A stretch of 64,000 nt of DNA. Origin: Symbiodinium sp. CCMP2592 (taxonomy: Eukaryota; Sar; Dinophyceae; Suessiales; Symbiodiniaceae). This document shows positions 1 through 64,000 of the stretch, one piece after another. Below the pieces are notes generated by a model. The model saw only the letters and a program-made list of their open reading frames with translations, was not told where the DNA came from and searched no databases. A program made the position numbers and the translations under genes. The stretch covers positions 124,001 through 188,000 of the forward strand of contig CAJNDT010000512.1 of the NCBI GenBank assembly GCA_905221615.1, in the 5' to 3' direction. Positions within the stretch are counted from its first letter, which is position 1. Each line of letters starts with the position of its first letter.

Positions 1-915
1 CCGGCCACGCAGAAGCAGAGGGACTCTCTTTGGGCAGCCTTCTGTCACTGGCTTGCCGGCCAGGGGATAGAAGTTGCCCATCTTACAGAAATGCCTGGGA
101 CCCTCGATGTCGATGCTATCAACTGTGTTTTGTCCAGGTACGGTCGGGAGCTCTACCGCAGCGGCCGCCCTTACAGCCATTACAGTGAACTGCTGAATGC
201 CTATTCTGCTCGAGTGCCTAAGCTTCGCCGCCTCCTTCAACCTGCCTGGGATCTGGCTTTTTCTTGGAAGCGTGCCGAACCGGGCCGGCATCACGTTGCG
301 ATGCCCTGGCAGGTGCTTTTGGCTTTGGTTACAACTTGTTTCCTGTGGGGATGGCCCCGCACAGCTGGGATGTTGGCCCTTGCTTGGGGAGGCCTACTTT
401 GTATAGGCGAGGCCATTGCTGCCTTTCGCAAGGACCTCATTTTTCCTTCAGACGTTTGGGCAACCATCGACTTCGCCTTCCTCACGATCACCGAGCCAAA
501 AACGAGGTTTCTGGCAGCAAGGCACCAGTCGGTTCGGATCGACCAGCCCGACGTCCTGAAAATTATTACGCTCGCTTTTGGGCGCCTTCGGCCCCACGAG
601 CGGTTGTGGCCTTCTTCTGGCCAGACCCTTCGCACACGCTTCAAGCAGCTTTGCAGTGCCCTCAAGCTCTCCTACGGCAGTTCGGCCTCCGGCCCAGGTC
701 TGGAGCTTGCTTCTCTGCGAGCTGGAGGAGCTACGTGGCTTTTGTTGACAGACGAAAACTCTGAACTGGTACGCCGTCGCGGCCGATGGCTCACGCCGAA
801 GATCATGGAGATTTACATCCAGGAGGTCTCTTCGGTCCAGTATCTACCCAGCTTGTCTGCTGAGCCTCGGGCCTTGGTCTTCGCTGCTTTGGAGTCCTTC
901 GCGGACGTTGTGTGA
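1..915 (+). CDS. tyrosine recombinase-like protein, C-terminal part (5' end outside window)
   Basis: The frame is open from base 1; the first ATG is at 91, so the N-terminus probably lies upstream. Numbering from that ATG, the C-terminal half has the tyrosine recombinase layout: LASLRAGGAT with Arg210 (box II Arg), the basic stretch RRRGRW (228-233), and MEIYIQE with Tyr242 as the candidate nucleophile. Around residue 101 is GLLCIGE, where the box I motif of related eukaryotic recombinases reads G-L-L-R-x-G-E, so Cys104 seems to replace the first catalytic Arg. Such enzymes cut and rejoin DNA and are typical of DIRS- or Crypton-like elements; which class this is cannot be told here. No reverse transcriptase is visible. 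The substitution suggests an inactive or domesticated copy. Family call fairly sure, activity doubtful. Confidence 0.6.
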   Translation, partial: PATQKQRDSLWAAFCHWLAGQGIEVAHLTEMPGTLDVDAINCVLSRYGRELYRSGRPYSHYSELLNAYSARVPKLRRLLQPAWDLAFSWKRAEPGRHHVAMPWQVLLALVTTCFLWGWPRTAGMLALAWGGLLCIGEAIAAFRKDLIFPSDVWATIDFAFLTITEPKTRFLAARHQSVRIDQPDVLKIITLAFGRLRPHERLWPSSGQTLRTRFKQLCSALKLSYGSSASGPGLELASLRAGGATWLLLTDENSELVRRRGRWLTPKIMEIYIQEVSSVQYLPSLSAEPRALVFAALESFADVV

Positions 916-1017
916 CGGGTCGACTTCTACGTGACCACGGGCATTTTGCCCTCCTTGTGGTTCCAACTATTCGCAGCAAGGATGATCGCGAGCGACAGAA
1001 AGGGTGGAACGGGTGGC

Positions 1018-1261
1018 GCTGCGGATTTTAGCACGCCAAACACTGGCATGCAAACCTGTGACACCAGCTGCCTGGGTGCGGAAAAGACGTCTTGAGTGCG
1101 AGTCCTTGTTCCTTTAAGGACGAGCACGAAATGTCTCTCGCTCAAGCTCCCACCTCTCCCTCCCGCACCTTGCTGCGGATTTTAGCACGCCAAACACTGG
1201 CATGCAAACCTGTGACACCAGCTGCCTGGGTGCGGAAAAGACGTCTTGAGTGCGAGTCCTT
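1018..1261. repeat. direct repeat of 90 bp, two copies 154 bp apart
   Basis: Bases 1018-1107 and 1172-1261 look identical, starting gctgcggattttagcacg and ending gagtgcgagtcctt. The 64-bp spacer begins with a near inverted repeat of the copy's end (gtgcgagtcctt, then aaggacgagcac), so the first copy can form a hairpin and the second cannot. This could be the edge of the recombinase element or a local duplication. Confidence 0.8.
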
Positions 1262-2579
1262 AATAAGTACTGATGCCACCCGGGTTTTTACGTTTTGAAC
1301 TAACTCAGTTGAATGTGCATTCAAGTCAGGTGACCAGGTGCATGTACGAAAGCATTCATAAGTCGTATGAATGATTTGCCAAGTCCTGGTTCCAAAAGTC
1401 CTCCGCGTTTGGCAAAGCTTTTCAAGGAGTTTTGCAATGCTAACTGCTGTAGACCTCTCCGAGCTCAGGTTGTGGTATGGGATTGCGCACCCGCCAAAAA
1501 GGTGATAGCTTCAATTCTGTGCGGCTCCAGGAGGGCGCTACTTTGCTTGGGTCAATGGCGGGGAAGTGCTGCAGCCTCCGTGCAAGGCCCGGGCCACTTC
1601 TGGTTTCCGTGTAGCGGGTGTAGCAGATGCTCTGCTCCACAGCCCACCATGATCCCCCCTCGACTATTTGTCTGTGCCATCACTGCTGGAGCAACAGGAG
1701 ACCTAATCAGGCTGTCCGCTGAGCACAACAATGCAATCGATCCAGGCTGTCAGCTTCCAGAGCAGAGCATCTTACAACATCATGCAGAATGATGCCTCCT
1801 ATGCAGTATGGGTAGCGCAGACATGCGTGTCATGTGCTAGTCTCTTGGAGGAAGTCCTCGGTGGCGAAACCTGGCAGGTGGGGGCCTTAGAACTTGGGAG
1901 AGTCCGTGCTAGCGGCCAGGCCGCTTGGCAGACGGGAACCACAAGCTGACAAGCACAACGACACACGTGGATTAGGCACCTCCGAACGGTTGCTTCGTGT
2001 ATCTCTTCAGCGAGTCTCCCACACTTGCTGCCGGGCCCCTAGAACATGCGTAGGCTGGGGCTATCTGACGGTTAGTGAACCAGGACGAGCGGGATGTCTT
2101 CTTCGCCGTAGCCACCGAGCAGCAGCAGCAGAGCCACAAATGCTTTGGCCGCGTTGGGGTCAGCGAAGAGGAGGCAAAGAGCTGTATCACTACGAGTAGG
2201 GCTGGGTCAGCGTGCGGTGTGGTGTCAGACCGTGAATCAGCTCCGCCGTCTCATGGGCGCAGCCGCTCGTCGAGCAGCATCAGACAAAGTGCATCACAGC
2301 TTGGTCCCTTTCTGGCTGCCTGCGTTTGCTTGAAGCTGCACGATGTGGAACGACAGAGTGCGCTCAGGAGAGGGTGAGTGAAGTCAGCATCGGCAAGGTG
2401 CGGCACTCACGTGCTACATGAGAGTCGAGATGAGCGCGAGCGATGGGCTTGTCTTTTGCTTGTCCTGGTTTCCTGCTCAGGTCCAGAAGGCCCTTCAAGA
2501 GTGGGAACCTTGCCAGCATTCATGCACTGGAATTCGAGAAGGGGTCGCTGGATGCCTGCCGCCTGCCCTGTGCCGCCAG
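1262..2579. other. no recognised gene
   Basis: Only short open frames on both strands. A coding-looking stretch near 2075-2200 on the + strand (QDERDVFF, then a short Gln run and EEEAK) may be an upstream exon of the EF-hand gene, but no conserved motif supports this. Confidence 0.4.
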
Positions 2580-2829
2580 GATGCAAATCTTGATGGAAGG
2601 ATCAGCGAGGATGAGATGACCGCGGTATTGAAGACTCTCAATCCCAAAATCACCCCGGACAGCATGCGTCGACTTTTCTCACAAGCAGATCTCAACAAGG
2701 AGCTTGATGTCATCAGCTTTGTTGTGAGAGATCAGATCTTGCTCCCTTGCCGGGTCATGCCGTTTGCAGGATGGCGCTATTGATGTGGACGAGTTTGTGA
2801 AATGGCTTTGGCCAGCAGATGGGCTGTGA
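2580..2829 (+). CDS. EF-hand calcium-binding protein, last two exons
   Basis: Exon 2580-2699 encodes a complete EF-hand loop, DANLDGRISEDE, with Asp, Asn, Asp and Glu at the calcium-ligand positions. A second helix and the first four loop residues, DLNK, follow. Splicing out 2700-2769 (GA donor, AG acceptor, next exon starting with G) continues directly as DGAIDVDE, giving a second canonical loop, DLNKDGAIDVDE. The protein ends at a stop at 2827-2829 after an FVKWLW segment. The two loops form a typical paired EF-hand, as in calmodulin-like proteins or the tail of a calcium-dependent kinase. The N-terminal exons were not found, so the full architecture is unknown. Confidence 0.75.
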
Positions 2830-4373
2830 GACGCTCTGCGGCCCCACATCAAGTGGGGAGGGCCGGGCGTAGCATACAAGGGGCCGCATTTGTTTCTGGT
2901 TTTCATGACCCGGACATGCATCTGATGTACAACGCGACTCTTCCTGGCCTTGCATAGGACACAGTCGTGCTAGGAGCAGCGCAGCGCCGCAGCAATAGCC
3001 GGCTTGAGCAGGCTTGAACTGCAATGCCACACACATAAGCAGAATTTCGTACACTCTACTGATAAAGCATCGCCGGCTGCTGCAAGGGCACCCGGAAACT
3101 CGGGTCGCACTCCGCGGACTGCCTTTGCCCTCGAAGAAGGGTTCTAGGCTCGCACGTGCTCCTTGCGGTGGCCGAAAATGTCGGGAGGGGCTTGCACTGC
3201 AGGTAAGTAGCAGTGGCCTCTACCTCCCTCCCTGCCTCCCTCCATCGCTCTCGCTGTAGAAGTGTGTCACGTGGCTCGTGGTATATGATCAGCAGAATGT
3301 GTGATGCACAGCTGCAACAGACCCTTAATCGTGCTCTGCTGTCTGCATGGTAGCCTGCCGTGGGGCGTGCCTTGTATGTACGGTATGCATAATCTTATGC
3401 TGTGGCATAGCATGAGATAGCATGGACCGGGACAGAATAGGATGGGATGCATTGTTGTGTGTTCAAGTAGGTACCTTCGCCCCTCTACACGCCTTCACAC
3501 TTCGCCAATGAGCTGGCTCATGAGTTGAGTCGGTTTGCCAATCCTATACACAGAAGGTACCGAGGCACAAGTTGCCACTACACAACCTTCACTCCACCTG
3601 CATCCTATTCTTGAGCAGCAGCGGAGTCCATGCGACTAACCTTGAAGGCTTTTCAAAAGTGTACTGAATGTGCAGATCACATGTCTTGCCTTGGCGCGTG
3701 GCGGGCTCCCATGGTGTTGCCAGCTGCTGCTTGCTTGCGCTTGGATCAGCCGCTTGCATCTCCGGCCTCTGAGACACGACTGCTGAGGTGAATGTGGCGA
3801 CTTTGGAAGCAGAGACTGGGTTTCAGGCGGCTGCCTCAGAAAGTCTTGGCGCAAACCGGGTGCACCACAACCACGAAAAGCAGGAAGGCGCGCTTCCTCA
3901 AGCTGCTCTTCCCAGCGCATGCCCAAGAGCGATTGATTGCCTGTGCTGGAATCGTGGGCGGAGCAATTGCTCTCCCAGGTCTCCGCAGTGTTCCTCATAG
4001 TGGTGTCTTCAGGCTTACGGTCACGTCGTTTACGTTGCATCGGGCACCCTTGCGGCTGGTGCCTGGAAGTCGAGAGAGCACTGACGGGCTTCCTTTGTCC
4101 AGGCATGTGCCGTGCCTTCGCAGCTCCGGGCGAGGAGGCACCGCAGGGCGCCCAGCAGAGACTGCTTTCATATTCTGTCTGGATCTGGTGCTTCGATGCT
4201 TGAACAGTCCCAAGGTATGCCCAAGTTATTCGAACTTTGGGCGATGCCCGCAGCTGGAAGGACATGCCCGGGGCAAAGCAGGCTAACGGTTGTCATCTTG
4301 CCTGGCCCAGGTTTAAGACTTTAAGAGACCGCAGTAGGATGCCTCATGCCTCCATTCTGCCGCAACCCCTTCG
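2830..4373. other. no recognised gene
   Basis: Overlapping short open frames on both strands near 3640-4290 show no family motif. Near 3350-3430 the word 'catagcatgagatagcatg' gives a small local palindrome. Nothing else is supportable. Confidence 0.4.
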
Positions 4374-4690
4374 CCTTCGGACGGCGGTGAGGATGCTCTC
4401 GAGCTCTTTGCCGACATGTGCAAGTTGGACCCGAAGGCGGCCCGGGCCTCCAAAGGACGGCCGTGGGCGACATCTGCAAGTCGCTTCGAAGCGCTGCATG
4501 GCGCTGAGGCTCTCAACACCGCGACATTCACGGCCGCAATTCTCGCATGCGGCAGCACAGCACAGTGGCTGCAGGCACTGCACCAGAGCACCGTGTTGCG
4601 TGGACAAGCTTCGCTGTGCCATCAACATCAATGTAAATCTAAACCATTGCAGGTCAGTGTGTTGCTCGAAGAAGCCCGGAGGAAAGGAGT
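4374..4690 (+). CDS. pentatricopeptide-repeat (PPR)-like fragment
   Basis: In the frame of the ATG at 4416 the translation includes EDALELFADMC, then NTATFTAAILACGSTAQW followed by LQALHQ, then VSVLLEEARRKGVKL. These match the repeating helix-turn-helix pattern of dinoflagellate PPR proteins (x-T-x-x-A-A-I-x-A-C, W-x-x-A-L, L-L-E-E, G-V). PPR proteins bind organellar RNA. Only about two modules are visible, the second probably split by an intron near 4600-4650. It may be an exon of a larger gene or a degraded copy. Confidence 0.45.
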
Positions 4691-5346
4691 CAAGCTTTGA
4701 TCTTGGTGAGCTTAGGCTTGTGCTGCTGAGTGTAGTGTCCTTTTTCCATTCCTTTGTGAGGTCTGACTTGGGTATGTGCCGAGCGGCGCTGGCGGCCTAT
4801 GCGGAGCGCCTCGCTTGGGCGGAGGCCGTGGCCTTCCGCCTTCCGTGCCTCGCTGTGCCTCGCCTTCCGTGCCCTGGCTGCTGTGCCGTTCAAAGCCGCT
4901 TTGCGCAGGCTCTGCAGCTCTGGGAGGCGCTGGCGTCGCGCTGTCGCGGCGTCCCGGTGTCGCGGTGCAGAGTGGGGATTCGGAAGAGCCGCGCTAGGCG
5001 GAAGCGCCCAGTGGCCTGCTTCCGACGGTCGTGAAGCCCTCAATGTCGCAGCATACCATCCTTGATCCATGGAAGCTTGAGCCATGAATTCATTCTGGCA
5101 AGAGGACATCTGCATTTGATGTGCCCTGGGCCTTCAGCTTGAGAAGAGTGTTCGAATGTTCCGAGACTTGGGAGCTTAGGACTTGCACATCCTTCGAGCA
5201 TGTATGATTTACTCGGAAGCTGGCAGGACGGTCAAAGTTGCAGCTCGCAACTCGCCAGCGCAGTCAGATGTAAAGCACAGTGTAGGCAGCTAGAGCCTTG
5301 AGGCTGCCCCGGCTTCCCCCGCAAAAGAAACACCACGGACCGTGCC
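4691..5346. other. upstream region of the 5347 gene, no recognised gene
   Basis: G+C-rich overlapping frames without motifs. I looked for a relict spliced-leader sequence just upstream of the ATG at 5347 and found none. Confidence 0.4.
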
Positions 5347-6669
5347 ATGTTTCCCGGACTGTCGCGGCTCGCGCGGCTCTCGAGCCTCGCAGCCCGACGG
5401 GCACCGTGGGTTCCGTCATGCGCTCCTCGGGGGACAGATTTTCCATGGGCATCGGCCAGGAGGTTTTCCTCCAAAGACGACGATGGCGAAAAAGATAGCC
5501 CAAAGTCAGTAGTTCTCTCGAAGCGTTTGTCAGAAGACTACATTGAGAACACCCTGGTACCACATCTGGAGAGCCAGCTGCTAGACAACATTCACGTCTA
5601 CACTCCCGCTGAGCTCGCACAGATCGCGAAGATTTATGCCAAACAAGACGTCCGACAGCGAGCCCTGTGTCAGAAGTTGGCGGACACAATGAAGTTCCGC
5701 ATTACGGGATTTGAGGCCATAGATGTGGTCGACTGCCTGGGCCCAATGTGGATCATGACGCCCGACGACGACGAGCTTTTTGAGGTGCTGGAAAAGCGAA
5801 TTCTGGAGAAGATGGATGATTTCACGGCCTTGAACTTCATGGGCATTGTCCGTATCTACAACAAGCGAGCCTCCAAACACCATGATTTACTGTCGAAGGT
5901 GATTCCCAGATTGAAAGAGCTCCTTGCTACCTATGAAGGTGTGGAGCTCTCAGAGATGTTGGTCTCCATGGCACAGTCCAGCGAGGCGAGCGCGGATATG
6001 GACATTCTGATGACGCTTGTGCCGGAGATTGAGAGACGCTACAATGATGTGTCCTTGCTCCATGCCATCAACAACGTGTGGGCACTGACGCAGATGAAGA
6101 TCAACCACCAGGGCCTCCTGAAGCGAGTTGCAGAGGACGTGTCTACCCCCCACAAGGTCAAGGATTTAACTGCCGGCTACATGGCCCGGCTCACCTGGGT
6201 CTACCGGCTCCAGGGCCCGGAGACCTGGGGTTTGGTCAAGGACGCCCTGCTGCCGCTGATCCGCGGTGCAGCGGCCGAGTTCAAGGCCGGGGAGTTCTCG
6301 CGCTTGGCACAGGCGATCCCCGAGGAACAGCAGTTTCTTCGAAGGGTGGCCTTCAATTTGTCGAAGACGCTGCCCGACATGGGCCGCCAGGACTTCCTCC
6401 TCTTCTTGCTTGGATGTATACACGGAGAAGTCCTCGAGGATAGGCCAGATGCCAACCAAGACTTTGGTGAACTCACTGCGTTGTGCCTTAACTACATCAA
6501 GGAAGATCAGGACAACTTCAAACGAGATGAGGTTCAGAAGATCGTATATCTTCTCCACTTCTCGCCAAAGTATCATTATCTCGTTGACGAGATGCCCGTT
6601 TCGTGGAATGCCACCAAGCAGGAGACGCTCGATTTCATTCGTGCCAAAGGCTCGTCGCGTCGTGGATGA
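5347..6669 (+). CDS. mitochondrion-targeted helical-repeat protein (HPR/FASTK-like)
   Basis: One uninterrupted 440-residue frame from ATG to TGA. The N-terminus looks like a mitochondrial presequence: rich in Arg, Ser, Leu and Ala, no acidic residue in the first 30, then ARRFSS at residues 37-42, which fits an R-3 cleavage site. The rest is a series of about 35-40-residue helical units (YTPAELAQIAKIYAK, FTALNFMGIVRIYNK, LLHAINNVWALTQM), the style of heptatricopeptide/FASTK-like proteins of dinoflagellate and apicomplexan mitochondria that act on RNA or the mitoribosome. I see no C-terminal RAP domain. Unlike its neighbours it has no intron, so it could derive from a processed transcript. Function is inferred from fold and targeting only. 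Confidence 0.7.
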   Translation: MFPGLSRLARLSSLAARRAPWVPSCAPRGTDFPWASARRFSSKDDDGEKDSPKSVVLSKRLSEDYIENTLVPHLESQLLDNIHVYTPAELAQIAKIYAKQDVRQRALCQKLADTMKFRITGFEAIDVVDCLGPMWIMTPDDDELFEVLEKRILEKMDDFTALNFMGIVRIYNKRASKHHDLLSKVIPRLKELLATYEGVELSEMLVSMAQSSEASADMDILMTLVPEIERRYNDVSLLHAINNVWALTQMKINHQGLLKRVAEDVSTPHKVKDLTAGYMARLTWVYRLQGPETWGLVKDALLPLIRGAAAEFKAGEFSRLAQAIPEEQQFLRRVAFNLSKTLPDMGRQDFLLFLLGCIHGEVLEDRPDANQDFGELTALCLNYIKEDQDNFKRDEVQKIVYLLHFSPKYHYLVDEMPVSWNATKQETLDFIRAKGSSRRG

Positions 6670-6720
6670 GCCTCAGTGCAGGGTGAAAACGAGCAAGGTC
6701 AGCTTTGCAGGTTGCACTGC

Positions 6721-6833
6721 GGTTGATGATATAAAAAATTGCGTTACCGTAATGGCCCTAGACTATGGGAGTTATTATGGTATATGCCGCTATATGCCTC
6801 ATTATGGGTAATGCAGGATTTATATCATCAACC
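6721..6833. mobile_element. MITE-like inverted-repeat element, 113 bp
   Basis: GGTTGATGATATAAA at 6721-6735 is matched by its exact reverse complement at 6819-6833. The adjoining inner sequences (tgcgttaccgtaatgg and cattatgggtaatgca) are also imperfect inverted complements, so the whole element can fold. It is A+T-rich in a G+C-rich region and has no coding capacity. No clear target-site duplication is visible. It lies 52 bp after the stop of the 5347 gene, probably within its 3' UTR. Confidence 0.6.
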
Positions 6834-6897
6834 ATAGTTAAGTGAGTGAGTCTTTTCTCGGAGCGAGCTGTCTGCCGGTCGCGGCTCAAGCTGGGCC

Positions 6898-9800
6898 ATG
6901 GCTTCGTGCTTTCACGGCTCTACCTCTACGTCAGGTGGGATCGGAATAGGACTGAGCCTGCACTGCTCTCTTGAGTGGGCTGTACGCAGGTCAATGCACA
7001 AGGGCTACAACTCCTGCGATGGAGCATCTTTACCAATTGGCCAGGTTTTGGATGAGTTGCCCTTGAGTTCTTTTCATATTGGCCACGTCCTCTGGACAAC
7101 TGCCGCTGTGGCACTCTTCGCCATCCACTGCGAGCTGACCCCGTACATGTTTCCAGGCCTACAGATACATTTTGGTAGATACCTCAGTTGAGACACCTGC
7201 ATGTCTGCAAGCAGCAGGGTGCGATCCTGCGAGAACAGACGCTTGCACACACTTGCAATGTTGCAATGGAGCAAGCAAGGTGCAGACAAGGAGGAGCTGT
7301 CCACCTACGCAGCGGCATTTCAGGCAGGATGTGCATTCGGGGCACTGGTCGCACCAGTACTGGTCGACAAGCTGGGCCGAAAGCCTACTCTGGTTTTCGG
7401 CGCACTGGTAACGACACTTCTGAACTATGGCTCTGCATTTGCAACTTCATTCAATATGCTCCTGGGCCTAGCTTTGTCATATCACGTGTGGTAAGCCAGG
7501 CGAGAGAGAAGTGTTGGTGTCCGGGTCTTCATGAGACTTTCATTGCCGTGCGGAAGGGCGGGAAGGCAACGAAAACAGAAGCTGATGCATAGTGAGAGAG
7601 ACAATGTGCTACACCCGACGAGTTCAGGGCTCTTGCCAGGTTGACGGAATGCGTAAGAGTGTCTCTTGCTCTTGCAGAAGGGGCTCCTTGCAATAAATTG
7701 GGCGCGGAAGTGTGCTAAGAAGGGACAAGATGCGACTTTGAAGCAAGGTTTGTGTGGAAGGGGTTTTGCGTCAGAGAGACTAAAGCACGACATGGGACTT
7801 GGAAACATGCCAACGAATCGAGGATGGGACGGCTGCAGAAGCATCGGCAGAAGGTTTGCGCGGAAGGAAAGAGAGTGAGAAAACACACAGTTCAAGGAGC
7901 GGACGCGGCTCTGCTCTGAGAGAGCTAAGGATTCTTATTCTGCGAACGCTGAGCTCCGCAAGTTGGGCGATTGCTTACGCAGCTTTGGGCCCTTGGTATG
8001 TCGAGCGCATCGGCCGGTCAACAGTAGTCTGCAGGGCATTGAAGTATTGTGAAGTAAGCTCACGGCTCATCGTCAAGGACTGTTCCCAGATCTTGTCATT
8101 CTGATGGCTGTCCTCAATCAAAGGTTCCTTCCAACGACCGCACGTGGGGCGATGCTGGCTGCCATCACGCTAGGATGGCCTGCAGGACCAGGGTCTTGCA
8201 AGCGACTAACAAGGCTTAGCATGTTGCCGTTCCGGTCTCCCAGGCTGGAGGCTGAAATCCTGTTTAAGCTAGTGCATTTCCCTGCATGACCATCTCTCAC
8301 GTTTTGCAGCGGACAGTTGCTTTACGGGTCCCGAACATGAAAGGACGAGCTGTCGTCATCATAAGCTCTGACTTCTTCAATGATGCAGCTGCCTTAGCAT
8401 TATTGTGATGCCAAGCGGCAGGTCCGCACCCCACATCCGTTCCATTTGCAATACAGCCTCCGCCGCAGAGCCAAGCTTGTTTCTTGCGAGAATCGCCAGC
8501 ACGGCTAGTAGGAATTTCGGAAGTCTGTGCCTGTGCTCACTGCATTCTTGCGGTAATTGCAGTAATGCGTAATGTAGCTTTCCTGCATTCGAGATATTCG
8601 AGGATTGGCAAAAGCTGCTGCTGCTGGCTGCCGTGGCGATGGGAGTTCTGTTGTTGAGCACAACTCTGATCCACGAGTCGCCTAGATATTTGGTAGCTAG
8701 TGGCAGGATCGAGGAGGCACCGGAGAGGGCAGGGCAGACATGGTAGCACGCTCTTGAGACCGCGTTGAAACCTGGCAGGCCAAAGCTGTGCTCTCCGATA
8801 TCCATCGCAGAAGTGGTGCGCGCTGGTCGTCTGATTGCCGGCTTTGCCTGGACCACACCTCCTTGACAGATGAGAGGACAGATGTGACAGATGCTAAAAC
8901 GGTTTAATGGTGTGTAGATTTGTTTAATGTGACATGTGGAAGAGGTCACGAGTTGTGTTGCATCGTCGATGCAGACTGCTCGGGCAGTGATTTATCGAAT
9001 GCCATTGTGGTGCCTTCTCCTGTTCTGCTCTCTCGGTGGCGTTCTCTATGCACATTTTGGTCCTGATGGTCCGTCCTCTTCAGACGTCTTGCTTTCACAG
9101 GCAGGGGAGACACAATACGAAGGTAGGCAAGCACGCCTTCCGGCAACCCTGCAAAGGTTGGGCTGAAAGGGTTATTGCAAGAGATGTTGTGAAGTCCATT
9201 CGGACGGCAGGGAAAACGTCCGAATAGCCGCTACTCCGAGTGCTTCCAAACAGCTGCGGCCGCTTCTTGGATCCAGGAGCTGGTACGAGCTTTTCTCAAA
9301 CGAGTACTTTGCAAAGATGCGCTTCTCCCTGCACCTGGGAATAAAAGCATGCTTTTGTGCAACGTCTGGCCCGGTAATCAGCACTATAGTAAGACCTGAA
9401 CTAGCAGATCTCGGGAGGGGGGAGGGCATGGTAGCGGCCAGCATCTTGATGTAGATCGACTCTTTCTGGACAGGATGTAGCAGTGTCAGGATCCTGTTTT
9501 CCCTTCTCTCGATGACGACTTGCCTGATCGACACCTGGGGGCCAATGTTGTTTCAGAATCTCATGTTTCCGGAGGACAATGCAGCTTGTCTCTTAAGTGC
9601 GTACCCGTTGCCTGAGAAGATTGTAGCTTCTGTGGTGCGTCGCATCCCAGCGCCGAGAAGCAAGCACCCCCTGAGGCTTTGCCTCGGACGCTCTTGATGA
9701 TCTTCAATTTGGGAGATCTCTGTGGGCTGGACTTGACCTTAGGGCACCTGCGGACAGGCAAAAGGGCAAAAGTCCGAAGCTCCTTGAATATCCGCCCGTT

Positions 9801-10696
9801 CGCTGAGGTTGTCTCAATTCTGGTGGTGGACTTTATCGGCAGAAAGGGCAGTTTTTTCGTAGGCTCGCGGAATGAATTCCTGAAGCTGCTTGTCACGTGG
9901 CTGGAGGGCTTTGAGATGTGCGCAAGGCTTCGGCTTTCAGGGGACTCTGCTCCTGTGCTTGGCAGGCGAGCTCATGACTCATGGTTGTCCCTCAAGTGCA
10001 GTGCCGACACTACATCTAAGCCTAAGCCCTGCTTGAGCTCAGTGCTGTTTGCGTTGACAGGAACTCATTCTTTAAAGAGTGACGATGCGTGTCTCTACTT
10101 GCAGTCGATCTTGGGAGCGAGCCTTGACGGGCAGATGCAAGCTGCAAGTCGCCTTGCGAGAGATTTGAGGGGGTCACTTCGAACTAGTGATTTCTTTCCT
10201 GATCAATGAGGATCTCGGCTTCCTGCCGTGGATTTGCATGGGAGGCTGATGTGTTACTGCTCCTTCCAAAGTAGCTCAAATCCCGAAGATGCCAGGCAGC
10301 TGTCATGTGGTCTTTGGAGGCTGCTTGGCTGCAGACTAAATGTAAAGAATGGAGAGTGCATAGCATCTGAAAGCGCCGCAAAACCACGAAGGCATTCCCT
10401 ACATCTCTGCGGGCAGCGGCACTTTCTCTGTCCAGGGTTGTAATGCACTCCATTGCGGTCATCACACTCAAGGACGAACTATTTAAAGAGTGTTGTCGTC
10501 AGCCGTGTGCCCAAGATATTTGCGAATGCTGCGGCACTTGCAATGCCCGCAGGTGTCGGCGCAGTGCTTGTCCTCCTTGCCAGCTTTCATGTGGTTGCAA
10601 ATACTGGGATCCACGTCGCTTGCTGCTGGCGCTTCGGGCTCAGTCGGCCTAATGTTCATGCAGCTCATGCAGGTGACCACGTGCCAAATGTCCGAG
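6898..10696 (+). CDS. major facilitator superfamily transporter, multi-exon (SV2/SVOP or sugar-porter type)
   Basis: Exon 1 (6898-7174) has the cytosolic lead LDELPLSSFHIGHVLW and TM1. With a GT donor it joins exon 2 (7280-7490) as GLQIHFGADKEEL, which carries TM2 and the MFS signature VDKLGRKPTLVFG. Further pieces in order: ILILRTLSS with YAALGPWYVERI (from 7930); PDLVILM with FLPTTARGAML (about 8080-8185); DWQKLLLLAAV with HESPRYLVASGRIEEA (about 8590-8716, GC donor); ELFSNEYFAKM (about 9265); LIDTWGPMLFQ (about 9490-9560); VDFIGRKGSFFVG, the second-half signature (9808-9862, GC donor), joining GVGAVLVLLAS (10553 on); and QVTTCQMSEV (to about 10696). Order and spacing fit one 12-TM transporter. 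Several boundaries are approximate, the last TMs were not found, and the gene may be damaged. Substrate unknown. Confidence 0.65.
9198..9225. repeat. 9-bp inverted repeat (hairpin) within the transporter gene
   Basis: attcggacg and cgtccgaat are exact reverse complements around a 10-base loop. It lies in a probable intron. Confidence 0.5.
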
Positions 10697-11059
10697 GTCA
10701 TCGTGGCCATTTGCAACCCGACGGAGAGCGCCGGCAAGCCTCTCACGGAACATTCACCTGAGACGTCGTATCGTGCATGTAGCCAGGCTTAGCACAGAGA
10801 CCTTGGGACTTCTGCCGAGCTGCAGAGACTTCCCGGCTCTCAGAAAAGAGGAGAATGCTCAGAAAGCCCCAAAAGCACGAGGCATCTCCCATACATGCCG
10901 GTGCAGATCCCTCAGCATGCCTTTTCTGGGTGGTTTTGGGGAAGGGAGTGACTAATGTTAGTTCCGGGTTCCGGGAAAGACATGGGCTCGAGGTGCGACG
11001 GACACAGGCTCGAATTCAAGTGACGAGCTCTGCGAGCTAGACGCAGAGCAGAATTCCCC
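10697..11059. other. spacer between transporter and aminotransferase
   Basis: No conserved motif seen. The terminal transporter exons, if present, should lie here; I could not identify them. Confidence 0.35.
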
Positions 11060-12527
11060 ATGGAGAGTACCATCGACTTTGCCAATGGCCAGCCTGCGGC
11101 TGAAGAGCTGCCGAACGAAGTCCTGCGGCAGGCTCTGCTTGGTTTTCTGGGCTTGTGGGGGCCGGGGGCCGAGTTAGGTTTCTTAAACCTACCTCTGGGT
11201 TCTCTAAGTGGGATGCACACGGTGCCAGCCGCAGGCTTGTCAAGACCTCTTCGCCGACGGTTCTGGAATCCCTGGAGCACCCAAGCGCCGACGGCTTGGG
11301 GCGTTTAGCACCGCGGCAAGTTACCCAAGCTCAGTTTCCTGGCTCTGCAAAGCTTTTCTTCGCTTTGGAGTAATCGCGGTGTCATACTGATTTCATGTTG
11401 ACCAGCAGGGTCCTTTGGAGTACGGCGATTTCACCTGGGAATTCCGATACGAGCTGTCGGAGTTCCTCGGGCGGCACGACTCCTCCCGATGCCGAGGCCC
11501 TGATCCTGATCATCTCTTCCTGACGGCCGGGGTGTCACAGGCACTTGACATGCTGAGTACGATGTGTGCCGATCATAGACAAGGAGACGTGGTCCTAGTT
11601 GAGAGCCCCACCTATTTCCTGGCACCCGCCATTTTTCGGGATCATGGGCTCGAAGTTGTTGGAGTGGACACTGACTCTGACGGAATGATTATCCAGTCCC
11701 TACTGGATGCCTTGCAAAAGCTTCGGCAAAGTGACCGAAGAGCTGCAATGCTGTACACGATCCCAGTTCACCACAATCCCACGGGACGCACAATGCCAGC
11801 AGAGCGACGCAAAGCTATTGTTGGTCTTGCCAGGGAGCACGGCATACTTGTGATCGCGGACGAGGTTTACACCCTCCTCACATACGGCGTGTCCCCACCG
11901 GCCACGATGGCAAGTCTTGGCGAGAACGTAGTATCTCTGGGGAGTTTCTCAAAGATTTTGGCGCCAGGGCTCCGGGTAGGTTGGATAGAGGCGTCTCCAC
12001 AGCAGCTAAAACGATTGAGCAAATGGGGTGTCATCGACAGTGGTGGCTACCTGAGCCACTTCGCCTCCTGCGTTGTGGCCACCGCCATGAAGTCCCGAGC
12101 CTTGGATTCACATCTAGAGCAGCTTCGAAAGAACTTCCAGGAACGTTGCCAGTCCTTGGTGGGAAGCTTAACGGCTACGCTGCCGGGAGATTGCGCAGTA
12201 ACCAACCCTTGTGGTGGCTACTTCGTGTGGGTCAAGCTCCCGCAGCATGTGGATGCTCGTGACATAGCATCAAGATCTGAAGAGTTTGGTTTTCTTGCCA
12301 AGCCCGGCCACCTGTTCACCTTGGAAGCAGGCCGTGAAGACAACTTCCTGCGCCTGTGCTTTGCGAGGCTGCAGCCTGCGCAGCTTGCGGAAGGAGCGCG
12401 CCGTCTAGCTGCTGCGATCCAGCACACCGTTGATCGTCAGCGTGAAGTGCCGGAAAAATCCATCATGTGCGCGATCGCAGAAGTAGCAATCGTTGTGCGG
12501 AGTCGAGAATCACATGTCTTGTGCTAA
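11060..12527 (+). CDS. PLP-dependent aminotransferase, class I/II (2-aminoadipate/kynurenine aminotransferase-like)
   Basis: Exon 1 (11060-11131) starts at an ATG and encodes IDFANGQPAAEELPNEVLRQ, the N-terminal lead of the family. A GC-AG intron (11132-11408) joins in frame to GPLEYGDFTWEF. Exon 2 (11409-12527) carries the fold type I landmarks: HHNPTG, VIADEVY (the Asp pairs with the pyridine nitrogen and the Tyr contacts PLP), SFSKILAPGLRVGW with the Schiff-base Lys and phosphate-binding Arg, and FLRLCFA with the substrate-carboxylate Arg. The enzyme moves amino groups between an amino acid and a 2-oxoacid. It most resembles the LysN/AADAT branch, but the substrate cannot be told from sequence. 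No targeting peptide is apparent. The last 40 residues are not conserved and could be intron read-through. All catalytic residues are present. Confidence 0.88.
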
Positions 12528-13393
12528 CCGAGGTCGAGATCTGTGCCAAAGCATGCCAAGCGGAGCTGGCGCAAGACTTACCGTCCAGACAGGATCCAAT
12601 TTCCAGCCAAGGGACCAGCATGCTTCTTAATCGGCTTCCACTGTGACCAATCCTGACATCCTGACCTCAATAGCGCCGGCAGGGCAAAAGCCTTGCACGA
12701 CTTTCGGTGGCGCACCTGAGACAACTGAGGCCTCACAGCTTGTCCCGCAGCAGCTTGAAGACGCCGAGTTGGGCTTTGGCCCTAGCCGTTTCGGCCGGCC
12801 TAAAGCGGAAAGCAGTGAGAATCTGCTCTCGAGTCTGCCTTCAGGCCGCAGCCTCGTGACAGCTTTCGCTGAAGCGCGTGCATCGGAGATGGCGCCAGGA
12901 CTCCAGTGGCTGTGTGTCGAACGTGTCGAAAGCTATCATCACAAGCAGGCGATACTGTAGGGCAACACATGCGGCATCACAAGGGCTGGTGGAGCCAGCG
13001 ACAGCGTGTTCGTGTTCGACATCGGGGTCCAAGCTTGCAACAGATGTCTATCTGAGGTTGGACGTTCTCCTGCGCATGAAAGGCGGGCAACAATTATGTC
13101 TGGGTTTGGGGATGCTATTCGAGAAAAAGCACTTGCAGGCGACATCACATGTGCACTGATGCCAGGAGAGGGGCTCGAACCGACTGCAGACACCATCGCA
13201 GATGTTATGTCAGCCTGCGATGCAGGCCTTGTCGCATGCAAGGGACTGCAGCGTACAAGAAATACCGCATTCTACCGTCTAGACTTTGACTTAGTAGATC
13301 TATCTGCCGAGATCTGCCGAGGTGATGCAGAGATCGTGATGCTCCAACGTTGCATCGCACAGCATCTGCGAATCTGGTGGCGTTGGCTCAAAC
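12528..13393 (+). other. intergenic region with one weak PPR-like segment
   Basis: At about 13100-13235 the + frame reads EKALAGDITCALMPGEG, then LEPTADTIADVMSACDAG, resembling one PPR unit. It is isolated, so either a fragment or chance. The rest shows no gene. Confidence 0.3.
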
Positions 13394-14404
13394 ATGGAGT
13401 TGCCGGGAATAGGCCATTTTCTGCAGATTTTCTCACGGCCTGGTTGGATGGGGGTGCACTCTGGATGGGCGCCGCAGAAGGCGTGGCACAGTACCATCAG
13501 GTTGGCAGATGAAGCGCACGGGCGCTGGTCCAAAGCTGTGACCAGACTTTGCCAGGGCTTCTTGCCGACAGTGGCCTTGCTGCATGGCATGGGGGTCATC
13601 GACTTGGACTCGTTTGTGGCCTCCTGCTGGAAAGAAATGTACTCGTGGCCAGCCATTCATTGGGCGATGATTGAAGCACTCGTCGCGGCATTCGCTTTTG
13701 TTGCGTGGATTTCGATGTTTTTCATTCTGAACGAGATTCCTTTTGTGAAGCCCTTCCGAATGGTAGTTCGGACAGAGTCGCACCCTCTTAACTCTCACTG
13801 CATGACATCCAGAACTTTCAGCAGAGTCTATGCCTCCTTTCCTGTGTATGTCGGAGGCGTGTGGTTACTTCACTGTGTCAGGGCTGCACCCCAAGTCCAG
13901 GACGATCCCCCCACAGCCTTCCGGCTTTTCACCGAGCTCTTGCTCGGCATTGTGGCATACGACTTCATATTCTACTGGATTCACCTGTCGATGCACAAGT
14001 TCCCTAACTCATGGCATAAGCACGAGACTCATCATGAGCTCAAAGTGCATCCGGTTTGTGGAACCAGCTTCTTGGGGGTGGAGCTTGTGGTGAACCAATC
14101 TATGGAAGATGCCTTCCTTCAGGTGATGACGAACATCTTAGTTCAGAACCTGCCACTTTTTGGCCTGCCGAAGCACAAGTTGAGCCGTCTCCTTCACAAC
14201 ATGCTCGTAACATACCTGCTTTCGGAAGCACATTCTGGCTTGGATCTGCCTTGGTCCATGCACAGGATTCTCCCAAGCATCTATGGCGGGGCATACCGGC
14301 ATGAGTTTCATCACCAGAGGAGAGACTGCTGCTTCCATCAATTCTTCTGCTACTTGGATGACCTCTTTGGCTATGGACCCCCCAAGAAGGCGTCACTCCA
14401 GTAG
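13394..14404 (+). CDS. fatty-acid hydroxylase / sterol desaturase superfamily membrane enzyme
   Basis: A 336-residue frame from ATG to TAG with hydrophobic segments near residues 92-113, 146-163 and 180-196. The di-iron histidine clusters are in order: HLSMH (197-201), HKHETHH (208-214), His280 in EAHSG, and RHEFHH (302-307). This pattern defines the ERG3/SUR2/methylsterol-oxidase group, ER membrane enzymes that hydroxylate or desaturate sterols or fatty acyl chains using O2. Length fits the family (about 270-350). The first 80 residues are not conserved, so the true start could be downstream or in an upstream exon. Substrate undetermined. Within this frame no intron is needed. Confidence 0.85.
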   Translation: MELPGIGHFLQIFSRPGWMGVHSGWAPQKAWHSTIRLADEAHGRWSKAVTRLCQGFLPTVALLHGMGVIDLDSFVASCWKEMYSWPAIHWAMIEALVAAFAFVAWISMFFILNEIPFVKPFRMVVRTESHPLNSHCMTSRTFSRVYASFPVYVGGVWLLHCVRAAPQVQDDPPTAFRLFTELLLGIVAYDFIFYWIHLSMHKFPNSWHKHETHHELKVHPVCGTSFLGVELVVNQSMEDAFLQVMTNILVQNLPLFGLPKHKLSRLLHNMLVTYLLSEAHSGLDLPWSMHRILPSIYGGAYRHEFHHQRRDCCFHQFFCYLDDLFGYGPPKKASLQ

Positions 14405-15354
14405 GAGCACGAGCTCTTCAGCTAACACACCGTAGCAGAAGCTGCGAGCTTTGGAAGACCTGTAGGAGCAGAATGATTACGATGCCAGCCAGTGCCTTTG
14501 ATGCTTCACTGCACCTGCACTCCGCTGTCACCAGTTGTGCACCCTTTCGTGACTGGCCAAGCCAGGGTCGAGATGCTTACAGCTCCACCTTTGAACCCGC
14601 AAGGTGTCCCTGAAACCCTGGGTCCTTGCCGGGTCTGTAGATTGTAGCATGTCGGGTGCCAACACACTAGCATTGCGAGGATTTCGCATGCTGCGCAATT
14701 AGAATGCGCTGCGCGCGCAGCAATGCTCGCAGCCATGTGCATTTTTGCATCCAGTTCTCCAGACAGGCGATTTGGACACAGGTACTTGGGTGAATGAACT
14801 ATGGAGGCAGGCGCAATGACAGCATAAATCGGTTCGACCAGAGGTCGTGCCCGTTTATCGAATGGCCAGTCTGGGGGTCTGGCAAAAACAGCTTGATGAC
14901 ACTCAAACACAGCTGCTGCAGTGCCTCTCTGTTGTAGCATGCTGCATTCGGATGAACTAGGCCTCAAGCGCACTCCCCGGCTGCAGGAAGCAGGGTGCAG
15001 GGGATGGACGTGGAGGCCAAGGCCCAACGCTCGCGCACGCGAGTGTGTGTTTCTGTGTTTGCGTGTGTGTCTATGTACGCCAGCGTACGCATGTGTGTTG
15101 TTTGTTGGAGAGGCAGGCAGGCGGCAGGCGAGTCAGTGAATCGCAAGCAGCGCCTCTCGCGGTCTAGGCAGATCTCCAGCGACGCCCGGCTCAGGCGCAG
15201 GCACAGCGAGCTCTTGAGTGCTTATTCCCCGTGGGCCCGTCGGGTCTAGGTCTAGTTAGCAGCACGCCAGGTCATGTCTCTCCTGTGGTGGGCACGCAGT
15301 TGGGGCACGGCTACTCGGGAAAGGGAATGACCGACGACGTTTCTGCGAGCGATT
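14405..15354. other. intergenic region with alternating purine-pyrimidine tract
   Basis: No gene seen. Bases about 15030-15110 are rich in GT/GC alternation (cgcgcacgcgagtgtgtgt and similar), a sequence type that can adopt Z-DNA. Confidence 0.5.
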
Positions 15355-18290
15355 GTGATGCTTCCCACGCAAGGTGTGGAGAGGAATGTGAGGCTATACC
15401 GGACTACTCTGGATGCGTGTTCTTCGGAACTATGGGCCGGGCTCCCTTCTCGGCGGCTGTATTTGCAGCTCCCGCACAGCCGCAAGCCCAAGGCCGTTGC
15501 TGTGAGCCTTCTCGTCGACATGGAGGCGGAAGCGAGCCCATGCCAGTTCTTGTCGTATTTTTCAGTGATAGGCAGACGGCTTCAGCCCGAAATCTGGCGA
15601 CCTGGCCGCCGCTATTCAGGCCACCGTAAGTCGGACTTGGCCAAGTCAGAAGCAAGTGTTTTCACTCGGACTTGGCTTGGCGGCTTGTCAGGTCCTTGCT
15701 GCTGCTCAGGAAGAGGCCACCCCACGCAGCCAAGCCTCGTTTTTGAAAGATCAGAAGCTGTTGTCGAGTCTGCTTTCAGGCGCATCAGGGCAGAACGCAG
15801 CAAGAGGAGCGAGAGATGTCCATCCGGAGAGCCGGCGTCTCATTGCGGGCTTTTGCTTTCCGTTGTCGAAGCCTGCTTCCTGGCAAGGTGCAGAGGGCCA
15901 GAATTGCACAACCCACACAGGAGCCTCGCACACCGAAGCTGTGACCTAAGGACGAGTTCTCGCAGCACAGCACCAGGCATCCATAGACTTGAAAAAGATG
16001 TGAACAGGTGGGACTTTTCGCCAGTTGTCGTGTGGCGCTTGGATAATTCCGGGCCCCATGCCCTTGCTTGCTACGGCAGTCCCTGGCCATGACCCTGGCC
16101 TTTGGGCTCGAAGGTCGAGTCGATGCCGGCAACGCCGAAGAGGACTCCCGGCCTTCGCGAGCGGTTGCAGACGGAGATCGAGCTCGAGGATGCGCGAGGC
16201 CCAGCAAGTCCTGCCAGGTTCCTTTTGGGGCCCCGAGGCTCGGGCCTCGGGACCTCCGCACGTTTTCGATCTACTCAGGTATTCGCAGACGAAGGTGTCC
16301 GAAGCAACTTACCCTGGAGTGGCGGAGGCCCTTGGAGCCCTGCACCCAGCCATGCGCATGCCATCGCATCCCAGCAGCCGCAAGCTGCATTGTCGGCGTC
16401 CATCTTCAGGAAAGTGGGAGATGGCTTGCACCTCAGGAAGCACTTCACTGTTCCGAAACCTTTAGGAACGCTGTTATTCCTGTGCTGCGTTAGCTGCGAT
16501 GCCTAGGAGTGCAACATGTTCGCCAGGCCGTCAGCCTTCTGGAGAAGATCCAGATTTTGAGTTTCAGCTGTTAGCCAAGCTACTTTTGCTCTTGATTCGA
16601 CAGCTTCCAGCAGAAAAATGCGGTTTGGCAGACTGCAGGTCCAGAGATTGCCCCTTTGAATGCAGTCATAACGGCCTGTGCTCGGGCGCAAGAGCTGGTG
16701 AGGGCCATATTGCTTCCAGAGGCAACTTTTTGTGTCGAAGCCACTCGCGCAAGGCGCAGTGCAAGCTCGTGCTAGACACGATGAAAGGCTGCCACCTCGG
16801 AGGTCAAAACATTCCTGCAGTTTTCTGGCCTTTCGGCTGGGCCTTGCGTCTTTGCTGTAGGCGAATCGCTGCAGCCGGACGCGGTCACCTGCGCCCAGCT
16901 CATAGGCCGGGAGAGCTGATGAGTTCTGCCGTTCCCCTGAACCGTTCTCTTCAGGTGGATGCTGCCGAAGAGGCCTCTGGGAGCAGGTGCTTGGCTTCGG
17001 CTTTCGCTTGACGGGGCGCAATCCGCTTGTTGTTTTGTTTTTTTATTCTCTGCAAATTTGAGGCGCTGCTCATCCTTGGCCGCGCCAGAGATCTATCCGT
17101 GGCCAGCATGTCCACCTGTGAGGAGGGCCTCAAGGCGCCTTGTACGGGGTCCCCGCTTTGCCCAATGACCGCGATTCAATCTGTGGCAGGCCTGTTTCCG
17201 AGGACGACAGCCGCGGCTCGTCGGTGGCCCGGTTTGGGTGAAGGCAGCAGGACGGCTGTGGAGCCTCAGGCCCTTCTGCTCTTGGCCGAGATGGATCGTG
17301 GCCGACTTATCCTTCAGCTTTCAGCTGAGCAGATTCTGCAAGCAGCTGGAAGCAGGTATGCCAACAGGTGTGCAGCCCTCAATCGCGTCATACGTCCAAA
17401 GAATGTGTTGCGAGCTTCCTCTGTCACGGCCAGGAGGCAGCCTGTGAACTTGTCAAAATCGGGCACTTTGCCCAAAGCTGCAGGTCTCGACTCCAGCGAT
17501 CAACACCGCTATTGCCACCTGCGCTCGCTTCGGCCTTTGGACGCAGGTGGGTCGTCACGGGTGCGTTGCGCAGAACCAGAGCACCCGAGAATCGTAGAGC
17601 GACTGGACCCCATGCCCCGTGAATGCAACTGCCAACACAAACCTTCACACGTTGTCAGGCGATTGCTCTGCTGAGTGAGCTGCAGTCGCCGGGTGCTCAA
17701 CTTGCGAGCCTCGGTGCCGCGCTCTGGGTAAACTGAGATTGGACTGGAACCGGATTACCCCACTTTACACTAGCCATACTAGCCGCGTGATTCACGGTGC
17801 CTGGGCCGGCCTCACGTATTCTGAAGGGGAGTGCGACATCCCATGCAACGTGCTGAGGCGGCTGATGACGCCTAACTCTGCTACATATGCTGCGGTTGCT
17901 GACAGAGACTCGGATTCGAGTGCGAAGACAACCAGGGGCTCCAGCAATGCTGCAAAGTCTTCCAAAGCACTCGTGCAGAGCCTCACATTGGCGAAAGCAC
18001 ATGAGAGTCTTCGTGCCGTTCGTGGAGCGAGGCTGCTTTTGAAGCTGCACCGTCGTCGCTCGCATGGGCATGGGAGCAGGCCCTCCTCTTGCTGGAGGCC
18101 AGAGAGCGGTTCCTTGAAATGCTCGCAGATCCCACGCCCTCGAAGGAGTCGCGAGGACTTGGACTGGCAAACGGCCAGACGTATGCGAGTACTGCTAGAC
18201 ACTTACACGTACCCCGCAGTTGTTACGGCCGTACATATTTGCCGGCCTCAGGTCTGTTCGTAGCAGCGACCCATCGATCCGATAAGTTTG
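15355..18290 (+). CDS. PPR-repeat protein in many small exons (or a decayed copy)
   Basis: PPR-type helices recur in order on the + strand in changing frames, as expected of a gene with short introns: GVERNVRLYRTTLDACSS (near 15380), AVSLLVDMEAEA (near 15500), QAVSLLEKIQ (near 16530), APLNAVITACARAQEL (near 16650), QALLLLAEMDRG (near 17270), TPAINTAIATCARFGLW (near 17490), TPNSATYAAVAD (near 17870), and WEQALLLLEARE (near 18080). Each fits the dinoflagellate PPR pattern of N/T-x-x-I-x-A-C followed by A-L-x-L-L-E. These proteins usually bind plastid or mitochondrial RNA. I could not reconstruct a continuous spliced frame, so start, stop and integrity are unknown. Confidence 0.5.
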
Positions 18291-19647
18291 TCTAAGATCG
18301 CTTGCTGCGGGCGGCGCTGGCAGCTCATTGTTTCAGCCTGGCTCCCAACACGAAGCGGTAATCCGTGCATCGAAGGGAGCGGGCACAGGCACATGTTTAG
18401 CAAGTTAACAAAGCTCAGTGGAAAAAGCTGCCGCTCTTTCACTCATGCCATGCTGTACAGAACCGGCTGAGGCTCTGGTTGACATGCGTTCCGCGCGGGT
18501 GCTGCCCGCTCCCCGAACGCTGGCGCCTGAGCTCAGCGAGCTCAGCTCCGACCGGAGAGGGCGCTTCGAGGGCGCTTCGGTGGTGCGGACTTCTGCTGTG
18601 CTGCTGTGCGCAGGTACTCCGATGTCCTGCGCAGTTTCACCAAGCTGAGCCTTGCCTCAGTCGCCGTCGGGGCCCTGGGTCGGGCCCCTCCAGCCAGGAC
18701 ATAGAGGCATAGAGTCAGCATAGAGGCATCGCACATCCGCCAGAGCAACCGCCACAGGTGGAACTTCTCGAGGAGCCCCTGAGGAAAGAGTTGCCTCCTG
18801 GCTGAGGGGATCTTATGGTGGGAGCCACCCCAGGTCTGTGCGCCTGATTTCTTTCACATAGCTGCTGTGAGCCTGTTGCTGACTGCCTGACAGCCGGAGC
18901 TTGGCTGTATTCTACGCGAATTTCAAAGAAGAAGCCACCAGCACCAGCTGCCACAGCGTGCGATCAAGGGGATAGCACCCAAGTCCAGCGCTCGTTGGAT
19001 GACGGAAAGAAGTTGTGCGCATTGCAGCACGATCCGGGAACCCTGTGCTGCAGAGTCTCCGCAGCCGTGCTGTGCAGATGTGAGCACGCGTCCGTTGTGA
19101 TCAGCCTTGAATCTGCCTCCCTTTGAAGTGAAAGTGGTGATGTCCCGCGGGGGGGCTTTGTAGGACGTCCCGACGTGTTCCCAGAAGTTGCTGCGCTCCG
19201 CTATGGCCGGCTTCAAGGACGTACAAAACTTGCAGCACGGCACCGGGAGCCCAAAGCCAAAGCTGCAGTGATGCTGCAGGGTTCCAGTGACGGCCAAACA
19301 CCGAAAGAATCCAGCGCTGAGGAGAACTGCCCCACTCCGAAGGAACGTGCATTGCAACATCGGCCATCTCGGAACTTGTCCGGAGTCCACCTCAGCAAGA
19401 ATGCAGACAAAATGCTTACCCGGTGCCCCCCCCCACCTCACCGGTCAAACGAGACTCTTCCTCGAGCGACGTCAGCGACGTCCAAGGCCGCGCTGGACTG
19501 CAAAGAGCGCGCATGGTCTCATGCAGGCTTAGAGCCTTTCAGCCCAGCGGAGCCATGGGCTCAAGCTTGTGCCATGCTCTGACGCGGCGCATCGCGGCGC
19601 CCGCAAAGCGCGGGACTCGGCCCGGCCCTCGGCCTCCGACTCGTTCG

Positions 19648-19674
<27 letters not shown>
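19648..19674. repeat. (CT)n microsatellite
   Basis: Uninterrupted CT dinucleotides ending in a short T run. Confidence 0.9.
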
Positions 19675-19678
<4 letters not shown>

Positions 19679-19854
19679 GGGCGAGTCTCAGGGAGCTCCA
19701 ATGGTGGTCGGCGAGGTGGCCTCAGGCCATGTGACACGGTCTCCCCGACACGGCTTCCTGTCGAAGATTGGTCCCTGGGCTCAACCTGCTGCCACAGCAT
19801 ACAGTGCATTTTGGCCCTTGCTCTTCACCTCGCAGGTTGTACTTGTCGCCCTCT

Positions 19855-19885
19855 GTATCTCTCTGTCTCTCTCTCTCTCTCTCTT
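19855..19885. repeat. (CT)n microsatellite, second tract
   Basis: CT dinucleotides with one interruption, about 200 bp from the first tract. The overlapping Ser/Leu-rich frames are products of the repeat. Confidence 0.85.
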
Positions 19886-20749
19886 GCCCTGGCTTGCCTG
19901 CTTGCTTGCTTCACTCTTTGCTTGCTCGCTGGCTCTTCCTGGCATCATCCCTTCATCTTTTCGAACACATTCAGTTGCTTGATTGATTATGAATCTGTGC
20001 CCGCTTGCCACAGTAAGGTTCGACCGTCGTTTCGACCCTGAGCATAGGGAATTGTTGTTCTTGGCGGAATGGGCTTAGGCTTACAGTTGCTCTTTTTGCG
20101 GTGTCAGTTCTTGCCTACGATGATTCGTCACTGCACATTCAAGTTTTCTGCTTGTTGCATTCCGTTCCCTTTGTTTTCTACTTAGATGCAGGGCCTGATT
20201 CCGACAAACCGGTACTCATAAGTCTTGCGAATTTAAAGTCTTGCTACTACTGGTAGTTCCTTCGAGTTCATGCGTTTTCTCCTGGTTGCCTTTGCATGTC
20301 CACGGGTTGCAGAACGATAAGCATGTGGGGTCAGCAAGGGGGAGGGGGAACATGTCATGATGCAGGAGAATCGCTCAAATCCGCGACAGGTGGCTGTCGG
20401 ACAAGAGCCAAACCTCGCGAGCCAGCGCGACAGCTGAGACCTTAGACCGACCGAAGCTCCAGGCTTCGACCAACTTCCAAGCCAGAAAGATTCTCACAGA
20501 GGGTTTCGATGCTGAAGCACCTAAGCCCAAACCCCAATCGCGCCTCTGCCCAAAGAACCTGAAACCCGGAAGGCTTTGCGGCGCGCGGGGCTTCTGTAGT
20601 CGCAAATCTTCCCAGCTTTCCTCAGGCTTTGCGCCATCCCGCTACCGGCGAGGCGACATAATCGCATGCTTGTTCATTACGAGATACTAGGAGAAGCGGC
20701 CGAGCAGGGCATGTTTCGCATTGCGTAACTAAGCTGGCTAGCGGCAACA

Positions 20750-21170
20750 ATGCATCCCCAACTGGCTGAACTTGCCAAAATATGCTTGCAAGATCTCGCA
20801 AGCACTCTGGGCGCAGAGGGTATCAGCTTCCCTGTGCCGGCGAGGCTGCTCCGGTTGGTGATCGATACAACAGGGAACCGATTCCTGACGAGGCAAATGC
20901 AACCCCTTGAAGGCGACTACGACTACGTTGCTGTTGCGCCCCTCGCCAGGAATGGTGGCTGCGTGGGAACAATCGATCCAAGGCTTGAGTAAAACTTCAG
21001 CGACCGTGACGCGCCGCATGGGAAGAAGTTTCTGCGTGTGGCGTATGCCAGCTCCTGACCACGGCTCCCTTCACCTTCTATGATGACAACCCACTGGCGA
21101 AGAAGAACTTTCAGGCATCTGTTCTGGATTCTGGATTGTCAACGCCATATACTCTGCCGTTTCAGTAAAA
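20750..21170 (+). pseudogene. unrecognised coding-like segment with in-frame stop
   Basis: From the ATG at 20750 the frame reads as a plausible protein for 80 codons, ending GTIDPRLE before TAA at 20993-20995. The same frame then continues in protein-like style (NFSDRDAPHGKKFLRVAYASS). A further stretch near 21065-21165 reads FYDDNPLAKKNF. I do not know the family. The stop may mark a pseudogene or lie in a short intron. Confidence 0.3.
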
Positions 21171-21896
21171 CCTGGCATACCTGGCAGGCGCAGTGCGTGG
21201 GTCCGGATCATTCACGCAGAGTGCAGTTGCCTCAGAGATGTTAGCTGGGTCTCTGACACGTATGCCTTCCGCGCTCTCGTCTTCTCGTCTTGGCCTTGGC
21301 TTCAAGGGCCCAGCAGCTCGGCCGCATCGGCCACAGCTTCTCGGAGGCCAACCTGCAAGTTCTCAAGGAGGAGAGCCAGAGCAGCCAGAGCAGCCAGAGG
21401 GCGGGGGAGGGAAGGAGATGTCGTGGATTCCACGCCCGTGCAGGACCCCCATGCACGTCGCTACATGTCACAGAAGTACGCGGAGCTGATGCAGCGCCCG
21501 CAGGCAGCTAGTCCGTCAGAGGCGCGACCGCACGAAAAGAGAGCCTTAAAGGGCTCGGAGGAGGGACGGAATGGAGGCGGAGGCGGAGGCGGCGGAGGCA
21601 GGAAGACGCGACTCGGCCAACTTGCCTCGACGGGGATGAAGCTTCCCAAAGCTGAGCCCGGAGCTCAAAACGTCTGCGCCAGACGTGTCGCCTACTGGAA
21701 TCGCTGAGGCTGCGACAAACAATGGATGGCAAGAACGTGATCATGCTGTGCCTGCCCTAATACTTCGCGCGTGTCTGTGTCTGTGTGAGTGTGTTGGTGG
21801 TATCTGCTGCCGCAGCATGCCATCTCGAGAGAGCCAAAGCACGAGGCCAAATCCACGCTTGCCGCGTGAGAACGCACCCTGGCATAGTTAAAAGTT
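21171..21896. other. low-complexity frames, no recognised gene
   Basis: Around 21423-21706 a + frame has a PVQDPHARRYMSQKYAEL segment and a poly-Gly run from a GGAGGC repeat at about 21570-21600. No domain recognised. Confidence 0.35.
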
Positions 21897-22115
21897 ATGC
21901 ACCAGATTCTTCTCGCCCACGTTGCACTGTCAGCGGAAGGCATCCATGGATATTCACAACCCCATGCCACCAATTCTTGGGCGCCCCAAGCTGGCTTCTC
22001 AGTCACACGCGTCGAGAAGCGAGGATCGGCACAAGTTCGGAAGGTCACTTTGGGTCGCCTTGTGTCGAGGTTCAACTACACTTTCGACTACAACGGTGAG
22101 CGGCTTGCGATGTAG
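21897..22115 (+). CDS. unrecognised short coding-like exon
   Basis: The frame ends with RVEKRGSAQVRKVTLGRLV, then SRFNYTFDYNGERLAM and a stop, which reads like the C-terminal exon of a real protein. No matching family comes to mind and no upstream exon was located. Confidence 0.3.
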   Translation: MHQILLAHVALSAEGIHGYSQPHATNSWAPQAGFSVTRVEKRGSAQVRKVTLGRLVSRFNYTFDYNGERLAM

Positions 22116-22875
22116 AGGCTTTCTGTCGGCAACAAGCTGAAAAGATAAGTTGTCTCCGAGCCGGAGATGGTCTCACTTTGTCTCACCGCGAGACGGAGTC
22201 TGCAAAGCAGATCAAAACAGGAAAGCTCCATAAACTCATGACCGAGCCTTCTGTTCTGACGACTGTGCAGTGGTTCGCCTCCACATCCCGCATTCGGTTC
22301 AAGCCACAACCCGCTGAACAACACAACCCAACCCACAAAAAGTTTTGGCCTTGCGGCAGGCATGGCTCGGTGAACTCTATTGCCCTTTCCGGTGGGTCCA
22401 AGACAACACATGCTTTGTCAGGCTGCAATTTTCGCTGTTGGCAGACGTACACAATGGCTGCATCCTTGTTACTTGTAGCCGTAGCCGAGAGATCTGAAGT
22501 CTGAGTCTGCGAAGTCCTTCTCAGATCTTCCGAGGCCTTCGCAGTCCGTGCCGCACGTGCGCTTGGCGCCCGCGGCTCGAAAGGCTGGCAATGGGATCCT
22601 GTTTGGGGGTTCATGAATTGAGTGAGCCTTCTTATGCAAGCTGCCCAGCTTCTGGACGCCAAGCTGACGTGTGCGTAAATCACTCATGCTTGATACTGTA
22701 TCCCTTGTCAGCAGCAGTTTTTCTAGTCATGCCGGACTGCTGCGATCGGATAGGTGCGACGCGCAGCTTTGCCGTGGGAGCGAGCCCGGCAAGCTTGAAC
22801 ATTGAAAGCCGAAGTGACCGTAGGAGAGCTATGCCCGAAGCTGAGGCTCATGAAATGATTCCGTGCCCATGGTAG
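22116..22875. other. upstream region of the EF-Tu gene
   Basis: No clear gene. From an ATG at 22729 a short frame reads RIGATRSFAVGASPASLN, which could be a targeting-peptide exon for the EF-Tu gene that follows. It is too short to prove. Confidence 0.3.
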
Positions 22876-23827
22876 GTCTTCCAACGAAACAAACCACACA
22901 TGAACGTCGGCACCATCGGCCACGTCGACCACGGAGTCTTGGCGTGCGGTGACATTTTGCAGAGGCTGTCCGGACAAGGTTAGCAACCAAAAACTGGGCA
23001 TCTGCAACAACGCATTGCTTGGCCGTTCGGACATCAACACGGGCTTCGTCCCGTGTTGGTTCCATGATTCTCAAGCTCAACAGGCGACTGGACCCTCGTG
23101 CTAAGGAAAGACCACTTTGACCGCAGCCATCACAAAGGCCAGAACTCTTCCACCACGAAAGCATAGTATGCGAGCACATTGGCTTCTTGGCGCAGGTTAT
23201 GGCAGATGAAGGGCGAGCTGAGTTCAAAGCCTATGATGCTATTGACAAGGCTACCTTTGCAGTCTTTCTCCATATGCTCTCCCGTTGGCCTCCTGCTGAA
23301 TAGACTCCGCGACAGGCTCCTGAGGAGAAAAAGCGCTCGAGTCTTACTTTTGATGGGTCGATCGACCGCTTGATGCCACGAATATCTCTCTGCCCATTTC
23401 TGTTGCTTGGCTTGACCTCCAGGTGGTATCACCATCAACCAGGCTCACGTAGAGTACGAGACTGACAAGAGACACTATGGCCATGTAGACTGTCGGGCTC
23501 TCGCACATAGAGCAACCAAGCCAAGCAGCGCTCCAGCAGCACCGTGCTCATCGAGGTCCTGGTCACGCTGATTATGTCAAGAACATGATCACTGGCGCAC
23601 CTCAACCGCGCTGGAAAGCTGTGCTTGAAAGCTGGGGGGGCCGACTGCCAACACGGCCACTGCCGAGGCTGCCCAGATGGATGGAGCCATCCTGGTGGTC
23701 TCAGGCGACGGAGCTCGGAGCTTCTCTGGCTGCCGTGTTTGTTCCGCTTCCGCGGAATTGTGCGAGGTTATGACGGACCAATGCCACAGACCCGAGAGCA
23801 CATCTTGCTCTCCAAGCAGGTTGGAGT
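22876..23827 (+). CDS. tufA/TUFM-like: elongation factor Tu, organellar type: exons 1-8
   Basis: EF-Tu carries aminoacyl-tRNA to the ribosome with GTP. Exons: 22876-22933, 23106-23137, 23196-23249, 23316-23334, 23423-23491, 23556-23596, 23668-23704, 23767-23827. Spliced, they give without frame breaks [20 protein letters not shown] (G1, split by intron 1), [60 protein letters not shown] (G3) and [19 protein letters not shown]. Introns 1-7 are 58-172 bases. Donors are GA (intron 1), GT (intron 5) and GC (2-4, 6-8); all acceptors are AG followed by G. The targeting-peptide exon was not securely found. The sequence looks more plastid/bacterial-like than animal mitochondrial, but the organelle is unproven. 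Confidence 0.92.
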
Positions 23828-24122
23828 GCTGCGGCCCCAGATTTTTGCCAGACGAAAGACATCTGCATCCGCATGCGGACGTGCCTGCTGCCTTGCGTTT
23901 TGGGCCCAAGTAGCTTGAGTTCTTGTTTTTTGTAGGAGTAGGATCACCCTGTTGTGATCGGCAGTGTGCCGCATGGCAGTGCCCTTTGCATCGCTTGCAG
24001 TGCACTACAGCAGGTGTGGACTGGAGAAGGCTTGTCTGACCCTGGGGGCTTAAGACAAGGGTACGGCTAAAGCTTGGTCGGGTCTGACGAGCGGCAAGTC
24101 TCTAGAAAGTCTTTCTTTGGAG

Positions 24123-26575
24123 GTCTGGAGCACCCAGCTCCGCTGGGAGGGCAAAGATGGTCCAGAGGAGGTCGCCGACGTTCGTCGGGCCATGGCTGAA
24201 GCCACAGGCCAGCATGCCACAGCACTTTGAATGGGTTTCCTCGTGGCTACTGATAGGGTGTTCGCAGGATTACAGCATTACTGAGTTGGAGAAGTGGGAT
24301 GACCGGCTGCAGACGGTTTGTGTGATGTGACGCACAGCGGCCGGACCCACACGCCCATTCTGATAGTCTCGCCATGAAGCTTCCTGCAGCCCAGACAAGG
24401 ACAAGCAGTCCTGTATCTCAAGAAATCCAGACCGCCACAAGCACAACTACTTGTACCTTCTAGCCACGACCCACGATAAAGTACAGGAGGAAACGGAACT
24501 GACTGCGTGCACAAGAGCTGGAGCTATCTTTGATTGCTTGATTACTTGAGGGGAAGTGTCAGGTATATGACAACCTTGAAGCAGGATTGCTTTCAGAACT
24601 GTCCTCTTTGAAGGCATCTCGGCTGGCAGCCTCAGCTTGCTCTGCTTGCAGCGGAAGCCTGGCAGCCCACAGAGCACGCTGAAGCCTGTCTCGGGGCAAA
24701 GTCTGCCGGCAAAGGTTTAGCGGAAGAGAACCGATGGAACCCTAGTGGGTCCACACATACATGCGGACATACTATGCATACACGCACGCGTGCATACCTA
24801 TAGAAAACTCGCGCTACTGCGCCGGGGACCACTACTACTGGTACCGCTACTCTGCAGTCTTCACGCTCTGTAAAGCTTTGTAAGCCTTCTTTCCGTCCTT
24901 CGAAGGCTCGACTGTTGTCCCCTGTGTTATAAGCTGAAGCTTGAGGTCTGGTTGCGTTTTTGGAGCAGAATTGTCGGGAAGATCACGGTGTTTTCCAGCT
25001 GCGCGCTGCTTTTGACAATGTCACCAACGAGGATTTCGTGCAGGTGCGCGTGGCCTGCCCTGGCACGGCCACCTCAAAGGCTGTCGCGAACAGTAGCGCG
25101 AGCCAGCCTCTGCCGATCGTGATAGAGCAGTTTGAGCTTGCGGCCAGCGGCACGGTGACGACTCTGAAAGAGCTGATCTCCAAAAGGACGAAGTTCCCCG
25201 TAGATCAGACGGTGCTGTTACTGGGCTGTAAGCGCTTACACGATGAGCTTCCCATGGGCCGCGTCGCCGCCGCCGCAGAGACGTCCCAGACTCCCCTGCA
25301 GCTTCATCTGAGCGCCAAGGGAGCCCTGGCCTTCCTCAGGCGCGAGGGGCAAGGACACCGCGAGCAAAATGGGGCGCACACACTTAGCCTTATTCTGCCG
25401 GCGTCTGTGAAGGGCAGCCATGAAAGGCCTATGCCCTTCGATCTCAAATCCACTCTCAGTGATCTGCGATGGTCTGTGCAGAGCGTTTCAGGGATCTCTC
25501 CTGCACGAATGAAGTTGGTTTTGGATGACGACAAGGACTTGTCCTTCGCGTTGGAGTCCAGCACTTTAGAGGAGCTTGGCTTCGAGGATGGCTGCAGCGT
25601 GCATGTGCATCAACCCGATGCTCTGGCCGACTTCGACATGCCGTTAGATATCCCGTCCATGGGTCCTGCAAGCCTGCTTTACGAGACGGCAGCAGAAAAG
25701 CTGGGGGTAGTGGACCAAAGCAAGCTTGCAATCTTTGCTGGAAGTCAGCTGGTCGAACGCAGTGCTGATTTATCCCAGGCGCTCATTGCTGACGGAGTCA
25801 TCCTCTGTGCTTACATGAACTGGCCCTTGCATTTATCCGTGTCCGTCCTAGACTCGAGCCTCCCAGGAACCCTGGAGGGCTTTCCAGGCGCATGGCCTCG
25901 GATAGTGATCAGTGTGGGTTGGGTCGTGTAGATGGCTTCTTTTGGGTGTCTTTGCAACAAGATCTAGAATCTAGCATGGTTTCAGGTACTTTGGAAGTGC
26001 GGAGCTGCGATTCCATTTCGGACGTCCGCCGGAAACTGGTGGCCCGCGCCGTGGAAGCAGAGGCGACGGCCCTTCTGGAGGGCAGCTTAGCCTTCGCGGT
26101 GGAGTGCTCCACCTGGGAGCGAGAGGGAGCGGGGTGCCGCAGTCTCGCATCGCTGGAGACGCTGTTGGGAGGATTCTCGCCTGTGCCTGAGACGGCGCGT
26201 CTCTCCAGGTTGGGAATGGCTGACGGTGGCTGCCACCTGGTCTTTGTACCCAAGAAGGTGGTATCTCTTGAAGTTCAGGTCTGCCATGGTGAGGAAGAGA
26301 AGGGCCTTAGGCAACTCAGGGTGCCAAGCACCACTCGGCTTTCAGAGCTTTCAAAGATTCTGATACGAAGTCTACGGCAAAGCAGCCTCCCTGATTTTGC
26401 CCCAAGCGAATTCGCCCACTGCTCCTGGACGCCCTCCTCCGATCCAAAGAGCTCTCGGGACGGCCTGCAACGGAGTGTCTCGCAGTCCTCCTTCGGCGGA
26501 GTGCCCTGGCCGCAGCCGTCTCGACCTAGAGGTCGAAACGTTGTCGAGTCACACTCTAAGCAAGGCTTCTTCTAA
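24123..26575 (+). CDS. multi-ubiquitin-like-domain protein, N-terminal exons (gene lies within EF-Tu intron 8)
   Basis: Exon 24123-24207 encodes EEVADVRRAMAEATG, the helix of a ubiquitin-like fold. A GC donor joins it in frame to exon 24946-25866 as ATGLVAFLEQNCRED. Exon 2 holds about three beta-grasp units: VTTLKELISKRTKFP with LLLGCKRLHDEL; STLSDLRWSVQSVSG with KLVLDDDKDL; and LLYETAAEKLGVV with IFAGSQLVE. A GA-AG intron (25867-25985) preserves the frame (SSLPGTLEVRSCDSISDVR) and starts another unit in exon 3, which runs toward 26575 with an unresolved end. The lysine and di-glycine tail of real ubiquitin are absent, so these act as domains rather than as a processed modifier. With the U-box exons that follow, this is probably one E3 ligase gene. 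More 5' exons may exist. Confidence 0.7.
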
Positions 26576-26638
26576 AGTCACGACAGTCCAAAAGAGGGAG
26601 CCTAGGGCCTACTGGTAGGGTCTTTCTTGGACTTCGAG

Positions 26639-27535
26639 GTCGCAGCGATGCTGTCGAAAGTGAAGAGGAAGTCCTTCGGGAGCAGCCCGGGCTCTCCACC
26701 CGAGAAGCGCCGCCGGGGAGCTAGCGACTCCAAGGACCGGAGCCGTACCCCACCTCTCTTTTCCCGTGCTGTCTTGCCGTCTTCGTTGCCGTTTGGTTTT
26801 TGAAGCCAGGGGAGGGGACCCCCCGCTTTTCTTACGATGGTCTACATTGGTATAACCTATCAGAGACGGAGTGAGAGGACATGGACGAGAGGCAGTTTGT
26901 GGGTGACCTGCAAGCCCAGCATCCCACGTCCTCCAGAGCTCTCTGTCAGCCTGCGACCCAGACTCTTCTTTTGAGAAGCTTGAGCTAAGAGCATGTGAAC
27001 CCAGAAACTCATGAAAGAAGCAGAGTCTGTGAGGCAGTTCCTGTGCCCGATCTCCATGCAGATCATGCAGGATCCCGTCATTGTCACGGGAAGTGGCAAC
27101 ACTTACGATCGCAAGTCGATCGAACGGCACTTCCAGCACTTCTACAGAGACCCGCTCAACAACACCGAGCTCAGAAGACCGGCGGATCGAAGCCAGTCCG
27201 AACTGAAGAGCCAGTCAGAGCATGTCGTTTGCAGATTTTGTGCCCGTTGTTGCTGCTATCGCAGTAGCGTCGCACTGAGTCGTCATCATGACAGAGGCAA
27301 TATCAGACGTGCTTGCTTGCTACAATAGTCGAGCTACCAGCATTGTCGGGCACTACCAAGCTGACAGCGGACGAGGAACAAACAAATGCTAGTAGTAATG
27401 TCCGCCACTGCACAACGATCATCAGGATCGTATTGAAGAGTGTGGGTGTTTCGCTGCGCTTTAGTTGGTGGTTCGGCCGCTATGTTGCCTCCAGGAAAGC
27501 TGATTCCAAACAACCAGCTCCGCAGCCAGATCCGA
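26639..27535 (+). CDS. U-box E3 ubiquitin ligase, C-terminal exons of the ubiquitin-like gene
   Basis: Exon from 26639 to about 26739 encodes a basic, Ser/Pro-rich segment (KVKRKSFGSSPGSPPEKRRR), a likely nuclear localisation signal. Exon 27034-27173 encodes the U-box core: QFLCPISMQIMQDPVIVTGS, NTYDRKSIERHF and DPLNNTEL. A GA-AG intron leads to exon 27495-27535, continuing ELRKLIPNNQLRSQIR, which completes the U-box with its conserved L-I-P-N-x-x-L-R. The fold recruits E2-ubiquitin without zinc. The link to the upstream ubiquitin-like exons rests on strand, order and spacing; a transcript would settle it. The last exon with the stop was not identified; a coding-like stretch at about 27695-27790 is a candidate. 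Confidence 0.8.
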
Positions 27536-28401
27536 GCCTCAGTTGCGTTGGAGTTTGACCGCCGAGTCAGCTAGAGTCGTTCTGGAAAACTCACTATCGC
27601 GGTGAAGCACTGCTCATCCAAGCATATCAGCGACTCTCGTTCCCCCTTGAATCTAGAACGGTAGACTCTTGCAGTCGCTCGTGCGACTCGCCCAGGTGAA
27701 GCTGAAATTTCTCAAATTCACTTGCGACTTACTGCACATCTTAGTGAGGCTTGATCGCACTTTGCATCCTGGTGCATTACCTGTCGTGAGATGTGGTCAG
27801 ACTGAGGAACAGCGCAGCTTTTCCAGCGATGCGCCGATGGCAGAATATCTTCGTTACTGTGCCTCTTTGTTGAGCCGAGGAAATTAGGACAGATTAGGTC
27901 TGCCTTCTTTCACGAAGGTCCGTGACAGGCATCCAGCTGGTGTCTGCCTGTATGTTCGTACTCCCCCCCCAGACGCTTCACTCAGCCCGAAACGAGCAAA
28001 TCCTGTCAGAATTGTGCGATTGAAGCAGCCGTACTTCATGGAACCTGTGTGCTCGGATGTGTGGCAGAGCTGAAGCTAATCCTTCAAGGGTCACGAAGAT
28101 TAATGATTTGCTTGTGGCAGGCCGGCACCAAAGGTGTACCGGAAGTTAGGGCACTTACACGCCTGACTTGACTTGGCCACTGCAACGGACTAATGAACCT
28201 GCATGAAATGCGTAGGGTGGAAGATGGAAAGCCGTCGTTCCTGCCGAAGTAGGAATTGGCAGTCGTGACCAGCTGATCAGCCATGACTGCTCATCAGAGA
28301 GAGCGATGAGACGCGGCATTGGATGAAAATCCAGCCATGACGCTGTCAGAACAGAAGCCCGCACGAACTGCCTGACCCTTCGGATTGCACTCGCGCTCAA
28401 G
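27536..28401. other. 3' part of EF-Tu intron 8, after the U-box exons
   Basis: No further gene recognised apart from the possible terminal exon of the U-box gene near 27695-27790. The intron ends with the AG at 28400-28401. Confidence 0.4.
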
Positions 28402-28620
28402 GCCCAGCATCGTGGTGTTCTTGAACAAGATGGCTCAGCCGGGCATGTTTGTCAAATAACGCAGGGCCTGCAGTTGTTTGTCTGGGACAGATGTCGCTGC
28501 AGCAAGATTCGCATCACTTCGAAGACTTCACAACAGCTGAAATCGGTAACCAGTCCTGGCGTCTGTATGTGACAGGACATGGTCGAAGACATGGAACTTG
28601 TCGATCTTGTGGAACTGGAG
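28402..28620 (+). CDS. tufA/TUFM-like: elongation factor Tu, organellar type: exons 9-10
   Basis: Exon 9 (28402-28432) follows exon 8 in phase: QVGV-PSIVVFLNKM. Exon 10 (28576-28620) continues DMVEDMELVDLVELE. Together they supply the guanine-specificity motif NKxD (NKMD), split by intron 9 (GC-AG). Exon 10 ends at a GT donor. The precise phase match with exon 8, 4.6 kb upstream, is the main evidence that this is one gene with another gene inside intron 8, and not two EF-Tu fragments. Confidence 0.9.
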
Positions 28621-31600
28621 GTGATCCCGTGCACAAATGGCCCATGTTCAGAATCAGCCTTCTGGCCTTGCCCAGTCATGGTCTTGGCTCGAGCGCAGCA
28701 GAACTCAGCCTTGGACTCCGCGGATGTTGAGCAACTTTTGTGCAGCTTGCTTACAGCGACTCTGGAGAGAGTAGCCCGGGGTGAAGACTGAAGATGACAT
28801 GCCAATGCTTGCAACCCTCAGGGAGTGCAAAAACTGTCAGAAAGCTTGAAGGGCGCTGCACAGACAACCAGAACGAAGACTACACCCCCCACACTCTTGA
28901 ATCTCAATCTGCGAAGGTAGAGGTGCAGCAAGATTAATTGTGCAGGAGGCATTCATTTGGTGATTGCACCGGAATTAATACAAGCTGCGGATACAGCATG
29001 CTGTTAGCGGCTCGGTGTAGCAATCCCAGATCAGATCACCCTGTAGCTGGGCCTACGCTAATTTCCGATTGAACTGTGCGCGAACGGCTACCATTCATTA
29101 CCATTCGACACTCCAGAAACAGTGCATGAGAAGTTCGCCAAGAAGTCGAAACTTGACCAAGGCAAGGCCCCGTCGGGGCCGCCGGAAGCCAGCGCGTTCC
29201 CGGCGGAAGGAGCCGACTGCCAAGTGGCTTGTGGATGAGGCAATCAGATCTGGTGTCATGTCAAGGTTGGCCTACGAGAGTGCTAAGTGGGTACTTCGAA
29301 TCCGATTGAAGCATATTCCCTTCTGGAGGGTGGAGATGAATTTACACTCTAGGCTGTCGTCACTTGATTGGAGATTGGACTGAGATGTTGATGGTGAATC
29401 GAAGAGAGGAGGAGGCTCTCCTCCTGATCGTTACATGCGTATGCCGGTTTGGGGTAGGGTTGTTGCTGTTCTTGCTAGCGACACATCTCAAACTTTGAAG
29501 AATCCTCACCTCAAAAGATGCTGTAGGCTAGGCTGAGATGAGATCGGGCAGCAGAGAAGGCCTTTTGCGCTTGTCGGTTACAGCCTTCCGAAGCCGCAAC
29601 TGCGTGACCGTCTGCAGACCTACTATCACACATGCCGCAGGACAGCGGCACTTTGCCAAAATGTTTCTCGCCAGCATGTTATTACGACAGAGTTGCACAC
29701 ACGGCTGCCCTATCCTAGAGCAGTCGCGGCTCCTGTCATGAAGCGCGTACTGCACGATGCCCTGCAGCGGCATCTTTGCCATGCGTTGCCATGCCAAGGT
29801 GATGACACCCGCGAGTGGTGGAAGTGGCAGGCCCAGACGGTCGTGTGCCTGGGCTTCGACTTCGGATCGGCGCTCTGCCGGTACCGCTCGACCTGCAACG
29901 AATGCTGAAACAAGATCACTGCCTTGATCCTTGCTACTACTAGCACTCGATTCGTGCAAAAACCCACAGGTTTTGTACATCTACGTGCCGACATGTCTAG
30001 CACATCACGAGTTCCCGGAACTTCCAAGTCGAGCTACCAAGGCTGCATGCCAAGGGTAGGATGCAGTGCAATAAACGCGCAGTGGCGCAGCTGAGAAAGT
30101 GCCGAGCGAAGCCTTGCAATTGGGGGCTGCGGGGCGAGCAGGGCGTCTGAACAAGACCGGTCTCGGACCACTGATTCCGTCTTCGATGCTGCTGCGACTT
30201 CCGAGATGCGGAAGCTTTGACTGAACTGAGGCAGCCGCCTTTGTTGACGATTAGCGAAGAGAGTGCTCCAAGGCGCGCGGCGGCTGCGTTGGCACCCATG
30301 GGCGCAGCTTTTGAACTGATGTTGCATGCTGTTTTGCGACGAGACGCCGCCATAGTTATACTCGTCACAGCAGCAGGCACGAGGACAGAATCTTTCTCAG
30401 AGACCGGATGACTTCTCGGCGGCCTGTCAGCAGCTTTTGCACCGTAGTGAATGACGTTGTGCTTTCTGCTTCCTGTGCCGAGGTATTTGTCAGTTATTGG
30501 CCACCACGGCAGTGCAATACAGTGCACCATGCCCGTTGCTTACAGTGAGCAATCCGTGCAATCGCATTGAAGCGACGATCACGGAACTACAGACTTGTGA
30601 AAGCATGCATCGTGCCACTCAGGACAGAGAAGCCTGCATCTCTGTTCGTGGTCCATGCAGACATGGCAGAATACCAGGCAAGTCGTAGAAAAGACAGATC
30701 AGACAGGGTTGCCTGCCTTATCTGAAGCACCAAAGATTCGACAGGAAGCATGGCTGGGTTTCGCACACGAAGGGTTGCCGGCATTTGGCTGCTTCCTTGG
30801 CTACGACAACGCGTTTCAGAGCTGGTACGCCTCGCTGGGAGCAGGCCCGGCCGTGGTCGTTGACGCACCGGCTGCTGCTGTTTTACTTCGTTTACGCAGG
30901 CTCTGAGCATCCTCTTCCATGCGAAGCCGAAGGCTTCCAAGCTCACAGCACCTTCAAGTGGCATCCGGATGCCACACTAAGGCAGCTTGGCTTAGCCCAT
31001 CGCAGCTGGTCCGACTGCTTCCTGGCCCTCGAGAGGCCGTCCTTGCGAAGCTTCTGCGGCCAAGGCACTTGTCAAGTGGGCTGTGGCTGCATGCGGATCC
31101 GTTGACGGATGCCGTACTGCTCCATGCCAACAGGAGGAGTCAATGGGAGGACAGGGCTTCCATTTGTCATTGCCGTAAGTTTGGGCGGCAACCTTCGATG
31201 CCTTGTGATGCCTTCCCTGCAGGCTGTTCCTGTTGCCTGAGCGACTGTACAGAATCGAATTCGATGCTTTCCTGATCTGGCGTCTCCCGCCAGGAGGACA
31301 AAGGGGGGGTTTGCAGCATTAGATGCACGTGTATGCCAGCGCACAGCAATGCAGTCGGTCGTGCTCCAAGCTGATCAGGACAAAGTTTTGTGGACGGATA
31401 GACAGGTGTCGCCGCTGAGGCCTTCCATCGTGGACACAGCAAGCAACTTACTTTCAGCTACAGCGCGCCGAGTGCGCCGAGTTGAGTTTTGATGTTGCCC
31501 TGACCAAGGCTTCGAAATGTGTTGCTGACTTCACAAAACCTCTCGGCCTGCCAAGACGGCAGCCTTCGGCAAAGACCCGCAACTGCTGTGCTTTCGACAC

Positions 31601-31939
31601 GGGAGTTGCGAGGGAACTTGTACAGCCATAAAGCCTCCAGAAGGCCCAGGCCCAAGTCGGCCACAACCCGTGCTCCGCCCTGTACAAAGATCTCATCTCA
31701 CAATTTTGCCAGAACCGGTTGCTGCCGGATGCGCTACTGCAAGTCAAGACGACTCGGGTCCCTGCACAGTGTTTCTCCGGATGCACCTGGTGCCGTCGTG
31801 TGTCGATTTTAAGGCATGCCAGGGCGCCCAGATTTGCAGGTGGTGTGCGCAGGTAAACAACGTCGGGCGGGCTGTGTGACTGAGCGCCGCTTCATGCGCA
31901 ATGCGCAGATAATTAATCTAGATGTCAGCCTGCCAGCAG
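28621..31939 (+). other. EF-Tu intron 10 (3.3 kb) with coding-like stretches
   Basis: Bounded by the GT donor after exon 10 and the AG before exon 11. Inside, + strand segments look protein-coding without a family I know: EKFAKKSKLDQGKAP near 29130, WLGFAHEGLPAFGCFLGYD near 30755, and REAVLAKLLRPRHLSSGLWL with LTDAVLLHANRRSQWEDRA near 31035-31160. A perfect 18-base palindrome, gtggcatccggatgccac, is at 30959-30976. These could be exons of another nested gene. Confidence 0.5.
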
Positions 31940-33704
31940 GTGCGAGAAATGCTGGATATGTACTCGTTCCCTGGTGACGATACGTGCTCGACTTGGCTGT
32001 CAGGGCTGACTTGGCCAGTTGCATGCTCGACCCGATTTCGAGGCCTTTCGTCCGGGGTTCGGCACTGAAAGCATTGAACGGCGACACTGGTGAATATGGT
32101 GTCCCAGCCATCAAACAGTCATGCGCTTGGGACCACTTGCACTCGTGTCAACATTATGCACTTGGAGACAACCCAGGCTAATGGAAGCTGTCGATTCGTT
32201 CTTCCCAGATCCACAAAGGCACGAGCTCTATTGTTCGTGGCATCTGCAGCCACGGGTAAGCCGAGTCTCCCTGCCACATCCTACCACGACAACTTAACTT
32301 GAGAGGGACGTGGACAAGCCCTTCCTCATGGGTGTGGAGACTGCAGCCTGACTGAATTCTCACAGCTGAAAACGTGCACAAAAAGAAGGAGGGTTGGTGT
32401 CGGCCGAGGTGATGAGCATCACGGGGAAGGGCACAGTTGCCACGGGCAAAATCGAGCGTGGCATTGCCAAGACGGGTGACACGATCGAGATTGTCGGGGT
32501 CAAGGAACAGCGTCGCAGATTCGTGCTTTGAGACTTCTCAATTTCTCGTCCAGCTGTCCAAGTGGATTCGCACAGGATAAGACCGCGAAGGCCACCATCT
32601 CTGGCATAGAGATGTTCCACAAAACATTGGATGAGGGCCAGTCTGGCGATCAGCCTGGTGCTCAGTCCGTCCACCGACAGAGTTGTGATGGATGTTGCCT
32701 TGCAGACGATTGCAGACGAAACGGAAGTGTTGCCTTCAGGTGTGGAATTATGCTGAAGGGTATCAAGAGGAGCGAGATCTTGCGAGGGCAGGCAAGTGAC
32801 CTCTTGCAGCCTTTGCGCTTGCTACGTGCTCCGGTGCTTGTGCTCGCCGGTCAGGTTCTGTGCGCTGCCGGGACTGTGAAAACGCTTCGACCTCGTCGCA
32901 GGGGTGTGGATGTTGTTGGAGCCACGTATGTTGTGCGAAGTAACACCGTCCTTCAGGTTCTCTAAGTTTGATGCGGACATCTACGTGGGAGACCTACAGA
33001 TGGAGCAACCTGATATCTTGACAGGGACGAGAAAAAGTACTACTTGGAGAGATCCCTGAGACACCGACTGCAGGTGCTGAAGGAGGACGAAGGCGGACGC
33101 AAGAAGCCCTTCTTCTCCAGCTATAGACCACAGGCCGTGTGACATGAGATCGCTGTGAATCATGCTGGCGATCGCTTAAGTGTTGCAGTCATGGAACAGA
33201 GAAACATGCCAGGCATTCATCCGAACGGGCATGGTGACTGTGGAAGTGCAGCTTCCCGAAAGCGCCGGCTTTGCCAAACTTAACTGGAAGAGCTTTTCTG
33301 ATGCTGCATGACTTCAATGTCGCCTGTCGCGATGCGCCAGGTGGAAATGGCCATGCCGGGGGATTCCCTCTCCATCAGCCGGCGCCTGAGCACCTGCAGA
33401 GGCGAGGCGCCACAGTGACAGGAAGCTGTGAATAGAGAAAGGCCTGGCTGCCGAGAAGCCCATGGCTTTGGAGGAAGGGTGCTGACCCCGGAGGGCCCCA
33501 GTCGCCGGTCAAAGGACATGTCACGTTTCCCTTCCGCAAGGCTGCGCTTCGCTCTCCGAGAAGGTGGTCTTACGGTAGGCTGGCATCCCAGCGAGGACGT
33601 CAGGGCGCCGTGGGTTCTTTGCCACATGACCTTGTCATCCTTGTCAGCTATGCTGATCTACTGTCGATCCCCGAGGCTCTGGCATCATCACCAAGTGCTA
33701 CTAG
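31940..33704 (+). CDS. tufA/TUFM-like: elongation factor Tu, organellar type: exons 11-25, to the stop codon
   Basis: Exons: 31940-31983, 32043 to about 32112, 32177-32218, 32306-32342, 32409-32504, 32576-32652, 32740-32791, 32855-32883, 32957-32984, 33074-33133, 33213-33263, 33341-33377, 33442-33478, 33541-33578, 33676-33704. They read in order [28 protein letters not shown] (G5 motif SAL); [130 protein letters not shown]; and SGIITKCY then TAG. Domains II and III are complete and no stop interrupts the spliced frame. Only the junction between 32112 and 32177 is unresolved. Donors are mostly GC. The gene looks intact and under selection. Confidence 0.93.
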
Positions 33705-34906
33705 CAGCACACTTCGCGCGGCGTTGAGGCATGCATCGCGCTGTTTCAGACGGCCTGTGATGCACCGTTATGCATGGCTTGCAGCTGCTCTTTGCTGCAG
33801 GTGTCCGAAGAGCCCACTGAGCTTAGCCCACTGAGCTTCGCGTACAACTGGTAACGGGTGCAGCTTCCGAGCCGCCCAGAGACAAAATATGCGAACAGCC
33901 ACATGTCCCGCAAATATGACGAAGAGATCGCAACACGGACAGTTCGTAGATAAAGGCAGATGAATTGAAAATGATGAGGTTGAATAGCAATACATGGGTA
34001 AGACGGATGTAAGACGGGTAAGAAAAGCGTGCGCACGCACATGCGCACACGCGCACAATTACATGTGTGCGTAGCTACGCGTGCACACAACAGAGTAGGT
34101 CCGAGTCGTGTCGTTATATAAAGACAGAGGCAGCAAGGCAGCGTCAGGCCGTGGGGTGCCCCGCTCAGCAAGCGGAAGCTCAGCTTTCTCGGCTTCAGCG
34201 CCGGCGCGGCTTCGCGGGAAGCGGCGCGGAGCCAAGGAAGCTGCGGCCGGCACCTCGACGAGGACCCAGGTATCACCGTGTTTGCTAAATGTTTCACAAC
34301 GTCTTTAGCGATTCTTGGGTCCTCAAAGGCTTGGAAGGAGGGATCGTTCCCTTTGAAAGGCATTTTCCGGCAGAGCGCGAGCTGCTTCAGCCGTCCCTGA
34401 TCATCAGAAAGCCAAGAGAATTTTCATGCACACAGGTGAGTTTGATGGACGTTCTGCTGCGTATTGCAGTTATTATTTATTGAATCGGTTGTCAAAGCTG
34501 CGTGCTGAGCAGGCAGCTTACGCCAGTTGCTGCTCCCCTTTGCTCTTTCGAAGATGACCTGCTTAGATGCGCTCTTGCTTGCGAGAAACATTTCGAGGTT
34601 ACATGCGTGCGTTTTGCTGATTTGCTTTGCCTCGCCATCGCGCTTTGAAGGCATTGCGAGTTTCAGCCGGTTCAGGTAAGAGCCTGGTCACCTGTGGCCG
34701 CTGGGCTCTATAAAGGTTTTCTCAGCGGCCGTGAGCCACATGGAGAAGCATGTAGGCTCACAGAAGCAACTAGGGCTCCTGCCCACAGTTTATGATGAGA
34801 GCGACCGCAATCCTGACATACCGTGCAAGCAAGAGAACTCTAAGGGAACTCGCAGCGACTGAAGAAGCTCTGAAGAAGCACTGCAAAGTGGGTGAGGGAT
34901 GATGGC
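33705..34906. other. spacer between EF-Tu and the formin gene
   Basis: Bases about 34028-34090 alternate purine and pyrimidine (gtgcgcacgcacatgcgcac and similar). A short + frame near 34300-34430 (LKGLEGGIVPFERHFPAE) may be an upstream exon of the formin gene. Nothing else recognised. Confidence 0.4.
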
Positions 34907-36895
34907 ATGATGGAGTCTCCAGCGACTTCCAGCGGCCCAAAGAGAAACCTCATCCACGAAAGTTGGCTTCGGAAATGCAGCAAACATTTGCGCATTTGGA
35001 GATCTCGATGGGTTTCTATTTGGGGTGGACAGGAGAACGCAGTGCTTTGCTCCCCACATGCATACAACTATGCGGATGTGAGTGAGCGGTTTGAATTCGC
35101 TGCAATAGGCAAGATTTGGGAGGCACCGGATGGCATGTACGGGCGTCCGCATTGCTTTGTCATGGAGCACCTCAGTCCGCAAGGCACGCGCCTGGTGGCC
35201 ATGCAGGCCCTCGACGAGAGCAGCAAACATACGTGGATGCGAATATTGGCGAGCAGCACGCAGGTCCAAGCTCCGTTGCTCCCGGCGGGGTCCATCCAGC
35301 GAAGTGCAGCCGGGGGAGAAGCACAGGACGCAGCTTCAGAGTCCCGAGCCCAAGCCGGTGGCAAGGGGACAGGGACCGCATCGTCCTCAAGTGGAAAAGG
35401 CTCTGGCAAGGGCCCTCCGGTTCCGGTTCCAAGCAAAGGCAAAGGAGCTGCTAAAGGCCCTGGGAAAGGTCCTTCGGTGCCTCCACTTCCTCTCGGAAAG
35501 GGCAAGGGCAAGGGCCCCAAGGCAAAGGCTCAGCCGAAGGCCTCAGCAAAATCGCTGCCCTTCGGAAAGCGACTGAACATGCGAGACTCCGGAGCGCTTC
35601 CACAGACGGCTCGAGGCGAACAGCCCAGCATCTTCCAAGGACTCTTTGCCAAAAGAGCAGGACAAGCGCAGGAGGACATCGACACTTTGCGCTCCTTATT
35701 CTCAGAGACGAAGGCCTCTCCTGGTAGTGCTGCGAGTTCGGGCCCGGTGTCCCTAGTGCCAAGCGCCACCCCGCGCAAAATCTTCCCGGATGCCGTGGCC
35801 CGGAACTGCCAAATCGTCTTGCGTGGCCTGGCATTGCGGGGCCCAGAGCTCGTCGAAGCTGTGAAACTCTTAGAGCCCGGGCCTTTGGACCAGGACCAGC
35901 TCGAGCGGTTGGCCCAGATGATGCCCGAGCCGTCCTTGATGTCGCAACTGGACAGGGAGGCAAAGGGACCGTGCCCCTCCCCTTTGCGGGACGTGGAGCA
36001 GCAAATGGTGCCGTTCAGCCAGCTTGGACGCCTCCAACAGCGGTTGAAAGCCTTGATTTTGGCTGCAAACCTGCAGCCTCAAGAGCTTCGGCTTATGGCA
36101 CAGATGCAGGCCGTGAGAGAGGCGTGCACCCAGATGCGTGAGTCAAGCAGCCTTAAGCACGTCCTAGCCACCGTTCTCGTGATGTACAATTATGTGAACT
36201 TTGGCCAAGTGGAGCGTGCAGAAGCACGTGCCTTTGACATCGCCAATCTCCTTCACTTGAATGAGTTTCGAGCTGATCGCAGCGCCCCATTTCCAAAGTT
36301 TACAGCGCTGCACTACGTTGCCATGAGGCTTCTGGCCGACGAATCTGATGAGTCCAGTGGTTTCCATGCCAAGTCGATCCGCACCTTGCAGGCTGAGCTG
36401 CACAGAGTGTCGGAGGCAGCAGGCATTTGCCTGAAATACGTTTCAACTTCGATCGAGCAGCTGACTGAAGACATCCGGAAGCTGCGAGAAGAGCAACGAG
36501 CCAATGCCACGGTCTACGGCGGCACCGCCGATGTGGAGGCCGTCAACTGGGCTGGGCTGGGCTGTGCTGCTTTGTGCTGTTTTGCGCTGTGTCCGCTGTG
36601 CCTTTGTGCTGCGCAGGAGCCCGCTCCAGCTCCAGCTCCTCCGCCTGTTCCCACCCCACCAGTGGCTCGTCGTTTGACCGAGCTCAGCGAGGTCTCCGAG
36701 TGCGAAGAGATGACACCCCGTCCGGCCCTCAGCCCACCAGCTTTTTCAAGTTTCTACCAGCAGACTAGCAGCCGTGTTCCCATCATTCGAAGACCCGAGG
36801 AGTGGACCTCATCCCCCAGCAGACGCCTCGATGCGGTGCCAGTGCTCCTCCCAGCATCCAGAGAAGAGCCCGAAGAAAAAGAAGCGAACTCATAA
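34907..36895 (+). CDS. formin-like protein: PH domain, Gly/Lys/Pro-rich linker, FH2 domain
   Basis: The first ATG in the frame is at 34907; the frame is also open upstream, so an earlier exon is possible. The first 120 residues form a PH domain (SWLRKCSKHLRIWRSRWVSI to KHTWMRIL, with the invariant Trp of the last helix). A linker of repeated GKG/KGP with Pro stretches follows, acting as an FH1-like region. From LFAKRAGQAQEDIDTLRSLF the FH2 domain follows: ARNCQIVLRGLAL; LEPGPLDQDQLERL; PFSQLGRLQQRLKALIL; SLKHVLATVLVMYNYVNFG, equivalent to the GN-x-MN motif; and FTALHYVAMRLL. FH2 domains nucleate and elongate actin filaments; PH domains bind membrane lipids. After LREEQR (about 36499) a GC-AG intron probably leads to a Pro-rich exon at 36617. 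The FH2 end is missing here; see 39350-39733. Confidence 0.8.
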   Translation: MMESPATSSGPKRNLIHESWLRKCSKHLRIWRSRWVSIWGGQENAVLCSPHAYNYADVSERFEFAAIGKIWEAPDGMYGRPHCFVMEHLSPQGTRLVAMQALDESSKHTWMRILASSTQVQAPLLPAGSIQRSAAGGEAQDAASESRAQAGGKGTGTASSSSGKGSGKGPPVPVPSKGKGAAKGPGKGPSVPPLPLGKGKGKGPKAKAQPKASAKSLPFGKRLNMRDSGALPQTARGEQPSIFQGLFAKRAGQAQEDIDTLRSLFSETKASPGSAASSGPVSLVPSATPRKIFPDAVARNCQIVLRGLALRGPELVEAVKLLEPGPLDQDQLERLAQMMPEPSLMSQLDREAKGPCPSPLRDVEQQMVPFSQLGRLQQRLKALILAANLQPQELRLMAQMQAVREACTQMRESSSLKHVLATVLVMYNYVNFGQVERAEARAFDIANLLHLNEFRADRSAPFPKFTALHYVAMRLLADESDESSGFHAKSIRTLQAELHRVSEAAGICLKYVSTSIEQLTEDIRKLREEQRANATVYGGTADVEAVNWAGLGCAALCCFALCPLCLCAAQEPAPAPAPPPVPTPPVARRLTELSEVSECEEMTPRPALSPPAFSSFYQQTSSRVPIIRRPEEWTSSPSRRLDAVPVLLPASREEPEEKEANS

Positions 36896-38000
36896 CATTT
36901 CGTCTTCCCCACCCATCTCTCTTCCCTTCGGTTATGTTGTCCCTCTGCGTCTGAGGAGCGGCTGCCTGGCTGCGCCAGGCCGTGGGCCAGCTCGGGCCTG
37001 CAGAGCTCTCGGACATGGCGAGAGGAGCCGGGTAGGGGTAGTGCTCGGAGTCGCTGCAGCGCTCTGCAGTGCAGCTCTTCCCTGAAGCGTTGCTCCAGGA
37101 GCGGCGCAGCAATGCCCGAGCTCAACCTGGCTCATGATGCAGGACGGCGGGACCGGCGGGACCCGAAGCCGCAAGGTCTTCGTCACAGTGTCCGAGCTCG
37201 GCGTCATGTGCTACAGCGAGAGCATGGCGAACCCTGAGACAGTGCGGTGCTTGCCACTCATCGGGGCCGAGATCAGCCCGACGCAGTCACCAACTGGCTT
37301 TGAGATCACTTGCCTAGCAAAGCCTGGCTGTACGACCAAGCTGAGTTACAGGTTCCAAGCGCCGGATCTGCAAGCATCCTTCCTCTGGCAGAATGCGCTC
37401 CAGGCGGCTTCGATGCGTGCAGGTGCTGGTTGGCTGGAGGTGTGCAGTGCCTTCACTTGGAAGTGTCGCTGGGTGGTCATCTTGACCATACCCTCGACCA
37501 CAAGCCGTGGAGCTTCAAGGATGTCAGATGGTAGCCGCTGCTCTGCGTCTTTGCGGGCTGGGTCTCGCTGGCTGTTATGGTTCCGCAGTCCGGAAGAGAT
37601 GCTGGCTGGAGATGTCTGTGGCAGTGTTGAGCTGGGTAGCACAGAGGCCTGCACCGATACAAATTTCATGCAAGTCTTGTACAAGTGCCGATTCGCAAAC
37701 TGAGCAGTCGTGCCTGGCTTTGAACGCGCAGGTATTCAATCGAAACCCGCGCGCTCACAGCTTCAGGGTGGGTCTCTCTGCCTGCAGAAGCTGCATTCGC
37801 AAGCTCCGTGTGCTTCGTCCTTTTTCTTTAGCCGAGCTTGTGGTAGGTAGCACTGGAGATGCCGAACGTTGCCTTCAGGTTACATTCAGCACAGAAGCGG
37901 GGGAGAAGCTTTATCCAATCTCTCGCTCAGGGCTCGCGATGAAGCGGAAATGGACAGAGTCTTGCCGAGTCCAGAGCTGTTGCCGCGGCGGTTTTCGAAG
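36896..38000 (+). CDS. PH-domain exons between the two formin parts
   Basis: From about 37128 the + frame reads WLMMQDGGTGGTRSRKVFVT, then VSELGVMCYSE and, at the end, SFLWQNALQAAS: strand 1 to C-terminal helix of a PH domain. A second PH unit starts at once with GWLEVCSAFTWKCRWVVI near 37432. It may continue across introns as SVELGSTEACTDTNFMQ (about 37620-37675) and VTFSTEAGEKLYPIS (from 37880). PH domains bind phosphoinositides or proteins. These exons may belong to the formin gene, to a gene nested in its intron, or to a rearranged copy. Junctions are approximate. Confidence 0.5.
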
Positions 38001-39349
38001 CAAGAAGACTGAGGATGGGTGGAGTTTATACGCTCTCCGCAGCCTTCGCAGCCCCCGCAGCCACCGCAGCCCGCCCCTGTCATGGACCAACAGTTTTCGC
38101 GAGAGTATCAAGCAGCTGTCCTTTTTCATGTTTTCCCTCAGTGCCGCCTTTCACAGGACACCGGCCGCTGGTCTCAGGAATCGATCTCGCACAGGAGCTC
38201 GGAGTGTTCCATATCCTCGCCAGGCAGTGGAGGCCATCTCGGTGACACGAGCTCTTTCCTCCCTTCTCTATTGCTTATGCTGACTTGTCGATTGCCAAGC
38301 TCAGTTCTGCCGGAGTGTTGCATCATCCTTGCCCTCAGGCTCAAGGGTCTTCGTTCCACGCCTCTTGGCTGCGTCCATCTGCATTTGTCATCGTGTCCGA
38401 GTGGTTCGCTGAAAGAATGCTGAGTGAGGTTTGAACCTGGGGGCGTGCTCGCGTCTCGAGAGCGCACGGAGCAGTCAGAGCAAAGACTCCAGAGCTTCCC
38501 TAACAACCGCGAGCACTACGCATTCCTCGCCGTCACCGCAAAAGGATCTGAGAAGAGCCAAGAAGAAGGACCGAGACCGGGACACTCTGTGGACCGAGAT
38601 CCATCGCTTCGTCCTTAGACAATGGCCTCTAGCTGCCAGCTGTTGTGGGGCATTCATCTCCCTGGCTCCCGCTCCCAGGCGACATTATCACACCAAGACC
38701 CGGATTGGCGACAGCCCCGCGTGGCTCAATTTGCAAGACACCATGAAGTCAGTGACACGGCTCGTTTGATGCTCCATGGCTTCCCGAAGGCATCGTGGAG
38801 AGGCAGACCTGTGATTCGAGCTCCGAGGCAGAGCTGCCTTTTTCGAAATGAAGTAAAGTAGGGATTCGGATTCGGATAGAAATCAGGACTCGGACTCGGA
38901 CTCCGAAAGCACGCAGACGATATCGGAGCCGGAAGCTGCGGCGCCTTCCCCCGGACTGGGGCCTGGCCATGACATCTTTGGAAACAGAAGCTGAGAAGCT
39001 GAGAGTCTCAGGTTTTTGATAAGCTGATTTTAGCACCGAGGCCCTGACCGAGCAACCTGTGCGGGGTCAAGCACGGGCTTGCTGACGGCCCGGCTGCGGC
39101 ACCTCAATGCCGACGCCCGCGGGGGGGTGGGGGGGGGGGAATTGGGGGGAGGGACGAAAGAAGGGAGGGCCATATCAAGGAAATCGGAAAGATGCGTCTG
39201 CCCTGGCTTTCAGAGCGCAGGTCTCTTCAGTCTCCACATACGCGAGGATGACAGCCTTGGCAGATGAGGCTCATGATTCAGAACGTCTTGTCTTGGGCAC
39301 GTGTGTGTTGGACACGACCTGCGCTGCAAACCTCAGAATGCTATCTGAG
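38001..39349 (+). other. proline-rich and acidic coding-like stretches
   Basis: A + frame near 38035-38110 reads QPSQPPQPPQPAPVMDQQFS (FH1-like). Near 38880-38985 another reads NQDSDSDSESTQTISEPEAA. Both look like disordered protein segments and may be exons of the surrounding PH/formin genes, but no domain fixes them. Confidence 0.3.
39120..39152. repeat. G-rich tract
   Basis: Long runs of G (ggggggg t ggggggggggg aa tt gggggg), capable of forming a G-quadruplex. Confidence 0.8.
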
Positions 39350-39733
39350 GCAGAGGGCACTGTGGAGCGCTTGACAAACAGTTTGAATGAAACGATGGAG
39401 GAGGGTAAGCGACTCCTGCTTTTCTTGGGGCAGAAGCCGTAGCTTGGATGAAGCACAGCATACCCGAAAAAGGATGGGTCGGTCTACACTGTCCAAAGCT
39501 TGGCACGAGGCCGCAGAATGCCAGCCAGGAGGCATCGCCAGTGGAACTGGGGGTTAGTGTCCGTTCTGCTCTTTGGCGGCAAGCAGCAGAACTTGTTCGT
39601 AGCTGTGGCAGGGAGGTGGATTTTTCCCGAGGTTTTCGACACTGTGAACAAGTTCATGCACCTTCTGAAAGGCGACTGCGAAACGATTCAGAGGAAGCGG
39701 CACGTGCTTCGCCAGGGAGTAGGTTTGATCTGA
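39350..39733 (+). CDS. FH2 domain C-terminal exons
   Basis: Exon 39350-39429 encodes AEGTVERLTNSLNETMEEGK then RLLLFLG, matching the late FH2 helix that ends in the conserved Y/F-F-G. A GC donor and AG acceptor join in frame to exon 39616-39733, WIFPEVFDTVNKFMHLLKGD then CETIQRKR, matching the last FH2 helix (P-E-x-x-F-x-x-x-x-x-F), and a TGA at 39731. This is the part missing from the FH2 domain that stops near 36499. One short exon between the two parts is still unlocated. Confidence 0.55.
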
Positions 39734-40762
39734 CCTGAGGTGCTGTGGGAGACGTAGAGAGGTTCCAAAGCCGCAGCAATGGACGCGGCAGTCACATGTC
39801 TGAACATCTTAGAATCTAAGCAGCTACCCGTAGTGCCTGCTCTTTGCGTTTGCGCGGTGTCGCCTCGCAAGGTCCAGCAAAGTCCGCACCATCCAGCAAT
39901 TATGGTTTCTACAGACGCCGAAGAAGCTCTGCCTGCCCTCGCGTCATGAGCCCAGATTGGGGTGTGGGATTACCTTCTTGGGGGTTGCGAGCGATTGAAA
40001 ATTTGCAACAGGTGACCGAGACGGAGCAGTGCAACCAGTTGGCTCGTGACTGTGTTCTACGAGCAGTCTGTCGGGCTGGATCCTCAGTGTGACAAGGCCA
40101 CGAAATGCAAGGGACCTGTAAGCAACCAGTCAGCCCGAGGCTTGCAAAGTCGATGTGCCTGTCGCAGCAGCTCCTCGTTGCTTGGACTGCACGAAGCAGA
40201 GCATTTGAATGATGGTGATCGATGGGTCACGAGGTCAGTAGACGGAGTGCCAGCCTGCCAAAGTAGCTCACTCCAAGGTGCACCGAAACGTCCAAAAGCA
40301 GGACAAAGATCACCGGCTCCACCGACAGAGGTGGTCCCAGTCGCCTGCGCTTTCGACGAGCTTGACTGAGACAGGCCTTGCCTTGTCTCTGAGTTACCCT
40401 GTGCAAAATTGGCGCCCATGCTGCTCGGGTTTCTGCGAACCGTGCAGGGATACCAGGAAAGTATGGACCAGCCTAGCTCGCAGATTCCCGCTGTGGTGGG
40501 CAAATTCAGTGGTGTGGATTGTTGGTTCGGCCACTGCCTTGCTTGAGCAAGCTTGCCATGCCTTTCCGGCCTTGCCTGCTGGGTCTTGACAGCCAAAGCT
40601 CAGTAGTCGCAGACAGGATTTGATGCACGAAGCAGGGGAAGCCTTATTCGCTTGAACTTGACCTGATTTGCTCAGTTGCTTTTCGTGAGTCTCACGATAG
40701 ACACTCGGGGCATTTCTGAAATGAGTGCTGTCAACCTTGGTTCCATGTCGCCTTGCATGCAT
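39734..40762. other. no recognised gene, left flank of the tandem array
   Basis: Open frames on both strands (about 40084-40596 and 40278-40589) have no recognisable motifs. The array starts at the word acttgacggccagtgcgg near 40763. Confidence 0.4.
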
Positions 40763-40977
40763 ACTTGACGGCCAGTGCGGCTGCTCTTTCATTTGGATCG
40801 CTGATCAGCTCCCGCTTTGAGCGTGAGGCTTCGCCAAAGAGCGGCCAGCAAAGCGTTCTTGCATGTCACGAGTCACAAGTCGCAGGAGCCAGCGGCGCTC
40901 TACAGTCCAGGTTCTGATTCTGCATGTGCACAATCGTCGAACCTGGAAGCCCCCCAGCATAGCCACGTCTGCATCCA

Positions 40978-43900
40978 TGGAGTGGCTCTCGGCCGTTCCC
41001 CGGCTGCACTCGAGAAGGCTGCGCTTCACAGTCAATTTCCTGCACCTTCTCGCTGAGGCAGTGGAAGCCGTCTCTTCTCTCTGGGAGGCGCAACCCTGCA
41101 GCGGAGCGCGTGACTCGTCGGAAGTTTCAGCCTCAGCCGGTTGCAAGGCAGAGCCCTCTCCAGAGAAAGCCCGGGCCTCGTACTCGAGTTCGTGCAGGCG
41201 TTGCAGGGCATGCTGATGCTATGCAGGATTTCCCCCGAACACTGGAGGGATTCGAAGAGCTGCCACCCACTGAGTGACGGTGTCCGAGTCGCGGCACTTG
41301 CTGGATGCAGAGCTTTCCACTGCCTTCCGAGGCTCCGCTTGGTGTCCGAAGGCCTGACGGAGCGAGTTCCACATTTGAACTCGACGGCAAACGTGGCCTG
41401 CTCAGTCGAGCAATCATCTCGGACATATTTTCTCAGAACGGCTGATGAAGGCGCTCGCCGAAGGCATCGAGCAGCTCGGCTTCGCGCCACCCGGCTACAT
41501 CCGCCCGAAGAGCTAAGCATCATCCGCCTTTACCTCCCAGCCCTGGCAGGCTCTCCTTTTCCGAGGAGAAGCACGCTGGCTTCTTCCGCGTCTTTCAGGA
41601 GCGGAAGGCCAGATCTGATCACGGCTTCGCGTCAAGAGCCAAGAGACAGTGTGCTTGCAGGTCCATGCCATATGCCATAACTTACCCGTCCTTTAGTATG
41701 GGCCATCTCGGCCGCAGGGCCTGATGCTCCTTGTCCAGCACGGACTGCTGGCAAAGCACACGCTGCGGCGTGTGCGCCATGCCCTCTTCCGCACCTTGCC
41801 CCTGGGACCTGCGATTCTGCTTGTGCATCGTGTCGCTCTGTGAACAGTTGTTCATACCACACTGGCCCGAGGTCGCTGCTTATGGTGAACGTGGCCTGCC
41901 TATTTTTTCAGCACTTGTTGAAGCCGCTTGAAGCCTGTCATTCCCTCGCCCGATCTGCCTTGCTCCTTCGCACCTTCCACTCTGCTTGCTGTTGCCGCTC
42001 TCGAGGTGCGCGACGACACGTTCGATGCCATGTTGGCAAGCGGTGAGCTGCACCTGCTGGCAAAGGGGCAGCACCGGGCTCGGCCACGCTCGGTCTGGCC
42101 GCCACGGCCGTTGGCGAGGATTGCTGCATCATGTCCGCGCTCAGGCCGGAGATCCCGGACAACTCCCACGATGCACTGGCCAGGTGCCCAGGATCTCCTC
42201 AGGACCATTTTCAACACAGGTGCCCTGGCCTGCGTCTTACAAGCACCAATCAGGGCTACTACATCGCAGCCTTGAAGCGGATGGCTCTCCGGCTGACGCG
42301 CGAGCCAGACGCTCACAGGGCCAAGTGTATCGCGCAGTGCACACGTGCCTGCCTCCACAGAATTCTGTCGTCCGCGATTGCGGTCTGAGGAATGCGGAAC
42401 TGTTCTTGGAGGCACGCGTGCTCGGAGTGTTGCCAAGCTTCTACATGGCGTTGCATGCTTTCAAACTTGTGCGGCACTTCGCTGCTATCCTCTTTCCCTC
42501 CTTCGCTGCGCCAGGAGTCAAAGCTGCCTCTGATGGAGGAGGCAGACGTCTTTGCGTTGGCATCGTGAGGGGCATCGAAGAAGATCGCGTGGCAGGCTAT
42601 GAGATACGTCTTCCACGGCTACGACATGGCCGAGATAGGAGCAAGAACGGTTTGTCTTTGCACCTCGGCAGAACTTGGCTTGAAATTGCCCGAGCTGTGC
42701 CCGGCTAGCCATCGACGTACTTCGCACAAGTTTGTGTGCCAGGCCTCCTGCAGTCAAAGAGTCCTCTCGCCACTGGGACGCACTTGACGTGGTCTCCAAG
42801 TGCGACCTTGCCGCCACTTCTTCCGCCAGGTGCATGGCGCAGCCGTCGAGGCTGCAGCTGGCGGTCCTCGAATCTGTCGGGCTGGCCCTGGCCGTGCCAA
42901 GCCCGCGTTGGCACCGGTTGTGCAGGTGCTGCGAAGCCAGTTGCTGCCGAAACTGGCCGAACGGCTGCATTGCGCTTGGGCGGCCCGGCTCGCGTTATCG
43001 TGGAGATTCCTGGGATGAGGGAGTGAGGGAGTGCACGCGCAGCATGTGTCCACAGAACCGAGGCGCAAATGGCAAAGGCCATGCACAAGGACAGCTCTGG
43101 TGCCCTCCAAGCCGCGCTGACGATGGAGAAGGAGCCTCCCTCGCCCGCTTGCGATGCCAGATCTCGCGCTCCAAATTTGTCTGAGCTGCTCAGGACGTGC
43201 TGGACTTGGTTATCGACCTCTTGGGCCTTAGACAGCCTGCAGTGACGCAGGCAAGTCCAGCGGCGAGCTGTGTGTTCGGAGTGTTTTTCTGTGCGTGTCA
43301 GGCCGTGGCAGAGTTGATCGTCTGCGGGCCGCTGCTCTCGCAGCTTCACGTGCTGGCAGCACTCGTCTGATTGGGGTTTGCGGGAATGTTTGGGGTGGCC
43401 GCAGAAGCATCGTGAGCCAGGCGGAGCGGCACCGGTACATGAACAGACCCAAGAGCATCTGGGAGGCATCTGACATGCCTGCTTGCTTGCGCTTGTCTTG
43501 GATCGTGTCAGTCTGCTGCGGGTCTTGATTTTGCACGCTGCGAAGATAATGATGATCGATGTCGAGAACAACGGGCGGCCGCCTTGTCGTTGCACCGTTT
43601 CTGCGACGTGTACCTGCGCCCCTCGTGGAGCCATGCCATGATGTGTGTGCTAGAGTCTGCTAGAGGCCCTTGCCAGCGCCGGAGCGAGTCGATGCGATGC
43701 AGGACCCGCGTTCACTATTCAGCACCCATCTGGCACTTGGAAGTAGGGTCATGGTCACGAGGCCGCCGAAGCGGAGATGGCCTGCGCTGCCGATGCCGAA
43801 GAGGCCAAGGTCGGAAGGTTCGGCTTAACGCACTCACGTGGAGCTTTCTGAGGATCCACCGGACCAGCTTGCTGCCGTGCTGGCCGTCCGCCTTCCTCTG

Positions 43901-45240
43901 AGGATCCGATGCGCAGGAATGCAGAGGCAGAGCGAAGCAAACATTTGCAACCGCTGAGGCTCCCTGGCCAGATTCTTGCAGAAGATGCAGACGGAGCGTG
44001 TGTCGGGAGTCTTGGTCCCATTGATTCAGCTGCTGCTGTGGCCAGTCGCGACCTGAGCGCCTTCGCATTTCCTCCTGTCCACTTGCGGCCCCCCGCCAAA
44101 CGCTGAAACTCGAAAGCGTGCGCGAGGCGGTGCCCGCAGCACTGGCAGAGAGCAAGGCCTGTGGCGAGAGAGACGCTGATTGACATGAGCTGGCGAGAGC
44201 TGCAGTGTGCTGCCATGTTCTCGAAGTTGGGCATGGCCATCGGAAAGTCGAGAAGACTAATGATTCTAATGGGATCGCGAGCGCAGCTTGCTCAGGGGCC
44301 AGCGAACTCTGACAAGACGAGAGCAGCGGTCCAGGCAGGGACTTCGCACAGTCTTACAGAGTCTTACATTTACGTTGTTTCTGAGACAATTGGTAATTAG
44401 GCAATTCTGCCATCGCAACAGGGCCACTAACCGACAAAATCCTGCAAAACCGCGATCCAGCATTTTTTTCCTCGCAAGCAGTGCATCAACAGCTAGCGTG
44501 GCCTTGTGATTTTGCCTTGGAGGCTCTGGGCGAGCTGTGCACAGCCTGTGGAGTGGAGGCAGAGCCGGACTCGCCTGAAGTGATGCTGCCTCCATCTGTC
44601 TCAGCCAATTCGCCTGCTGGTCTGTGTCGCTGCCAGGAAGCGGCGCTCGCAACCTCCGAGGCACCGAGACAAGCTGCACTGTGAGGGCATCTCTACTGCA
44701 GCAGCAGCACGGAAGATGCTCGCCGGAGGTGTCCGCACAGCAGCGCTTGTCGGAAAGGCCAGCTGCGAACTTGCACCGGTTTTACAATCACAAGCGGAAC
44801 CTTTCGTGCAAGCCAGGCAGATCTGGCTTCGAGATTGCACCGGCGCAGATCTTTTGGGTAAGGCAGCAGAAGGGGGAGCATGACAAGCCACCGTCTTCTG
44901 TCTATTTCTGCACGATTGCCCTGGCATGCAGGAGAAGGGGATCAGCAATCCTTTCCGCGGGGCCATCCAGGCGCGGGCCTTTCTCGTCATTCTCGTTGGA
45001 TCATGGTGCGCTGCTCGCTTGCAGTATCGAAGCTATAGGCCATGCTGGACGATCAGAGCATAATGGGCGTCTCGGGTGTCTCGGCTCTCCGGTGGTCGTC
45101 GGGGGCTTTACCGTTGCTTTCATCGCCACAGTGCCTCCGAGGCCTTGACAATGGCTTTGGACGGTGCTGCTGGGCGGACAGCACCGAGAGGCACCATCGA
45201 AGGGCCTGTGCAAGTGTTTGGGATATTGCTTAAATGGACC
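40978..45240 (+). CDS. unrecognised multi-exon gene candidate in unit A (repeated in B, C, D)
   Basis: Several + strand stretches look like helical protein exons bounded by AG-G and G-donor sites: MEWLSAVPRLHSRR with LRFTVNFLHLLAEAVEAVSS (from 40978); HIFSERLMKALAEGIEQLGF (near 41425-41515); VRDDTFDAMLAS joining GLLHHVRAQ (near 42007-42145); ALKRMALRLTREPDAHRAK (near 42270); IAWQAMRYVFHGYDM (near 42585); AQMAKAMHKDSSGALQAALT (near 43070); DVLDLVIDLLGLRQPAVTQ (near 43195); KLESVREAVPAALAESKA (near 44105); FALEALGELCTACGVEAEP (near 44510); RKMLAGGVRTAALVGKASCE (near 44710). Helical, perhaps HEAT-like; I do not recognise a family. Two 6-base indels between units keep frame, while several 1-base indels do not, so some copies may be dead. 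Confidence 0.35.
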
Positions 45241-46278
45241 CAACTGCACTGCAGTACCTCATGGCATGAGATGTTGGCTTTGTGCCCACCCACCGACACA
45301 ACTTCCGGCTGTACTCGCCGAAAAGCACATTTTCATTAACTCACTTAGTCAGTGTCCCTTCATGGGTCCGCTCAACCACGTACCCACGAGCTCCTGCGTT
45401 ACTCACTCTCACACCCGAAAGCCGCTGCTCTCACTCCTCGCTTCGATCGCTCTGTTATCTGAATTGCTTCCCGCAGAGCCGTTGAAAGCTGTTTTTGTTA
45501 TTCGCAGCTTCGGTGCAGATAGAAAGTACACTGGGGACGGAGTCGGCAGGCCGCCCGGAATGTGGCAACTGTTCGCTAGTAACCTGCAACAGGATCAGCA
45601 CCCAGAGGCAGGGCTAAGGTTGCCGCAGTGACGACAGCCTCATTCCACTCCGCCCTTGCGTTCGAATTCATGCACTCAGTCAGACTCCCTCGCTGTCTCG
45701 CCTGACTCATGTACCCGTTGGCTCCGGTGCTAAACAGCCGCACACCGCTGACGCAGCTGCTTCACCGAACTTCGATGCAACGGAGCGACCCCCCCGCCTC
45801 CGCTCACTCGCTTGCTTAAATGTGCACTCCAGCGCCGTCAATGACTCGTCATCTACGGCTTCACTCGTGCTTGCGCTTCCCACGCCAGCAGCAGCTACCC
45901 CTGCTTGTGCAGTTGATGGTGCTGCTGGTCGTCAAAGTGCCGGGTTGACTTTTGTTGGTACTATAGTAGTGAGAAGGCGGCTGTGACATTCCGTGCCGGC
46001 GGACGTTTGGAGCCGTTCTTCCGTCGATAGTCAGAGTTGTGAAAGAGTGGGGGCCCAAACTCATGCGCCTCCGTCAGTATGGTGCCCTGCGCTGTGGTGG
46101 CATCCTATTTGCTTCGCCAGTGCCAAGCCGTGGGCTCAGTGTGAGAACGAGGCTGTGTAGGTTGCTGTTTAATTTGACATAAAGTATCGAAGGCCACCCA
46201 CCCCACGCTGCTGCACGATTCCGGGCTGCTGCTGAATAAGGCCGACATGGCTGAACCTTCTGTGAAATACTGTGAAAT

Positions 46279-46716
46279 ATGGGTCGAGGTGGCTTTTCCC
46301 CTCTGACACGGCATCTTGTGGCACAGTTGGGGGTCTTGTCGTGTGATGGGATGCAGGCGGAGGCCCCTGCGGTGCCGAAAACCGGCACCGCCGAGCAGAA
46401 GTGTGCACAGCACGAAGGCCGGCGTCGTGCTCCTCAGCGAATGCCAGCTCTGTGCGTTCCCGGGTTGGTGCGTCTGTTGCAGGTGGCCGACCAAGGCAGC
46501 AAAAGCAGACTTTATGGCAGATGCTGCAATGCTTGTGAAGCATGCATGCAGCGGGGGCGTCAGAAGTTTCGCGATGTATGCAGGATCAAGTCAGACACCG
46601 TGCTGCAACAAGGTCTTATAAATGGAGTGGCAAGTTTTCTGTCACACGGACCGCTTCTTTCCGTGCTTGTCGTTCTCTTGCTAGTCCATGACGGGCCAGC
46701 GGCTAGCATCCGGTAA
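46279..46716 (+). CDS. conserved 145-codon open frame of the repeat unit (copy A)
   Basis: The frame has the same length at 53436-53873 (B) and 59844-60281 (C), with only one residue changed at position 2 (Gly in A and C, Ser in B). It has a Cys-rich middle (RCCNACEACMQRGRQ) and a hydrophobic end (LLSVLVVLLLVHDG) that could be a membrane segment. A second frame (KADFMADAAMLVKHACSGG) overlaps it and is equally conserved, so which is coding, if either, is undecided. No family recognised. Confidence 0.35.
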   Translation: MGRGGFSPLTRHLVAQLGVLSCDGMQAEAPAVPKTGTAEQKCAQHEGRRRAPQRMPALCVPGLVRLLQVADQGSKSRLYGRCCNACEACMQRGRQKFRDVCRIKSDTVLQQGLINGVASFLSHGPLLSVLVVLLLVHDGPAASIR

Positions 46717-46781
46717 CATATCGATGTTATGTTTAACATGCTGGTCGGGCCCGGCCTCGCGTCACAGGAGTAACCCATGCC

Positions 46782-47025
46782 ATGCGCTGTACAGTCCCGT
46801 TCTTGCAAAGTTTCGTGGAAGAGGAAATCACTAATTCGCCACTGATCACTCTTGACGTGCCCGGAAAGAGGATCTGCTGCCGGAAGCTCGCTGCAAAGGC
46901 CCGCGCATTTTTCGGATGCTGTTCATGAGAGGGTGCTAGACATGCGAGGGTTACGGAAGCTTCTGCTCACATCTCTGAGGACGGCGGGTCTGACTGCTTC
47001 TGATGCCATGACTATGAGCACTTAG
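46782..47025 (+). pseudogene. broken copy (unit A) of the 82-codon frame intact in unit B
   Basis: Compared with 53939-54184, it lacks one base at about 46856 (cttgacgtgcc for cttgaccgtgcc) and one at about 46932 (gagggtgctagac for gagggatgctgcac), shifting the frame twice. Confidence 0.55.
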
Positions 47026-50000
47026 CACTCGCGCGCGAACGATTTTTCGAAAATTGCCGCTGCATCCTTGTTGCCAACTTGACGGCCAGTGCGGGTTCAC
47101 CCAACAATCCGCTTCAAGCAGGGCATGTCTCTGCACGAATGCTGTTCTTTCCTTTGGATCGCTGATTAGCTATCGCTTTGAGCGTGAGGCTTCGCCAAAG
47201 AGCGGCCAGCAAAGCATTCTTGCATGTCACGGGTCACAAGTCGCAGGAGCCAGCGGCGCTCTACAGTCCAGGTTCTGATTCTGCATGTGCACAATCGTCG
47301 AACCTGGAAGCCCCCCAGCATAGCCACGTCTGCATCCATGGAGTGGCTCTCGGCCGTTCCCCGGCTGCACTCGAGAAGGCTGCGCTTCACAGTCAATTTC
47401 CTGCACCTTCTCGCTGAGGCAGTGGAAGCCGTCTCTTCTCTCTGGGAGGCGCAACCCTGCAGCGGAGCGCGTGACTCGTCGGAAGTTTCAGCCTCAGCCG
47501 GTTGCAAGGCAGAGCCCTCTCCAGAGAAAGCCCGGGCCTCGTACTCGAGTTCGTGCAGGCGTTGCAGGGCATGCTGATGCTATGCAGGATTTCCCCCGAA
47601 CACTGGAGGGATTCGAAGAGCTGCCACCCACTGAGTGACGGTGTCCGAGTCGCGGCACTTGCTGGATGCAGAGCTTTCCACTGCCTTCCGAGGCTCCGCT
47701 TGGTGTCCGAAGGCCTGACGGAGCGAGTTCCACATTTGAACTCGACGGCAAACGTGGCCTGCTCAGTCGAGCAATCATCTCGGACATATTTTCTCAGAAC
47801 GGCTGATGAAGGCGCTCGCCGAAGGCATCGAGCAGCTCGGCTTCGCGCCACCCGGCTACATCCGCCCGAAGAGCTAAGCATCATCCGCCTTTACCTCCCA
47901 GCCCTGGCAGGCTCTCCTTTTCCGAGGAGAAGCACGCTGGCTTCTTCCGCGTCTTTCAGGAGCGGAAGGCCAGATCTGATCACGGCTTCGCGTCAAGAGC
48001 CAAGAGACAGTGTGCTTGCAGGTCCATGCCATATGCCATAACTTACCCGTCCTTTAGTATGGGCCATCTCGGCCGCAGGGCCTGATGCTCCTTGTCCAGC
48101 ACGGACTGCTGGCAAAGCACACGCTGCGGCGTGTGCGCCATGCCCTCTTCCGCACCTTGCCCCTGGGACCTGCGATTCTGCTTGTGCATCTTGTCGCTCT
48201 GTGAACAGTTGTTCATACCACACTGGCCCGAGGTCGCTGCTTATGGTGAACGTGGCCTGCCTATTTTTTCAGCACTTGTTGAAGCCGCTTGAAGCCTGTC
48301 ATTCCCTCGCCCGATCTGCCTTGCTCCTTCGCACCTTCCACTCTGCTTGCTGTTGCCGCTCTCGAGGTGCGCGACGACACGTTCGATGCCATGTTGGCAA
48401 GCGGTGAGCTGCACCTGTTGGCAAAGGGGCAGCACCGGGCTCGGCCACGCTCGGTCTGGCCGCCACGGCCGTTGGCGAGGATTGCTGCATCATGTCCGCG
48501 CTGAGGCCGGAGATCCCGGACAACTCCCACGATGCACTGGCCAGGTGCCCAGGATCTCCTCAGGACCATTTTCAACACAGGTGCCCTGGCCTGCGTCTTA
48601 CAAGCACCAATCAGGGCTACTACATCGCAGCCTTGAAGCGGATGGCTCTCCGGCTGACGCGCGAGCCAGACGCTCACAGGGCCAAGTGTATCGCGCAGTG
48701 CACACGTGCCTGCCTCCACAGAATTCTGTCGTCCGCGATTGCGGTCTGAGGAATGCGGAACTGTTCTTGGAGGCACGCGTGCTTCGGAGTGTTGCCAAGC
48801 TTCTACATGGCGTTGCATGCTTTCAAACTTGTGCGGCACTTCGCTGCTATCCTCTTTCCCTCCTTCGCTGCGCCAGGAGTCAAAGCTGCCTCTGATGGAG
48901 GAGGCAGACGTCTTTGCGTTGGCATCGTGAGGGGCATCGAAGAAGATCGCGTGGCAGGCTATGAGATACGTCTTCCACGGCTACGACATGGCCGAGATAG
49001 GAGCAAGAACGGTTTGTCTTTGCACCTCGGCAGAACTTGGCTTGAAATTGCCCGAGCTGTGCCCGGCTAGCCATCGACGTACTTCGCACAAGTTTGTGTG
49101 CCAGGCCTCCTGCAGTCAAAGAGTCCTCTCGCCACTGGGACGCACTTGACGTGGTCTCCAAGTGCGACCTTGCCGCCACTTCTTCCGCCAGGTGCATGGC
49201 GCAGCCGTCGAGGCTGCAGCTGGCGGTCCTCGAATCTGTCGGGCTGGCCCTGGCCGTGCCAAGCCCGCGTTGGCGCCGGTTGTGCAGGTGCTGCGAAGCC
49301 AGTTGCTGCCGAAACTGGTCGAACGGCTGCATTGCGCTTGGGTGGCCCGGCTCGCGTTATCGTGGAGATTCCTGGGATGAGGGAGTGAGGGAGCGCACGC
49401 GCAGCATGTGTCCACAGAACCGAGGCGCAAATGGCAAAGGCCATGCACAAGGACAGCTCTGGTTCCCTCCAAGCCGCGCTGACGATGGAGAAGGAGCCTC
49501 CCTCGCCCGCTTGCGATGCCAGATCTCGCGCTCCAAATTTGTCTGAGCTGCTCAGGACGTGCTGGACTTGGTTATCGACCTCTTGGGCCTTAGACAGCCT
49601 GCAGTGACGCAGGCAAGTCCAGCGGCGAGCTGTGTGTTCGGAGTGTTTTCTGTGCGTGTCAGGCCGTGGCAGAGTTGATCGTCTGCGGGCCGCTGCTCTC
49701 GCAGCTGCACGTGCTGGCAGCACTCGTCTGATTGGGGTTTGCGGGAATGTTTGGGGTGGCCGCAGAAGCATCGTGAGCCAGGCGGAGCGGCACCGGTACA
49801 TGAACAGACCCAAGAGCATCTGGGAGGCATCTGACATGCTTGCGATTGCTTGCGCTTGTCTTGGATGGTGTCAGCCTGTTGCGGGTCCTCATGCGAAGAT
49901 AATGATGATCGATGTCGAGAACAACGGGCGGCCGCCTTGTCGTTGCACCGTTTCTGCGACGTGTACCTGCGCCCCTCGTGGAGCCATGCCATGATGTGTG

Positions 50001-51532
50001 TGCTAGAGGCCCTTGCCAGCGCCGGAGCGAGTCGATGCGATGCAGGACCAGCGGTCACGATTCAGCACCCATCTGGCACTTGGAAGTAGGGTCATGGTCA
50101 CGAGGCCGCCGAAGCGGAGATGGCCTGCGCTGCCGAAGAGGCCAAGCTCGGAAGGTTCGGCTTAACGCACTCACGTGGAGCTTTCTGAGGATCCACCGGA
50201 CCAGCTTGCTGCCGTGCTGGCCGTCCGCCTTCCTCTGAGGATCCGATGCGCAGGAATGCAGAGGCAGAGGGAAGCAAACATTTGCAACCGCTGAGGCTCC
50301 CTGGCCAGATTCTTGCAGAAGATGCAGACGGAGCGTGTGTCGGGAGTCTTGGTCCCATTGATTCAGCTGCTGCTGTGGCCAGTCGCGACCTCAGCGCCTT
50401 CGCATTTCCTCCTGTTCACTTGCGGCCCCGAGCCAAACGCTGAAACTCGAAAGCGTGTGCGAGGCGGTGCCCGCAGCACTGGCAGAGAGCAAGGCCTGTG
50501 GCGAGAGAGACGCTGATTGACATGAGCTGGCGAGAGCTGCCGTGTGCTGCCATGTTCTCGAAGCACAGCCACCGGAGAGTCGGGGAGACTCTAATGGGAT
50601 CGCGAGCGCAGCCTGCCCAGGAGCCAGCGAACGCTGACAAGACGAGGGCAGCGGTTCAGGCAAAGACTTTGCACGGTCTTACATTGTTTCTGAGAAAGTA
50701 TTGCTAGTGGCTGCCATCGCCCATCGCACCAGGGCCCCTAACCGACACAATCCCACAAACCCGCAAATTCAGCAAAGTGAGTGCATCAACAGCTAGCGTG
50801 GCCTTGTGATTTTGCCTTGGAGGCTCTGGGCGAGCTGTGCACAGCCTGTGGAGTGGAGGCAGAGCCGGACTCGCCTGAAGTGATGCTGCCTCCATCTGTC
50901 TCAGCCAATTTGCCTGCTGGTCTGTGTCGCTGCCAGGAAGCGGCGCTCGCAACCTCTGAGGCACCGAGACAAGCTGCACTGTGAGGGCATCTCTACTGCA
51001 GCAGCAGCAGCAGCACGGAAGATGCTCGCCGGAGGTTTCCACACAGCAGCGCTTGTCGGAGAGGCCAGCTGCGAACTTGCACCGGTTCGGCAATCACAAG
51101 CGGCACCTTTCGTGCAAGCCAGGCAGATCTGGCTTCGAGATTGCACCGGCGCAGATCTTTTGGGTAAGGCAGCAGAAGGGGGAGCATGACAAGCCACCGT
51201 CTTCTGTCTATTTCTGCACGATTGCCCTGGCATGCAGGAGAAGGGGATCAGCAATCCTTTCCGCGGGGCCATCCAGGCGCGGGCCTTTCTCGTCATTCTC
51301 GTTGGATCATGGTGCGCTGCTCGCTTGCAGTATCGAAGCTATAGGCCATGCTGGACGACCAGAGCATGATGGGCGTCTCGGGTGTCTCGGCTCTCCGGTG
51401 GTCGTCGGGGGCTTTACCGTTGCTTTCATCGCCACAGTGCCTCCGAGGCCTTGAGAATGGCTTTGGACGGTGCTGCTGGGCGGACAGCACCGAGAGGCAC
51501 CATCGAAGGGCCTGTGCAAGTGTTTGGGATAT

Positions 51533-52530
51533 AGCCACACCCAAGTGGGACCCCAAGCATCTAAATCTGAAGATGTTCAGGGTGCTTGAAGCTCCAGGGA
51601 CGAGCTCTGTAATGTGTTGGCTCTCTTCGCAAAAGCTGGCGCCCTTGCTTTGGCATTGTTCAGGCAGGCAGCGGCAGTGCATCCGCAGTGTCGGGGTGGT
51701 AGAGGTTCCGGGACATCTCTTGCGAAGGGGTGTGGGTGGGGGCAGGGAGTAGGAATGCATGCCCGGATTGGTTCATGCTGTTGGGTGGAAGCAGCTGCTC
51801 TCAAGTGGTCAATGGTGTGGATTCTTGCAAAGAAGTGTGCTGGTGTGCTTGTCTGTGTGTACGTACTGTATGCTGAGTGTGTCACGAGCTCACTTGCTCC
51901 AGGCACTCGCTCGGCTTACACCATCACACAGTCGCCTCGCTCAAATCACCGTGTTTTAGGGTTGCTCGTCTCGACTTTTCCATTCACTAGGCAGCATATT
52001 TGATCATGCAGTCTCTCACTGGGGTTACTTCTTTCGCGTATCATCTCGATCCATGCATGTGCAGTTTAAGCTCGCAGAGTGGCTGAAAGCCGTGCCAGCG
52101 GGATAAACTCAGGAATCAGGAAAGCTTTTTTGCCGCACTCTCACAGACCTGCTTGAGTTCCCTTCAGTGAGTAGCAGAGGGTCTCCAAAATGCAACGAAC
52201 CGCTCCCTCGCGGTGCCGCAATCTCCAATCGCGCGCTTAACTTGTTCACTGCTTGTGCTCGTTTGATATCGTTTGATTGCCTGTCACTTGCATGTACGCC
52301 CTCCGGTGTTTACTCACGCCCTTCCTGACGTACTGCGGTCTCTTATTCAGCTTGCCACTTGCTTCATTCACTTACTTTCTCTTTCACTTCATCCGTTCAC
52401 GAAGTCTACGTGAGCACCGAGTCTACTCGAGTGATTCCTCGCTCAGCTCTGTCATTTCACTCACCCACATCCCTTTATGATAGCCTCCTTCCCTCACTCG
52501 CCCATGTACCCACGATCGCTCTATTGCTTC
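51533..52530. other. unit-B-specific segment replacing about 230 bp of A and C
   Basis: After ggatat the sequence departs from A (45232 on) and rejoins at attgcttcccgcagag. The segment has no recognised gene; its last 250 bases are rich in cactcac/ctcactt words. It is either an insertion in B or ancestral sequence lost from A and C. Confidence 0.7.
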
Positions 52531-53435
52531 CCGCAGAGCAGTTGAAAGCTGTTTTTGTTATTCGCAGCTTCGGTGCAGATAGAAAGTATCCTGGGGACGG
52601 AGTCGGCAGGCCGCCCTGTCCGCAAGCACGAAAATGTGGCAACTGTTCGCTAGTAACCTGCAACATGATCAGCACCCAGAGGCAGGGCTAAGGTTGCCGC
52701 AGTGACGACAGCCTCATTCCACTCTTTACTTCAGCCAACCACACACACACACACATTCGCCTCCCCTCCTCCCTCCCTACCGATATCCCTGGCGCCCTTG
52801 CTAACGAAGTCGCACTTAGTCTGACTCCCTCGCTCTCTCGCCTGACTCATGTACCCGTTGGCTCCAGTGCTCTACAGCAGCGTTCCTCTGACCCAGCTTC
52901 TTCACTGAACTCGAACGCAACGGAGCACCCCCCTCCGCTCACTCGCTTGCTAGACTTGTGTATCCTTTCGCCGTCAATGACTCGTCATCCACGGCTTCAC
53001 TCACTCATGCTTGCGTCTCTCATACCAGCAGCAGCTACCCCTGCTTCTGTAGTTGATGGTGCTGGTTCCCAAGGTGCGGGGTTGGCTTTTGTTGGCCCTG
53101 GAGCGCCTCTCAAGTAGGTGCTATGGTAGTGAGAAGGCAACATACCCTGTGATATTCCGTGCCGGCGGACGTTTGGAGTCATTCTTCCCAGAGTTGTGAG
53201 AGAGTGGGGGCCCAAACTCATGCGACTCCGTCAGTATGGTGCCCTGCGCTGTGGTGGCATCTTATTTGCTTCGCCAGTGCCAAGCCGTGGACTCAGTGTG
53301 AGAACGAGGCTGTGTAGCTTGCTGTTTAATTTGACATAAAGTATCGAAGGCCACCCACCCCACGCTGCTGCACGATTCCGGGCTGCTGCTGAATAAGGCC
53401 GACGTGGCTGAGCCTTCTGTGAAATACTGTGAAAT

Positions 53436-53873
53436 ATGAGTCGAGGTGGCTTTTCCCCTCTGACACGGCATCTTGTGGCACAGTTGGGGGTCTTGTCGTG
53501 TGATGGGATGCAGGCGGAGGCCCCTGCGGTGCCGAAAACCGGCACCGCCGAGCAGAAGTGTGCACAGCACGAAGGCCGGCGTCGTGCTCCTCAGCGAATG
53601 CCAGCTCTGTGCGTTCCCGGGTTGGTGCGTCTGTTGCAGGTGGCCGACCAAGGCAGCAAAAGCAGACTTTATGGCAGATGCTGCAATGCTTGTGAAGCAT
53701 GCATGCAGCGGGGGCGTCAGAAGTTTCGCGATGTATGCAGGATCAAGTCAGACACCGTGCTGCAACAAGGTCTTATAAATGGAGTGGCAAGTTTTCTGTC
53801 ACACGGACCGCTTCTTTCCGTGCTTGTCGTTCTCTTGCTAGTCCATGACGGGCCAGCGGCTAGCATCCGGTAA
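53436..53873 (+). CDS. conserved 145-codon open frame (copy B)
   Basis: Copy of the frame at 46279-46716, with Ser for Gly at codon 2 and otherwise the same protein sequence. Confidence 0.35.
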   Translation: MSRGGFSPLTRHLVAQLGVLSCDGMQAEAPAVPKTGTAEQKCAQHEGRRRAPQRMPALCVPGLVRLLQVADQGSKSRLYGRCCNACEACMQRGRQKFRDVCRIKSDTVLQQGLINGVASFLSHGPLLSVLVVLLLVHDGPAASIR

Positions 53874-53938
53874 CATATCGATGTTATGTTTAACATGCTG
53901 GTCGGGCCCGGCCTCGCGTCAGAGGAGTAACCCATGCC

Positions 53939-54184
53939 ATGCGCTGTACAGTCCCGTTCTTGCAAAGTTTCGTGGAAGAGGAAATCACTAATTCGCCACT
54001 GATCACTCTTGACCGTGCCCGGAAAGAGGATCTGCTGCCGGAAGCCCGCTGCAAAGGCCCGCGCATTTTTCGGATGCTGTTCATGAGAGGGATGCTGCAC
54101 ATGCGAGGGTTACGGAAGCTTCTGCTCACATCTCTGAGGACGGCGGGTCTGACTGCTTCTGATGCCATGACTATGAGCACTTAG
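53939..54184 (+). CDS. short open frame intact only in unit B
   Basis: The frame starts at an ATG just after catgcc and reads FLQSFVEEEITNSPLITLDR, KEDLLPEARCKGPRIFRMLF and GLRKLLLTSLRTAGLTASDA, ending at TAG. It looks like a helical, basic C-terminal exon. The A and C copies share two one-base deletions. I do not recognise the family. Unit B may hold the working version of whatever gene the array carries. Confidence 0.4.
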   Translation: MRCTVPFLQSFVEEEITNSPLITLDRARKEDLLPEARCKGPRIFRMLFMRGMLHMRGLRKLLLTSLRTAGLTASDAMTMST

Positions 54185-54778
54185 CACTCGCGCGCGAACG
54201 ATTTTTCGAAAATTGCCGCTGCATCCTTGTTGCCAACTTGACGGCCAGTGCGGGTTCACCCAACAATCCGCTTCAAGCAGGGCATGTCTCTGCACGAATG
54301 CTGTTCTTTCCTTTGGATCGCTGATTAGCTATCGCTTTGAGCGTGAGGCTTCGCCAAAGAGCGGCCAGCAAAGCATTCTTGCATGTCACGGGTCACAAGT
54401 CGCAGGAGCCAGCGGCGCTCTACAGTCCAGGTTCTGATTCTGCATGTGCACAATCGTCGAACCTGGAAGCCCCCCAGCATAGCCACGTCTGCATCCATGG
54501 AGTGGCTCTCGGCCGTTCCCCGGCTGCACTCGAGAAGGCTGCGCTTCACAGTCAATTTCCTGCACCTTCTCGCTGAGGCAGTGGAAGCCGTCTCTTCTCT
54601 CTGGGAGGCGCAACCCTGCAGCGGAGACGCGTGACTCGTCGGAAGTTTCAGCCTCAGCCGGTTGCAAGGCAGAGCCCTCTCCAGAGAAAGCCCGGGCCTC
54701 GTACTCGAGTTCGTGCAGGCGTTGCAGGGCATGCCGATGCTACGCAGGACTTTCCGCGAACACTGGAGGGCTTCGAAC

Positions 54779-54893
54779 CCTTCCGAGGCTCCGCTTGGTG
54801 TCCGAAGGCTTGACAGAGCGAGTGCCACATTTGAACTTCAAATGTGGCACTCGCTCTGTCAAGCCTTCGGACACCAAGCGGAGCCTCGGAAGG
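54779..54893. repeat. perfect palindrome, 57-bp arms, 1-base centre
   Basis: Left arm 54779-54835 and right arm 54837-54893 are exact reverse complements around C54836. In A, B and D the arm sequence occurs once. The right-hand side extends the inverted copy further (cagtggaaagctct, the reverse complement of agagctttccactg in the other units), so unit C carries a fold-back duplication. Confidence 0.95.
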
Positions 54894-57800
54894 CAGTGGA
54901 AAGCTCTGAACTCGACGGCAAACGTGATCAAACGTGGCCGGCTCAGTCGAGCAATCATCTCGGACATATTTTCTCAGAACGGCTGATGAAGGCGCTCGCC
55001 GAAGGCATCGAGCAGCTCGGCTTCGCGCCACCCGGCTACATCCGCCCGAAGAGCTAAGCATCATCCGCCTTTACCTCCCAGCCCTGGCAGGCTCTCCTTT
55101 TCCGAGGAGAAGCACGCTGGCTTCTTCCGCGTCTTTCAGGAGCGGAAGGCCAGATCTGATCACGGCTTCGCGTCAAGAGCCAAGAGACAGTGTGCTTGCA
55201 GGTCCATGCCATATGCCATAACTTACCCGTCCTTTAGTATGGGCCATCTCGGCCGCAGGGCCTGATGCTCCTTGTCCAGCACGGACTGCTGGCAAAGCAC
55301 ACGCTGCGGCGTGTGCGCCATGCCCTCTTCCGCACCTTGCCCCTGGGACCTGCGATTCTGCTTGTGCATCTTGTCGCTCTGTGAACAGTTGTTCATACCA
55401 CACTGGCCCGAGGTCGCTGCTTATGGTGAACGTGGCCTGCCTATTTTTTCAGCACTTGTTGAAGCCGCTTGAAGCCTGTCATTCCCTCGCCCGATCTGCC
55501 TTGCTCCTTCGCACCTTCCACTCTGCTTGCTGTTGCCGCTCTCGAGGTGCGCGACGACACGTTCGATGCCATGTTGGCAAGCGGTGAGCTGCACCTGCTG
55601 GCAAAGGGGCAGCACCGGGCTCGGCCACGCTCGGTCTGGCCGCCACGGCCGTTGGCGAGGATTGCTGCATCATGTCCGCGCTCAGGCCGGAGATCCCGGA
55701 CAACTCCCACGATGCACTGGCCAGGTGCCCAGGATCTCCTCAGGACCATTTCAACACAGGTGCCCTGGCCTGCGTCTTACAAGCACCAATCAGGGCTACT
55801 ACATCGCAGCCTTGAAGCGGATGGCTCTCCGGCTGACGCGCGAGCCAGACGCTCACATGGCCAAGTGTATCGAGCAGTGCACACGTGCCTGCCTCCACAG
55901 AATTCTGTCGTCCGCGATTGCGGTCTGAGGAACGCGGAACTGTTCTTGGAGGCGCGCGTGCTCGGAGTGTTGCCAAGCTTCTACATGGCATTACATGGCG
56001 TTGCATGCTTTCAAACTTGTGCGGCACTTCGCTGCTCAAGAGTGAGTCAGCGAGCATCCTCTTTCCCTCCTTCGCTGCGCCAGGAGTCAAAGCTGCCTCT
56101 GATGGAGGAGGCAGACGTCTTTTCGTTGGCATCGTGAGGGGCATCGAAGAAGATCGCGTGGCAGGCTATGAGATACGTCTTCCACGGCTACGACATGGCC
56201 GAGACAGGAGCAAGAACGGTTTGTCTTTGCACCTCGGCCGAACTTGGCTTGAAATTGCCCGAGCTGTGCCCGGCGAGCCATCGACGTACTTCGCACAAGT
56301 TTGTGTGCCAGGCCTCCTGCAGTCAAGGAGTCCTCTCGCCACTGGGACGCACTTGAAGTGGCCTCCAAGTGCGACCTTGCCTCCACTTCTTCCGCCAGGT
56401 GCATGGCGCAGCCGTCGAGGCTGTAGCTGGCGGTCCTCGAATCTGTCGGGCTGGCCCTGGGCGTGCCAAGCCAGCGTTGGCGCCGGTTGTGCAGGTGCTG
56501 CGAAGCCAGTTGCTGCCGAAACTGGCCGAACGGCTGCATCGCGCTTGGGCGGCCCGGCTCGCGTTATCGTGGAGATTCCTGGGATGAGGGAGTGAGGGAG
56601 TGCACCCGCAGCATGTGTCCACAGAACCGAGGCGCAAATGGCAAAGGCCATGCACAAGGACAGCTCTGGTTCCCTCCAAGCCGCGCTGACGATGGAGAAG
56701 GAGCCTCCCTCGCCCGCTTGCGATGCCAGATCTCGCGCTCCAAATTTGTCTGAGCTGCTCAGGACGTGCTGGACTTGGTTATCGACCTCTTGGGCCTTAG
56801 ACAGCCTGCAGTGACGCAGGCAAGTCCAGCGGCGAGCTGTGTGTTCGGAGTGTTTTTCTGTGCGTGTCAGGCCGTGGCAGAGTTGATCGTCTGCGGGCCG
56901 CTGCTCTCGCAGCTTCACGTGCTGGCAGCACTCGTCTGATTGGGGTTTGCGGGAATGTTTGGGGTGGCCGCAGAAGCATCGTGAGCCAGGCGGAGCGGCA
57001 CCGGTACATGAACAGACCCAAGAGCATCTGGGAGGCATCTGACATGCCTGCTTGCTTGCGCTGGTCTTGGATCGTGTCAGTCTGCTGCGGGTCTTGATTT
57101 TGCACGCTGCGAAGATAATGATGATCGATGTCGAGAACAACAGGCGGCCGCCTTGTCGTTGCACCGTTTCTGCGACGTGTACCTGCGCCCCTCGTGGAGC
57201 CATGCCATGATGTGTGTGCTAGAGTCTGCTAGAGGCCCTTGCCAGCGCCGGAGCGAGTCGATGCGATGCAGGACCCGCGTTCACTATTCAGCACCCATCT
57301 GGCACTTGGAAGTAGGGTCATGGTCACGAGGCCGCCGAAGCGGAGATGGCCTGCGCTGCCGAAGAGGCCAAGCTCGGAAGGTTCGGCTTAACGCACTCAC
57401 GTGGAGCTTTCTGAGGATCCACCGGACCAGCTTGCTGCCGTGCTGGCCGTCCGCCTTCCTCTGAGGATCCGATGCGCAGGAATGCAGAGGCAGAGCGAAG
57501 CAAACATTTGCAACCGCTGAGGCTCCCTGGCCAGATTCTTGCAGAAGATGCAGACGGAGCGTGTGTCGGGAGTCTTGGTCCCATTGATTCAGCTGCTGCT
57601 GTGGCCAGTCGCGACCTGAGCGCCTTCGCATTTCCTCCTGTCCACTTGCGGCCCCCCGCCAAACGCTGAAACTCGAAAGCGTGCGCGAGGCGGTGCCCGC
57701 AGCACTGGCAGAGAGCAAGGCCTGTGGCGAGAGAGACGCTGATTGACATGAGCTGGCGAGAGCTGCAGTGTGCTGCCATGTTCTCGAAGTTGGGCATGGC

Positions 57801-59843
57801 CATCGGAAAGTCGAGAAGACTCTAATGATTCTAATGGGATCGCGAGCGCAGCTTGCTCAGGGGCCAGCGAACTCTGACAAGACGAGAGAAGCGGTCCAGG
57901 CAGGGACTTCGCACAGTCTTACAGAGTCTTACATTTACGTTGTTTCTGAGACAATTGGTAATTAGGCAATTCTGCCATCGCAACAGGGCCACTAACCGAC
58001 AAAATCCCGCAAAACCGCGATCCAGCATTTTTTTCCTCGCAAGCAGTGCATCAACAGCTAGCGTGGCCTTGTGATTTTGCCTTGGAGGCTCTGGGCGAGC
58101 TGTGCACAGCCTGTGGAGTGGAGGCAGAGCCGGACTCGCCTGAAGTGATGCTGCCTCCATCTGTCTCAGCCAATTCGCCTGCTGGTCTGTGTCGCTGCCA
58201 GGAAGCGGCGCTCGCAACCTCCGAGGCACCGAGACAAGCTGCACTGTGAGGGCATCTCTACTGCAGCAGCAGCACGGAAGATGCTCGCCGGAGGTGTCCG
58301 CACAGCAGCGCTTGTCGGAAAGGCCAGCTGCGAACTTGCACCGGTTTTACAATCACAAGCGGAACCTTTCGTGCAAGCCAGGCAGATCTGGCTTCGAGAT
58401 TGCACCGGCGCAGATCTTTTGGGTAAGGCAGCAGAAGGGGGAGCATGACAAGCCACCGTCTTCTGTCTATTTCTGCACGATTGCCCTGGCATGCAGGAGA
58501 AGGGGATCAGCAATCCTTTCCGCGGGGCCATCCAGGCGCGGGCCTTTCTCGTCATTCTCGTTGGATCATGGTGCGCTGCTCGCTTGCAGTATCGAAGCTA
58601 TAGGCCATGCTGGACGATCAGAGCATGATGGGCGTCTCGGGTGTCTCGGCTCTCCGGTGGTCGTCGGGGGCTTTACCGTTGCTTTCATCGCCACAGTGCC
58701 TCCGAGGCCTTGACAATGGCTTTGGACGGTGCTGCTGGGCGGACAGCACCGAGAGGCACCATCGAAGGGCCTGTGCAAGTGTTTGGGATATTGCTTAAAT
58801 GGACCCAACTGCACTGCAGTACCTCATGGCATGAGATGTTGGCTTTGTGCCCACCCACCGACACAACTTCCGGCTGTACTCGCCGAAAAGCACATTTTCA
58901 TTAACTCACTTAGTCAGTGTCCCTTCATGGGTCCGCTCAACCACGTACCCACGAGCTCCTGCGTTACTCACTCTCACACCCGAAAGCCGCTGCTCTCACT
59001 CCTCGCTTCGATCGCTCTGTTATCTGAATTGCTTCCCGCAGAGCCGTTGAAAGCTGTTTTTGTTATTCGCAGCTTCGGTGCAGATAGAAAGTACACTGGG
59101 GACGGAGTCGGCAGGCCGCCCGGAATGTGGCAACTGTTCGCTAGTAACCTGCAACAGGATCAGCACCCAGAGGCAGGGCTAAGGTTGCCGCAGTGACGAC
59201 AGCCTCATTCCACTCCGCCCTTGCGTTCGAATTCATGCACTCAGTCAGACTCCCTCGCTGTCTCGCCTGACTCATGTACCCGTTGGCTCCGGTGCTAAAC
59301 AGCCGCACACCGCTGACGCAGCTGCTTCACCGAACTTCGATGCAACGGAGCGACCCCCCCGCCTCCGCTCACTCGCTTGCTTAAATGTGCACTCCAGCGC
59401 CGTCAATGACTCGTCATCTACGGCTTCACTCGTGCTTGCGCTTCCCACGCCAGCAGCAGCTACCCCTGCTTGTGCAGTTGATGGTGCTGCTGGTCGTCAA
59501 AGTGCCGGGTTGACTTTTGTTGGTACTATAGTAGTGAGAAGGCGGCTGTGACATTCCGTGCCGGCGGACGTTTGGAGCCGTTCTTCCGTCGATAGTCAGA
59601 GTTGTGAAAGAGTGGGGGCCCAAACTCATGCGCCTCCGTCAGTATGGTGCCCTGCGCTGTGGTGGCATCCTATTTGCTTCGCCAGTGCCAAGCCGTGGAC
59701 TCAGTGTGAGAACGAGGCTGTGTAGGTTGCTGTTTAATTTGACATAAAGTATCGAAGGCCACCCACCCCACGCTGCTGCACGATTCCGGGCTGCTGCTGA
59801 ATAAGGCCGACATGGCTGAACCTTCTGTGAAATACTGTGAAAT

Positions 59844-60281
59844 ATGGGTCGAGGTGGCTTTTCCCCTCTGACACGGCATCTTGTGGCACAGTTGGGGGTC
59901 TTGTCGTGTGATGGGATGCAGGCGGAGGCCCCTGCGGTGCCGAAAACCGGCACCGCCGAGCAGAAGTGTGCACAGCACGAAGGCCGGCGTCGTGCTCCTC
60001 AGCGAATGCCAGCTCTGTGCGTTCCCGGGTTGGTGCGTCTGTTGCAGGTGGCCGACCAAGGCAGCAAAAGCAGACTTTATGGCAGATGCTGCAATGCTTG
60101 TGAAGCATGCATGCAGCGGGGGCGTCAGAAGTTTCGCGATGTATGCAGGATCAAGTCAGACACCGTGCTGCAACAAGGTCTTATAAATGGAGTGGCAAGT
60201 TTTCTGTCACACGGACCGCTTCTTTCCGTGCTTGTCGTTCTCTTGCTAGTCCATGACGGGCCAGCGGCTAGCATCCGGTAA
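59844..60281 (+). CDS. conserved 145-codon open frame (copy C)
   Basis: Same protein sequence as the copy at 46279-46716. Confidence 0.35.
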   Translation: MGRGGFSPLTRHLVAQLGVLSCDGMQAEAPAVPKTGTAEQKCAQHEGRRRAPQRMPALCVPGLVRLLQVADQGSKSRLYGRCCNACEACMQRGRQKFRDVCRIKSDTVLQQGLINGVASFLSHGPLLSVLVVLLLVHDGPAASIR

Positions 60282-60346
60282 CATATCGATGTTATGTTTA
60301 ACATGCTGGTCGGGCCCGGCCTCGCGTCACAGGAGTAACCCATGCC

Positions 60347-60590
60347 ATGCGCTGTACAGTCCCGTTCTTGCAAAGTTTCGTGGAAGAGGAAATCACTAAT
60401 TCGCCACTGATCACTCTTGACGTGCCCGGAAAGAGGATCTGCTGCCGGAAGCTCGCTGCAAAGGCCCGCGCATTTTTCGGATGCTGTTCATGAGAGGGTG
60501 CTAGACATGCGAGGGTTACGGAAGCTTCTGCTCACATCTCTGAGGACGGCGGGTCTGACTGCTTCTGATGCCATGACTATGAGCACTTAG
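60347..60590 (+). pseudogene. broken copy (unit C) of the 82-codon frame intact in unit B
   Basis: It carries the same two one-base deletions as the unit A copy, so A and C share a common source for this end of the repeat. Confidence 0.55.
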
Positions 60591-60641
60591 CACTCGCGCG
60601 CGAACGATTTTTCGAAAATTGCCGCTGCATCCTTGTTGCCA

Positions 60642-63600
60642 ACTTGACGGCCAGTGCGGGTTCACCCAACAATCCGCTTCAAGCAGGGCATGTCTCTGCA
60701 CGAATGCTGTTCTTTCCTTTGGATCGCTGATTAGCTATCGCTTTGAGCGTGAGGCTTCGCCAAAGAGCGGCCAGCAAAGCATTCTTGCATGTCACGGGTC
60801 ACAAGTCGCAGGAGCCAGCGGCGCTCTACAGTCCAGGTTCTGATTCTGCATGTGCACAATCGTCGAACCTGGAAGCCCCCCAGCATAGCCACGTCTGCAT
60901 CCATGGAGTGGCTCTCGGCCGTTCCCCGGCTGCACTCGAGAAGGCTGCGCTTCACAGTCAATTTCCTGCACCTTCTCGCTGAGGCAGTGGAAGCCGTCTC
61001 TTCTCTCTGGGAGGCGCAACCCTGCAGCGGAGCGCGTGACTCGTCGGAAGTTTCAGCCTCAGCCGGTTGCAAGGCAGAGCCCTCTCCAGAGAAAGCCCGG
61101 GCCTCGTACTCGAGTTCGTGCAGGCGTTGCAGGGCATGCTGATGCTATGCAGGATTTCCCCCGAACACTGGAGGGATTCGAAGAGCTGCCACCCACTGAG
61201 TGACGGTGTCCGAGTCGCGGCACTTGCTGGATGCAGAGCTTTCCACTGCCTTCCGAGGCTCCGCTTGGTGTCCGAAGGCCTGACGGAGCGAGTTCCACAT
61301 TTGAACTCGACGGCAAACGTGGCCTGCTCAGTCGAGCAATCATCTCGGACATATTTTCTCAGAACGGCTGATGAAGGCGCTCGCCGAAGGCATCGAGCAG
61401 CTCGGCTTCGCGCCACCCGGCTACATCCGCCCGAAGAGCTAAGCATCATCCGCCTTTACCTCCCAGCCCTGGCAGGCTCTCCTTTTCCGAGGAGAAGCAC
61501 GCTGGCTTCTTCCGCGTCTTTCACGAGCGGAAGGCCAGATCTGATCACGGCTTCGCGTCAAGAGCCAAGAGACAGTGTGCTTGCAGGTCCATGCCATATG
61601 CCATAACTTACCCGTCCTTTAGTATGGGCCATCTCGGCCGCAGGGCCTGATGCTCCTTGTCCAGCACGGACTGCTGGCAAAGCACACGCTGCGGCGTGTG
61701 CGCCATGCCCTCTTCCGCACCTTGCCCCTGGGACCTGCGATTCTGCTTGTGCATCTTGTCGCTCTGTGAACAGTTGTTCATACCACACTGGCCCGAGGTC
61801 GCTGCTTATGGTGAACGTGGCCTGCCTATTTTTTCAGCACTTGTTGAAGCCGCTTGAAGCCTGTCATTCCCTCGCCCGATCTGCCTTGCTCCTTCGCACC
61901 TTCCACTCTGCTTGCTGTTGCCGCTCTCGAGGTGCGCGACGACACGTTCGATGCCATGTTGGCAAGCGGTGAGCTGCACCTGCTGGCAAAGGGGCAGCAC
62001 CGGGCTCGGCCACGCTCGGTCTGGCCGCCACGGCCGTTGGCGAGGATTGCTGCATCATGTCCGCGCTCAGGCCGGAGATCCCGGACAACTCCCACGATGC
62101 ACTGGCCAGGTGCCCAGGATCTCCTCAGGACCATTTTCAACACAGGTGCCCTGGCCTGCGTCTTACAAGCACCAATCAGGGCTACTACATCGCAGCCTTG
62201 AAGCGGATGGCTCTCCGGCTGACGCGCGAGCCAGACGCTCACAGGGCCAAGTGTCTCGAGCAGTGCACACGTGCCTGCCTCCACAGAATCACGTCATGGC
62301 GATTGCGGTCTGAGGAACGCGGAACTGTTCTTGGAGGCGCGCGTGCTCGGAGTGTTGCCAAGCTTCTACATGGCATTACATGGCGTTGCATGCTTTCAAA
62401 CTTGTGCGGCACTTCGCTGCTCAAGAGTGAGTCAGCGAGCATCCTCTTTCCCTCCTTCGCTGCGCCAGGAGTCAAAGCTGCCTCTGATGGAGGAGGCAGA
62501 CGTCTTTTCGTTGGCATCGTGAGGGGCATCGAAGAAGATCGCGTGGCAGGCTATGAGATACGTCTTCCACGGCTACGACATGGCCGAGACAGGAGCAAGA
62601 ATGGTTTGTCTTTGCACCTCGGCCGAACTTGGCTTGAAATTGCCCGAGCTGTGCCCGGCGAGCCATCGACGTACTTCGCACAAGTTTGTGTGCCAGGCCT
62701 CCTGCAGTCAAAGAGTCCTCTCGCCACTGGGACGCACTTGACGTGGTCTCCAAGTGCGACCTTGCCTCCACTTCTTCCGCCAGGTGCATGGCGCAGCCGT
62801 CGAGGCTGTAGCTGGCGGTCCTCGAATCTGTCGGGCTGGCCCTGGGCGTGCCAAGCCAGCGTTGGCGCCGGTTGTGCAGGTGCTGCGAAGCCAGTTGCTG
62901 CCGAAACTGGCCGAACGGCTGCATTGCGCTTGGGCGGCCCGGCTCGCGTTATCGTGGAGATTCCTGGGATGAGGGAGTGAGGGAGTGCACGCGCAGCATG
63001 TGTCCACAGAACCGAGGCTCAAATGGCAAAGGCCATGCACAAGGACAGCTCTGGTGCCCTCCAAGCCGCGCTGACGATGGAGAAGGAGCCTCCCTCGCCG
63101 GCTTGCGATGCCAGATCTCGCGCTCCAAATTTGTCTGAGCTGCTCAGGACGTGCTGGACTTGGTTATCGACCTCTTGGGCCTTAGACAGCCTGCAGTGAC
63201 GCAGGCGAGTCCAGCGGCGAGCTGTGTGTTCGGAGTGTTTTTCTGTGCGTGTCAGGCCGTGGCAGAGTTGATCGTCTGCGGGCCGCTGCTCTCGCAGCTT
63301 CACGTGCTGGCAGCACTCGTCTGATTGGGGTTTGCAGGAATGTTTGGGGTGGCCGCAGAAGCATCGTGAGCCAGGCGGAGCGGCACCGGTACATGAACAG
63401 ACCCAAGAGCATCTGGGAGGCATCTGACATGCTTGCGATTGCTTGCGCTTGTCTTGGATGGTGTCAGCCTGTTGCGGGTCCTCTTGCGAAGATAATGATG
63501 ATCGATGTCGAGAACAACGGGCGGCCGCCTTGTCGTTGCACCGTTTCTGCGACGTGTACCTGCGCCCCTCGTGGAGCCATGCCATGATGTGTGTGCTAGA

Positions 63601-64000
63601 GGCCCTTGCCAGCGCCGGAGCGAGTCGATGCGATGCAGGACCCGCGTTCACGATTCAGCACCCATCTGGCACTTAGAAGTAGGGTCATGGTCACGAGGCC
63701 GCCGAAGTGGAGATGGCCTGCGCTGCCGAAGAGGCCAAGCTCGGAAGGTTCGGCTTAACGCACTCACGTGGAGCTTTCTGAGGATCCACCGGACCAGCTT
63801 GCTGCCGTGCTGGCCGTCCGCCTTCCTCTGAGGATCCGATGCGCAGGAATGCAGAGGCAGAGCGAAGCAAACATTTGCAACCGCTGAGGCTCCCTGGCCA
63901 GATTCTTGCAGAAGATGCAGACGGAGCGTGTGTCGGGAGTCTTGGTCCCATTGATTCAGCTGCTGCTGTGGCCAGTCGCGACCTGAGCGCCTTCGCATTT
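60642..64000. repeat. tandem repeat unit D (cut by window end)
   Basis: Fourth copy, offset 6406 bp from C. It lacks C's palindrome, shares C's insertions near 62370-62440, and has a private change at about 62287-62300 (cacgtcatggcg for ttctgtcgtccg). Confidence 0.95.

Follow-up and report, generated by a model that had tools for sequence, protein, structure and literature searches.

Protein-coding genes lying inside the introns of other genes have been counted in the thousands in the dinoflagellate Polarella glacialis, whose two assemblies hold 4,898 and 3,359 intron-nested genes, corresponding to 8.4% and 6.5% of genes, respectively (PMC7245778). According to the authors of that report, full-length transcripts bore out the nesting, and in the example described there a single gene for an alanine-tRNA ligase hosts 15 nested genes; the counts as given in the report carry no strand for the nested genes (PMC7245778). 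Among 158 nested protein-coding genes in human, 53 were classed as tandem, and 31 of these were judged real; for nested genes on the same strand, host exonization and intron retention are described as possible outcomes (PMC3192792). The gene blocks of Symbiodinium microadriaticum are unidirectional (PMC8110479), from which we infer that same-strand nesting would be the expected case in that species. The 5' end of dinoflagellate mRNAs is a trans-spliced leader (PMC2488372), and polycistronic expression appears to be rare in this group (PMC11453091).

Here, we describe a 64,000-nucleotide stretch of Symbiodinium sp. CCMP2592 DNA (hereafter the window), in which intron 8 of a gene for EF-Tu carries ubiquitin-like and U-box coding sequence, referred to below as the guest. 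The anatomy of both genes, their domains, the types of their splice sites and the lone genome match of the ubiquitin-like exon were read from the sequence itself. The locus resembles those of P. glacialis in that protein-coding sequence lies inside an intron of a multi-exon dinoflagellate gene; it differs in its partners, an EF-Tu host and a ubiquitin-like/U-box guest, and in that the strand of the nested sequence is given and is that of the host (PMC7245778). Guest and host also share one strand in the human tandem nested genes, which, unlike those of dinoflagellates, are without spliced-leader processing (PMC3192792). The arrangement in the window is a fresh instance of one already counted in thousands and is less surprising than had been proposed: given the share of intron-nested genes in P. 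glacialis, the weight that the first-pass annotation placed on the nesting as such is unsupported (PMC7245778). We found no publication on the EF-Tu/U-box pair in a literature search that was not aimed at EF-Tu or at U-box proteins, and this result is therefore no evidence that the pair is unreported.

The EF-Tu host gene and its introns

The E. coli EF-Tu protein was aligned to window positions 22600-34300 with a splice-aware protein-to-DNA aligner, which accepted GT, GC and GA donors and AG acceptors, penalised GC and GA donors relative to GT, and granted a small bonus for AG/G, where the slash marks the splice point. A complete and colinear EF-Tu gene was recovered on the + strand, with residues 6-391 of the 394 of the E. 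coli protein distributed over 25 conserved exons and the reading frame exact at every exon junction (Table 1). This alignment scored 1111, compared with 212.5-249 for 16 controls (12 shuffled and one reversed protein sequence, the opposite strand, and two regions elsewhere in the window). Exons are numbered from the first conserved one. Reading beyond the aligned ends extended the gene to 22876 on the 5' side and to a stop at 33704 on the 3' side; a start-codon exon was not found upstream of the conserved exons.

The joined protein of 392 residues matched the EF-Tu model TIGR00485 over its whole length (634.3 bits, cut-off 522.4), shares 62% identity with E. coli EF-Tu, and was matched by solved EF-Tu chains over its residues 2-390. 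Nucleotide-binding motifs are kept, among them GHVDHGKTT, DCPGH and NKMD, which we take to be the conserved GTPase motifs. What sets it apart from the EF-Tu described by TIGR00485 is its organization as a eukaryote-type gene of at least 25 exons. The window EF-Tu was placed in a tree of 69 rows (80 loci less 13 that were read incompletely, with E. coli and the window protein added), where it sits on a long branch of 1.84, a position compatible with a mitochondrial, plastid or other origin.

The first-pass annotation had placed the end of exon 8 at 23827, in codon phase 2 at a GC donor, and the start of exon 9, which restores the frame, at 28402. Both boundaries were reproduced exactly by the spliced alignment, which divides EF-Tu between them without overlap or gap; exon 9 starts after AAG/G, and the frame resumes to give ...QVGV-PSIVVFLNKM. 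Of the 24 EF-Tu introns, 22 are 58-172 nt long, with introns 8 and 10 as the outliers. The donors comprise 16 GC, 6 GT and 2 GA and the acceptors are AG/G in 24 of 24 cases, counts that are not fully independent of the aligner, given its restriction to certain donors and acceptors and its AG/G bonus; in the stretch examined, AGG makes up 212 of 817 AG dinucleotides. Similar proportions are reported for Symbiodinium natans (donors 58% GC, 23.6% GT and 18.4% GA; acceptors 97.1% AGG) and P. glacialis (52.7% GC, 28.8% GT and 18.5% GA; 96.9% AGG), and a different picture for Amphidinium gibbosum (25.0% GC, 74.9% GT and 0.1% GA) and Amoebophrya ceratii (99.9% GT) (PMC10666404). As predicted by an aligner restricted to these donors, the EF-Tu splice sites are of the dinoflagellate type, with GC, GT or GA donors and AG/G acceptors. 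In intron 10, the other long intron, four ORFs were without a Pfam match, many shorter ORFs lying outside the scan, and no codon-usage island scored 12 or more against a background drawn in part from intron 10 itself.

Table 1 Features of the EF-Tu locus and of the coding sequence nested in intron 8 (window positions).
Feature	Position	Strand	Basis
EF-Tu exons 1-8	22876-22933, 23106-23137, 23196-23249, 23316-23334, 23423-23491, 23556-23596, 23668-23704, 23767-23827	+	Spliced alignment; 22876 from AG/GTC acceptor (aligner start 22879)
EF-Tu intron 8, 4574 nt, GC-AG, hosts nested coding sequence	23828-28401	+	Spliced alignment
Ubiquitin-like exon	25032-25866; open frame from 24945; candidate acceptors 24945/24946, 25031/25032, 25043/25044	+	PF00240, PF14560, codon islands
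Guest intron, GA-AG/G, 119 nt, imperfect short repeat at its flanks	25867-25985	+	Splice-site reading
Second guest exon, new frame, 3' end approximate, without Pfam match	25986-26530	+	Open frame 25793-26572, codon island 26009-26305
Exon with most of the U-box, 5' end provisional, in-frame ATG 27010	26999-27173	+	PF04564, codon island 26999-27229
Guest intron inside the U-box, GA-AG/G, 321 nt	27174-27494	+	Splice sites, U-box alignment across junction
Last guest exon, U-box end, stop TAG 27572-27574	27495-27574	+	Open frame 27437-27574, U-box alignment
EF-Tu exons 9-10	28402-28432, 28576-28620	+	Spliced alignment
EF-Tu intron 10, 3319 nt, GT-AG, in which no gene was seen	28621-31939	+	Spliced alignment, ORF and codon-usage scans
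EF-Tu exons 11-25, last residues K-C-Y, stop TAG 33702-33704	31940-33704	+	Spliced alignment, reading

Ubiquitin-like and U-box coding sequence in intron 8

The nested coding sequence includes an open frame of 328 codons. On the + strand of intron 8, the frame 24945-25928 matched PF00240 (ubiquitin, 3.7e-12) and PF14560 (ubiquitin-like, 2.2e-5), both over the Pfam cut-offs, and the frame 26999-27325 matched the U-box family PF04564 (2.9e-13; 50.2 bits, cut-off 21.4); the intervening frame 25793-26572 gave no Pfam match. Scoring of codon usage, with four other + strand ORFs as the training set, marked + strand islands in intron 8 at 24948-25337, 25431-25928, 26009-26305 and 26999-27229, and on the minus strand one weaker island, 26225-26317, which overlaps those of the + strand. 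The score is weak for tiny exons, as is evident over the EF-Tu exons, where only 23142-23279 and 33014-33139 were flagged.

Two clear introns, both GA-AG/G, interrupt the guest. When the U-box was joined over the second of these, its alignment to CHIP and other solved U-boxes crossed the junction, the best solved matches being the U-boxes of CHIP with E-values of about 1e-7. The guest reading frame ends at a stop codon 827 nt before EF-Tu exon 9. Examination of the reading frames yielded neither a certain first exon nor a start codon for the guest. Its exon chain is fragmentary at about 26530-27000, and the ubiquitin-like and U-box parts are separated by stops and short open stretches. The structure predicted for the protein of 25032-25865 had a mean pLDDT of 36, which is too low for use. 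CHIP, UBE4A and the plant PUB proteins are U-box E3 ligases that carry TPR or armadillo repeats; the guest shares the U-box with them and has ubiquitin-like exons upstream in place of the repeats. Judged by this domain, the guest would presumably act as an E3 ligase.

The matches to Pfam and the codon-usage islands bear out the first-pass description of same-strand ubiquitin-like and U-box coding sequence with introns of its own. That description went further, to a single multi-ubiquitin/U-box protein, and in this respect it is not proven, because the U-box frame contains an ATG at 27010 that permits two nested genes, one encoding a ubiquitin-like protein upstream and the other a short U-box protein that starts at this codon. 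The position of the ATG just before the U-box, and the stops and broken exon chain that separate the two parts, speak for such a division; however, other short open stretches also lie between the parts, and a single protein combining ubiquitin-like domains with a U-box makes sense. We regard two separate genes as possible, if rather doubtful.

Genome copies, origin and surroundings of the guest

Relatives of the guest were sought in the genome of the organism itself (1,098,105,373 bases in 5,383 contigs). The protein of 25032-25865, which represents the first ubiquitin-like exon, had a single match, namely itself, among seven candidates scored. The U-box family was found at nine places in this genome, and the other U-boxes are 28-50% alike to that of the guest over the aligned stretch (eight of the nine places compared, one being without a listed match). 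Within the reach of these searches, the lone self-match of the ubiquitin-like exon and the low similarity of the other U-boxes lead us to reject a recent duplication: the guest is no recent copy of a gene elsewhere in the assembly. An origin as a DinoSL-tagged retrogene was also rejected, since the guest has introns and the window holds no DinoSL relic (no match over 16 nt when as many as 3 mismatches were allowed). The 10-nt DinoSL core, with up to one mismatch, occurs seven times in the window, compared with 7.4 occurrences expected. As the spliced leader is added in trans, no DinoSL sequence need be present in the window.

The Pfam scan beyond intron 8 considered, outside intron 10, + strand ORFs only, and three of these were over the cut-off: an aminotransferase (11391-12524), a fatty acid hydroxylase (13340-14401) and a formin FH2 plus PH domain protein (34874-36892). 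These three + strand neighbours agree with a unidirectional block, within a scan that took + strand ORFs only. The remainder of the window, from 40.8 kb, is a repeat array. Positions 22000-34500 contained no transposon-like repeats of at least 20 nt (12-nt seed), and searches of the window returned no RNA families and, using the bacterial code, no tRNA genes.

Proposed expression of host and guest

Were the guest a decaying pseudogene, no splicing conflict would arise. The failure to find its start codon and the partly fragmentary exon chain fit decay, but a frame of this length has stayed open with native-like codon usage, the domains exceed their cut-offs, the intron inside the U-box is exact, and the genome offers no second copy of the first ubiquitin-like exon that could replace it, all of which makes a pseudogene improbable. 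A chimeric assembly, in which either the guest region or the 3' half of EF-Tu had been misjoined, could account for the strongly outlying length of intron 8. Yet the halves of EF-Tu are exactly complementary at codon phase 2, the G+C content of intron 8 (0.554) is like that of intron 10 (0.553) and of the short EF-Tu introns (0.559), and nested genes are common in the group (PMC7245778); we consider a misjoin very unlikely. The shared strand, and the 22 of 53 human tandem nested genes re-judged as host splice variants (PMC3192792), might suggest that a single EF-Tu transcription unit uses the nested exons as alternative exons or ends. This is scarcely credible for exons with unrelated domains, their own stop codon and their own introns inside an EF-Tu that is complete without them.

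Very probably, the locus consists of an intact EF-Tu gene of the organelle (bacterial) type, whose intron 8 carries an independent gene on the same strand, possibly two, the mRNAs of host and guest being made separately. As the first-pass annotation had argued, a dilemma follows from the same-strand nesting seen in the sequence: the EF-Tu pre-mRNA either has to bypass the splice sites of the guest or has to be produced independently of the guest transcript. We infer that both genes are expressed, that their transcripts are processed separately and that trans-splicing takes part. The EF-Tu mRNA would result from excision of the entire intron 8, spliced from its GC donor at 23828 to the AG at 28401, with the splice sites of the guest passed over in this transcript. 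The 5' end of the guest mRNA would most likely be supplied by trans-splicing of the leader to an AG that precedes the start codon; by analogy with other genes of the group, such processing is plausible. Some interference between guest and host may occur, as in human same-strand nested genes. Conceivably, the nesting could also be a regulatory link, in which leader addition to the guest, or its splicing, competes with the removal of EF-Tu intron 8. We give this idea very little credence; if it were true, the output of an organelle translation factor and a ubiquitin ligase would be balanced from one precursor.

Read as an intact EF-Tu with an independent guest, the locus is a clean and readable case in which cis-splicing over an intron of 4.6 kb has to contend with a gene on the same strand and that gene's own splice sites. 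Loci of this kind can be used to test directly whether the genes of unidirectional blocks in dinoflagellates are transcribed as one precursor that is subsequently divided, or singly.

Intron lengths of the EF-Tu gene and a repeat in the nested gene

Intron 10 of the EF-Tu gene is exceptionally long, at 3319 nt compared with 58–172 nt for 22 of the 24 introns. Despite this length, no gene was found in it when four of its ORFs were subjected to a Pfam scan. In the ubiquitin-like/U-box gene nested within EF-Tu intron 8, we observed an imperfect repeat of ~15 nt, with one copy at each side of the 119-nt nested intron (25867–25985).

Reading frames on either side of the EF-Tu gene

Upstream, the aminotransferase and the fatty acid hydroxylase are encoded as two long uninterrupted ORFs; the EF-Tu gene nearby has at least 25 exons. 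A further uninterrupted ORF on the + strand, of 455 codons, gave no Pfam match above the cut-off. Downstream, the formin FH2 and PH domain gene occupies a single ORF, and is followed by a second, PH-like ORF scoring slightly under the Pfam cut-off.

Repeated sequence

Coordinates of the features described
Feature	Position
Direct repeat	1018–1107; 1172–1261
455-codon ORF	5302–6666
Aminotransferase and hydroxylase ORFs	11391–14401
Nested-intron repeat	25863–25878; 25980–25997
EF-Tu intron 10	28621–31939
Formin gene	34874–36892
PH-like ORF	37086–37700
Repeat array	40780–64000
Array ORF	41932–42705
Inverted repeat	54779–54893

Near the window start lies an exact 90-bp direct repeat. The 3' part is a long repeat array, within which a 115-bp segment is a near-perfect inverted repeat, with a 99% match between it and its reverse complement. 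The one array ORF scanned had no Pfam match. Within the array, for example, 54929–64000 matches 41388–50407 at 98.5% over 9081 columns, and 47141–51532 matches 40780–45226 at 96.4%.
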